Shown piece by piece: positions 1-40,905 of a stretch of DNA of 40,905 bases (position 1 is its first letter; each line of letters opens with the position of its first letter). The translations under genes were made by a program, and so were the position numbers. The notes below the pieces were generated by a model that ran no database searches, was not told the origin of the DNA, and was given only the letters and a program-made list of their open reading frames with translations. Source of the DNA: an uncultured beta proteobacterium (GTDB taxonomy: Bacteria > Pseudomonadota > Gammaproteobacteria > Burkholderiales > Burkholderiaceae_C). Location of the stretch: NCBI GenBank assembly GCA_903832285.1, contig CAILAY010000080.1:1-40905 (forward strand). Direction: 5' to 3'.

Positions 1-71
1 CAAAGCCATCAAGACAAAAGACCAAACTCACGACCGCCAATAAACCGATAATTTACCCGTCCTGCCTGGAG

Positions 72-114
72 GAATTTGACCGGCCATAAGTGGGGGAATT
101 TGAAGTGGCCATCG
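72..114. repeat. Tandem imperfect repeat at a recombination joint (IS end-like)
   Basis: Two imperfect direct copies of GGAATTTGA-N2/3-GGCCAT lie at about 72-87 and 95-111, just before the point where homology to a DUF898 protein begins. I see the repeat directly. The motif resembles the short subterminal repeats of IS21-family ends, but that is inference from memory and no transposase is visible in the window. Confidence 0.4.
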
Positions 115-413
115 GGGACCGGTTTCAAAATCTGGTGTGGAACGGCACCCGTAGCGAGCATGTAAAGTTTGCGAGTGCCCTTCGCGCGCGTGACATGGCG
201 GGTTTAACTCTCAAGAACTGGATTTTGATGATGTTGACGCTTGGTATGTATTGGCCATTTGCCACCGTTGCCATGACCCGTATGCGCCTTCTGGCGGTTC
301 AGCTTGAGTCCAGCGTAAATCCTGCGGCGCTGGTGATCGACGCCAGTGCAGTCGAAGGTCAGGCTGTTGGGGAAGCTGCAGGCGATTTCTTCGGCTTTGA
401 CATCGGCCTGTAG
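90..413 (+). pseudogene. 5'-truncated DUF898 (YjgN-family) membrane protein, C-terminal fragment
   Basis: The frame opens at GTG 90, but only residues from about 11 on look like a protein family: the segment with FQNLVW, a central hydrophobic stretch (about residues 39-60, NWILMMLTLGMYWPFATVA) and the C-terminal FFGFDIGL match the end of DUF898/YjgN inner-membrane proteins, which are normally 300-400 residues. The N-terminal membrane domain is missing and the first ten codons come from repeat DNA that looks like an insertion-sequence end. The next gene starts five bases after the stop, as DUF898 and M48 peptidase genes often do, so the pair was probably an operon before the truncation. I infer a broken gene. 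It might still be translated from the GTG, but a fragment with one membrane segment is unlikely to work. Confidence 0.6.
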
Positions 414-418
414 CATGT

Positions 419-1492
419 ATGCAGACCACCAATCCGACTCTTCTGGCCGCTTACTTCGACGGGAAAAGTGCTCAGGCGCGGCCTGTAGAGTTGCACATTG
501 AGAGGGAACGTTTGCATGTTCGCACCGCGGGCACTGCTTTTGATGTTCCGGTCTCGCAAGTGCTTTGGCCCGAGCGCACCCGTCATGGTATGCGAATCGC
601 CCAGTTGCCAACCGGTGGAATTATTCAATGTGCCGACGGCCCGGCATGGGATGCCTGGTGCAAATCCAACGGTTTGCAAGAGTCATTCATTGTTGTGTTG
701 CAGCAAAGCTGGCGGTGGGTGACAGGATCTCTCCTTGCCCTCACAGTGTTGCTGGGTGCAACGTACCAGTGGGGTCTTCCCGTGATAGCGCAAGGCATTG
801 TGGCCATCACACCATACTCCTTCGATGAGCGCATTGGGCAGGCCACCCTGACGGCCATTGATGATCGGTTGATGGAACCCAGCTCATTGTCTATGGCGCA
901 GCAATCAAGTATCCGCGATGCCTTCGCCCACGCCCTACGATTTCAAGCAGCTGACAACGTGCCGCGCTGGAACCTGAAGTTTCGCAAGAGCAAGCTTGGC
1001 CCCAATGCGTTGGCCCTGCCTGGCGGAACCATACTGATGACGGACGAAATGGTTCAATTGGTAGATGGGGATACCGATGTGCTGACCGCCGTGCTGGCCC
1101 ATGAACTTGGGCATCTAAAACATCGGCATTCATTGCGCATGCTGGTGCAAGTCTCGGGCCTTAGTGCAGTCACCAGTCTGTTTCTTGGTGACTTCAGCAC
1201 CGTGCTTGCCGCAATACCCGCGTTAATGGGCCAAGCGCAATACTCGCGGGAGGCTGAGCGGGAGGCGGATGACACCGCAATGCAAGTGCTCACAGCCGCC
1301 GGCTTAAATCCACGAGTGATGGTCACCATGTTCGAAAAACTGGAGGCTCAGCGGCAAAGTGAGTCAAAGGGGCCGTCTAGCGGGCATTCCAATGATGGGG
1401 CAAACGTCATAGTTAATCTTTTGGGTTTGGCGTTTGCGTCGCACCCGGCGGACTCTGAGCGGATCGCCTTCTTTGGGAAAAACTCGCGGTAG
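419..1492 (+). CDS. M48-family zinc metalloprotease, membrane anchored
   Basis: A 357-residue protein with an N-terminal domain of about 90 residues (the DUF7092-type domain seen in such proteases), one hydrophobic membrane segment near residues 98-118 and a C-terminal M48 peptidase domain. The zinc motif HELGH sits at residues 228-232, and a downstream REAEREADD segment supplies the third, glutamate ligand. Members are periplasm-facing quality-control proteases related to HtpX/BepA/Oma1. A second hydrophobic stretch (about 240-270) may also touch the membrane. The ATG lies five bases after the stop of the truncated DUF898 gene. Family assignment is firm; the substrate is unknown. Confidence 0.85.
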   Translation: MQTTNPTLLAAYFDGKSAQARPVELHIERERLHVRTAGTAFDVPVSQVLWPERTRHGMRIAQLPTGGIIQCADGPAWDAWCKSNGLQESFIVVLQQSWRWVTGSLLALTVLLGATYQWGLPVIAQGIVAITPYSFDERIGQATLTAIDDRLMEPSSLSMAQQSSIRDAFAHALRFQAADNVPRWNLKFRKSKLGPNALALPGGTILMTDEMVQLVDGDTDVLTAVLAHELGHLKHRHSLRMLVQVSGLSAVTSLFLGDFSTVLAAIPALMGQAQYSREAEREADDTAMQVLTAAGLNPRVMVTMFEKLEAQRQSESKGPSSGHSNDGANVIVNLLGLAFASHPADSERIAFFGKNSR

Positions 1493-1992
1493 GGCAACTC
1501 GGTGGCAGTAACGTCTTGGCTCTGGAAGCGTGTGGCGATGAAACGTTTGACGCCGTGGTGTGACGGGAACAACCTGCGCTGCATCATTGGGTTGGCCTAC
1601 CTCAAGAACCAAAACCGAGCGCCACAGATCCGGGGCAATCGACTTTTGTCAATTGAGCCGCCGATATAAATAGTCGTGAAAGTAATGAGAAACCTTCTTG
1701 ACAACTGACTTTTAACGTCAAACACTCCGCCTAGTTCTTAAAGTTGGAACTGGAGCCAGTCGGTAGAAGCGCTTCTCGCGGAGGAAGCCTATCGGTTCTT
1801 TAGGAAGGTAGCGATGAATGCACTTCTTGGCGGTTTGGTTGCCACTCTTTCCGTCCTTCGCTCGGGTAGTCAGCACGTTTCGACATGGTCTTTAGCCGTT
1901 GAACGAATTGTCCAGAACCACGCGCTGAAATGGCCCACAGCCGTGACATCACCGCGACCTGCAGACCGGGCCCAATCACTTCAGGAGACACC
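1493..1992. other. Intergenic region, about 500 bases
   Basis: No convincing long gene. A TTGACA at 1698-1703 could be a -35 box, but the -10 at the right spacing is poor. A 63-codon frame starts at ATG 1814 behind AGGAAGG (about 1802-1808) and overlaps the start of the next gene at 2005. Its product resembles nothing I know and I do not call it a gene. The region is less GC-rich than its flanks. Confidence 0.4.
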
Positions 1993-2832
1993 ATGGCAAA
2001 AATGACCTCAGCACCCCGGTCCAAAACCAAGACGGCAAGCCCGCCAGCAACGCAGGCGGATGCACCGGTGAAGATCTGCTTCGAGCGCATCATCCCCGAC
2101 GAGATGGACCATGAGCACGATATCCGCCGCAATGTGCGGCAGATGATCACGGAATCGCGTGGCGGCACCAAGAGCCTCAGCGCCGATGACATGGGGGCAA
2201 TTGCCCGCATGGCCGTGGTCAACACCAAGAAGTGGCCTGCCGGCACCACGCTGCGCTGCCGATTTCTGGACGGTAGCCCCAAGATGCGAAGCAAGGTCAA
2301 GGCCGTGGCGCTGGAGTGGCAGGCGCTTGCCAACATCAAGCTCAAGTTCGTCACCAGCGGCGCGGCCGAAATCCGCATCTCGTTTTTCGCCGACGCCGGT
2401 TCCTGGTCGGCCGTGGGCCGCGACTGCCTCAACACCAGTTACTTCCCACTTCATCAACCCACCATGAACTATGGCTGGCTGCGCGACAACACCAACGACC
2501 AGGAGTACCACCGCGTGGTCACTCATGAGTTTGGCCATGCGCTAGGCTGTATCCACGAGCACCAGCAACCCAAGTTCGACCGCAAGTGGGACGTGCCCAA
2601 GGTGATGAAGTACTTCTCCGGTCCACCGAACTACTGGGACGCCGCCTCGATCAAGAGCAACGTGCTCGAGAAGTACTCGCCCCGGGGAATTTCGGCCACC
2701 AAGTTCGACCCCAAGTCCATCATGCTTTACGCCTTTGACGGTGCGCTGTTCGCCGACGGAAAGGGTCCGACCAACGAGAATACCAACGTGTCGAACCTGG
2801 ACGTCACGATGATCAAGAAGATGTACCCCTGA
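1993..2832 (+). CDS. Astacin-like metzincin metalloprotease
   Basis: A 279-residue protein containing the full metzincin zinc signature HEFGHALGCIHEH (HExxHxxGxxH) and, about 75 residues later, a Met-turn SIMLYAF. This places it with astacin/M12-like peptidases and their bacterial relatives. The start is ATG 1993 behind AGGAGA; an upstream in-frame extension to 1930 lacks a ribosome site. No signal peptide is visible: the N-terminus is basic and Ala/Pro/Thr-rich. The protein is either cytoplasmic or exported by a route without a cleavable signal. It stands alone, with spacers on both sides. Domain confidence is high; the target is unknown. Confidence 0.8.
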   Translation: MAKMTSAPRSKTKTASPPATQADAPVKICFERIIPDEMDHEHDIRRNVRQMITESRGGTKSLSADDMGAIARMAVVNTKKWPAGTTLRCRFLDGSPKMRSKVKAVALEWQALANIKLKFVTSGAAEIRISFFADAGSWSAVGRDCLNTSYFPLHQPTMNYGWLRDNTNDQEYHRVVTHEFGHALGCIHEHQQPKFDRKWDVPKVMKYFSGPPNYWDAASIKSNVLEKYSPRGISATKFDPKSIMLYAFDGALFADGKGPTNENTNVSNLDVTMIKKMYP

Positions 2833-2907
2833 GACCTGGCCCATCCAGCCCACCACACAAGCAGTGGTACGCACATCGAATTCCTGGTCGAGACATTTCC
2901 CTTCATC

Positions 2908-3240
2908 TCCGGTGTGCTGCTCGCCGCCACCTGCGAGCGGCTGGTTGGCCTGCGCCAGCGTTGAGCCAGCGGTGTAGCACGTTGGCGTTCATTGCATGGC
3001 ACCGGCCAATGCTGCAATCGATACACCAGGTCGTTGACACACCGCCAGCAACTGGGCTTTGAACTCAGGCGTGTAGGTTCGGTGTGTGCGTCGGGCTGAA
3101 TGCCCCGAAGGTTGGGATTCTTTGAGCAGGGTGTCCACGATCTTTTGCGTGTACACGATGTTGCGAGATCGCTCGCCTACGCTCAAGATGGGTTTGCTGG
3201 GCGCTTGGGTAGAAGGGCCTGATTGCGTCGGTTGACACAC
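2908..3240 (-). pseudogene. IS66-family tnpA remnant, frameshifted
   Basis: Reading leftward, the frame from 3240 carries the typical IS66 OrfA segment RTHRTYTPEFKAQLLAVCQ...GVSIAALA and then stops at 2989. In another frame, directly adjacent, the expected continuation MNANVLHRWL appears (to about 2908). Both halves belong to the same transposase helix-turn-helix protein, so a small indel near 2995 broke the gene. No tnpB or tnpC remains nearby. This is a decayed insertion-sequence footprint between the metzincin and the DUF4936 gene. Confidence 0.7.
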
Positions 3241-3251
3241 AAGGAACGATC

Positions 3252-3539
3252 ATGGATCGCTATGTTTACTATCGGGTACCCGTAAGCCAGGCCGGTGTGC
3301 TCAGGCAACGCGTGCTTCACATGCACGAACTCATGCAGCGCCAGACCGGAGTTCAATGCCAACTCATGCGGCGCGTGCAGCGCAGCGACGAGACGCACAC
3401 CTGGATGGAGGTGTACAAGGACCTGCCCGCGGGTTTTGACGCTGTGTTGCAGCGCTTTGAGCTTGAGGCAGGGCTTGCCGAGTTGATCGTCGGCGCGCGC
3501 CACGTGGACGATTTCATCGATGGCTACGGGCCGGATTGA
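3252..3539 (+). CDS. DUF4936 family protein
   Basis: A 95-residue protein beginning MDRYVYYRV and containing TWMEVYKD, matching DUF4936 proteins of Burkholderiales. The function is unknown. The short alpha/beta pattern suggests a ferredoxin-like fold similar to dimeric monooxygenase-like domains (inference). The start is supported by AAGGA six bases upstream of ATG. It sits just beyond the IS66 remnant and has no obvious operon partner. Confidence 0.75.
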   Translation: MDRYVYYRVPVSQAGVLRQRVLHMHELMQRQTGVQCQLMRRVQRSDETHTWMEVYKDLPAGFDAVLQRFELEAGLAELIVGARHVDDFIDGYGPD

Positions 3540-3620
3540 TGCGGGACGCCAGATAGATTTCCGGGTTTACCCGTATCCTCAAATGGTGAAATCGAACGCA
3601 TCCCGAACCGAAGAATTGAC

Positions 3621-3634
3621 GGATTGATCAATCC
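3621..3634. promoter_or_regulatory. Palindromic candidate activator site (UAS)
   Basis: GGATTGATCAATCC is a perfect 14-base palindrome. Its TTGATCAA core resembles the inverted-repeat sites bound by XylR/DmpR-type activators. It lies about 145 bases upstream of the candidate sigma-54 promoter, a usual distance for an enhancer-like site, and a DmpR-like activator is encoded at 12508-14250. The palindrome is seen; its role is inferred. Confidence 0.4.
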
Positions 3635-3779
3635 GGCTTGGTCGGTTCGCCGATCAGCTCGCGCCTGCAGTGGGGCCGCTTGCAACTTTACGCTGCCCGC
3701 CTATGGCCTCGGTTCCCCAGCGGGCGCTGCGCTCCCCGACTTGCAGGCACGTCACCGGCGGCAGCACGCGCCAACGCGA

Positions 3780-3795
3780 TGGCACGCGCCATGCG
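3780..3795 (+). promoter_or_regulatory. Candidate sigma-54 (-24/-12) promoter
   Basis: TGGCAC-GCGCC-ATGCG matches the -24 element TGGCAC exactly and keeps the conserved GC of the -12 element at correct spacing, but the -12 is ATGCG rather than TTGCA/T. It is the best such match in the spacer and lies about 80 bases before the first gene of the operon. Confidence 0.4.
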
Positions 3796-3875
3796 TTGCA
3801 GCTTGTTGACCGACCGACGCGCACAGGGTGCCTGGGTCGCATGCATGACATCGACCAACCAGCACAGGAGACCCC

Positions 3876-5711
3876 ATGAAATTCCCAGTCCCGCACGACG
3901 TCAAGGCCAAGACCATTCCCGGCACCGAAGGCTGGGAGCGCATGTACCCGTACCAGTACCAGTTCGTCACCGACGACCCGGTGCGCAACCAGTACGAGAA
4001 GGAAACATTCTGGTTCTACGACGCACTGCACTACCCCGAGCCTCTGTACCCGTTCGACACGATCTGGGACGAGGCCTGGTACCTGGCGCTGTCGCAGTTC
4101 AACAACCGCATCTTCATGGTGCCGCCGGTGCGCGGCGTGGACCACCGCATCATCAACGGTTACGTATATATCTCGCCGGTGCCGGTGAAGGACCCGGCCG
4201 AAATCGGCGCGCGCGTTCCGCACTTCATGGAGCGCGCCGGCCACTACTACAAGAACTGGGACGCGCTGGAGGCCAAGTGGAAGGTGAAGATGGAAGCCAC
4301 GATTCGCGAACTCGAGGCGCTGCAGATCCCCAAGCTGGCCGACATGGAGGACATTTCGGTGGTGATGGACGCCCTGGGCGAGTCCAAGGGCTACCACCTG
4401 CTGAAGAACTACGACGACCTGATCAACCTGGGGATCAAGTGCTGGCAGTATCACTTCGAGTTCCTGAACCTGGGCTACGCGGCCTACGTGTTCTTTCTGG
4501 ACTTCGTGCAAAAGCAGTTCCCCAGCATTCCGGCGCAGCGCGTGACGCAGATGATCTCGGGTATCGACGTCATCATGTACCGCCCCGACGAGGAGCTCAA
4601 GGGCCTGGCCAGAAAGGCGATCGAGCTGGGCGTGGACGCTCTCGTGACGTCCAGCCCCGAATGGACCGTGGTCGAGGCCGCGCTCAAGGCCGACGCCAAG
4701 GGAGTGCAATGGCTGACCTCGCTGAACCTGTCGCGCGAGCCCTGGTTCAACGTCTCCACCGGCACCGGCTGGTTCCACCACGACCGCTCCTGGAACGACC
4801 AGATGAACGTGCCGCTGTCGGGCATCAACACCTACATCGGAAAGCTCAAGCAGGGAGTCAACATTGAGCGCCCCACGGCCAAGGTCTGCGCCGAGCGCGA
4901 CCGCATCACGGCCGAGTACCGCGACCTGATCGAGAACGAGGCCGACCGGCTGCAGTTCGACGAGCTGCTGGGCTGCGCCAAGACCGTTTTCCCGTACGTG
5001 GAGAACCATTTGTTCTACGTCGAGCACTGGTTCCACTCGGTGTTCTGGAACAAGATGCGCGAGGTCGGCGCAGTGATGCAGGAGCATGGCGTCATCAAGG
5101 AAGTGGAGGACGTGTGGCTGCTGCGCCGCGACGAGATCAAGAGCGCGCTGTGGGACATCGTCACGGCCTGGGCCACGGGCGTGACGCCGCGCGGCACCAA
5201 GACCTGGCCCGCGGAAATCGAATGGCGCAAGGGTGTGATGGGCAAGTTCAAGGAATGGAGCGCGCCGCCGGCCATAGGCGTGGCGCCCGAGGTGATACAG
5301 GAGCCCTTCACCATCGTGCTCTGGGGCGTCACGAACAAGTCGCTGGCCGACTGGGCCAGCGTGCAGGAGGTCAAGGACCCCGAGACCATCACCGAGCTCA
5401 AGGGCTTTGCCGGCAGTCCCGGTATCGCGCAGGGCCTGGCGCGCGTGTGCAAGACCGTCGCCGAGGTCGGTCAGTTGCAGGAGGGCGAGATCCTGGTCGC
5501 TCCAACGACCTCGCCGTCCTGGGCGCCTGCCTTCGCCAAGATCAGGGCCTGTGTCACTGACGTGGGCGGCGTCATGAGCCATGCGGCCATCGTGTGCCGC
5601 GAGTACGGAATGCCCGCGGTCGTGGGGACCGGGCATTCGACCAAGGTGATCCGCAGCGGGATGATGATCCGCGTGGACGGCTCCACCGGCTTGATCACGA
5701 TCCTGCGCTAG
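3876..5711 (+). CDS. ppsA: Phenylphosphate synthase subunit 1-like phosphotransferase (phosphohistidine subunit)
   Basis: A 611-residue protein resembling the catalytic subunit (protein 1) of phenylphosphate synthase from anaerobic phenol degraders, a relative of the central, phosphohistidine part of PEP synthase. The swivelling-domain signature GGVMSHAAIV...YGMPAVVGTG is at the C-terminus, with the phospho-acceptor histidine at residue 569. From memory, the active histidine of the Thauera aromatica protein has the same number; this should be checked. The large N-terminal part (1-470) would bind the phenolic substrate. In the known system this subunit passes the phosphoryl group from phosphohistidine to phenol. 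It is the first gene of the operon, with AGGAGA before ATG, and is followed after nine bases by the ATP-binding partner. The gene name denotes the phenylphosphate synthase subunit, not PEP synthase. The actual substrate could be another phenolic. Confidence 0.85.
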   Translation: MKFPVPHDVKAKTIPGTEGWERMYPYQYQFVTDDPVRNQYEKETFWFYDALHYPEPLYPFDTIWDEAWYLALSQFNNRIFMVPPVRGVDHRIINGYVYISPVPVKDPAEIGARVPHFMERAGHYYKNWDALEAKWKVKMEATIRELEALQIPKLADMEDISVVMDALGESKGYHLLKNYDDLINLGIKCWQYHFEFLNLGYAAYVFFLDFVQKQFPSIPAQRVTQMISGIDVIMYRPDEELKGLARKAIELGVDALVTSSPEWTVVEAALKADAKGVQWLTSLNLSREPWFNVSTGTGWFHHDRSWNDQMNVPLSGINTYIGKLKQGVNIERPTAKVCAERDRITAEYRDLIENEADRLQFDELLGCAKTVFPYVENHLFYVEHWFHSVFWNKMREVGAVMQEHGVIKEVEDVWLLRRDEIKSALWDIVTAWATGVTPRGTKTWPAEIEWRKGVMGKFKEWSAPPAIGVAPEVIQEPFTIVLWGVTNKSLADWASVQEVKDPETITELKGFAGSPGIAQGLARVCKTVAEVGQLQEGEILVAPTTSPSWAPAFAKIRACVTDVGGVMSHAAIVCREYGMPAVVGTGHSTKVIRSGMMIRVDGSTGLITILR

Positions 5712-5720
5712 AGCACAGCC

Positions 5721-6842
5721 ATGAACCTTGCGGCAGACCTCATGCCTTCCTCCACGGCAACACTTGCGGCGAGCCCGCTGGTGTGCTGGCTGGAGGACTG
5801 CCGAAAGGATTCGGTGGCGCTGGTGGGCGGTAAGTGCTCCTCGCTGGGCGAACTGATGCACGCTGGCGTGCGCGTGCCGCCGGGCTTTGCCCTCACGACC
5901 GAGGGCTTTCGCCAGTTCATGCACGATTCAGGCGTGAGCAGCGCTGTGCAGTCGCTGCTCACCGGCGTCGACAGCGAAAACCTGGACGCGCTGGAAGAGA
6001 TCAGCGCTCAGATCCGCGCGCTGATCGAGTCGCGCGCCTTCTCCATCGAGATCGAGGACCAGGTGGCAGAGTGCTACCGCAAGCTGTCGCTGCGCTGTTG
6101 CATGGCTGCAGCGCCCGTGGCCGTGCGCTCCAGCGCCACGGCCGAGGACCTGCCGGGCGCGAGCTTTGCAGGGCAGCAGGACACCTATCTGTGGGTGCGC
6201 GGCGTGGACGAGGTGTTGCACCACATGCGCCGCTGCATCTCCAGCCTGTACACGGCGCGCGCCATCGCCTACCGCGCGAACAAGGGGTTTTCCGACGAAC
6301 AACTGGCCATCAGCGTGGGCGTGCAGAAGATGGCCAAATCCTTCACCGCCGGCGTGATGTTCACGTTGCACCCGGGCAACGGCGACCGATCCGTGATCGT
6401 GATCGACTCCAACTTCGGTTTTGGCGAATCCGTGGTTTCGGGCGAGGTCACTCCGGATCATTTCGTCGTGAACAAGATCACGCTGGACATCATCGACCGC
6501 GTCATTTCGCAAAAGCTGATCTGCTACACCGTGGACACCAGGACGCAGGTTTCGCGCGTCATGGACACGCCGTTCGAGCGGCAGAACGTGCAGTCAATCA
6601 TCGACGACGAAATCACCGAGCTGGCCTGGATGGGAAAGCAGATCGAAAAACACTACAGCTGTCCCATGGACATCGAGTGGGCCATCGACAAGGACCTGCC
6701 CGCCGGCGGAAACATCTTCATCCTTCAGGCAAGGCCCGAAACGGTCTGGAGCAAGAAGCCGCAGAACCTGAACGCAAAGCCTGCGGGGTCCGCCATGGAT
6801 TACATCCTGAGCGGCATGCTCACGGGCCGGCGCGTGAGCTAG
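5721..6842 (+). CDS. ppsB: Phenylphosphate synthase subunit 2-like, ATP-binding (PEP synthase N-terminal domain)
   Basis: A 373-residue protein equal to the N-terminal nucleotide-binding part of PEP synthase/PPDK. Recognisable segments are VGGKCSSLGEL, VRSSATAEDLPGASFAGQQ, the FGFGE segment, and near the end MDIEWAID...IFILQARPET, the ATP-grasp metal-binding region. In phenylphosphate synthase this subunit uses ATP to phosphorylate the histidine of subunit 1, releasing AMP and phosphate. The start is ATG 5721; ATG 5742 is an alternative, and neither has a strong ribosome site, so translational coupling to the gene nine bases upstream is likely. The split into separate ATP and phosphohistidine subunits is diagnostic of phenylphosphate synthases against one-chain PEP synthases. 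Confidence 0.85.
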   Translation: MNLAADLMPSSTATLAASPLVCWLEDCRKDSVALVGGKCSSLGELMHAGVRVPPGFALTTEGFRQFMHDSGVSSAVQSLLTGVDSENLDALEEISAQIRALIESRAFSIEIEDQVAECYRKLSLRCCMAAAPVAVRSSATAEDLPGASFAGQQDTYLWVRGVDEVLHHMRRCISSLYTARAIAYRANKGFSDEQLAISVGVQKMAKSFTAGVMFTLHPGNGDRSVIVIDSNFGFGESVVSGEVTPDHFVVNKITLDIIDRVISQKLICYTVDTRTQVSRVMDTPFERQNVQSIIDDEITELAWMGKQIEKHYSCPMDIEWAIDKDLPAGGNIFILQARPETVWSKKPQNLNAKPAGSAMDYILSGMLTGRRVS

Positions 6843-6901
6843 GCCGGTCCGACCATTCGTCATTCACCCCGGCTTCCAACGATTTTTTAACAGGAGAAAC
6901 C

Positions 6902-8413
6902 ATGAACGCACCCAAGGACGCAGCCCCGATCGATGACCTGCGCAGCTACATCGCAGCGCTCGATGCCGCCGGGCAACTGCACCGCGTCAAGACCGAGGTT
7001 GACTGGAAGTTCGAGCTGTGCCACGTCTCCAAGGTGAACGAGGAACAGAAGGGCCCGGCCCTGCTGTACGAGAACGTCAAGGGCTACGACATACCGGTGT
7101 TCACCAGCGCGTTCACGACCTCGCAGCGGCTGGCGATCGCGCTGGAGCAGGACCCCTCGCTCTCCATGAGCCAGCTGTCCAAGAAGTGGATGGAGCTCAC
7201 GACCAAGAAGATGGTCAAGCCCGTCGTTGTGGACAATCCGCCGGTGCTGCAAAACATCCTCACGGGCGACGATGTGGACATAGAGAAATTCCCCTCTCCC
7301 TGGTTCTATCCCGACGACGGCGGTCGTTTCTTCGTGACCTCGGGCTTCCTCGTGACACAGGACCCCGACACCGGCTGGACCAACCTGGGAACCTACCGCG
7401 CGCAGGTGCTGGGCAAGGACATCCTGGGCTCGCAGATCATCAAGGGCAAGCACGGCGACATGCACATGAAGAAGTACCAGGAGCGCGGCGAACTCATGCC
7501 CGCAGCCTACGTGGTGGGATGCGACCCGGTGCTGTTCCTGGCCGCCTCGACCCTGGTGAGCGCGCAGACCGACGAGTACGACATCGCGGGCTCGCTGCGC
7601 GGTCGCCCCGTCCCGGTGTTCAAGTCAGAGTTGACGGGCCTGACGCTGCCGGCCAACGCCGAAATCATCGCCGAAGGCTTCATCGACCCGAACGAACTGA
7701 TGGAGGAAGGACCGTTTGGCGAGTACACGGGTTACTACTCGGGCAACAAGGGCAAGGACTACCCCAAACCCGTGCTGCGCATCAAGCGCATCCTGCACCG
7801 CAACAAGCCCGTCATGTGGTCCACGACCGTGGGTAAACCCATCAACGACATCCACATGATCCAGTCGCTGAACCGCACGGCCACGCTGTGGCACGACCTG
7901 GAGACCATGAAGGTTCCGGGCATACAGAGCGTGTACATCCCGCCCGAAGCCTGCGGTCGCTTCTGGGTCGTGGTCTCGGTCAAACAGATGTATCCGGGTC
8001 ACTCGAACCACGTCGGCAACGCCGTGATCGCCAGCACCACGGGGCACTACGGCGTCAAGGGCGTGATCACGGTGGACCACGACATCGAGGCCGACGACTG
8101 GGACCGCATCTGGTGGGCGCTGGCGACGCGCTTCGACCCCAAGCGCTCGGCGCAGATCATCGACCGCGGCCGCTCCACGCCGCTGGACCCGGGCCTGCCC
8201 ATAGACGCGCGCGACATCACCAGCCGCATCATCCTGGACGCCTGCACGCCATACGAATGGAAGGACAAGCCCAACGAGATCTTCATGGACCGCACGGTGC
8301 TGCAGAAGGTGTCGGACCGCTGGAACGAATACGGCTTCGGCGGACCCAGTCCTGTGGCCGGAATGATAGGCCGCCTGACGAGGCCCGAAGTCAAGGGCAA
8401 GGTCTCCAAGTAG
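6902..8413 (+). CDS. UbiD-family prenyl-FMN-dependent (de)carboxylase, phenylphosphate carboxylase-like
   Basis: A 503-residue UbiD-family protein. It carries the conserved EGPFGEYTGYY segment with the catalytic glutamate, a WTNLGTYR stretch near the metal and prenyl-FMN site, and a full-length C-terminal domain. UbiD enzymes use prenylated FMN made by UbiX, and a ubiX-like gene lies in the same operon. Beside a phenylphosphate synthase pair, the likely job is carboxylation of the phosphorylated phenolic to 4-hydroxybenzoate or a substituted relative. Known phenylphosphate carboxylase has two UbiD-like subunits plus small gamma and delta subunits; here there is only one UbiD protein. The start is ATG 6902 after AACAGGAGAAACC. 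It could instead work as a decarboxylase, since direction cannot be read from sequence. Confidence 0.8.
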   Translation: MNAPKDAAPIDDLRSYIAALDAAGQLHRVKTEVDWKFELCHVSKVNEEQKGPALLYENVKGYDIPVFTSAFTTSQRLAIALEQDPSLSMSQLSKKWMELTTKKMVKPVVVDNPPVLQNILTGDDVDIEKFPSPWFYPDDGGRFFVTSGFLVTQDPDTGWTNLGTYRAQVLGKDILGSQIIKGKHGDMHMKKYQERGELMPAAYVVGCDPVLFLAASTLVSAQTDEYDIAGSLRGRPVPVFKSELTGLTLPANAEIIAEGFIDPNELMEEGPFGEYTGYYSGNKGKDYPKPVLRIKRILHRNKPVMWSTTVGKPINDIHMIQSLNRTATLWHDLETMKVPGIQSVYIPPEACGRFWVVVSVKQMYPGHSNHVGNAVIASTTGHYGVKGVITVDHDIEADDWDRIWWALATRFDPKRSAQIIDRGRSTPLDPGLPIDARDITSRIILDACTPYEWKDKPNEIFMDRTVLQKVSDRWNEYGFGGPSPVAGMIGRLTRPEVKGKVSK

Positions 8414-8428
8414 TTCCCCTCCCAACCC

Positions 8429-10069
8429 ATGAAAGCGCTGCGCTACACCCAGGCCATGGTGGACGAATTCGTCCGCGATGGCTACTGGACCGATGAAACC
8501 TTCTACGACTCGTACGAGCGCAACGCGCGCACGATCGGCGACAAGGAGGCGCTGGTGGACTCCAGGCACCGCGTCACCTGGCGTCAGGCCAGGGATCTGG
8601 TGGACGCCATCGCCAGCGCCTGGGTGGCCGCCGGGATACCCAGGAGCGCGCGCGTCATCATCCAGGCGCCCAACAGCGTCTACGGGTTTCTGGCTCGCGC
8701 CGCGGCAGAGCGCGCGGGACTGATCTCGCTCACGGCATTTGCCACGCTGCGTCAGAACGAACTCGAAGACATGCTGGAGAAGACACAGGCCGAGGTGGCC
8801 GTGATCCCCTCGATCTTTCGCGGCTTCGACTACCTGGCGATGTACCAGGACCTGATGACGCGCTTTCCCTCGGTGCGCAGCCTCTACCTGTTCGACGACG
8901 TGGTGCCAGCCGATGCGCCGCCCGGGACGCGCTCGCTGACGCGAACGGCTCAGCAGCAGCTGGGTCAGGTCGACCGCGCTGCGCTGGACGCGCGCCGCTT
9001 CGACCCCTTCTTCGACGTGGCACTTCTGACCACGACTTCGGGAACGACAGGACTGCCCAAGCTGGTCGAGTGGCCGCTGGCGCCCAGGGTCTGCACGTCC
9101 AAGGGACGCATCGCCCTGTGGGAGCTGACCCAGGACGACATCACCATGGCGATCGCGCCGCACGCGGGTGGCGCCGCCGGAACGCTGACCTACTTTGCCG
9201 CACCGCTGTGCGGCGCCAAGACCGTGATGCTGGAGGACTTCGACCCGGAACTTGCGCTGCAGACGATAGAGCGCGAAAAGGTCACGGCCATCGGCGTCGT
9301 TCCCACGCACTTGGTGCGCATGCTGGAGAAGAACGTGGAGAAGTACGACCTGTCGTCGCTGCGCTTCATCCGCTCCGCCGGCGGCTACCTGTCGCCCCAA
9401 CTGGCGCAGGAAGCCGAGGCGCGTTTCGGGGCGGTGATCACGTCGGACCTGGGCACACAGGACAAGGGCTCGGTCAGCGGCTGCCGCGTGAGCGACCCGG
9501 GCGAGCTGCGCCGCCTCACCGTGGGGCAGATGCTGCCTGGCAACAAAGTCAAGCTGCTGGGACCCGACGGAATCGAAGTTCCCCTCAACGAACCCGGCGT
9601 GCTCTGGTTTCGCGGCCCGCACTCTCCCGCGGGCTATTACCGGGACCCTGCCATGACGGCCGAGGTGTTCGACGCGCAGGGCTGGTGCACCACCGAGGAC
9701 GTGGTCAAGTTCGACCAGGGCTGCCTGTGGATCCTGGGCCGGCAAAAGGACGTCATCATCCGCGGCGGGCAGAACATCTATCCGGCCGAAGTGGAGGGAC
9801 TGATGAACGAACACCCCAGCGTCGCGGCCGTGGCCGTGGTTGCCATGCCCGACGCGCAATACGGCGAGCGCGCCTGCGCCTTCGTCGTGCTGCGAAGGGA
9901 CAAGTCGCTGAGCCTGGACAAAGTCAGAACATTTCTTGCGAGCAAGAACGTCGCCAAGTTCAAGTGGCCCGAGCGGATCGAACTCGTGGAGCGCATGCCC
10001 ACGGTGGGCGACTCGGGCAAGGTGGACAAAAAGGCGCTGCGATCGCTGGTCGCGCCTCAGGCGGCCTGA
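8429..10069 (+). CDS. Aryl-AMP/CoA ligase (DhbE-like), predicted hydroxybenzoate-CoA ligase
   Basis: A 546-residue member of the ANL adenylating family. Visible motifs are TTSGTTGLPK (P-loop, near residue 200), the TEDV motif, GRQKDVIIRGGQNIYPAEVE (hinge region) and the catalytic lysine near the end in GKVDKKAL. The N-terminus (YTQAMVDEFVRDGYWTDETF) resembles 2,3-dihydroxybenzoate-AMP ligases such as DhbE more than classical benzoate-CoA ligases. In this operon it most likely activates the carboxylation product, a hydroxybenzoate, to its CoA thioester; release as an acyl-AMP to a carrier is less likely, as no carrier gene is present. It starts 16 bases after the UbiD gene. Confidence 0.8.
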   Translation: MKALRYTQAMVDEFVRDGYWTDETFYDSYERNARTIGDKEALVDSRHRVTWRQARDLVDAIASAWVAAGIPRSARVIIQAPNSVYGFLARAAAERAGLISLTAFATLRQNELEDMLEKTQAEVAVIPSIFRGFDYLAMYQDLMTRFPSVRSLYLFDDVVPADAPPGTRSLTRTAQQQLGQVDRAALDARRFDPFFDVALLTTTSGTTGLPKLVEWPLAPRVCTSKGRIALWELTQDDITMAIAPHAGGAAGTLTYFAAPLCGAKTVMLEDFDPELALQTIEREKVTAIGVVPTHLVRMLEKNVEKYDLSSLRFIRSAGGYLSPQLAQEAEARFGAVITSDLGTQDKGSVSGCRVSDPGELRRLTVGQMLPGNKVKLLGPDGIEVPLNEPGVLWFRGPHSPAGYYRDPAMTAEVFDAQGWCTTEDVVKFDQGCLWILGRQKDVIIRGGQNIYPAEVEGLMNEHPSVAAVAVVAMPDAQYGERACAFVVLRRDKSLSLDKVRTFLASKNVAKFKWPERIELVERMPTVGDSGKVDKKALRSLVAPQAA

Positions 10070-10106
10070 TGGGCGATGCACGCGTGAGAGCACAGGAGAA
10101 TCTGCC

Positions 10107-10547
10107 ATGATGGTGCGCAAATGGATGCAGGCCAATCCGATGACGATTCCCAGCGACACGCTGGTGTCGGATGCCAAGAGGCTGCTATCCGAGCACAATC
10201 TGCACGCGCTGCCCGTGGTGGACCAGGGCCATTTGCGCGGCCTTGTGACGCGCGCCAACATGCTGCGCATCGGTCAGTTCGTGCTGCGCACTCAGGACCC
10301 CGACGAGTTCAACTTCTTCGTCACGCGGCTGCGAGTCCGCGACGTGATGGTGCGCAACCCGGCTACCGTGTCGGTTGATGACACAATGCAGGACTGCCTG
10401 CGCCGTGGCCGAGAACTCATGGTGGCCCAGTTTCCGGTGATGGATGGCCAGCAGGTGGTGGGCATCATCACCGCGAACGAGATCTTCCAACTGGCCGCGC
10501 ACTGTCTGAGCCGATGGCAGGAACATGCCCAGCCCGAAACAATTTGA
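10107..10547 (+). CDS. ppsC: Tandem CBS-domain protein, phenylphosphate synthase subunit 3-like
   Basis: A 146-residue protein made almost wholly of two CBS domains: about residues 1-60 (VRKWMQANPMTIPSDT..DAKRLL) and 75-140 (VRDVMVRNPATVSVDDT...FPVMDGQQVVGIITANEI). In the Thauera system the third phenylphosphate synthase subunit is a CBS protein of about 24 kDa that stimulates the other two. This protein is clearly shorter, roughly 16 kDa, lacking any extra domain. CBS pairs usually sense adenine nucleotides, which would suit an ATP-to-AMP phosphotransferase. The start is ATG 10107 behind CAGGAGA. The symbol rests on context. Confidence 0.7.
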   Translation: MMVRKWMQANPMTIPSDTLVSDAKRLLSEHNLHALPVVDQGHLRGLVTRANMLRIGQFVLRTQDPDEFNFFVTRLRVRDVMVRNPATVSVDDTMQDCLRRGRELMVAQFPVMDGQQVVGIITANEIFQLAAHCLSRWQEHAQPETI

Positions 10548-10558
10548 CCCAACCCTTT

Positions 10559-11167
10559 ATGAACGACAACAAGAAGCTGCCACTGGTGCTGGCCATCACC
10601 GGCGCCACCGGCGTGATCTACGGCGTGGAAATGCTGCGCGTGCTGCGCGAGTTGGGGCAGGAGACGCATCTGATCCTGAGCGAGGCCGCGGGCATGAATT
10701 TGGGGATCGAGACCGAATACTCGATCGAGGACGTCAAGGCCATGGCCAGCGTGGTGTACAACAACAAGGACGTGGGCGCTGCTGTGGCCAGCGGATCCTT
10801 TCGCACGCGCGGCATGATCGTCGCACCCTGCACCATCAAGACCCTGTCGGCCATCGCCAACTCCTTCACCACGAACCTGGTGATTCGCGCTGCCGACGTG
10901 ACGCTCAAGGAACGCCGCCCGCTGGTGCTGATGGTGCGCGAGACGCCGCTGCACAAGGGCCATCTGGAGCTGATGACTCGGGTTGCCGACTATGGCGGAA
11001 TCATCCTGCCACCCATGCCTGCGTTCTACCACAGGCCGCAAACCGTGATGGACATCGTGCACCAGAGCCTGGGCAAGGCGCTGGACCAGGTGGGCATCGA
11101 GCACCAGCTGTTCGAGCGCTGGACCGGCAAGGATCGCGGCCGCCATAGCGACAAGGGAAGACAGTGA
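10559..11167 (+). CDS. ubiX: UbiX-family flavin prenyltransferase
   Basis: A 202-residue flavoprotein of the UbiX/Pad1 family: N-terminal AITGATGVIYGVEML, the SGSFRTRGMIVAPC segment with the typical CTIKTLSAIA continuation, and RETPLHKGHLELM near residue 140. It prenylates FMN with dimethylallyl phosphate to supply the UbiD cofactor. Its place in the same operon suggests a dedicated partner for the UbiD protein at 6902-8413. ATG 10559 is chosen because family proteins begin only a few residues before the AITGATG strand; a frame extension to 10514 overlaps the CBS gene. The stop overlaps the next start (GTGA). Confidence 0.85.
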   Translation: MNDNKKLPLVLAITGATGVIYGVEMLRVLRELGQETHLILSEAAGMNLGIETEYSIEDVKAMASVVYNNKDVGAAVASGSFRTRGMIVAPCTIKTLSAIANSFTTNLVIRAADVTLKERRPLVLMVRETPLHKGHLELMTRVADYGGIILPPMPAFYHRPQTVMDIVHQSLGKALDQVGIEHQLFERWTGKDRGRHSDKGRQ

Positions 11168-11988
11168 CCGAATTGCGCTGGCTGGATTGCGCACCGCACC
11201 CAGACCGGCAGCGCCGACCCATGCGAGCGCCCGAGGGCACAGTGGTCTACGCCGTAGGCGACATCCATGGCAGGCACGACCTGCTGTCGCGCCTGCTGCA
11301 GGGGATTGAGCAGGACTGCATGCAACGCCTGTGCGCACGAGCGGTCGTCGTCTACCTGGGCGACTACCTCAGCCGCGGCGAGGACTCGCGCGCCGTGATC
11401 GACAAGGTCATGACCTGGCGGCCGCAGACCGCAGGCGTGATCCAGATCGTCGCACTCAAGGGCAACCACGAAGACCTTGCGCTGCGCTATCTGCAGGGCG
11501 AAATGGAAGCGGGCCGGCACTGGTTCGACTACCAGGGACTCAGCGCGCTGGCGCATTACGGCGTTGTCGCGCCCAACCCGCAGGCACGCGACGAGGCCTC
11601 GCTCCTGTCGCTGCGGGATCTTTTCGCCCAGTCCCTGCCGCCGCCGCATCTGGCATTCCTGCAATCACTCTCGGTGAGCCACGACGAGCAGGACTATCAC
11701 TTCGTGCACGCCGGCGTGCGCCCGGGCGTTGCGCTTTCCGAACAGAGTGCGCACGATCAGATCTGGATCCGTCGCAGCTTCCTGGAATCCGAGGTAGAAC
11801 ATGGGGCCATCGTCGTGCACGGCCACAGCATCGCAGCGCTGCCGCAGGTGCGCTGCAACCGCATCGGCATCGACACCGGCGCCTACGCCAGCGGCGTGCT
11901 GACCTGCCTGGTGCTCGATGGAAGCGAGCGCGCTTTTCTGCAGGCCGTGGGCGAGGCGCGCGTCGCGGCAAACGTCGATCAGGGCTGA
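11164..11988 (+). CDS. PPP-family metallophosphatase, last gene of the phenol-type operon
   Basis: A 274-residue calcineurin-like phosphoesterase with the PPP signature in order: GDIHGR (residues 33-38), GDYLSRGE (variant of GDYVDRG), GNHE, and C-terminal HAG and HGH histidines. It begins at GTG 11164, overlapping the ubiX stop by a GTGA junction, so it is translationally coupled to the aromatic operon. Such enzymes dephosphorylate proteins or small molecules with two metal ions. In context it might hydrolyse the aryl phosphate or act on the phosphorylated synthase. The classical phenylphosphate carboxylase delta subunit is a HAD-type phosphatase relative, and no such gene is seen here. The substrate is not readable from sequence. 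Confidence 0.75.
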   Translation: MTELRWLDCAPHPDRQRRPMRAPEGTVVYAVGDIHGRHDLLSRLLQGIEQDCMQRLCARAVVVYLGDYLSRGEDSRAVIDKVMTWRPQTAGVIQIVALKGNHEDLALRYLQGEMEAGRHWFDYQGLSALAHYGVVAPNPQARDEASLLSLRDLFAQSLPPPHLAFLQSLSVSHDEQDYHFVHAGVRPGVALSEQSAHDQIWIRRSFLESEVEHGAIVVHGHSIAALPQVRCNRIGIDTGAYASGVLTCLVLDGSERAFLQAVGEARVAANVDQG

Positions 11989-12449
11989 CGGCTCAGATCG
12001 AGTTCCTCGCGGTGCCCGAAGCCCAGCGCGTTGTCGATGAAGAACAGGCGGCGAGGCTCAACGCGGTACCAGCGCACCTTGGCCAGCGCCTGCACGATCA
12101 CGGCCGGCGCCTGCGCCAGCTTACCCACGACCGGGAACTTTTCGCCGTAGAGCCGCCGCGCACGCTGCTCAGCGTCGCCGCCGAGTTCGAGCACGGATCC
12201 TTCCATCTGCACGCCCTTGATGCCCGGCCAGTCGGCGTAATCGGCCTGTATCGTCACGGCGACCTGGGCGCTGTGCGCCAGATTCGCGCAGTGGCGGCTG
12301 CTGGGAGAAGAGAGGAACAGCAGGTTGCAACCGTCGTTCACGTAGAACACGGCGGCGGCCCAAATGCCTTCGGGCCCGTTCGAGGCCAGCGTGGCCACAT
12401 GGTGAGTCTGCAGGTGTTGCAGCACTCTGGCGGACAGAGTCGCGCTCAC
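11979..12449 (-). CDS. Pyridoxamine-5'-phosphate-oxidase-like flavin split-barrel protein
   Basis: A 156-residue protein with the N-terminal pattern of the FMN-binding split-barrel family (VLQHLQTHHVATLAS..PEGIWAAAVFY, then LLFLSSPSSRHCANL), similar to YhbP-type proteins. It may bind FMN, F420 or heme; the sequence does not decide. It is read convergently with the phosphatase gene, the two 3' ends overlapping by ten bases, so no terminator fits between them. The start is GTG 12449. A functional tie to the prenyl-FMN enzymes next door is only a thought. Confidence 0.65.
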   Translation of the reverse strand: MSATLSARVLQHLQTHHVATLASNGPEGIWAAAVFYVNDGCNLLFLSSPSSRHCANLAHSAQVAVTIQADYADWPGIKGVQMEGSVLELGGDAEQRARRLYGEKFPVVGKLAQAPAVIVQALAKVRWYRVEPRRLFFIDNALGFGHREELDLSRQP

Positions 12450-12507
12450 TGGCTAAGCTGCGCGTCGTGGGCCGCGCTGCTGTGAGCCGTGGGATCAGCC
12501 TGGCGGC

Positions 12508-14250
12508 TCATGGTTGGATGGGCTTGGCTGGCGCCGCGCTGTCCCGCGAAAGCGGCTCTTCCTGCAGCCGGCGCAGGCGGTACGCCAGCTGCGGCCGGGT
12601 CACCCCCAGCATGCGCGCGGCCGAAGACAGGTTGCCGTGCGACTTGTCCACCGCCCTCTCCAACAGCATGGCTTCGACCTGATCGAGCGTCATGGTCCCG
12701 CCCAGAACGGCTTCGCACAGCTCGCTCCCGACGTCGTGCACCGGCTGCCTGAGGTCGCCGTGCGCGTCCAGCCCGAACTCGTCCGACGCGCGCTCATCGA
12801 TCGAGGAAAACATGTGGTGCACCTCAATGCGCGTGCCCACTGGCGCCAAGATCACGCCGCGCTCGATCATGTTCTGCAGTTCGCGGATGTTGCCCGGCCA
12901 GGCATAGGTCAGCAGCGCACGCTTGGCCTTGTCGGTGAAGCCGGCGATGCGCTTGCCGTGCAGGGCACAGTACTTCTCCAGGAACCCCTTGGCCAGCGGC
13001 GAAATGTCTTCCTTGCGCTCGCGCAGCGGTGGAATCTTGATCTGGTAGGCGTTCAGGCGGTAGTACAGGTCGGAGCGGAACTTGCCCTCTTTCACCTTCA
13101 GGCGCAAATCCACGTTCGTGGCCGCGACGAGCCGCACGCTCACCTTGCGCACGGTCTGGCCGCCCACGCGCTCGATCTCGCCCTCCTGCAGGACGCGCAG
13201 CAGCTTCGCCTGCGCGGCCAGTGGCAGGTCACCGATCTCGTCCAGGAACAGTGTGCCGCCGTTGGCGCGTTCGAACCTCCCCGCGCGCGAAGCCTGGGCC
13301 CCGGTGTAGGCGCCCTTCTCGACGCCGAACAGTTCGGCTTCCACCAGATCGGTCGGAATGGCCGCGCAATTGATCGCGACGAACGACGCCTTGGCGCGCG
13401 CACCGTGCTCGTGTAGCGTGCGTGCAAACACTTCCTTGCCCACTCCGGTTTCTCCCAGCAGCAGCACCGTGATCTCGTTGTGGGTGGCGTGGCGCAGCAA
13501 CTCGTACGCGGCGCGAAACGCAGGGGAATTTCCCACCATGTCCGCAGGCAGCCCCTTCTTTTCGGCGATGCTCGTCCTGAGCTCCACCACCTGCGTCTGC
13601 AGGGCTATCAATTGCTCGGCGATGGACTCGCGGTTGAAGAAATGCGCGTATTCGCTGGCGTCTTCCCACTCATCGACCGGCTTGCCGATGATGCGGCAAT
13701 GGTCGTTGCCCATGCCAGCGCACTCCACTTCCTTGTACAGGATGGCTCGCCCCATGAAGGCCGATGTGTATCCGCAGGCGTAGCCGATCTGGGTCCAGCA
13801 TACGGGCTCGGTATGCACTCCGAAAAAGTGCCTGTGCCACTGGCCCTCCCAGGAGTTCTCCCACAGGAACTCGCCATAGAAGTTGCCCGCCGAGCGATCC
13901 AGTTCGAGCCTGATTTGCGTGACCTTGACGATGCCCTCGAGGGTGTGCAGTTGCGGCCCCGTCATGAAGGCCTCGATGTCGCTCAGATCCTGGGCCATGG
14001 TGCGGGCGAGTTCGGCGTCGCGCACGCCCGACTCGTAGCCCATGCGCGTGAGCAGGCCCTGTGCGCGCGCCATGCCCAGCGTATCGATCAGTTCCTTGCG
14101 TAGCAGCGCCTGCGCCTGTGCGTGGATCAGCAGCATGCGATGCTCGTGCAGCCAGATCTGACCCGTTTGCGCGCAAAAGTGGACCTGAGAACGCAGATCG
14201 CTGTTGCTCGCCTCAGCCTGCGCGTTCGCGACGATTCGAAGTTTGGTCAT
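12508..14250 (-). CDS. XylR/DmpR/PoxR-like sigma-54 activator sensing phenolics
   Basis: A 580-residue activator. Residues about 20-190 are the XylR_N plus V4R sensor: C151, E174, C177 and C185 keep the spacing of the zinc site in phenol sensors such as MopR and DmpR. The AAA+ domain follows: Walker A GETGVGKE (266-273), sigma-54 contact loop GAYTGA (313-318, a common variant of GAFTGA) and Walker B TLFLDE. A Fis-type helix-turn-helix ends the protein (LSSAARMLGVTRPQLAYRL). ATG 14250 has AGAAGGG upstream; longer frames beyond it lack homology. It most likely activates the operon at 3876-11988 when a phenolic inducer binds. Which phenolic it prefers cannot be told. Confidence 0.85.
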   Translation of the reverse strand: MTKLRIVANAQAEASNSDLRSQVHFCAQTGQIWLHEHRMLLIHAQAQALLRKELIDTLGMARAQGLLTRMGYESGVRDAELARTMAQDLSDIEAFMTGPQLHTLEGIVKVTQIRLELDRSAGNFYGEFLWENSWEGQWHRHFFGVHTEPVCWTQIGYACGYTSAFMGRAILYKEVECAGMGNDHCRIIGKPVDEWEDASEYAHFFNRESIAEQLIALQTQVVELRTSIAEKKGLPADMVGNSPAFRAAYELLRHATHNEITVLLLGETGVGKEVFARTLHEHGARAKASFVAINCAAIPTDLVEAELFGVEKGAYTGAQASRAGRFERANGGTLFLDEIGDLPLAAQAKLLRVLQEGEIERVGGQTVRKVSVRLVAATNVDLRLKVKEGKFRSDLYYRLNAYQIKIPPLRERKEDISPLAKGFLEKYCALHGKRIAGFTDKAKRALLTYAWPGNIRELQNMIERGVILAPVGTRIEVHHMFSSIDERASDEFGLDAHGDLRQPVHDVGSELCEAVLGGTMTLDQVEAMLLERAVDKSHGNLSSAARMLGVTRPQLAYRLRRLQEEPLSRDSAAPAKPIQP

Positions 14251-14519
14251 GTCGCCCTTCTTGATGGACCTGCGCCGATGCGGCCAACTCAGGCATTTCG
14301 CCCGACAGCATCCGGTCCGGCCCAGCGCGCCATTCTGACTGCCAAATGCGGGATAGACAAGGGCAAGTAAAAACCCTAGTGGCACATGGCAAACAAGTGT
14401 GTCTACATCCAAATCGGCATTACCAAGTTGGTCACTTGTATGTCTGGTATCGGGAAGGTAGATTCGGGTGCTGCATGACCGGTCCTTGGTACTTGGCTTG
14501 CCACTCATTGGCGTCGGTT
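14251..14519. other. Regulatory spacer before the sigma-54 activator
   Basis: No gene. Two nested dyads lie here: ACAAGTG (14393-14399) paired with CACTTGT (14433-14439), enclosing the hairpin ACCAA-G-TTGGT (14422-14432). They could be an operator or the terminator of the phosphoesterase gene, which ends at 14520, though no T-run follows. Confidence 0.3.
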
Positions 14520-15923
14520 CTACCAAATCTTGGCGAACGACTTGGTCGCGGGACGCACGAACACATTTGTAACGGGCTGCAGATTGAGCCATTCTTTCTC
14601 GGCTTCAGAGCCCGAGCCTTCGACTATTTTGTAGTGCCGCTTGAAATCAGCTTTGAAGCGGTCCAGTGCGCCGTGCAGCCACAGCACAGTCGCCAGCACA
14701 TTGAGGTGGTCGATGCGTTGCTCGTGCACGCCCGGTTTGATGCCTGCACCGTAGAAGAACGTTGGAATGCGATCTGCGCCCATGGTGTAGCCATCACCTC
14801 GGCTCCCGTCCGTCGAGCCGTCTTCGTCAAACGTGACGATCAGCAGACTATTGTTCGCGCGAGCCCACTGCGCATACGGAGCCAGGTTTTGGCGCAACCA
14901 GTCGTCGCTTGTCTTGGCCGTGTTGCTGTGACCGTCGTGCTGTTCGTTGGGCACCACGATGGAGACATCCGGCAGCTTTTCGAAACCCAGCGGCTTGCCC
15001 TGCGCGTCCTTACTGAAGCCACGCAAGCGCTGCCGAAGCTTCGGATCCTGTGTCGGCTCAAAGCCCAAATTGACCGATACGGGCATCACATGGTTGGTCA
15101 GGTCACCCTTGCGCCCCCGCGGGCCAGTTGGGTCTAGTTGGTCGGTCCAGTTGACGGCGGGGTTGTGTTTACGCCGATAGTTGTCGCTCAAGGCAGAAGT
15201 AGCGTCACAAGGCACGGAGTTGGAGTCAGTGCCACAGTTCCAACTTGGGTAAGGTAGCGACTCACTGAAGCTCAGGAAGGTACCGCCGGTCTGCAGGATC
15301 GCCGCACCCAGATTGGGTGACGTAAGTGGCAGCCAGGCATCGGGCACATTGCCGTTATCCACGCCCACAGTGGTGTGACGGCGTTCCCTCAGAGGCCTGC
15401 CCTGATGGTCGCGTACTGCCACGCCCTCGTAGGGCGAGCGTGAATCTTGGAACCACGCTGGCAATACGCCCTGGTGATGACCCGAGAACAAAAGCAGGTA
15501 ATTGGGCTGACTCGGTCGGGTAGGTAACTCACTTGCATAGGGCGTATGCCCGAAGTGCGAGTTCGTGAAACGCACGCCCTTTTCTGCCAGTTCGTTGAAG
15601 TAATGCCAATCAGAGCTGGGTGAATAGACCGGCCCGTTGCGCTCCTTTCGCTGCCAGGTCGTGGCCTCGTAGGCAGACAAGTTCTCCAGGATCACAATGA
15701 CGGTGTGATCGGGGCGCCAGTGCGCTTGCTGCAAGGGCGACGGTGCGGATCCGGTTGCCTGTTTGTCGCCAGCCAACAGCGACATACCACAGGCCACCCC
15801 GGCCAGGCCGACCAGACTCCTAAAGGTCTCTCGGCGGCTTAGCGAAGTGCGCTGCGTCTCGCCGATGGTGGTCTCGCACAACGTGGAAGGATGGACAGCA
15901 GGATGTCGTGCAGGCAATTTCAT
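14520..15923 (-). CDS. Phosphoesterase-family hydrolase (phospholipase C / acid phosphatase type), exported
   Basis: A 467-residue protein of the alkaline-phosphatase-like phosphoesterase family. Signs are HTVIVILENLSAYEATTW with the metal-binding glutamate and asparagine, SHFGHTPYASELPTRPSQPNY, NEQHDGHS and TFDEDG. Near residue 30 there is a twin-arginine-like signal, SRRETFR followed by a hydrophobic stretch (SLVGLAGVACGMSLLAG), so it probably acts in the periplasm or outside. The start is ATG 15923; the upstream TTG extension adds a basic, unrelated stretch. Substrates of this family include phospholipids and phosphomonoesters. It is not obviously connected to the phenol-type operon. Confidence 0.75.
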   Translation of the reverse strand: MKLPARHPAVHPSTLCETTIGETQRTSLSRRETFRSLVGLAGVACGMSLLAGDKQATGSAPSPLQQAHWRPDHTVIVILENLSAYEATTWQRKERNGPVYSPSSDWHYFNELAEKGVRFTNSHFGHTPYASELPTRPSQPNYLLLFSGHHQGVLPAWFQDSRSPYEGVAVRDHQGRPLRERRHTTVGVDNGNVPDAWLPLTSPNLGAAILQTGGTFLSFSESLPYPSWNCGTDSNSVPCDATSALSDNYRRKHNPAVNWTDQLDPTGPRGRKGDLTNHVMPVSVNLGFEPTQDPKLRQRLRGFSKDAQGKPLGFEKLPDVSIVVPNEQHDGHSNTAKTSDDWLRQNLAPYAQWARANNSLLIVTFDEDGSTDGSRGDGYTMGADRIPTFFYGAGIKPGVHEQRIDHLNVLATVLWLHGALDRFKADFKRHYKIVEGSGSEAEKEWLNLQPVTNVFVRPATKSFAKIW

Positions 15924-15997
15924 CGCCGCCCATGATACGGTGAGGTTGGCTTCTCTCCGCCGCAACTATCGCGACACAGCCACTGTCTTAGACCTCA

Positions 15998-18061
15998 TCA
16001 TGGTGTTGTTTTCGCCCTGCGAATCAGCAGCCACACTATGCAGATGATCGCGAGCAGCAGCAACCACAGCCACAGCAGGCCGTGGCTGGATTCGGCGACA
16101 ACGGTCCCCACGGCTATGGGTACAGTAGCGCCGACAAACACCTTGGCGGCCGCATCTTGGCCAATAACTGCGACGTCGAGGGTACAGGCGTCCAGCATCG
16201 GTCCGGACTTCACGCCCGCCGTTTTGCAGACCCCGAGTGCCTTCTCACGGAGGTTCGGTTCGAGGTCCTCGGCATAGAACACCCGGTTGGGAATGCCGCG
16301 TTCGACTGCCCTCTCGGTGTTGCAAACCGACAGCATTGATTCCTTCTCTCCCACACGCCAACTGTCGGCGAACCGGTGATAGAGCTCACCGAAGTTGAAT
16401 GGATTCGTCAGCACAAAGTCGTCCCGGGTTGCGATCTGGTTAACGTTTCCGTTGACGTTGGCGATGAGGCCCTTGGCAGCGGATGGCCAGCGGCCAAGGC
16501 CGACGTTCACATCGATCCAGGTGGTGCTGTTGTAGGCGTTGACCGCGGCCCTGACCGAATTACCTTCCTCGCTCGTCATCAAGTAGACGTTGTCGTGCCG
16601 GCTGATGCCGGCTCCCTCAGGCAGTTCGATCGTATTGCCGTCGTTCAGGGGTGTGAGATTCCCGTCGACAAAGACCCTTGCTGTCTGGTCGGTTCTCTGC
16701 GGTGCGAGGCATATCGCCACCTTGGTCTTGCCGAAGCGGGCGGCAACGGCCCTGTTCACCGTCGCATCCGGCCAGGTGGGTGCTCCCGACACCTGCCGGG
16801 TCTGCACCGAGAAGCCCGGATCAACTTCCGCCAGGATGAAATCGCCCGACGCCTGGAAGTCGTAGAACAGTCCGTTGAACGTCCTCAGATGGGTGTCGCC
16901 GATAGTTGCCGCAGCGGCACAGTTCGACGCGGCGCCCCCGGCGATGCTCTCCTGGAAGATGACCGCAGGTCCGGGCACCGTCGCCGCGGGCGCCGTAGGT
17001 CCGAAACTGAGATTGTTCATCTCGGCGGTGAAGCCTTGCGCCACGCAGTTGGGCGCACTATTGCCGCCGTAGATGATCTCGGTCCGTGTGTCGACCGAGG
17101 CTCCAGCGTTGAAGCTGGCCGTGCCTCCGCCCAGATTGTTGCCGCCATACCCGAAGATGTTGAACTCGGCGATGTTCCAACCAGTAGAGGCGCTGACGGC
17201 GTTGTCACCGCTGGCGGTGTAGACGTTGGTCCCGGTCGACATGGCGACGCTGTCGCCGGTCGAACTGGCAGTGCCGGCAAAGGTCCAGTTGGCCATGTTG
17301 GTGATCGGCTGGTTAGGCACCGCCACGGCGCTGGCACTGTTCTTCCAGCAATAGGTCCCTCCATAGAGGGCCATCTGGTTCCAGTTATGGCCCGTGGGGC
17401 AATTCGCGTTGTAGGCGATGAGCCAGTACTGCATGGACGCGGACCCACTGCCGCTGCCGCTATTCCAATAAACCCACTGCTCCCAAGCCTTACAGTTCGG
17501 ATTCGTTGAGCCGGCGCAGGCGGTTGCGTTGGTGAAAAAGTCGGAGTTGATCTGCAGCGTGTACGCGTCGCCAACCGACGCCCCCGCGTTGGCAATGGGT
17601 CCGCTCTCGCTGGTCACGTTAGTGACGTTCTCAAAGTGACCGATCGCCTGAGTGATGTGTCCCGAAGGTGCTCCCGCGGAGATGTCGTTGTTGTTCCCGA
17701 CCACGGCCGGTCGTGGTCCGTGCCGCGGAATTGCCGGAATGTTCGGCGCCTTCACGCACGGCGCTTCCTGCCATTCGGTACTGGGATAGGACGCGCTGAA
17801 ACACCCTTTCTTGGGTGCCGCCTTCTTGTGAAGTGACATGGCCCAGTCCCTGCGCTTCTTCGCCTCCTCGGGTGAAATCTGCTCGACTGCAGCCGGGTGA
17901 GTTGATCCGGCTTGCGGCGCCGCAGCCCCAGGTTTGGTTGTTTCGCCGGGCGTGGCAGAGAACGCGTAGGACGATAAGAGGCAAGTTAAGGCACCCACCG
18001 CGATTGGGATGCCAAAGAGCCTCATAAAACTTTGGCGCAATTTATTGAAAAGTGTTTTCAT
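15998..18061 (-). CDS. Secreted/surface protein with von Willebrand factor D-like domain and C-terminal membrane anchor
   Basis: A 687-residue protein with a signal peptide (MKTLFNKLRQ..., hydrophobic to about residue 35, cut after YAFSA), a Gly/Ser/Asn-rich middle of about 300 residues, and at about 390-540 a vWF type D-like domain opening GDTHLRTFNGLFYDFQASGDF. The C-terminus has a single membrane helix (GLLWLWLLLLAIICIVWLLI) followed by RRAKTTP, like a sorting tail. It is probably held at the cell envelope or released. The start is ATG 18061 with GAGGA upstream. The function is unknown; vWFD-bearing bacterial proteins are often adhesion or matrix proteins. Confidence 0.7.
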   Translation of the reverse strand: MKTLFNKLRQSFMRLFGIPIAVGALTCLLSSYAFSATPGETTKPGAAAPQAGSTHPAAVEQISPEEAKKRRDWAMSLHKKAAPKKGCFSASYPSTEWQEAPCVKAPNIPAIPRHGPRPAVVGNNNDISAGAPSGHITQAIGHFENVTNVTSESGPIANAGASVGDAYTLQINSDFFTNATACAGSTNPNCKAWEQWVYWNSGSGSGSASMQYWLIAYNANCPTGHNWNQMALYGGTYCWKNSASAVAVPNQPITNMANWTFAGTASSTGDSVAMSTGTNVYTASGDNAVSASTGWNIAEFNIFGYGGNNLGGGTASFNAGASVDTRTEIIYGGNSAPNCVAQGFTAEMNNLSFGPTAPAATVPGPAVIFQESIAGGAASNCAAAATIGDTHLRTFNGLFYDFQASGDFILAEVDPGFSVQTRQVSGAPTWPDATVNRAVAARFGKTKVAICLAPQRTDQTARVFVDGNLTPLNDGNTIELPEGAGISRHDNVYLMTSEEGNSVRAAVNAYNSTTWIDVNVGLGRWPSAAKGLIANVNGNVNQIATRDDFVLTNPFNFGELYHRFADSWRVGEKESMLSVCNTERAVERGIPNRVFYAEDLEPNLREKALGVCKTAGVKSGPMLDACTLDVAVIGQDAAAKVFVGATVPIAVGTVVAESSHGLLWLWLLLLAIICIVWLLIRRAKTTP

Positions 18062-18103
18062 AAGGATTCCTCAGCTCTTGGCACATGGAAGAATGCGCAC
18101 GGC

Positions 18104-18321
18104 TCAAGCCAACGCCCCGCATCCATTGGTCGATTCGGGATAGCGCCTCGTGTCCGCTTCCCATGTCTCATCGAACAGGGTTTGCAGTCGCCTAGACTCA
18201 ACGGCGACGGCCGCATCGATGCTGATGGGCGTGCCGGTGCTGACACGCACCCTGGAGGTGCGGCGACGAGAAACTGCCCAAAAGCAGATTCCGCGAAAGG
18301 TGAAAACGTTGTGTACGCCAT
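18104..18321 (-). pseudogene. Possible 5' relic of a DUF885 protein gene
   Basis: Reading leftward from ATG 18321, which has a good AAGGAG eight bases upstream, the first codons give a lipoprotein-like export signal (FLVAAPPGCVSAPA). In a second frame the sequence then becomes SRRLQTLFDETWEADTRRYPES, the hallmark start of mature DUF885 hydrolases. A frameshift near 18230 and loss of everything after about 18130 leave only the beginning of a gene that should be about 600 codons. The match is from memory of the family pattern and is tentative. Confidence 0.35.
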
Positions 18322-18828
18322 GACGCAAAGCTCCTTCACTGTTCTACCCCTGCGAATAGCGATAAAGAAAATTGGATCCATGAGGCATGGTCCTCCTTGG
18401 ATAGCGAAAGCTATGCCCTTAATATCAAAGCTTTCAGGGTGTTTACCCGACTGGAGATGTATACATGTGACTGCGGCTCGCGGGAGCGCTGTGTCACAAA
18501 TGAATCGGGATTCACGGGTCAGTAAGGGTAGGACGGTGCGATGTGAGTACGCGCAGAAAGTCGTGATAAGCCTGACATAGTTTTTTCTCCAGAGCCAATC
18601 CGCCATGCTCTTTTGAAGTTGCACAAAGGCGGTATCAGTCGTCCTGCTCACATCGCAAGCAGAGCTATCGGGAGGGAACCCGGGAAGCCGGATTCATGGA
18701 CGCAGTCCCCTGTGATGCCAAAACTATGCAAAGACTTCCAGTATCGGAATTTTTCCGTTCCGAGGACGTAGCAACATTCGCCCATTGCCAACTTCACATA
18801 ATTTCAACCTGAGCGTAGGGCCTTCAGT

Positions 18829-18857
18829 TTGTCAAAATAATGATGGCGTCCTATAGT
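18829..18857 (+). promoter_or_regulatory. Sigma-70 promoter for the M4 protease-inhibitor operon
   Basis: TTGTCA (18829-18834), a 17-base spacer, and TATAGT (18852-18857) form a good housekeeping promoter. The predicted start, near 18864, gives a leader of about 40 bases that contains CAGGAGA before ATG 18902. Confidence 0.55.
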
Positions 18858-18901
18858 AGTCCGCTCGTCTGGCCAGTACTTAACTTTCAGGAGAACTCGA
18901 C

Positions 18902-19936
18902 ATGTATCAATGCACTTGCTCTATCGTTCCCAAGGATGTTTTGGAGCGAATCGCCGGGGATAAGAAGCTCGACCCCGAGCTTCGCAGAGCCGCGGCTGAA
19001 TCGGCTCGACTTTCTGACGTATTGCGGCTGCTGCGCACCCAGCATGGCGCACTGACCACTCTGGCCCGCTCCAGCGGTGCGCACCTGCTGGACCTGGCAA
19101 CGGCACCCAGCGTGACCGTGTATGACTGCAGGCACACGCAGACCCTGCCGGGCGCGCCGATTGGAAGCCCGGCCACATCCAAGGATGGCACTGTCAAACG
19201 TGCTTTCAAGGAAACCAGTTCGGTCGTCAAGTTCTACAAGACGATCTTCGGGCGCAATTCGGTGGATAACGCTGGCATGACGCTGATGTCGTCGATTCAC
19301 TACGGCAAGAGCTACAACAATGCCATGTGGACCGGCTCAGAAATGCTGTACGGTGATGGCGACGGCAAGCTGTTCATCGATTTCACCGATGGAAACGACG
19401 TGATCGGTCATGAGTTGACGCACGGCGTCACGCAGCACAGCCTGCAACTGTCCTATACCGGGGATGCGGGCGGACTCAACGAAAGCATGTCGGACTGCTT
19501 TGGATCGATGTTCAGGCAGTGGGAAGCGGGGCAGGATGTGAAGGCTGCCGACTGGCTCATCGGGTCAGACATCATGGGACCTGTCGCCAAGAAAAAGGGC
19601 TATACCTGCCTGCGCAACATGGCCAACCCGGCTGACAAGGCCGCTCTGGCTGCGCAACCCACCCAGTATTCTCAAATCACGCCGGGTATGGACCCGCACT
19701 ATTCCAGCGGACCACCCAATCTCGCCTTCACTACCGCATGCCGGACACTGGGTGGCAAAAGTTGGGAAAAGATGGGCCAAGTCTGGTATGCGGTGCTGAC
19801 CACTTCGGGCGCCAACCCCGGTATGACCATGCCGCAGTTTGCCGCCCGAGCCCGGCAAGTAGCCCATCAGTTGTATCCCAAGTTGCCGGCCGTGGCCGCT
19901 GCGGTGGATGCCGGTTGGAAGAAGATTGGAATATGA
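18902..19936 (+). CDS. Protealysin-like M4 (thermolysin family) metalloprotease
   Basis: A 344-residue M4 peptidase. The zinc site is HELTH at residues 170-174, with the third ligand E194 in GGLNESMSD; the catalytic histidine is likely in the HYSSGPPNLAF segment. There is no signal peptide and the pro-region is short (about 50 residues beginning CTCSIVPKDVLERIAGD), as in protealysin rather than secreted thermolysins with long propeptides. Protealysin-type enzymes mature by self-cleavage and are kept in check by a partner inhibitor, encoded by the next gene, whose start overlaps this stop (ATGA). Confidence 0.88.
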   Translation: MYQCTCSIVPKDVLERIAGDKKLDPELRRAAAESARLSDVLRLLRTQHGALTTLARSSGAHLLDLATAPSVTVYDCRHTQTLPGAPIGSPATSKDGTVKRAFKETSSVVKFYKTIFGRNSVDNAGMTLMSSIHYGKSYNNAMWTGSEMLYGDGDGKLFIDFTDGNDVIGHELTHGVTQHSLQLSYTGDAGGLNESMSDCFGSMFRQWEAGQDVKAADWLIGSDIMGPVAKKKGYTCLRNMANPADKAALAAQPTQYSQITPGMDPHYSSGPPNLAFTTACRTLGGKSWEKMGQVWYAVLTTSGANPGMTMPQFAARARQVAHQLYPKLPAVAAAVDAGWKKIGI

Positions 19937-20244
19937 GTGGACTCAATCCCGAAGACCAATTGGAAATCGAACGTCTGGGCGGACTGGCGGGAGTGGGCTT
20001 GCCCGGCTCGCGCATCCGCAGCCGGGCCTTGGTCGAAGGACGGGCGCTGAGTGACGAAGAAAGTAAGTCGGTGGCAGCGCTGTTTGCAACACCCTCTGCC
20101 GTCAGCGCGACTGCCACCAAGGATGCAGACGGGTTTCGCTACAGGCTGACGCTTCATCGCCATAACGACAGCCAAAAACTAGTGGTCGGCGAAGCAACCC
20201 TATTGGTCAGTCTGCAACAACGGGTCCAGGACGAACTGATTTGA
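19933..20244 (+). CDS. Emfourin-type protealysin inhibitor
   Basis: A 103-residue protein coupled to the M4 protease by an ATGA overlap. It has the layout of emfourins: an N-terminal part with IERLGGLAGVGLPGSRIR, then DEESKSVAALF and a beta-rich C-terminal part (FRYRLTLHRH). Emfourins are tight slow-binding inhibitors of the protealysin encoded beside them. The context fits exactly. A longer frame to 19738 runs inside the protease gene and is not used. Confidence 0.75.
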   Translation: MSGLNPEDQLEIERLGGLAGVGLPGSRIRSRALVEGRALSDEESKSVAALFATPSAVSATATKDADGFRYRLTLHRHNDSQKLVVGEATLLVSLQQRVQDELI

Positions 20245-20449
20245 ACGCTCAATCGGCGGTCTGGCCTATTGCCACTACTTTCCCACTACATTCGAGCAAT
20301 GCGTGTGCGCCTGTACGTGCATCAGTTCTTGACGATAGGGCTGACGATACGGCGCGTTCTTCCCTTGGTGACCAGCACGCAAACGGTCACTGGTTCTCGG
20401 TCTGCAAAAGAGCCAATGCTTTGTTCTTGGCAATTTGGAAAACACGCAC

Positions 20450-21670
20450 ATGAACAAAGACTTTGACGTGATCATTTTTGGCGCCACCGGCTTCACAGGG
20501 CGACTTGTGGCTGAATATCTCAATACCAGCTACGGTGTGGGAGGTGAGGTCAAGTGGGCCATGGCCGGGCGCAACGCCGACAAGCTCGCTGAAGTGCGCG
20601 ATCTGATTGGCGCGCCGAAGGCCTTGCCATTGGTGACCGCGAACGCGACCGACGCACCGTCGCTGGAACTGGTCGCTCGCAGAAGCCGGGTCATTATCAC
20701 CACAGTTGGTCCCTACCAACTATATGGCGAGCCCCTGCTGGCGGCGTGTGTCAAAGCTGGTACCGACTACGTCGACCTGTGCGGAGAGCCCGGCTGGATG
20801 GGACAAATGATTGCGAAGTACGAGGCCCAGGCGAAGGCCAGCGGCGCGCGTATCGTCTTCTCTTGCGGCTTCGACTCCATTCCCTTCGACCTGGGGGTTT
20901 GCTACCTGCAAGACCAGGCGCGCCAGCGCTTTGGTTCAGCCATGCCACGGGTGCGCGGGCGGGTGCGCGGTATGAAAGGCACCTTCTCCGGCGGCACGGT
21001 GGCCAGCATGCTCGCCACGTTTGAGTCAGTCAGCCGCGATCCTTCGCTGGCCAAATCTCTGGCCAATCCTTTTGCGCTTGTGCCCGGTTTCAAGGGCCCA
21101 ACCCAGCCCACGGGCACCTCGGCCGTGTATGACGAGGTGGCCAAGTCATGGGTTTCCCCGTTTGTCATGGCCACGATCAACACCAAGAACGTGCACCGCA
21201 CGAATGCGCTATTGGGGTATGCCTACGGACGCGATTTCGTCTACGACGAGATGATGCTCGACGGTGACGGTAGCGCAGGCAAGTCCAGGGCAAAGTCGCA
21301 GACACGCAACTCCAAGATCCAAATGGCGCTATTGTGGTTTGCGCCAACGCGGGCCTTGCTGCGGCGATTTGCGCTGCCAAAACCCGGTGAAGGCCCAAGC
21401 AAACGCGCCCGCGAAGCTGGCAACTACGACCTCCTTTTCATTGGCGAACGCCCCGACGGCTGCACGCTGCGGGTCAGTGTGAAAGGCGACAAAGACCCTG
21501 GCTACGGCTCGACCTGCAAAATGATTGCGGAAAGTGCCCTCTGCCTCGTTCAAGATGTCAGCCCAGCCACCACGGGTGGCGGCATTTGGACGTCTGGGGC
21601 CGCGCTCGGTTTGGCGTTGATAAAGCGCCTGCAAGCCAAAGCCGGACTCACTTTTTCGTTGGAAAGCTGA
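20450..21670 (+). CDS. Saccharopine dehydrogenase-like NAD(P)-binding reductase
   Basis: A 406-residue protein starting DFDVIIFGATGFTGRLVAEYL, a Rossmann GxTGxTG nucleotide site, with the family's VITTVGPYQLYGEPLL and YVDLCGEPGWM blocks. Such proteins, including the mycobacterial trans-acting enoyl reductase, reduce unsaturated lipid or polyketide intermediates; true saccharopine dehydrogenases differ. ATG 20450 is chosen because it directly precedes the Rossmann strand; the upstream TTG at 20435 has no ribosome site. It stands alone, so the substrate cannot be inferred from neighbours. Confidence 0.8.
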   Translation: MNKDFDVIIFGATGFTGRLVAEYLNTSYGVGGEVKWAMAGRNADKLAEVRDLIGAPKALPLVTANATDAPSLELVARRSRVIITTVGPYQLYGEPLLAACVKAGTDYVDLCGEPGWMGQMIAKYEAQAKASGARIVFSCGFDSIPFDLGVCYLQDQARQRFGSAMPRVRGRVRGMKGTFSGGTVASMLATFESVSRDPSLAKSLANPFALVPGFKGPTQPTGTSAVYDEVAKSWVSPFVMATINTKNVHRTNALLGYAYGRDFVYDEMMLDGDGSAGKSRAKSQTRNSKIQMALLWFAPTRALLRRFALPKPGEGPSKRAREAGNYDLLFIGERPDGCTLRVSVKGDKDPGYGSTCKMIAESALCLVQDVSPATTGGGIWTSGAALGLALIKRLQAKAGLTFSLES

Positions 21671-22091
21671 AGGCTTGGCAATGTTGGCGTCACGCGGGGC
21701 CGGATTTTGCTCAGTGGCACATAGAACTTTGCGGCGCGTGGGTCTCTGCTGCGGCGTCAGGCCTTGACTTGCGAAAGTGCCGCGCGAATGACCGGCCCCA
21801 GCCCCTTGGAGTCACCGAGGTGGAAAACGCCGATTTTCCAGGCCACCGACTCTTTTGGGCTGTTAAGCGGGTACTCCCGACAGTCCGCTGTCCAGTGGTC
21901 CAGTTCAACCCGGTTCAGCAGCCGTTCGTGGCATTTGCCATCGTGCCCAAAGCGGGTGCTCGCCTTCGCATTTTGAAAGTCCGCTTCCACCTGTTGTGAA
22001 CATTAAATTTCGTGGTTTTCCACATCTAGCTTAGGCAACAGCTTGAGCTTCAGAGTGTCCTGCAACCTGTTCCCGTGATTGACGGCAGCAG
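21671..22091. other. Intergenic region, about 420 bases, with one small frame
   Basis: A 77-codon minus-strand frame (21757-21990, GTG start) ends with VFHLGDSKGLGPVIRAALSQVKA. It reads like a real protein segment, but I recognise no family and its start has only a weak ribosome site. It could be the tail of a decayed gene. The rest is low-information DNA of lower GC. Confidence 0.3.
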
Positions 22092-23714
22092 TTAAAAGCC
22101 AACCGCCTGCCCGTCGCGACGTGGGTCAGAGGCAGCCAAGTAGCCTTGAACTTTGGGATCGCCCATGCGCCAGATGAATTGGCCCGCACCAAAGTCTTGG
22201 GAAGAGTCGTTGATCACTTCCACCTCGTGACCCAAATCGTTAAGGCCTTGCACCGTTTTGCGGTCCATGTGGGCTTCGGCATTGATCGACATGCCTGCGA
22301 AGTAACGCCAGCGCGGTGCATCACAAGCAGCTTGCGGATTCTGGCCGTAATCGAGCATGCGAACCAAGGTTTGCATATGGCCTTGCGGTTGCATGTTGCC
22401 ACCCATCACACCGTAACTCATCACAGGCTGACCGTTTTGCGTGAGGAACGCAGGAATGATGGTTTGGAAGGGAAGCTTGCCAGGCGCCACCAAATTGGCA
22501 GGGTTTAAGCCTTGGGGATCGGTGCTGAAGCCAAAACCACGGTTTTGCAAACTGATGCCATAAGTCGGCTCAACCACACCAGAACCAAAGCCCATGTAGT
22601 TACTTTGAATGAAACTGACCATCATGCCGTTTTCATCGGCCGCCGTGAGGTAAATGGTGCCGCCATTCACTGGATTGCCCGCTTTGAAGTCTTGCGCCTT
22701 CTTCATGTCAATGAGCTTGGCGCGACTCTTCAAATACGCAGGGTCAAGCATTTTCGCAGGGGTGACTTCCATGTGGCGTGGGTCGGCCACGTAGCGATAA
22801 ACGTCGGCGAAGGCCAGTTTCATAGCTTCAATTTGCAGATGCTGAGAATCAATGTCATCGACCTTCAAGCTGGCGACGTCAAAGTTCTCCAAAATACCCA
22901 ACGCAATCAAAGTCGCAATGCCTTGGCCATTCGGTGGAATTTCGTGCAGCGTGTAGCCGCGATAATTTTGCGCAATGGGCTCCACCCACTCGGGACGATA
23001 CTGGGCCAAATCTTGCAAAGTCATGGCACCGCCATGTTGACTGGAAAACTTCACCATGGCTTCAGCAATTTCACCTTCGTAAAACGCGCGTCCTTTGGTT
23101 TCAGCAATGGTGCGCAGTCCACGCGCGGCCGCTTTAAACTGAAACAACTCGCCCACATTAGGCGCACGGCCCCAAGGCAAGAAGCTTTCGGCAAAGCCTG
23201 GAAAAGACTGCAAGAGCGGTGTGGCTGCAGCCCACTTCTGTTGAACCACCACTGGTATCAAGTAACCGCGTTCGGCAATTTCAATGGCGGGTTCCATCAA
23301 ATCGGCGAAGGGCAATTTTCCAAAGCGCTCGCTCATGGCGGCCCAAGCGCTGACTGCACCTGGTACCGTGACAGAGTCCCAACCGCGTTTGGGTGGATTG
23401 ACGGCATCGGTGCCATACTTCTTGTGAAAGTATTCGGGCGTCCATGCTTGAGGCGCGGGTCCCGAAGCATTGAGTCCGTGCAGTTTTTTGCCGTCCCACA
23501 AAATGCAAAATGCATCAGAGCCCAGACCACAGTTGACGGGCTCTGTGAGCGTGATAGCCGCGGCAGCAGCAATGGCAGCATCGACCGCATTGCCGCCTTT
23601 GATCATCATGCGCAAGCCGGCCTGCGCCGCCAAGGGATGCGAAGTCGAAACGATGTTGCGTGCAAAAAGTGGCAAGCGCGTCGATGCATACGGAGTACTG
23701 AAATCAAAGCTCAT
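22092..23714 (-). CDS. ggt: Gamma-glutamyltransferase family enzyme
   Basis: A 540-residue Ntn-hydrolase of the gamma-glutamyltranspeptidase family. The N-terminal half has HPLAAQAGLRMMIKGGNAVDAAIAAAAA, the classical opening, and the self-cleavage site is GGTIYLTAAD with the first threonine as likely nucleophile. The family breaks the gamma-glutamyl bond of glutathione or related compounds, or acts as a cephalosporin acylase relative. No signal peptide is visible, so unlike E. coli Ggt it may be cytoplasmic; the oxamate amidohydrolase HpxW is a cytosolic relative worth considering. Base composition is more AT-rich than in neighbouring operons, which may reflect transfer. Confidence 0.8.
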   Translation of the reverse strand: MSFDFSTPYASTRLPLFARNIVSTSHPLAAQAGLRMMIKGGNAVDAAIAAAAAITLTEPVNCGLGSDAFCILWDGKKLHGLNASGPAPQAWTPEYFHKKYGTDAVNPPKRGWDSVTVPGAVSAWAAMSERFGKLPFADLMEPAIEIAERGYLIPVVVQQKWAAATPLLQSFPGFAESFLPWGRAPNVGELFQFKAAARGLRTIAETKGRAFYEGEIAEAMVKFSSQHGGAMTLQDLAQYRPEWVEPIAQNYRGYTLHEIPPNGQGIATLIALGILENFDVASLKVDDIDSQHLQIEAMKLAFADVYRYVADPRHMEVTPAKMLDPAYLKSRAKLIDMKKAQDFKAGNPVNGGTIYLTAADENGMMVSFIQSNYMGFGSGVVEPTYGISLQNRGFGFSTDPQGLNPANLVAPGKLPFQTIIPAFLTQNGQPVMSYGVMGGNMQPQGHMQTLVRMLDYGQNPQAACDAPRWRYFAGMSINAEAHMDRKTVQGLNDLGHEVEVINDSSQDFGAGQFIWRMGDPKVQGYLAASDPRRDGQAVGF

Positions 23715-23910
23715 GGTTTAGTCCAAAGTGATATGGCGTTCTGTAATGATCTTATTTCACTTGGCTGATTCAGTGGCCATGCATAAAGCCGAGACCCAAA
23801 ATTCACCTGTATATCGTTCGGACCCAATTCCGGGTTGCCGCGCAACCGGGCGTGTTTGCATAATTGGGCAAGTCCAGTAGCGTCCTAAAGTTGAAGAATC
23901 GGAGAGCACA
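23715..23910. other. Divergent promoter region between ggt and the metallo-hydrolase
   Basis: About 200 bases with a GC-rich hairpin near 23833-23853 (CCGGGTTGC / GCAACCGGG, one mismatch). No T-run follows, so it is more likely an operator or neutral dyad than a terminator. Confidence 0.3.
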
Positions 23911-24891
23911 ATGAACGCCAGCGTTGCAGTTGACAGTTTGGAAATCCTAGTCATTGTCGACAACGTCACCGATTCATTGTCGACAAACCCTCCTTGGGTT
24001 GAACCAGAATGGCGCGGTCTTCTCACAAGGGGACGCATCCGGGTTCTTTCCGGCCCTAGTATTTGCTGCGGACATCATGGGTTGTCTCTGTTGTTAAAGG
24101 CACGAATCGGAGACACCACACAGACACTTCTTTTTGACACAGGCGCTGAGCGCCAGACCTTTGAGCGCAACTCCCGAATACTGGGTGTGGATTTCGGAGC
24201 CATCACTGATATTGTCTTGTCTCACGGTCACTGGGACCACGCTGGGGGGATGGTGGCAGCAGTTGAGCAAGTCGTTCAAAGCCGAGGAACCGGTAATGTG
24301 AACTGCTACATGCACCCTGGCATGTTTTCCCAACGTGGGACGACACTGCCCAGCGGAGTCATTTTTCCAATGGAATCGGTGCCGACAAAGGAGGACTTGG
24401 TCAGCGCAGGAGCAACGGTCCTCTGTACGGACAAACCACAGTTCATCGGCCAGGGATCTTTTTATGTCAGTGGCGAAATCCCTCGTGTGACCCCCTACGA
24501 AAGAGGCTTGGTGAATCAGGTGAGAAGATCACACGAGGGTGCCGAATGGGAACCTGATCCCTTGGTGATGGACGAACGCTATGTTTCAGTGAACGTCAAA
24601 GGTCGCGGACAGTTCATATTTTCTGCCTGCTCACATGCCGGGATCATCAATGTCTTAAAACATGCCTGTGCTGCTTTTCCGCAGGTACCTCCGTTTGCGA
24701 TCATGGGCGGTCTACATCTGTCAGGGCCGACTGAAGCCATCATTCCTGAGACGATTTCGGACATGGAGAAATTCGGGCTAGAGTTGTTCGCTCCAGGACA
24801 CTGCACGGGATGGCGGGCAATATCGGCGATGGATCGGGCATTCAAGGACAGGGTCGTTCCGCTGGCAGTTGGAAAACGTTTTACCGTATGA
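23911..24891 (+). CDS. Metallo-beta-lactamase-fold hydrolase
   Basis: A 326-residue protein with the metal motif HGHWDHAGG (first histidine at residue 105), LLFDTGAE before it, a CSHAGIINVL block and a late GGLHLSGP and GHCTGW. This matches the MBL subfamily annotated as 7,8-dihydropterin-6-methyl-4-(beta-D-ribofuranosyl)-aminobenzene-5'-phosphate synthase-like, whose true roles in bacteria are mostly unknown. The start is ATG 23911 behind GGAGA. No signal peptide. Confidence 0.8.
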   Translation: MNASVAVDSLEILVIVDNVTDSLSTNPPWVEPEWRGLLTRGRIRVLSGPSICCGHHGLSLLLKARIGDTTQTLLFDTGAERQTFERNSRILGVDFGAITDIVLSHGHWDHAGGMVAAVEQVVQSRGTGNVNCYMHPGMFSQRGTTLPSGVIFPMESVPTKEDLVSAGATVLCTDKPQFIGQGSFYVSGEIPRVTPYERGLVNQVRRSHEGAEWEPDPLVMDERYVSVNVKGRGQFIFSACSHAGIINVLKHACAAFPQVPPFAIMGGLHLSGPTEAIIPETISDMEKFGLELFAPGHCTGWRAISAMDRAFKDRVVPLAVGKRFTV

Positions 24892-24979
24892 CGCAGGTTT
24901 AAAGTATGAGGCTGGGCATCCCATATTGAATCGATGCAGATGATCAGGCATCGTCCCCACGAAGGAGATCGTGGAGACG

Positions 24980-25387
24980 ATGAATCATTTGTCGACAGAT
25001 GGCCGCCCTCGGCGGCGCGAGTACAGCGCGCAGTTCAAGACTTCGGTGCTGGAGCAATGTCGCCTGCCGGGCGCGTCGCTTTCCGGCGTGGCGTTGCATC
25101 ACGGTATCCAACCGAACCTGGTGCAACGTTGGATGCGGGGGGATCGGCAGCGTCTGGAACTGATCGAACTGCAAAGGGGAGTTTCGGCATTTGTGCCGCT
25201 GCAACTGCCGCCGTCACCTCCTGTTGGCCCAAGCCTCGCAAAGTGCGCGCAGCCCAACGCCAATCAAGTCGCTGAGGCTGTAGGCATCTGCATTGAGATT
25301 CAACGTGCAGGTGGCAACGTGACCGTGACATGGCCGAGCGAACTGGCGGGTGGTTGCGGCGCCTGGCTACGCGAGTGGCTGCGATGA
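24980..25387 (+). mobile_element. tnpA: IS66-family tnpA (OrfA)
   Basis: A 135-residue IS66 accessory transposase protein: YSAQFKTSVLEQC...GASLSGVALHHGIQPNLVQRWMRG is the helix-turn-helix of the family, and the tail has the usual VTWPSELAGGCGAWLREWLR. The frame is intact and ends in a four-base overlap with tnpB, as in functional IS66 elements. Because tnpB is truncated and tnpC is absent, the element cannot move by itself. The upstream inverted repeat was not found. Confidence 0.8.
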
Positions 25388-25503
25388 TCCGCATTGACTC
25401 TTTGTGGCTTGCAACAACCCCCATCGACATGCGCATGGGAACGGAACGACTGCTGGCCCGAGTGGTGCAGGTCTTCGGATCGGCTCAGGCCCATCACGGG
25501 TAA
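25384..25503 (+). pseudogene. IS66 tnpB fragment
   Basis: The frame from ATG 25384 begins IRIDSLWLATTPIDMRMGTERLLARVVQVFGSA, the standard start of IS66 TnpB, but stops after 39 codons, where family members continue for about 115. Just past the stop, the codons for NRR fit the family's ANRR segment, suggesting a short deletion created the stop. Homology fades after about 25545. Confidence 0.75.
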
Positions 25504-25766
25504 CAGAACAGGCGCACAGCGGTCTTCAGTTGAGTACAACGCTGCCGCGAACCGATGCTGATCGAATGTGGTGATCGACAGAAATTGAGTGTCAGTCATG
25601 GGTGGGTCGTGGCGCCAAGAATATACGCGACACCCGCACACCTTACGTTTCTTTACCGTCGCGCTTTAACAGCGTGGTCAACTGGGCTTATGAAGGGGCC
25701 GTTGAAGGATCAGGACTAACGAAGGCGATCTTGCAGTCGGGTCCTTTCAAACAACGGAGTACCTTC
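25504..25766. other. Spacer after the IS66 fragment
   Basis: No gene. It probably includes the lost right part of the insertion element and the promoter of the next small gene. I see no inverted-repeat end. Confidence 0.3.
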
Positions 25767-26123
25767 ATGAACAAGACATCGACACTCATTTTCTCTGGCT
25801 TGCTCGCTGCCTTTACGGTATCAGGATTTGCACAAACGGCAGCAGCGCCAACTGCAGCCGCTAGTCGGGCGCAGTGGAAGAAAGATCATCCCCGCCGCGC
25901 TGAGGTCAACGCACGATTGGCGAACCAGAACAAACGCATCAACGACAAGGTGGCCGACGGAAAGATGAGCCCTGCCAAGGCCGCTAAGCTGCACAAGGAA
26001 GACAAGCAAATTCGCCAGGAAGAGAGGGATATGGCTGCTCAAAACGGTGGCCACATCACGAAGCAAGAACAGGCGGTTCTCAACAAACAAGAAAACAAAG
26101 TCAGCAATCAGATCGGCAAGTGA
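25767..26123 (+). CDS. Small exported charged protein, unknown function
   Basis: A 118-residue protein with a clear signal peptide (MNKTSTLIFSGLLAAFTVSGFAQ) and a lysine/glutamine-rich mature part with HPRRAEVNARLANQNKRI and REERDMAAQNGGHITKQE. Similar small periplasmic proteins occur widely in Burkholderiales; the function is unknown. The start is ATG 25767, where the signal peptide begins; the frame extends upstream to 25602 without protein-like sequence. Repeated short helices suggest an alpha-helical, possibly chaperone- or binding-type protein (inference). Confidence 0.7.
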   Translation: MNKTSTLIFSGLLAAFTVSGFAQTAAAPTAAASRAQWKKDHPRRAEVNARLANQNKRINDKVADGKMSPAKAAKLHKEDKQIRQEERDMAAQNGGHITKQEQAVLNKQENKVSNQIGK

Positions 26124-26454
26124 TCGACCGTTGGCCCGGGCTGCAACCCCCACGATGAGGTTGTGCCCTGGCCGGTCCGGGCCTCTCGCACTGCTGCGAT
26201 CCCGCGCTCTCAATGTCAGAAGCCGCGGCTGGCTCTCAACATCGGTACGTGCCCGACGGACCGGAATTCAACGACAGGAAATTTCTGACGGGCTCGGGAT
26301 CAGGCCAATGGAAGTCGATGGCGTCGCGGTGTGGGTAGCTCCATGGCATCTCCGGTTGCTACTGGCTGGAGCCGTGGTCAGGTGGGACCCTCACCCACAG
26401 GAAAGCGCCGCAGTTTCACGGCGCACAGCGGGAGTCGACTTTCAAGCAAGGCGG
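26124..26454. other. Intergenic region, about 330 bases
   Basis: Nothing identifiable. Frames crossing it on either strand lack family features and ribosome sites. Confidence 0.4.
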
Positions 26455-27033
26455 TCATTTCGGTATGCCGCTGCACCCCGCGTTACGCAGGGCAAACATA
26501 AGGTGGTCGCGCCAGGCGCCGTCGATGAACAGATAGTCCCTAGCCAAGCCCTCGTGCTCAAAACCCATTTGTTCTAAAAGCCGCAGGCTGCGAAGGTTTT
26601 CCGGCCTGACGTTGGCCTGGATGCGATGCAAGCATATTGCGGAAGAAAAGGCATATTCGATGACAGCCCTCAGAGCCTCGCGCATAAGTCCCTGCCCCTG
26701 TAATTGCCCGTCGAGTGCATAGCCAAGCATGGCATTCTGAAAGGGGCCGCGAGCTATTGCGGTTAACCCGATACTCCCCACCAAAAACTGTGGTTCGTCG
26801 CGAAGGTGTAGCCACCATCGCATCGCCGTACCGGCGGCGGCTTCCCCTTCAGCCTGGGACAATCGCTCGCGCTGAAAGGCTTCGGTACGAAAGCCCTCTG
26901 GCTTGGGCGGTTCCCATGATGCCAAATGGGAGCCATTGCGCTGGTAGAAATCGACTGCTCTTTCCGTCAGGTCCGCCCGCGCCGGAACCAGCTCGAGACG
27001 AGAGGTCTTGATGGCCGAAAGCAACGTTTCCAT
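26455..27033 (-). CDS. GNAT N-acetyltransferase, RimJ/RimL type
   Basis: A 192-residue protein with the RimJ/RimL layout: TSRLELVPARADL near the start, GSIGLTAIARGPFQNAMLGYALDGQLQGQGLMREAL with the acetyl-CoA loop (Q/GxGxA-like) near residue 115, and IQANVRPENLRSLRLLEQMGFEHEG at about 150. These enzymes acetylate protein N-termini, metabolites or antibiotics. It starts at ATG 27033 and is alone on its strand. Confidence 0.82.
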   Translation of the reverse strand: METLLSAIKTSRLELVPARADLTERAVDFYQRNGSHLASWEPPKPEGFRTEAFQRERLSQAEGEAAAGTAMRWWLHLRDEPQFLVGSIGLTAIARGPFQNAMLGYALDGQLQGQGLMREALRAVIEYAFSSAICLHRIQANVRPENLRSLRLLEQMGFEHEGLARDYLFIDGAWRDHLMFALRNAGCSGIPK

Positions 27034-27337
27034 TCAGCTTCATGATACCGTTGTAAACGGACCTGATGCAGCGACTCTTGTGCTTGCCATCCATGATTGG
27101 CCAGCCACAAAGATGACATGAGAAATCAGATTGCTAGGTCGAAGTCACTGGTGAACATGAACAATGCGCCACATGCAGACATAGGGTAGCTCAAAATGCT
27201 CGCTCGATACCCGACGAACGCCAGTACCATGCGCCTGTAGAAACTTTCTGAGGAACTCACAGGGGCGCGTTTGCCAGGTTGAACCGAGGTCGCTTGAAAG
27301 TATTCTGTCTGTCACAGGCACAGGACGTGTCGCATGC
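27034..27337. other. Intergenic region, about 300 bases
   Basis: No gene or clear signal. It separates the GNAT gene from the deacetylase gene on the same strand. Confidence 0.4.
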
Positions 27338-28264
27338 TCATAAACGCTGTTGCCAGAGCCGCCAGTATTCGAGCGCCACACGCCAAGTGTTGACCTGTAG
27401 CTGCACCGTTTCTTCAATCCGGTGGCCGTAGCCGCCCGCCATGGTCATGACCAACGGAACCCGCCGCGTCCAGGCCCAGTCGAATACGCGCCGATCGCGC
27501 GCCTCCAGCCCATCGGAGCTGAGTTTCAAGCGGCCCAGGCGGTCGCCTTCAAACGGATCTGCACCAGCGAGGTAGATCACCAAATCTGTCCTGAAGCGGC
27601 GATCAAGTTCGTTCAGCACCTCCTCTAGCGTGTGCAGGTAGTCGGTGTCGCCACAGCCGTCAGGCAGATCGACGTCCAGGTCGCTCACCTCCTTGCGAAA
27701 CGGATAGTTCTTCTGTCCATGCACAGACAGGGTAAACACGCTTGGGTCGTCCCGGAAGATGCTGGCTGTGCCATTGCCCTGGTGGACGTCCAGATCGATG
27801 ATGGCGACCTGCATAGCCTGCGCGTGGCCACTGTGGTGTTCGGTTTGCATCAGGCGTGCCGAGGTGGCCACGTCGTTGAACACACAAAATCCGCCGCCCT
27901 TATCTGCGTACGAGTGATGAGTACCGCCGCCCAGATTGCCTGCAACGCCCTCGGCGAAAGCTGCCCGACACGCAGCGATGGTGGCGCCGACCGATCGGCG
28001 CGCGCGCTCGGCCATGCTTTCGCTCCACGGAAACCCGATCTCGCGCATTGCCTGCGGGGTGATGCTGCCTGTCGTGATGGCTTGCACATAAGCCGGGCTA
28101 TGCACCAACGTCAGTTCTGCGTCGGTGGCGCTTAGGGCCTGACGCATCTGCACGTCTGGGTATTCAGCCTGCAAGCGCTCACGGAGCAACTGGTACTTGG
28201 CCATCGGGAAGCGATGCCCGGACGGCAGAGGCAGCAGGAACTGGTCCGTGAAAAACGCTTTCAT
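27338..28264 (-). CDS. Histone deacetylase-family protein (AcuC-like)
   Basis: A 308-residue class of zinc deacetylase: NLGGGTHHSYADKGGGFCVFNDVA holds the catalytic histidine pair, and IIDLDVHQGNGTA and LAGADPFEGDRLG supply the zinc aspartates. Bacterial members remove acetyl groups from acetyl-CoA synthetase (AcuC) or from polyamines and related amides. It is divergent from the acetoin operon, sharing a 320-base control region. In Bacillus, acuC was named for acetoin utilisation, so a role in setting acetyl-CoA synthetase activity during acetoin growth is reasonable, but that is inference; stand-alone HDACs next to unrelated genes are common. Confidence 0.85.
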   Translation of the reverse strand: MKAFFTDQFLLPLPSGHRFPMAKYQLLRERLQAEYPDVQMRQALSATDAELTLVHSPAYVQAITTGSITPQAMREIGFPWSESMAERARRSVGATIAACRAAFAEGVAGNLGGGTHHSYADKGGGFCVFNDVATSARLMQTEHHSGHAQAMQVAIIDLDVHQGNGTASIFRDDPSVFTLSVHGQKNYPFRKEVSDLDVDLPDGCGDTDYLHTLEEVLNELDRRFRTDLVIYLAGADPFEGDRLGRLKLSSDGLEARDRRVFDWAWTRRVPLVMTMAGGYGHRIEETVQLQVNTWRVALEYWRLWQQRL

Positions 28265-28384
28265 GCACGCATTGTGTCTGCGACGTGCGAAAGCGCCATT
28301 GGCTCCGGAAATCCTGATCCGGGATCGTTGCTGTTGCGGCCAGCAATGTGATAAGTGCGCCCAGGTCCGACAGGCGGCCAGGGC

Positions 28385-28428
28385 AGTGATACATCTGTCG
28401 CATCAGTCAATGCGACGGATGTATCACT
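28385..28428. promoter_or_regulatory. Long inverted repeat, probable AcoR binding site (UAS)
   Basis: Arms of 19 bases, AGTGATACATCTGTCGCAT and its complement with one mismatch, flank the spacer CAGTCA. The right arm ends about 108 bases before the -24 box. A TGTCGCA/TGCGAC core recurs in the neighbouring dyad at 28428-28447, as expected for two adjacent activator dimer sites. The repeat is plain in the sequence; binding by AcoR is inferred. Confidence 0.65.
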
Positions 28429-28535
28429 GCGACACTCAACTGTCACACTTTGCACCACCCTGTCAAGGGTCGTTTGGTTCCCTTCTGCCTGTGATGGCGC
28501 GCGTCAACGCGGCATGGCTGCCGGTTGGATCTGGT

Positions 28536-28551
28536 TGGCATGCTCGTTGCT
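28536..28551 (+). promoter_or_regulatory. Sigma-54 promoter of acoXABC
   Basis: TGGCAT-GCTCG-TTGCT matches the -24/-12 consensus at every conserved position with the correct five-base spacer. It lies 35 bases before the acoX start. A sigma-54 activator, AcoR, is encoded in the same locus. Confidence 0.85.
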
Positions 28552-28585
28552 AACAGGTCAACAAGCAACCCCAAAAAGCCGGCGA

Positions 28586-29641
28586 ATGTCTAAACCCACA
28601 TCCAGTTCGACACCCTGCATTGGCATCATCGCCAATCCGGTCTCGGCGCGCGATATTCGGCGCGTCGTGGCCAATGCAAGCAACCTGCAAACCACCGACA
28701 GGGTCAGCATGTTGCTGCGCATGATGGGTGCTGCGGGCAGCATGGGCGTAGGCCGTGTGCTGATGATGCCTGACAAGGGCGGAGTCAGCGCCATGTTGAT
28801 TCGCAGCCTGACGCGCGAACTGCAACAGCACCACAGTTTTCCACAACTGGAGTTTCTTGACCTGGTGCCAACCACCACGGTGCAGGACACCTTTGCCGCC
28901 GCTCGCATGATGCAGGACGCCGGCGTGAAGGCCATCGTCGTGCTGGGCGGCGATGGCACCCACCGCGCGGTTGTGCGCGAGTGCCGCGGCATTCCAATCG
29001 TCGGCATGTCCACCGGCACCAACAACGCCTTTCCGGAACTGCGCGAACCCACCATCACCGGGCTGGCAGTGGGTCTCTACGCCACCGGGCAGATTGACTC
29101 GACTCATGCGGTGGTGCAAAACAAACTGCTGGAAGTTTGCATCAACGGCGGCGAGCGCCGCGACATTGCGCTGGTCGATGCGGTGATCTCCACCGACCGC
29201 TTCATTGGCGCGCGTGCCCTTTGGAAGATGGAGAGTCTGACCGCCGTCTATCTGAGCTTTGCGGAGCCGCAAGCGCTGGGCCTGTCCTCCATTGGCGGCC
29301 TGCTACAGCCGCTGGGGCGGCGCGATCCGGGCGGTCTGGCCATTCACCTGAGCGATGACCCTGCCTTGCGTCGCCTGCAACTGCTCGCCCCCATCGCGCC
29401 CGGCATGGTTCGCCCGGTGGGCATTCGCCATTGGGAAACCATGCCTGCGGACCAGCCTTTCGCGGTGACCCCGAGAGCCGGTGTCGTGGCGCTGGATGGC
29501 GAACGTGAACTGACTTTCGATTCCCGCGACAGCGTGCAGATCACGCTGCGCGAAAACGCGTTCCCTACGGTGGACGTGATCGCCTGCATGCGGTTCGCTG
29601 CTTGCAACGGTCTGTTTCGCCTTTCTTCCCCGCAAACCTAA
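28586..29641 (+). CDS. acoX: AcoX, ATP-NAD kinase-like protein of acetoin catabolism
   Basis: A 351-residue protein with the NAD kinase/diacylglycerol kinase fold: IIANPVSARDIRR at the start, VLGGDGTHRAV (nucleotide GGDG motif) near 115 and MSTGTNNAFP near 140. AcoX is the first gene of acetoin operons in Cupriavidus and relatives; its exact reaction is not settled. ATG 28586 lies just before the conserved IIANP strand and directly downstream of the sigma-54 promoter; the longer frame beginning at 28355 would run through the promoter. The ribosome site is weak. Confidence 0.85.
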   Translation: MSKPTSSSTPCIGIIANPVSARDIRRVVANASNLQTTDRVSMLLRMMGAAGSMGVGRVLMMPDKGGVSAMLIRSLTRELQQHHSFPQLEFLDLVPTTTVQDTFAAARMMQDAGVKAIVVLGGDGTHRAVVRECRGIPIVGMSTGTNNAFPELREPTITGLAVGLYATGQIDSTHAVVQNKLLEVCINGGERRDIALVDAVISTDRFIGARALWKMESLTAVYLSFAEPQALGLSSIGGLLQPLGRRDPGGLAIHLSDDPALRRLQLLAPIAPGMVRPVGIRHWETMPADQPFAVTPRAGVVALDGERELTFDSRDSVQITLRENAFPTVDVIACMRFAACNGLFRLSSPQT

Positions 29642-29655
29642 ACAGGAGACCCACG

Positions 29656-30642
29656 ATGGCTGATACCAACCCGTTCCCATTGGGCAAGGACGCCTTGCTC
29701 AAGTGCTATCGCACAATGCGAACCATCCGCGAATTCGAAGACCGGCTTCACGTGGACTTCAGTCGCGGCGACATCCCCGGCTTTGTTCACCTCTACGCCG
29801 GCGAGGAAGCCAGCGCGGTGGGCATCCTCACCCATCTGGGCGACGGCGACCGCATCGCCTCCACGCACCGCGGACACGGCCACTGCATCGCCAAGGGCGT
29901 CAATGTGGTCGAGATGATGAAGGAAATTTACGGCAAGAAAGGGGGCTGCGGCAACGGCAAGGGCGGCTCCATGCACATCGCCGATCTGTCCAAGGGCATG
30001 ATGGGCGCCAACGGCATCCTGGGTGCCGGAGCGCCGCTGATCTGCGGCGCTGCGCTGGCGGCCAAGTTTCGCAACAAGAACGAGATCGGCATCTGCTTCG
30101 TCGGTGACGGCGCGTCGAATCAGGGCACCTTCCTGGAGAGCCTGAATCTGGCTGCGGTGTGGAACCTGCCGGTCATCTTCGTGGTCGAGAACAACGGCTA
30201 CGCCGAGTCCACCTCGCGCGACTACGCCACCGCTGTGAACAGCTATGTGGACCGCGCCTCGGGCTTTGGCATACCCGGCATCACAGTGGACGGCACCGAC
30301 TTCCTGGCCGTCTATGAGGCCGCTGGCGAGGTGATCAAACGCGCGCGCGAAGGCGGCGGCCCCTCGCTGCTCGAATGCAAGATGGTGCGCTTTCACGGCC
30401 ACTTCGAAGGCGACGCCCAGACCTACCGGGCGCCGGGAGAACTCGAGGACGTGCGCATCAACCACGACTGTCTGAAAATATTCAGCGCCCACGTGGTCTC
30501 GGCCGGCGTCATCAGCGCGGATGAATTGGCGGCCATCGACAAGAGCGTGCTCGCGACGATCGAGGACTCGGTGCAGCAGGCCAAGGCGGCACCGCTGCCG
30601 ACACTGGCCGACCTGACGACCGATGTCTACGTCAGCTACTGA
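29656..30642 (+). CDS. acoA: Acetoin dehydrogenase E1 alpha subunit
   Basis: A 328-residue thiamine-pyrophosphate E1 alpha subunit. The TPP motif runs from GDGASNQG to VVENNGY (about residues 153-182), preceded by the HRGHGHCIAKG and GKGGSMH blocks of the dehydrogenase E1 family. With AcoB it cleaves acetoin to acetaldehyde and hydroxyethyl-TPP, passing the acetyl group to the lipoyl arm of AcoC. It starts at ATG 29656 after CAGGAGA, 14 bases past acoX. The neighbours decide acetoin over pyruvate or branched-chain keto acids. Confidence 0.92.
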   Translation: MADTNPFPLGKDALLKCYRTMRTIREFEDRLHVDFSRGDIPGFVHLYAGEEASAVGILTHLGDGDRIASTHRGHGHCIAKGVNVVEMMKEIYGKKGGCGNGKGGSMHIADLSKGMMGANGILGAGAPLICGAALAAKFRNKNEIGICFVGDGASNQGTFLESLNLAAVWNLPVIFVVENNGYAESTSRDYATAVNSYVDRASGFGIPGITVDGTDFLAVYEAAGEVIKRAREGGGPSLLECKMVRFHGHFEGDAQTYRAPGELEDVRINHDCLKIFSAHVVSAGVISADELAAIDKSVLATIEDSVQQAKAAPLPTLADLTTDVYVSY

Positions 30643-30674
30643 AACGAATAATCCAACAAAACAAGGAGCACATG

Positions 30675-31691
30675 ATGGCTAGAAAAATCAGTATGAAGCA
30701 GGCGGTCAACGAAGCGATCGACCAGGAGATGTCGCGTGACCCGATGGTGATCATGCTCGGCGAAGACATCGTCGGCGGCACCGGCTGCGAAGGTGAAGAA
30801 GACGCCTGGGGCGGGGTACTCGGCGTCACCAAGGGACTGTACGCCAAGCACCCGAAGCAGCTGATCGACACTCCGCTGTCTGAAAGCGCCTACGTCGGCG
30901 CCGCCATCGGCGCTGCGGCCTGCGGCATGCGCCCGATTGCCGAGTTGATGTTCATCGACTTCATGGGTGTCTGCTTCGACCAGATATTCAATCAGGCGGC
31001 TAAGTTCCGCTACATGTTTGGCGGCAAGGCGGAGACACCGGTCGTGATCCGCACCATGGTGGGCGCCGGTTTTCGCGCCGCGGCCCAGCACAGCCAGATG
31101 CTGACGCCGCTGTTTACCCACATCCCGGGACTCAAGGTGGTCTGCCCGAGCACGCCCTACGACACCAAGGGGCTGCTGATCCAGTCGATTCGCGACAACG
31201 ATCCGGTGATCTTTTGCGAGCATAAAAACCTCTATGCGTTGGAGGGTGAGGTGCCCGAAGCCTCCTACGCCATCCCGCTGGGCGAGGCCAACGTGGTGCG
31301 CGAAGGCAAACACTGTTCCATCGTGACCTACGGCATGATGGTGCACCGCTCCCTTGAGGCGGCTGCCACGCTGGCAAAAGAAGGCATCGAGGTGGAGGTT
31401 GTGGACCTGCGCACGCTCTCTCCGCTGGACATGGACACCGTGCTCGAGAGCGTTACCAAAACAGGTCGTCTGGTGTGTGTCGATGAAGCCAGCCCGCGCT
31501 GCAACATCGGCACCGACATCGCGGCCCAGGTCGCGATGCATGCCTTTGGCGCACTCAAGGCGCAAATTGAACAGGTCGCGCCACCGCACACACCGGTGCC
31601 GTTCTCGCCCACGCTGGAAGACCTGTACATACCGTCGGCCGCGCACATTGCGGATGCGGTGCGCCGAACCCTCAAGACGGGTAAACACTGA
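30675..31691 (+). CDS. acoB: Acetoin dehydrogenase E1 beta subunit
   Basis: A 338-residue E1 beta subunit of the transketolase-like family, beginning ARKISMKQAVNEAIDQEM, with MLGEDI and FIDFMGVCFDQIFNQAAKFRYM in the order usual for E1 beta chains. Two ATGs are adjacent (30672 and 30675). The second is better spaced from AAGGAG and is chosen; the difference is one residue. The stop overlaps the acoC start (TGATG), so the two subunits are translationally coupled. Confidence 0.92.
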   Translation: MARKISMKQAVNEAIDQEMSRDPMVIMLGEDIVGGTGCEGEEDAWGGVLGVTKGLYAKHPKQLIDTPLSESAYVGAAIGAAACGMRPIAELMFIDFMGVCFDQIFNQAAKFRYMFGGKAETPVVIRTMVGAGFRAAAQHSQMLTPLFTHIPGLKVVCPSTPYDTKGLLIQSIRDNDPVIFCEHKNLYALEGEVPEASYAIPLGEANVVREGKHCSIVTYGMMVHRSLEAAATLAKEGIEVEVVDLRTLSPLDMDTVLESVTKTGRLVCVDEASPRCNIGTDIAAQVAMHAFGALKAQIEQVAPPHTPVPFSPTLEDLYIPSAAHIADAVRRTLKTGKH

Positions 31692-32806
31692 TGGCCGCCA
31701 TCACCCCCATCATCATGCCCAAGTGGGGCTTGTCGATGCAGGAGGGCACGGTTGGCGCATGGCTGGTCGAAGTAGGCACCCAGATCACGGTTGGCATGCC
31801 GATTCTGGATGTCGAGACCGACAAAATTGCCAACGCAGTGGAAGCTCCGGATGCCGGGCTGCTGCGTCGCAAGGTGGCCGAAGTTGGCGAGTTGCTGCCG
31901 GTCAAAGCCCTGCTGGGTGTGCTGGCCGAACCCAGTGTCAGTGAGGCCGAAATTGACGCCTTCGTTGCCGCCTTTGTAATGCCCAGTGCTGCCGCGGACG
32001 ACGATACGCAGGCCGGGCCTGCCTATCAGTATGCCGATGTCGATGGCGTGCGCATCCGTTACGCCAGGCGCGGCGCCGCCACCGGAACGCCGGTGCTCTT
32101 TATTCACGGCTTTGGCGGCGACTTGGACAACTGGCTGTTCAACATCGATGCCATCGGTGAAAAGCATCCTGTCATCGCGCTCGACCTGCCCGGCCACGGG
32201 CAGTCCGAAGTCAAGTTGGCTGGCACCAGCGTGCTGGCATTGGCCAACTTTGTCGCGCGCTTCATGGCCGTCATTGACGTACCCCTTGCCCATCTGGTCG
32301 GTCACTCGGTGGGGGGAGCCATCGCGGCTCAAATGGCACTCACGCATGCGCAGCGTGTCGCATCCCTGAGCCTGATCGCCAGCGCCGGTTTCGGCGCCGA
32401 AATCAACGCCAGATACACCGAGGGCTTTGCCACCGCGGCATCGCGCCGCGAGCTCAAGCCGGTCCTTGAGCTGCTGTTCAAGGACCCCACGCTGGTCAGT
32501 CGGCAGATGGTGGACGACGTACTCAAGTACAAGCGTCTGGATGGCATCGGCGAGCTGCTGCTCACGCTTGACCGTGGTCTGTTCCAGGGCGGGCGTCAGT
32601 TGGCTCAACCCGGACTGGCACTGGCTTCGTCGGGTAAACCGGTGCTCATGATCTGGGGCAAAGACGATCAGATCGTGCCGTCGGCGCATGCGATGAATGC
32701 GCCGCCCAGTGCCACCGTCGAAATCTTCGATGGGGTCGGGCATATGGCGCAAATGGAACGGGCCAATGAGGTGAATCGTCTGATCCTGCGGCACATCGGT
32801 GACTGA
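31691..32806 (+). CDS. acoC: Acetoin dehydrogenase E2 (lipoyl domain plus alpha/beta hydrolase fold)
   Basis: A 371-residue two-domain protein. Residues 1-80 are a lipoyl domain with the modified lysine K45 in VETDKIANAV. From about 120 an alpha/beta hydrolase fold follows, with the nucleophile elbow GHSVGG and late aspartate/histidine regions (WGKDDQIVPS, GVGHMAQME). This combination, replacing the usual CoA-acetyltransferase catalytic domain, is specific to AcoC of acetoin dehydrogenase complexes. It transfers acetyl from lipoate to CoA. No E3 gene is in the locus, so dihydrolipoamide dehydrogenase must come from elsewhere. The stop overlaps the GTG of the next gene. Confidence 0.92.
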   Translation: MAAITPIIMPKWGLSMQEGTVGAWLVEVGTQITVGMPILDVETDKIANAVEAPDAGLLRRKVAEVGELLPVKALLGVLAEPSVSEAEIDAFVAAFVMPSAAADDDTQAGPAYQYADVDGVRIRYARRGAATGTPVLFIHGFGGDLDNWLFNIDAIGEKHPVIALDLPGHGQSEVKLAGTSVLALANFVARFMAVIDVPLAHLVGHSVGGAIAAQMALTHAQRVASLSLIASAGFGAEINARYTEGFATAASRRELKPVLELLFKDPTLVSRQMVDDVLKYKRLDGIGELLLTLDRGLFQGGRQLAQPGLALASSGKPVLMIWGKDDQIVPSAHAMNAPPSATVEIFDGVGHMAQMERANEVNRLILRHIGD

Positions 32807-33557
32807 AATCCGCATCAGCCAGGAGACGCAAGGTGTCTTCCAGCGCCCGGTCTGGACGCAGCTGATCTTGCCCACTGAAGCACTGAACGGAGAACTTGAA
32901 ATGGCATGGCTGGAACAGGCGCTTGCAGGCCAATCGATTGCCGCACTGTGGTTCGATCAGCCGGGGCTGGTCGCTCCGCTGTCGTACCGCAAGCATGCGA
33001 ATCTGGCAGAAGTCAGTGCCGCATTCACGCAACAGGGTTGGCCCATCCGCCTGCGCCGCTCCGGCGGGGGTGTGGTGCCGCAAGGGCCCGGCATCCTGAA
33101 CTTGAGCCTGGCCTATCCTTGCGAGGGCGCGCCTGGTACGTTGGCCGGGCCGGTTTATGCTCACCTGTGCGGCTTGCTTGGCAAGGCGTTGGCCGGCCTG
33201 GGTATCACGTGCCAATTGGGTGCGATTGAGGGTTCATTTTGTGACGGACGTTTCAATCTGGCGGTGACCACGCACGGCAAGACGCGAAAGATCGCTGGCA
33301 CGGCCCAATACTGGCGCCGTGCCAACGGCCGTCAGGCGGTGTTGGCCCATGCCCTGCTGGTGCTTGACGCCGACCCGGTCATGCTGAGCGCGCAAGCCAA
33401 CCGCTTCGAGGCTGCACTTGGCAGCGGCCGCCACTATGATGCCAACGCCCTGACCAGCGTCGCACACTGCTGGTCAGCGGTCCACCCGGGGCAGCCCGTA
33501 CCGGTTGATCTTTCCCATGCCGCGACGCAGCAGATCGCTGCGGCACTGTCGCACTGA
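32799..33557 (+). CDS. Lipoate-protein ligase A-like protein
   Basis: A 252-residue member of the biotin/lipoate ligase superfamily. The substrate loop RRSGGGVVPQGPGILNLSL matches RRxGGGxVxH except that the usual histidine is glutamine, and the lysine block KIAGTAQ is present. It starts at GTG 32799, overlapping the acoC stop by eight bases, so its expression is coupled to the only lipoyl protein of the operon. The likely task is to attach lipoate or octanoate to AcoC. LplA homologues are less common than LipB in this order, so a dedicated copy is of note. Confidence 0.75.
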   Translation: MTEIRISQETQGVFQRPVWTQLILPTEALNGELEMAWLEQALAGQSIAALWFDQPGLVAPLSYRKHANLAEVSAAFTQQGWPIRLRRSGGGVVPQGPGILNLSLAYPCEGAPGTLAGPVYAHLCGLLGKALAGLGITCQLGAIEGSFCDGRFNLAVTTHGKTRKIAGTAQYWRRANGRQAVLAHALLVLDADPVMLSAQANRFEAALGSGRHYDANALTSVAHCWSAVHPGQPVPVDLSHAATQQIAAALSH

Positions 33558-33575
33558 ACCTAACCGGAGCACTCT

Positions 33576-33884
33576 ATGGTTTTGCTTGAATTTTCTATGG
33601 CGCCTTCGGGCAAGGGCATCAGCCTGAGCCCCTTTGTTGCGCGCGCGCTCGACATCATCGACAAGAGCGGATTGCCCTACCAGCTCACCCCCATGGGCAC
33701 CATTCTGGAGGGTGAATGGGATGACGTGATGGCCGTCGTCACAGCATGCTACCGGTCGATGGCGGTGGATTGCGAACGTGTCGGCGTCAACATCAAGATC
33801 GACGCCCGTGCTGGCGCCAGCGGCCGCCTCACAAGCAAGGTGGAGTCTGTGGTCAAGAAGGTCGGGCGAAAGCTCTCAACCTGA
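33576..33884 (+). CDS. MTH1187/YkoF-family thiamine-binding protein
   Basis: A 102-residue protein of the DUF77 thiamine-binding family: FSMAPSGKG near the start, YQLTPMGTILEGEWDDVM in the middle and a C-terminal VESVVKKVGRK. Related proteins bind thiamine or HMP and aid transport or storage. Being the last gene of an operon that makes the thiamine-pyrophosphate enzyme AcoAB, it probably supports cofactor supply. It ends 14 bases before the stop of the convergent acoR. Confidence 0.75.
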   Translation: MVLLEFSMAPSGKGISLSPFVARALDIIDKSGLPYQLTPMGTILEGEWDDVMAVVTACYRSMAVDCERVGVNIKIDARAGASGRLTSKVESVVKKVGRKLST

Positions 33885-33897
33885 GTACCGCCAGGCG

Positions 33898-35985
33898 CTA
33901 CTGCTGCGTTGGTGAAACGATGTTGAAGCGCTTCATCTGGCGATAGACCGTCGCACGGCAAACGTCTAATTGATTGGCAACCGCCGTCACATTCCAGTGC
34001 TGCTTGCGCAGCGCCAGCAGCAGCGTCTGGGCCTGCAACAGACCGGCCGAAACGTCCGATGGCAGCAAGCTCTTGAGCTCGGTCTCGCGCAGCCGCGGCG
34101 TACTGTCGGTCGCTGGTGCGTCTTCTTCGCCGCGCAGCTCACTGGGCAGGTGCACCGATTCAATCTGGCCGCCTTCGCACAGGGCCAAGGCAAAGCGAAT
34201 GACATTGCGCAATTGGCGGATGTTGCCGGGCCATGCGAAATCGAGCAGCAGTTCCAGCGCCCGGGACGAAATATGGGCGTCAACCCCGAATTGCAAGCCT
34301 TCCTGTTGCAGCACTCGGTCAATCACAAACCTCTTGTCGGTACGCAGTCTGAGTGGCGGCAAAGGCAAAGTGGCGCCGCACAAACGGTAGTAAAGGTCTT
34401 CGCGGAAGAGGCCCTCGGCAATCAGCCGGCGCAAGTCACGGTGCGACGCCGCGACCACCGTCAGTTCCACCGGAACCGGCATTTCCGCACCGAGGGGCAT
34501 GACCTCGCCCTCGGACAGTACGCGCAGCAGCCGGGTCTGCAAGTGCATCGGCATATCGCCGATTTCATCCAGAAAAAGAGTCCCGCCGCTGGAGCGCTGG
34601 ATCAGTCCACGAGAACCCTTGCTGCGTCCGCCGGTAAAGCTTCCCGGGACATAGCCGAACAGCTCGCTCTCGATCAGCGACTCCGGAATCGATGCACAGT
34701 TGACCGCAACAAAGGACTTGTGGGCGCGCTGACTCGAATCGTGCAGCGCCCGCGCTACCAGTTCCTTGCCGGTACCCGTTTCACCATGGAGCAGGATGTT
34801 GACCTTCTTGTTGACCAGGCGCTTGGCCTGGTCGAGCAGGCGCAGCATCTGCTTGTCATCGCCGCTGAGCCGGTCCAGCGCCGGGCAAGCGGTCTGCGCC
34901 GGCGAGCGCTCGGCCATCTGGGTCAGTTTGCTGACCGCGAGTCGGGGAGGTGTTGCCATGGCGTAAAAAAGTTCGTGGCGGCGCGTGCTGAGCACGGTTC
35001 GATCGCTGGTCGTGCCCGAGCGCGCCACGCGCCAGATGTCACCCATGGTGAGATTGAAGACATCGGTCAGCAGGTGACCCACTACCGGTGCGGCGCTCGC
35101 ATCGTCATTGATGGCTGCCAGCATATGTCGCGCCCCGCTGTTGGCGCCAACGATTCTGCCGTCGGCGTCAAAAGCAAGCATGCATTCGCCGCTCACATCC
35201 ACCAGGGCCCAGTCAACGCCCAGACGCAGAATCCACTGATCGCCGAAATGCCGAATGAAATTGGCATCCTCGACCATCTTGGCAAACATCACCGTCATGT
35301 GGCGTGCCAGATGCTGGCTCGGTTTCTCCGAGGGCGAACTCAGCGCCGATATGTCAAGAACACCGATGAAATCTCCGGTCGGGTCGAACAGCGGCGCGGT
35401 CGTGCAGGTCAGGCCAATGTGCGTCGAATCGAAGTGATCGCCCTGGTGGCAGGTCAAGGGCGTTCGTTCGACGATGCAGGTACCCACGCCGCAGGTGCCG
35501 GCGTGCGACTCGTTCCAGTCGGCACCAAGACAAAGGCCGGAACGTTTGAGATCACGGTCCCACTGGTCGTTGCCGATGTAGTCCACCGTGACCCCTTGCG
35601 CGTCGGTAAGCAGGAGCACATAGCCGAGCGGCGAAACCCGCTTGTACAACTGTTCCATGCCGGCACGGGCCACCCGCAAGAAAGATTCGAGTTGCTCCTG
35701 GTGTTCGCGCAATTGCCAATGCTCGATGACACGCGCTGGTTGCGCCCGTGTCGGGTCCAAACCGTGGTCGCAAACACAGCGCGTCCAAGACCTGGTGATC
35801 AGGTCATCAGCGCTGGCAAGGCTTGCGTCCAAGCGCCCTGATGTCCGGGCGATAACCTGGTCGATATGACTGGTGATGGAAGCACTCAATGGTCTTGTCT
35901 CGATTGGCCGGGCCTTGTTGCCGATCCATAATTTGGAATACTCGCCGGTTCCTGCGCCTGAACATAAGCTGCGACAACCGATCAC
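33898..35985 (-). CDS. acoR: AcoR, sigma-54-dependent activator of acetoin catabolism
   Basis: A protein of up to 695 residues with the AcoR plan: an N-terminal GAF-type sensor (about 80-330), an AAA+ domain with Walker A GETGTGKE and Walker B TLFLDEIGD, and a C-terminal Fis-type helix-turn-helix (NVTAVANQLDVCRATVYRQM). The sigma-54 contact loop reads GSFTGG in place of the usual GAFTGA. It is convergent with the aco operon and would bind the repeat at 28385-28428. The start at 35985 is uncertain: the first 30 codons are not family-like and an internal TTG start in PLSASITSH is possible. Confidence 0.85.
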   Translation of the reverse strand: MIGCRSLCSGAGTGEYSKLWIGNKARPIETRPLSASITSHIDQVIARTSGRLDASLASADDLITRSWTRCVCDHGLDPTRAQPARVIEHWQLREHQEQLESFLRVARAGMEQLYKRVSPLGYVLLLTDAQGVTVDYIGNDQWDRDLKRSGLCLGADWNESHAGTCGVGTCIVERTPLTCHQGDHFDSTHIGLTCTTAPLFDPTGDFIGVLDISALSSPSEKPSQHLARHMTVMFAKMVEDANFIRHFGDQWILRLGVDWALVDVSGECMLAFDADGRIVGANSGARHMLAAINDDASAAPVVGHLLTDVFNLTMGDIWRVARSGTTSDRTVLSTRRHELFYAMATPPRLAVSKLTQMAERSPAQTACPALDRLSGDDKQMLRLLDQAKRLVNKKVNILLHGETGTGKELVARALHDSSQRAHKSFVAVNCASIPESLIESELFGYVPGSFTGGRSKGSRGLIQRSSGGTLFLDEIGDMPMHLQTRLLRVLSEGEVMPLGAEMPVPVELTVVAASHRDLRRLIAEGLFREDLYYRLCGATLPLPPLRLRTDKRFVIDRVLQQEGLQFGVDAHISSRALELLLDFAWPGNIRQLRNVIRFALALCEGGQIESVHLPSELRGEEDAPATDSTPRLRETELKSLLPSDVSAGLLQAQTLLLALRKQHWNVTAVANQLDVCRATVYRQMKRFNIVSPTQQ

Positions 35986-36452
35986 TCATTTACGCATCAG
36001 CAATGTCGCATCAACCTTGGCGGATTATGAATTGAATCACGCCAGACGGAAAGCGGATCTTTGAAAATGCAGTGCGAACGGCGGAACCGGACGGATCCGA
36101 CAGGTCCCCATGAAAGCCGCTAGTCAGCTCAAATCATGGCGATCAAGTTGTCGACCTCCTTGATGACGCTTCCAGGCGACCCTGCGCTTCGCTTGCCTTG
36201 ACGAATTGAGGGTTTTCCCGCGGATCGACGGATGATCGGAGACGTGATACTGGAAACCCTGTGATAGCAAAGTCTGCTGTCAGGTTTTGCCGCCGCCCAT
36301 TGCGGCGTTTCGATGGTCATGACTGTCCGCCCGCCGGCAGCATGCCCACGTCCTCCGGGGGAAAGTACAAATGAATCTCTCCCGCGAGTACAGTTTGCCA
36401 TGGTTCAAAGAGACCTGCGTGCGCAGTGTGCGGCGCTTTTCGGTTCAGTCCG
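35986..36452. other. Intergenic region, about 470 bases
   Basis: It probably contains the acoR promoter and that of the Nudix gene. A minus-strand frame ending near 36317 has a protein-like tail (LFEPWQTVLAGEIHLYFPPE), but it is the far end of a frame that shadows the Nudix gene. No gene called. Confidence 0.35.
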
Positions 36453-36944
36453 ATGACCACCGTTGAATCTGCCCGTGCCTTGCTGATTGATCCGCAAGAC
36501 CGCGTTCTGCTGATGAAGTTGGCGTCCGGGCGCATTGCGCTGGACCCGCCGGCACTGCGAAAGACGTTCTGGCTGACGCCAGGTGGATCCCTGCAACCGG
36601 GCGAGTCGTTCGAGGACGCGTTGATGCGCGAAATCTTCGAGGAAACTGGCCTGCGCCTGAGCCATCCGGGCACATGGATCTGGACTTCACCCAAGCGCAT
36701 CGTGCGCGATGGTCGATCGGTAGACACGTTGGCGCGCGTCTACATTCAGCGCGTGCCCTCGTTCGAGCCGATGCCGACGGCGCTCACGGCTGAAGAACAT
36801 GAAATTTTTCGCGAACTGCGCTGGTGGGGTATCAACGAGATCGCTGCCTCCAGCGAGACCTTTGTGCCGCGCGAGCTGGCTGTGCTGCTCAAGCCACTGC
36901 TCACCAGCACATGGCCCGCCAATCCGGTCTGGATCGTGCCGTAG
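36453..36944 (+). CDS. Nudix hydrolase
   Basis: A 163-residue protein with a complete Nudix box starting at GGSLQPGES and ending REIFEETGL, matching GX5EX7REUXEEXGU. It hydrolyses a nucleoside diphosphate linked to another group; the family does not reveal which. The start is ATG 36453; the earlier frame start at 36426 has no better ribosome site. No operon partner. Confidence 0.85.
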   Translation: MTTVESARALLIDPQDRVLLMKLASGRIALDPPALRKTFWLTPGGSLQPGESFEDALMREIFEETGLRLSHPGTWIWTSPKRIVRDGRSVDTLARVYIQRVPSFEPMPTALTAEEHEIFRELRWWGINEIAASSETFVPRELAVLLKPLLTSTWPANPVWIVP

Positions 36945-37044
36945 AGTTCAGCCGGCGGGCAAACGCTTCGTGGGTCGAAGTTGGAGAATGGACGAGACTT
37001 GATCAGGGCGTGCGGCCATCTGCTATCAGACGGATACCCTCGTT

Positions 37045-37647
37045 TTAAGGGCAGGCTGCAGGTCCCTCGAACTCCAAGAATCGCAGAACATCATCCAGAT
37101 GTTGGTCATAGTCGCTGAGGGCATGGTCCCCTCCCGGCAGCAACTTGATCGTGGCGCCGGCGTAAAAGCCTGTCATTTCCCGCCAATCGAGGACCTCGTC
37201 GCCCTTGGCAATAACCGCGAAGTAGCGCTCTGGTCTGGTGATGCGAGGAACCTCTTGGGCCCGCAGTTCATCGACAAAGGCCGATTCAAAATAGAAGTTC
37301 TGGCCTGGATCGTGCCAGAGCTCATGTTGCCCAATATGCGCAGCCAAATCACGCGCAGGATGAACCGCAGGGTTGAGCAGAACAGCCTTGCATCCCAGCC
37401 ACTCTGCCAAGCGAGTTGCGTAGAAGCCACCCAGCGATGAACCGACCACCGCCATCGATACGCGAGGCCAATCAGCGACGGCCTGCACCAAGTCATTCAT
37501 GGCCTGTGCGGGTGACGCTGCAAGCTTTGGGCACATCCAGGTCACGTCCGGATAACGGCTGGCAACGGCCGCTCCCGTCATTCTTGCCTTGAGCGACAGC
37601 GGGGACGAGCGAAAACCGTGTAGGTATAGCAAATGGGTGGTGAACAT
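37045..37647 (-). CDS. YqiA-like alpha/beta hydrolase (esterase)
   Basis: A 200-residue alpha/beta hydrolase beginning HLLYLHGFRSSPLSLKA, with nucleophile elbow GSSLGGFYA and late histidine GGDHALSDY. This is the layout of YqiA/UPF0227 esterases, soluble enzymes that hydrolyse short acyl esters. ATG 37647 fits the family; a 25-residue upstream extension is basic and unrelated. Confidence 0.82.
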   Translation of the reverse strand: MFTTHLLYLHGFRSSPLSLKARMTGAAVASRYPDVTWMCPKLAASPAQAMNDLVQAVADWPRVSMAVVGSSLGGFYATRLAEWLGCKAVLLNPAVHPARDLAAHIGQHELWHDPGQNFYFESAFVDELRAQEVPRITRPERYFAVIAKGDEVLDWREMTGFYAGATIKLLPGGDHALSDYDQHLDDVLRFLEFEGPAACP

Positions 37648-38131
37648 GCTTGCATGATAGACAGGCCGACGCAGTGACCGCTCAGCAGTCCGCCCGAGAC
37701 CGAGCCTGCATGAAAACGCCAATCCTCCAGCCCTTCTTAAGTCGCCTGAAAATCGACCTTATGGAACCGGCTACAAGCGACGATCTTGCCCCAGGGAATC
37801 GTTTTCGGTACATATGAATTCTTGCCATGCCAATGAGCCAGATTCTTGAGTATTTACACGGCCTGGCTGCAGTCCTGTCTCAAACTTCCTCGCCCCCTAG
37901 GTCAGTGGAGGGAACGCAACCAACTGAGCGACAGCTTTATGGAACTTCGGCGGTGAAGGTTTTTCGGCACCAGGAGGCGGCCGCGCGCAAGGCCGGCTCG
38001 GCGACAAGAGCGTCAACCAGATCCTGAAACCGCATGGGCGCAACACTGCGACCCTGCTCCACCCATAGCGTTGCCAGCAGCGGACGCAAAACGTACAGGT
38101 ATTTCTTCAGGCGCACCGTCTCGCCGTGCAG
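37648..38131. other. Region between the esterase and the interrupted nucleotidyltransferase
   Basis: The part up to about 37920 holds nothing I recognise. From about 37936 to 38131, read leftward, it encodes the lost C-terminal part of the nucleotidyltransferase beyond its amber codon. Confidence 0.45.
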
Positions 38132-38590
38132 CTACCCGCGATATTTTCCGCGCGCCATGTGCACGTCGTGGTGAAACGACCTCTCGGCTTGGAAGGTCAG
38201 GCGCGCCGCTTCACGCATGCGCGCCAGAAACCCAGGGTGTTCCAGGTACACGATGGGCGAGTCCAGCCATTCAATGAGCGTGGCGTTTCCTTTTGCCATC
38301 AAGGCCAACGCCTTGCGCAGTTCCCACCCATTGACATCCCGATCCCCGGCGATGGGCTTCCCGATGACATTCCTGTCGGCCCGCACTTTCAGATACCAGG
38401 GCAGGCGATGAACATAGATGAAGCGCACGTCGTAATCGCCGTCGGGCGATGCAAATCCCCAGCCCCTGCTGCCGGACTCGCAGGCAAACAGCAGCGTGAC
38501 ATCGTGTGTGTGCTCGATTTCGCGAAGCTTGACCACCACCTCGGCCCGCATCGCAGCCGATACCGGGTGGACGTCTTCCAAACTTTCCAT
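37939..38590 (-). pseudogene. COG3541-type nucleotidyltransferase, interrupted by an in-frame amber codon
   Basis: From ATG 38590 the gene encodes 152 residues with FACESGSRGWGFASPDGDYDVRFIYVH, the GSRGxG...DxDxD nucleotidyltransferase core, and then TAG at 38132-38134. In the same frame the family continues without break: LHGETVRLKKYLYVLRPLLATLW, and on to a stop near 37941. Relatives are about 250 residues and have a tyrosine where the TAG is, so one base change in a TAC/TAT codon explains it. The extreme C-terminus also drifts. It ends the RtcB operon, 12 bases after rtcB; similar nucleotidyltransferases are known companions of RtcB in RNA repair. The 152-residue core might still fold. Confidence 0.65.
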
Positions 38591-38601
38591 ACAAATGCTC
38601 C

Positions 38602-39798
38602 TCAGCCTTTCACGCAGACGATCTGCTTCAGGGTATGCAGGATTTCCGTCAGGTCACTCTGATTCGCCATCACCTCGTCGATGTCCTTGTAAGCACCCGG
38701 AATTTCGTCGATCACGCCCTTGTCCTTGCGGCAGATGACGCCGGCGGTCTGCTGCACCAGGTCGGACTCGGTGAACTGCTTTTCCGCAGCGGTGCGGCTC
38801 ATCCTGCGGCCGGCGCCGTGGGCACTGGAGCAAAAGCTGTCGGCGTTGCCCTTGCCGCGAACGATGAAGCTGCGCGCACCCATGCTGCCCGGAACAATCC
38901 CCAGGTCACCATCGCGCGCCCGGATGGCACCCTTGCGGGTCACCCAGACGTTTTCGCCAAAGTGGTGTTCCTGTGCCACGTAGTTGTGGTGACAGTTCAC
39001 CGCCTCGGTCGTCACTTCAAAGGGCGGCAGATGCCGTTGCAGTGCCGCCAGCACCAGTTCCATCATGGACACGCGGTTCTGCATGGCGTATTCCTGCGCC
39101 CAGTGCACCGCTTCGACATAGTCTGCGAAGTGCTCGCTGCCTTCCGGGAAGTAGGCCAGATCGCGGTCCGGCAACTGAATCATCCAGCGCTCCATGTCCT
39201 TGCGCGCCAGCTCGATGAAGTAGCTGGCGATGGTGTTGCCAATGCCTCGACTTCCCGAATGCAGCATGACCCACACCTGATCTGTCTCATCCAGGCAGAC
39301 TTCAATGAAATGGTTGCCACCGCCCAGAGTCCCCATCTGGTTCGTCCACTTGGAGAACTTTCCAAACGCCTTGAGCAGTTGAGGGTGCCGATCCGTCAGT
39401 GCCTTGAGACGCGGCTCGAAGGGCTGGGCAGCATCCACCAGCACGCGGTTATCAGCATGTTGCGCGCGACCGACCGGCACGTCGCGGCTGATCTGGTCGA
39501 AGACCTTCTTGAGCGCCTTCTCGTCGAGCTCGTTGGCGGTGAGCGACAGGCGCGCCGCGACCATGCCGCAGCCCAGGTCCACACCCACCGCCGCCGGAAT
39601 GATGGCCTTGTGCGTGGCGATCACCGAACCGATGGTGGCGCCAATGCCCAGATGGACATCGGGCATGGCCGCCACGTGGTGGTGGATGAACGGCAGACTG
39701 GCGATGTTGGCCAGTTGCACTTTTGACTTTTCGTCGACGTCGTGCGTCCAGATCTTGACCGGGACGCGCTGAGACGACATGACTTCCATGACAGGCAT
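38602..39798 (-). CDS. rtcB: RNA-splicing ligase RtcB
   Basis: A 398-residue RtcB: VDLGCGMVAARL (manganese ligands), GGGNHFIEV, HSGSRGIGN, NCHHNYV and the GMP-accepting histidine block CSSAHGAGRRMSR. It joins RNA ends with 2',3'-cyclic phosphate to 5'-OH ends using GTP and manganese. GGAGG lies five bases before ATG 39798, so this is preferred to a TTG at 39810. Upstream on the same strand are an HNH gene, a small ORF and a tRNA-like RNA; downstream is the nucleotidyltransferase. Burkholderiales also use rtcR/rtcA sets, which are not in this window. Confidence 0.93.
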   Translation of the reverse strand: MPVMEVMSSQRVPVKIWTHDVDEKSKVQLANIASLPFIHHHVAAMPDVHLGIGATIGSVIATHKAIIPAAVGVDLGCGMVAARLSLTANELDEKALKKVFDQISRDVPVGRAQHADNRVLVDAAQPFEPRLKALTDRHPQLLKAFGKFSKWTNQMGTLGGGNHFIEVCLDETDQVWVMLHSGSRGIGNTIASYFIELARKDMERWMIQLPDRDLAYFPEGSEHFADYVEAVHWAQEYAMQNRVSMMELVLAALQRHLPPFEVTTEAVNCHHNYVAQEHHFGENVWVTRKGAIRARDGDLGIVPGSMGARSFIVRGKGNADSFCSSAHGAGRRMSRTAAEKQFTESDLVQQTAGVICRKDKGVIDEIPGAYKDIDEVMANQSDLTEILHTLKQIVCVKG

Positions 39799-39876
39799 GA
39801 TGCCCTCCAATATTTGGCTGGCAGCAAACTTGCCGCACGTTTCTGTTTCAGATTGAGCTACTCTTTTCTTGCTCTT

Positions 39877-40434
39877 CTAGCTGGCCCACCGGGACCCTCG
39901 GCCGACCCGACTCGCCAGCCAGTCGTGCACATCACCCCGGATGTTTCTGCCGGCAAGCAGGAAGCCTTCGAAGACCGATGGCGCATAAGGCGCGAACAGC
40001 AAGGGCATGCGCGCCTGCTCTGGCGTGCGGTCCGCCTTGCGTCCGTTGCAACCCCTGCAGGCACTGACCACATTCACCCATTCGTCCGGACCACCCAGGG
40101 AGGTCGGCACAATGTGCTCGCGTGTCAGATGCCGGTCATCAAACATCCCCCCACAGTACGCGCAAGTCATGCGATCACGACGAAACAGTTTCAAGTTCGT
40201 CAGCACCGGCACGGCGTCAAACAGGTTCACGCGCGATGCACCGCTGGTGGCCAGAATCGGGTGCACGTCAATCGTTGATTGCAGCCCAGTGATGGCGTTG
40301 GTGCCACCGTGCAGAGTCGTGCATACGTCACCGACCGTCCAGGCAACGCTGTCGGTGGCGTAGTAGCACGCGGCGTCTTCGGGCGTGATCCACTCCTGCG
40401 GCATGCCCTGGACGTCAAGTTGCAAGATCTGCAT
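39877..40434 (-). CDS. HNH endonuclease-family protein in the rtcB operon
   Basis: A 185-residue protein whose C-terminal half holds an HNH/zinc-binding fold: CAYCGG (Cys pair), REHIVPTSLGGPDEWVN (His/Asn catalytic part) and CRGCN (second Cys pair). The N-terminal 85 residues carry WITPEDAACYYATDSVAWTVG and are not recognised. It begins at ATG 40434 after a purine-rich GAAAGGAAG and precedes rtcB by 78 bases. HNH nucleases cut DNA or, in some cases, RNA; in an RNA-repair locus an RNA-processing or defence role is possible but not shown. Confidence 0.8.
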   Translation of the reverse strand: MQILQLDVQGMPQEWITPEDAACYYATDSVAWTVGDVCTTLHGGTNAITGLQSTIDVHPILATSGASRVNLFDAVPVLTNLKLFRRDRMTCAYCGGMFDDRHLTREHIVPTSLGGPDEWVNVVSACRGCNGRKADRTPEQARMPLLFAPYAPSVFEGFLLAGRNIRGDVHDWLASRVGRGSRWAS

Positions 40435-40540
40435 GGCGATTCCCCTTCTTCCTTTCAGTGTTGAGCGTTCAATAACAATCTGGTGTCATGTTTTTCTGGG
40501 AACAGCCTGGGCGGGTTTCGCGGCCTTGACCGTCACCCTG

Positions 40541-40735
40541 TCAAAGCGCCCCCGTGCTGCGCGCAAGCTGGACGAACTCTTCCACCGAGAGCTGCGGAGG
40601 CTTGAACCGCTCAGGATCGGAGCGGGTCTGCGGCAAGGGAGCGGTCAACGGTGCGGGCGAGTGCGTGCCCATGCCTGTTGCCAGGGTCGGCGACGGTGGT
40701 CGCGCAGTGGTTGGGACAAATGAAGCAAAACGCAT
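40541..40735 (-). CDS. Small hypothetical protein upstream of the HNH-rtcB genes
   Basis: A 64-residue frame with a strong ribosome site (AAAGGAG, seven bases before ATG 40735). It is proline/threonine-rich at first and ends in a helix-like PPQLSVEEFVQLARSTGAL. No family recognised. It lies between the tRNA-like RNA and the HNH gene in the same direction and could be a leader peptide or a small partner protein. Confidence 0.45.
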   Translation of the reverse strand: MRFASFVPTTARPPSPTLATGMGTHSPAPLTAPLPQTRSDPERFKPPQLSVEEFVQLARSTGAL

Positions 40736-40789
40736 GGCACACTCCTTTCATTGAGGTGGTAGTTCCCGAGAATTTCGAAATCTCGACCT

Positions 40790-40822
40790 ATCGGTTATCG
40801 ACCGATTGCTCGACCTTCGAGC
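40790..40822. repeat. Pair of small hairpins with TCGACC repeats, 5' of the rtcB operon
   Basis: ATCGGT-TATCG-ACCGAT (40790-40806) and GCTCGA-CCT-TCGAGC (40808-40822) are adjacent dyads. The hexamer TCGACC occurs three times in 40783-40816. They lie between the tRNA-like RNA and the small ORF, where a transcript processing site, operator or attenuator would sit. No long T-run is present. Confidence 0.45.
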
Positions 40823-40853
40823 TGCATCCCCTGAGTGCTCGAATTGAGATATC

Positions 40854-40905
40854 TGGTGCATGGGGATGGGATCGAACCACCGCAGCACGGCTCTTCAGGC
40901 CGTCG
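40854..40905 (-). tRNA. 3' half of a tRNA or tRNA-like RNA, apparent anticodon GAA
   Basis: Read leftward from the window edge: anticodon stem ACGGC/GCCGT (five perfect pairs) around loop CTGAAGA, five-base variable loop, T arm GGTGG-TTCGATC-CCATC (one G-T pair), 3' acceptor strand CCCATGC, discriminator A and an encoded CCA at 40856-40854. The anticodon would be GAA (Phe), but the loop has G at position 37, where phenylalanine tRNAs carry A. It stands at the 5' end of an rtcB operon, where degenerate tRNA-like RNAs are known in some bacteria, so it may be a tRNA mimic. The D arm lies outside the window. Confidence 0.65.

What the first reader, a model, noticed from the sequence alone, without database searches (positions are those of the whole stretch)
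3876..11988. Compact phenylphosphate-type aromatic activation operon with a single UbiD and no gamma/delta carboxylase subunits
Seven tightly packed genes combine ATP-dependent phenol phosphorylation (two PEP-synthase-like halves plus a CBS protein), one UbiD enzyme, UbiX, an aryl ligase and a phosphatase. Classical phenol-degrading clusters have two UbiD subunits plus small gamma and delta proteins. This is a reduced or rewired version that might carboxylate a different phenolic or need only one UbiD chain.
Basis: partly seen in the sequence, partly recalled or inferred. Interest (0 to 1): 0.8.

Follow-up and report, generated by a model that had tools for sequence, protein, structure and literature searches.

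The report
One-chain phenol carboxylation operon
This bacterial operon encodes a predicted phenol-phosphorylating enzyme but only one UbiD-type carboxylase chain instead of the usual four-part enzyme, and that single chain is predicted to add carbon dioxide to the phosphorylated phenol; the same layout recurs in dozens of genomes in which the other parts were not found, so it would show how few parts this reaction needs.

Summary
In detail: seven packed genes at 3876-11988 encode PpsA, PpsB, one UbiD, an AMP-forming ligase, a CBS protein, UbiX and a calcineurin-like phosphoesterase. Searches found no ppcA, ppcC or ppcD in the genome (94% complete); its only other UbiD is the ubiquinone type. 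It carries 4-hydroxybenzoyl-CoA reductase and bzd-type benzoyl-CoA reductase genes, so phenol to 4-hydroxybenzoate to benzoyl-CoA fits. The UbiD is not PpcB itself but its sister clade. Of 80 PpsA loci, 44 have this layout and 27 the classical one. Over family cut-offs, alpha and delta occur in 7 of 7 classical genomes tried (gamma in 5, two just under) against 1 of 43 single-UbiD genomes, and that one holds a separate classical cluster. PpsA does not separate the layouts, and both share a phenol-type sensor pocket and a sigma-54-like promoter: the carboxylase module is swapped behind one phenol switch. In Desulfobacterota the related module is UbiD-ligase-UPF0261, and the four-subunit type nests among single-UbiD modules. 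Whether one UbiD chain suffices, and what removes the phosphate, is untested; a related aniline enzyme needed two UbiD chains in vitro. New variant of a known kind.

The parts
3780..3795 (+). sigma-54 promoter-like site (TGGCACGCGCCATGCG), starting 96 bases before the PpsA start
   Evidence: Relaxed -24/-12 pattern upstream of PpsA in 40 of 43 single-UbiD loci (window included) and 25 of 27 classical loci, against 1.5 and 0.7 in shuffles. Within the window alone such matches are no more frequent than chance.
3623..3632 (.). ATTGATCAAT palindrome, possible upstream activator site of the XylR-type regulator
   Evidence: Core upstream of PpsA in 14 of 43 single-UbiD and 10 of 27 classical loci, expected 0.3 each; sequence. 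That this is the XylR/DmpR-type site is recalled.
3876..5711 (+). PpsA, phenylphosphate synthase alpha-like, 611 aa, His569 kept
   Evidence: NF006152 1220 bits; PF00391; His569 invariant in 16 rows
5721..6842 (+). PpsB, phenylphosphate synthase beta-like (ATP-binding half), 373 aa
   Evidence: PF01326 378 bits
6902..8413 (+). single UbiD-family carboxylase, 503 aa, sister clade of PpcB; R166, E269, E274 kept
   Evidence: TIGR02724 573 bits; trees; residues
8429..10069 (+). AMP-forming aryl ligase, 546 aa, likely 4-hydroxybenzoate-CoA ligase
   Evidence: PF00501/PF13193; 56-67% identical to 29 ligases from neighbourhoods of single-UbiD genes in the phylum search, clade of 33 with support 100
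10107..10547 (+). two-CBS protein, short PpsC-like (146 aa)
   Evidence: PF00571; 146 aa also in L004-L006, most others 222-237 aa, exceptions L045 161 and L054 138
10559..11167 (+). UbiX-type flavin prenyltransferase (start codon not certain)
   Evidence: NF004685 and TIGR00421 over cut-off
11164..11988 (+). calcineurin-like phosphoesterase, 274 aa; possible stand-in for PpcD
   Evidence: PF00149; best solved relative Rhizobiales-like phosphatase 2, 30.5 bits; within 3.5 kb after UbiX in 13 of the 27 single-UbiD loci that could be read
11979..12449 (-). PNPOx-like flavin-fold protein next to the regulator
   Evidence: PF01243; beside the regulator in most loci
12508..14250 (-). XylR_N/V4R sigma-54 activator, phenol-sensor type (start at 14250 chosen by eye)
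   Evidence: NF041906 MobR 611 bits, under its cut-off of 999; CapR 537 bits; pocket residues

Best explanation
The operon encodes a predicted phenylphosphate synthase (PpsA, PpsB, a short CBS protein), one UbiD with a UbiX, an AMP-forming ligase and a phosphoesterase, and it likely turns phenol into 4-hydroxybenzoyl-CoA with the single UbiD doing the carboxylation that PpcA-PpcB-PpcC-PpcD do in Thauera and Aromatoleum. Predicted steps: (1) the XylR/V4R regulator would bind phenol and switch on the sigma-54-like promoter before ppsA; (2) PpsB would pass the diphosphoryl group of ATP to His569 of PpsA, which would make phenylphosphate, AMP and phosphate; (3) UbiX would make prenylated FMN; (4) the UbiD would bind phenylphosphate, or the phenolate formed from it, and add CO2 para to the oxygen, giving 4-hydroxybenzoate, the phosphate being lost either in the UbiD itself or through the phosphoesterase; (5) the ligase would make 4-hydroxybenzoyl-CoA, which the 4-hydroxybenzoyl-CoA reductase and bzd-type benzoyl-CoA reductase encoded on another contig would take into the benzoyl-CoA pathway. 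Shown: gene content, order, missing subunits within the limits of the assemblies, phylogeny, promoter-site and pocket conservation, presence of downstream genes. Inferred: every reaction, the substrate and the sufficiency of one UbiD chain. Step 4 is the weakest.
For: Gene content and order. Genome: no alpha, gamma or delta gene over cut-off, but hcrA and hcrB over cut-off, BzdN, BzdO, Had and Oah over cut-off and BoxB. Recurrence: 44 of 80 PpsA loci have PpsA-PpsB-UbiD with UbiD 84-95% identical; 27 of 80 are classical; 9 are unresolved. Whole genomes over cut-off: gamma 5 of 7 classical (2 more just under it) against 1 of 43 single-UbiD; alpha 7 of 7 against 1 of 43; delta 7 of 7 against 1 of 43; the one exception carries a separate, complete classical cluster. 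PpsA tree: the layouts interleave, 6 changes, all forced by starred branches. Sensor pocket: same 13-residue string in 30 of 39 single-UbiD and 16 of 27 classical regulators. Promoter site: 40 of 43 and 25 of 27. UbiD trees: one clade, sister to PpcB; Arg-Glu-Glu residues kept in 38 of 38. Ligase: kin of ligases in single-UbiD neighbourhoods of another phylum.
Against: No activity is measured. In Desulfatiglans anilini the related aniline carboxylase worked in vitro only when two UbiD-type chains were combined, and T. aromatica Ppc needs all four subunits for full activity (passages of PMC7500099), so one chain may not be enough; the ubiquinone-type UbiD could be a partner. The phosphoesterase is absent within 3.5 kb of UbiX in 14 of 27 readable single-UbiD loci, so it is no general replacement for delta. 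Under-cut-off hits exist: an alpha-like UbiD (341-361 bits, cut-off 565) in 3 of 43 single-UbiD genomes (those of L010, L033, L054), each beside an AMP-ligase and in L010's genome also beside a 32-bit gamma-like hit, and a delta-like gene (223 bits, cut-off 282; 59% identical to a PpcD) standing alone in L022's genome. One of 39 single-UbiD regulators (L059) has lost the His/Trp phenol anchor. The genomes may be incomplete; the window's is 94% complete.
Confidence: 0.65

Rival explanations
1. The pathway is phenol to 4-hydroxybenzoate as above, but the UbiD works with a second UbiD chain supplied from elsewhere (the ubiquinone-type UbiD or a gene missed in the assembly).
For: D. anilini aniline carboxylase needed two UbiD-type chains in vitro (PMC7500099, passages); T. 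aromatica uses two (PMC6114531, passages); the genome has a second UbiD at C109; 3 of 43 single-UbiD genomes have an alpha-like UbiD under the cut-off.
Against: The second UbiD passes the ubiquinone-type model, is 33% identical and lies on another contig. Alpha over the cut-off is absent in 42 of 43 single-UbiD genomes, too many for assembly gaps alone.
Confidence: 0.2
2. The operon phosphorylates and carboxylates another phenolic compound (a catechol, a cresol or the like) and the ligase takes that product.
For: The UbiD is only 53-55% identical to PpcB. The ligase's closest solved relatives are 2,3-dihydroxybenzoate- and salicylate-AMP ligases. Some related modules of the phylum search pair with PpsA-like kinases only 25-43% identical.
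Against: The sensor pocket is that of phenol sensors at 12 of 13 residues; PpsA and regulator are shared with classical clusters; the genome holds 4-hydroxybenzoyl-CoA reductase genes.
Confidence: 0.13
3. The operon is a decaying remnant of a classical phenol cluster that lost ppcA, ppcC and ppcD.
For: The CBS protein is short (146 aa) and UPF0261, present in most sister loci, is missing.
Against: All seven frames are open; the UbiD is in a different clade from PpcB; the layout is kept in 44 loci whose record titles fall in three phyla; the window's ligase subtype recurs in four other loci (L004-L007).
Confidence: 0.02

Closest known systems
Phenylphosphate synthase/carboxylase cluster of Thauera aromatica and Aromatoleum (PpsABC, PpcABCD)
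   Same: PpsA, PpsB, CBS subunit, UbiX, PheR-type regulator with a PNPOx-like neighbour, sigma-54-like promoter site, predicted product 4-hydroxybenzoate
   Different: No PpcA, PpcC, PpcD or orf7-like UbiD found; the UbiD is in the sister clade of PpcB; a ligase lies inside the operon; the regulator lies downstream of it
Desulfatiglans anilini phe and ani clusters and the Geobacter metallireducens phenol operon (one ppcB-like gene in the cluster)
   Same: PpsA/PpsB (or Pas) with one beta-type UbiD gene in the cluster; gamma reported missing (PMC6114531 and PMC7500099, passages)
   Different: In D. anilini alpha- and delta-like genes were assigned elsewhere in the genome; here none passes the cut-offs. 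The clade of their UbiD proteins was not determined: named sequences were not at hand
UPF0261 (Tm-1-like) proteins, PF06792/PF23189
   Same: Encoded between UbiD and the CBS gene in 32 of 44 single-UbiD loci
   Different: Not found in the window's genome; no function is known to me in this setting
MopR/CapR/PoxR/PheR phenol sensors
   Same: XylR_N, V4R and sigma-54 domains and the phenol pocket
   Different: Ser166 of MopR is Thr; gene placed downstream of the operon

Membership tests
Phenylphosphate carboxylase, four-subunit (PpcABCD) | beta subunit, PpcB (TIGR02724) | tested here: inconclusive
   Passes the model (573 against 469 bits), but proteins of three distinct clades pass it (one search hits in the tree); this UbiD lies in the sister clade of PpcB
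Phenylphosphate carboxylase, four-subunit (PpcABCD) | alpha subunit, PpcA (TIGR02723) | tested here: not met
   The genome's two UbiD proteins score 210 and 119 bits, cut-off 565; 1 of 43 sister genomes over the cut-off against 7 of 7 controls. The alpha model was not run over the whole window genome; the UbiD search was
Phenylphosphate carboxylase, four-subunit (PpcABCD) | gamma subunit, PpcC (TIGR02725) | tested here: not met
   No hit at E 1 in the genome
Phenylphosphate carboxylase, four-subunit (PpcABCD) | delta subunit, PpcD (TIGR02726) | tested here: not met
   Only a KdsC-type hit, 103 bits under a cut-off of 282
Phenylphosphate synthase (PpsABC) | PpsA with mobile domain and phosphohistidine | tested here: met
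   His569 named in a passage of PMC7500099
Phenylphosphate synthase (PpsABC) | separate ATP-binding PpsB and a CBS subunit PpsC | tested here: met
   PF01326 and two CBS domains; the CBS protein is shorter than usual
Phenylphosphate synthase (PpsABC) | phenol-dependent ATP to AMP conversion | not testable with these tools
   Needs expressed protein
UbiD family, prFMN-dependent | UbiD domains with the Arg-Glu-Glu catalytic residues, and a UbiX | tested here: met
   R166, E269, E274 kept in 38 of 38 rows (their role is recalled from Fdc1); model of mean pLDDT 76.8 matches UbiD structures; UbiX in the operon. Cofactor use itself is not tested
Phenol-sensing XylR/V4R regulators | MopR-type phenol pocket with anchoring His and Trp | tested here: met
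   12 of 13 residues listed in PMC10715001 section 10 identical, the exception being Thr for Ser166

The most novel reading that the evidence does not exclude
One UbiD chain with UbiX is a complete arylphosphate carboxylase. Such single-UbiD modules, built as UbiD-ligase-UPF0261, are the older and broader design in Betaproteobacteria and Desulfobacterota, and the textbook four-subunit PpcABCD is a later elaboration of one branch; both are swapped behind the same phenol sensor and phenylphosphate synthase.
Probability: 0.45. Interest if true: 0.8.

Novelty: new variant of a known kind. Interest (0 to 1): 0.63.

Why it matters
In the papers seen here phenylphosphate carboxylase and its aniline counterpart work with two to four different subunits, and the delta subunit is said to remove the phosphate. 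A natural version in which alpha, gamma and delta are not found, standing behind the same kinase and phenol sensor, is a ready-made test of which parts the chemistry needs, and a simpler candidate for fixing CO2 onto phenols. It also bears on how anaerobic phenol degradation is called in metagenomes: searches that require ppcA, ppcC or ppcD over their cut-offs would miss 42 of the 43 single-UbiD genomes examined here. The recurring UPF0261 gene gives a protein family without known function a concrete pathway to test.

Tried and rejected
Considered and rejected: missing ppc genes elsewhere in the genome; decay (layout kept in 44 loci); a chance ligase insertion (its kin stand in single-UbiD neighbourhoods of another phylum); the phosphoesterase as general PpcD replacement (absent in 14 of 27 readable single-UbiD loci). 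A guess that the ligase acts on salicylate or 2,3-dihydroxybenzoate was not adopted: the solved relatives point there, but its closest kin are the module ligases and the genome has 4-hydroxybenzoyl-CoA reductase genes. The UbiD model has low confidence in stretches 271-285 and 411-460, so no pocket was read from it. A histidine at 184 (38 of 38 single-UbiD rows; Arg in 12 of 12 PpcB, Leu in 12 of 12 PpcA; also His in 7pda) may be a metal ligand by analogy with Fdc1, which is recalled; the column labelled 'metalE' in that script is not to be trusted. A sigma-54 scan of the window alone was no better than chance; only the comparison across loci gave signal. The papers on T. aromatica itself (PMC438602, PMC94709) are not held, and the search for Ramlibacter lithotrophicus listed nothing on phenol.
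Full report
What is there. Seven co-directional genes at 3876-11988: PpsA (611 aa), PpsB (373), UbiD (503), an AMP-forming ligase (546), a two-CBS protein (146), UbiX and a calcineurin-like phosphoesterase (274). A PNPOx-like gene and a XylR_N/V4R sigma-54 activator follow on the other strand. Among the 66 other assigned loci in which both regulator and ppsA are seen, the regulator is upstream of ppsA in 64 and downstream, as in the window, only in L005 and L006.

The missing subunits were not found in the genome. The genome (4.42 Mb, 200 contigs, 94.35% complete, 3.18% contaminated) has one other UbiD, which passes the ubiquinone-type model (846 bits, cut-off 788) and scores 119 bits on the alpha model, cut-off 565. 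The gamma model has no hit at E 1. The delta model finds only a KdsC-type gene, 103 bits against a cut-off of 282, between KdsD-like and LptC genes.

The rest of the pathway is there in part. Contig C28 carries 4-hydroxybenzoyl-CoA reductase alpha (1172 bits, cut-off 995) and beta (429, cut-off 405), BzdN, BzdO, Had and Oah over their cut-offs, a benzoate-CoA ligase-family protein over its cut-off and a second ligase whose best model, HbdA, it does not pass, and BoxB. The small subunit of the 4-hydroxybenzoyl-CoA reductase and the other bzd subunits were not tested. So 4-hydroxybenzoate would have somewhere to go, anaerobically or by the Box route.

The layout is common. A scan of species genomes with a 16-row PpsA alignment kept the best 80 of 204 relatives. 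By tblastn layout, 44 have UbiD directly after PpsB (84-95% identical to the window's), 27 have the classical order PpsA-PpsB-CBS-PpcB-PpcD-PpcA-orf7-UbiX as far as their contigs reach, and 9 cannot be assigned (8 cut by contig ends, and L052, which has no UbiD hit). A PpcD-like gene is found in 26 of 27 classical loci and 0 of 44 single-UbiD loci (the exception, L064, is cut off).

Whole-genome controls. Fifty of these genomes were searched: those of 43 of the 44 single-UbiD loci (L044 shares a MAG with L023) and of 7 of the 27 classical ones. Gamma: 5 of 7 classical over the cut-off and the other 2 just under it (133 and 129 against 136 bits); 1 of 43 single-UbiD over it. Alpha: 7 of 7 against 1 of 43. 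Delta: 7 of 7 against 1 of 43. The exception each time is the genome of L058; the contig with these genes holds a complete separate classical cluster with its own regulator, PpsA and PpsB (L192). Results against: under the cut-offs, an alpha-like UbiD (341-361 bits, cut-off 565; 39-40% identical to a PpcA) lies beside an AMP-ligase gene in the genomes of L010, L033 and L054, in the first also beside a 32-bit gamma-like hit, and L022's genome has a lone delta-like gene (223 bits, cut-off 282; 59% identical to a PpcD). Most of the records are MAGs of unknown completeness.

Swapping behind one switch. In a PpsA tree of 71 rows the layouts interleave with 6 changes, all forced by starred branches. 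The regulator's phenol pocket, mapped by a constant offset of 9 on MopR (match ranges) and the residue list of PMC10715001 (section 10 read), agrees with MopR at 12 of 13 residues. The window's 13-residue string is found in 30 of 39 single-UbiD and 16 of 27 classical regulators; most of the others differ at one to three places, and one (L059) has lost the His/Trp anchor. A sigma-54-like site lies before ppsA in 40 of 43 single-UbiD loci including the window and 25 of 27 classical ones, against 1.5 and 0.7 expected from a simple shuffle of dinucleotide blocks. The two carboxylase modules therefore most likely serve the same substrate, phenol.

The UbiD clade. In a tree of 74 UbiD rows the 38 single-UbiD rows form one clade (95), sister to PpcB (97); PpcA and orf7 are far away. 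The Arg-Glu-Glu residues are kept in all 38. A search of 395 genomes of the phylum of G027 (the Syntrophaceae record of L039; called Desulfobacterota here by inference) found TIGR02724 over cut-off in 64. I fetched neighbourhoods of up to 8 kb on each side for 59 stretches; the 30 loci that the search itself returned are shorter than 4.5 kb. In the combined tree there are three clades: PpcB (29 rows, 99), the window's clade (35 rows, 96; 18 of the first scan's kind with the window, 17 from the phylum search) and a third (25 rows, 100). Among the phylum-search loci the window's clade has a ligase hit in 15 of 17, UPF0261 in 15 of 17, PpcA and PpcD in 0 of 17; the third clade has a ligase hit in 19 of 25, UPF0261 in 24 of 25, PpcA and PpcD in 0 of 25; the PpcB clade has PpcA and PpcD in 12 of 13 each. 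These counts see the flanks only, and contig ends cut some. With long rows dropped and the genome's own ubiquinone-type UbiD as outgroup, PpcB and the window's clade are sisters (99); holding the two single-UbiD clades together is rejected at p 0.013, and holding PpcB with the third clade at p 0.006. The groups were named after an earlier tree had been seen and the outgroup branch is long, so these p values are optimistic.

Ligase and UPF0261. Between UbiD and the CBS gene, 32 of 44 single-UbiD loci have a UPF0261 (Tm-1-like) gene, 4 (L004-L007) have the window's ligase, and 8 are cut off there (domains checked in L019 and L024). UPF0261 is in 0 of 27 classical loci, and the window's genome has none. 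The ligase is 56-67% identical to 29 ligases of the phylum-search loci, in a clade of 33 with support 100, so it is likely an old part of the module that most of the first-scan loci dropped, while the window's line kept or regained it and dropped UPF0261.

How it probably works is set out in Best explanation. The open step is the removal of phosphate. In T. aromatica the delta subunit does this, as reported in PMC6114531 (passages) and PMC7500099 (passages). Here the phosphoesterase is a candidate: its best solved relative is Rhizobiales-like phosphatase 2 (30.5 bits). But it is present in only 13 of the 27 single-UbiD loci that could be read. The alternative is that the UbiD itself expels phosphate.

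What is known. PMC6114531 (abstract and passages) reports one ppc-beta in the D. anilini phenol cluster, alpha- and delta-like genes elsewhere and no gamma. PMC7500099 (passages) reports that aniline carboxylation in vitro needed two UbiD chains and that G. metallireducens also lacks gamma. PMC5946492 (section 20) calls PpsAB and PpcB plus the UbiX-like PpcY the shared core of such operons. So a single UbiD gene inside such an operon is not new. I found no report of genome-wide absence of the partners, of the sister clade, of the module swap, or of UPF0261 in phenol clusters; the searches were made, in an open-licence library that lacks most subscription papers, and most of the papers listed were seen as listings only. 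Hence: new variant of a known kind.

Noticed in passing
L019:11278-12531 and 31 other single-UbiD loci: A UPF0261 (Tm-1-like) gene sits between UbiD and the CBS gene in 32 of 44 single-UbiD loci and is near UbiD in 39 of 42 related phylum-search loci; no function known to me.
   Followed up: partly
L058 and L192 (genome G036): One genome carries both a single-UbiD cluster and a complete classical cluster with its own regulator.
   Followed up: partly
L144 and L145: Clusters PpsB-UPF0261-ligase-PpsA(25-27% identical)-UbiD resemble the gene order described for the D. anilini aniline (ani) cluster.
   Followed up: no
L039 and L173 (genome G027): A Syntrophaceae record holds a cluster 76-93% identical to the betaproteobacterial type: recent transfer or contamination of the bin.
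   Followed up: no
L188, L190, L191: In three single-UbiD genomes a PpcA-like UbiD (39-40% identical) lies beside an AMP-ligase gene, away from the phenol cluster: perhaps another carboxylase.
   Followed up: partly
L052: PpsA-PpsB-CBS with UPF0261 but no UbiD hit in the stretch.
   Followed up: no
L023 and L044 (same MAG, JAPLQT): Two single-UbiD clusters in one genome.
   Followed up: no
window 29602-35985: By eye, an acetoin-dehydrogenase-like operon with an AcoR-like sigma-54 activator on the other strand.
   Followed up: no
window 1930-2832 and 18902-19936: By eye, two zinc metalloprotease-like genes (HExxH motifs).
   Followed up: no
window 10107-10547: The CBS protein is 146 aa here and in L004-L006 but 222-237 aa in most other loci: the C-terminal part is missing in this line.
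   Followed up: partly
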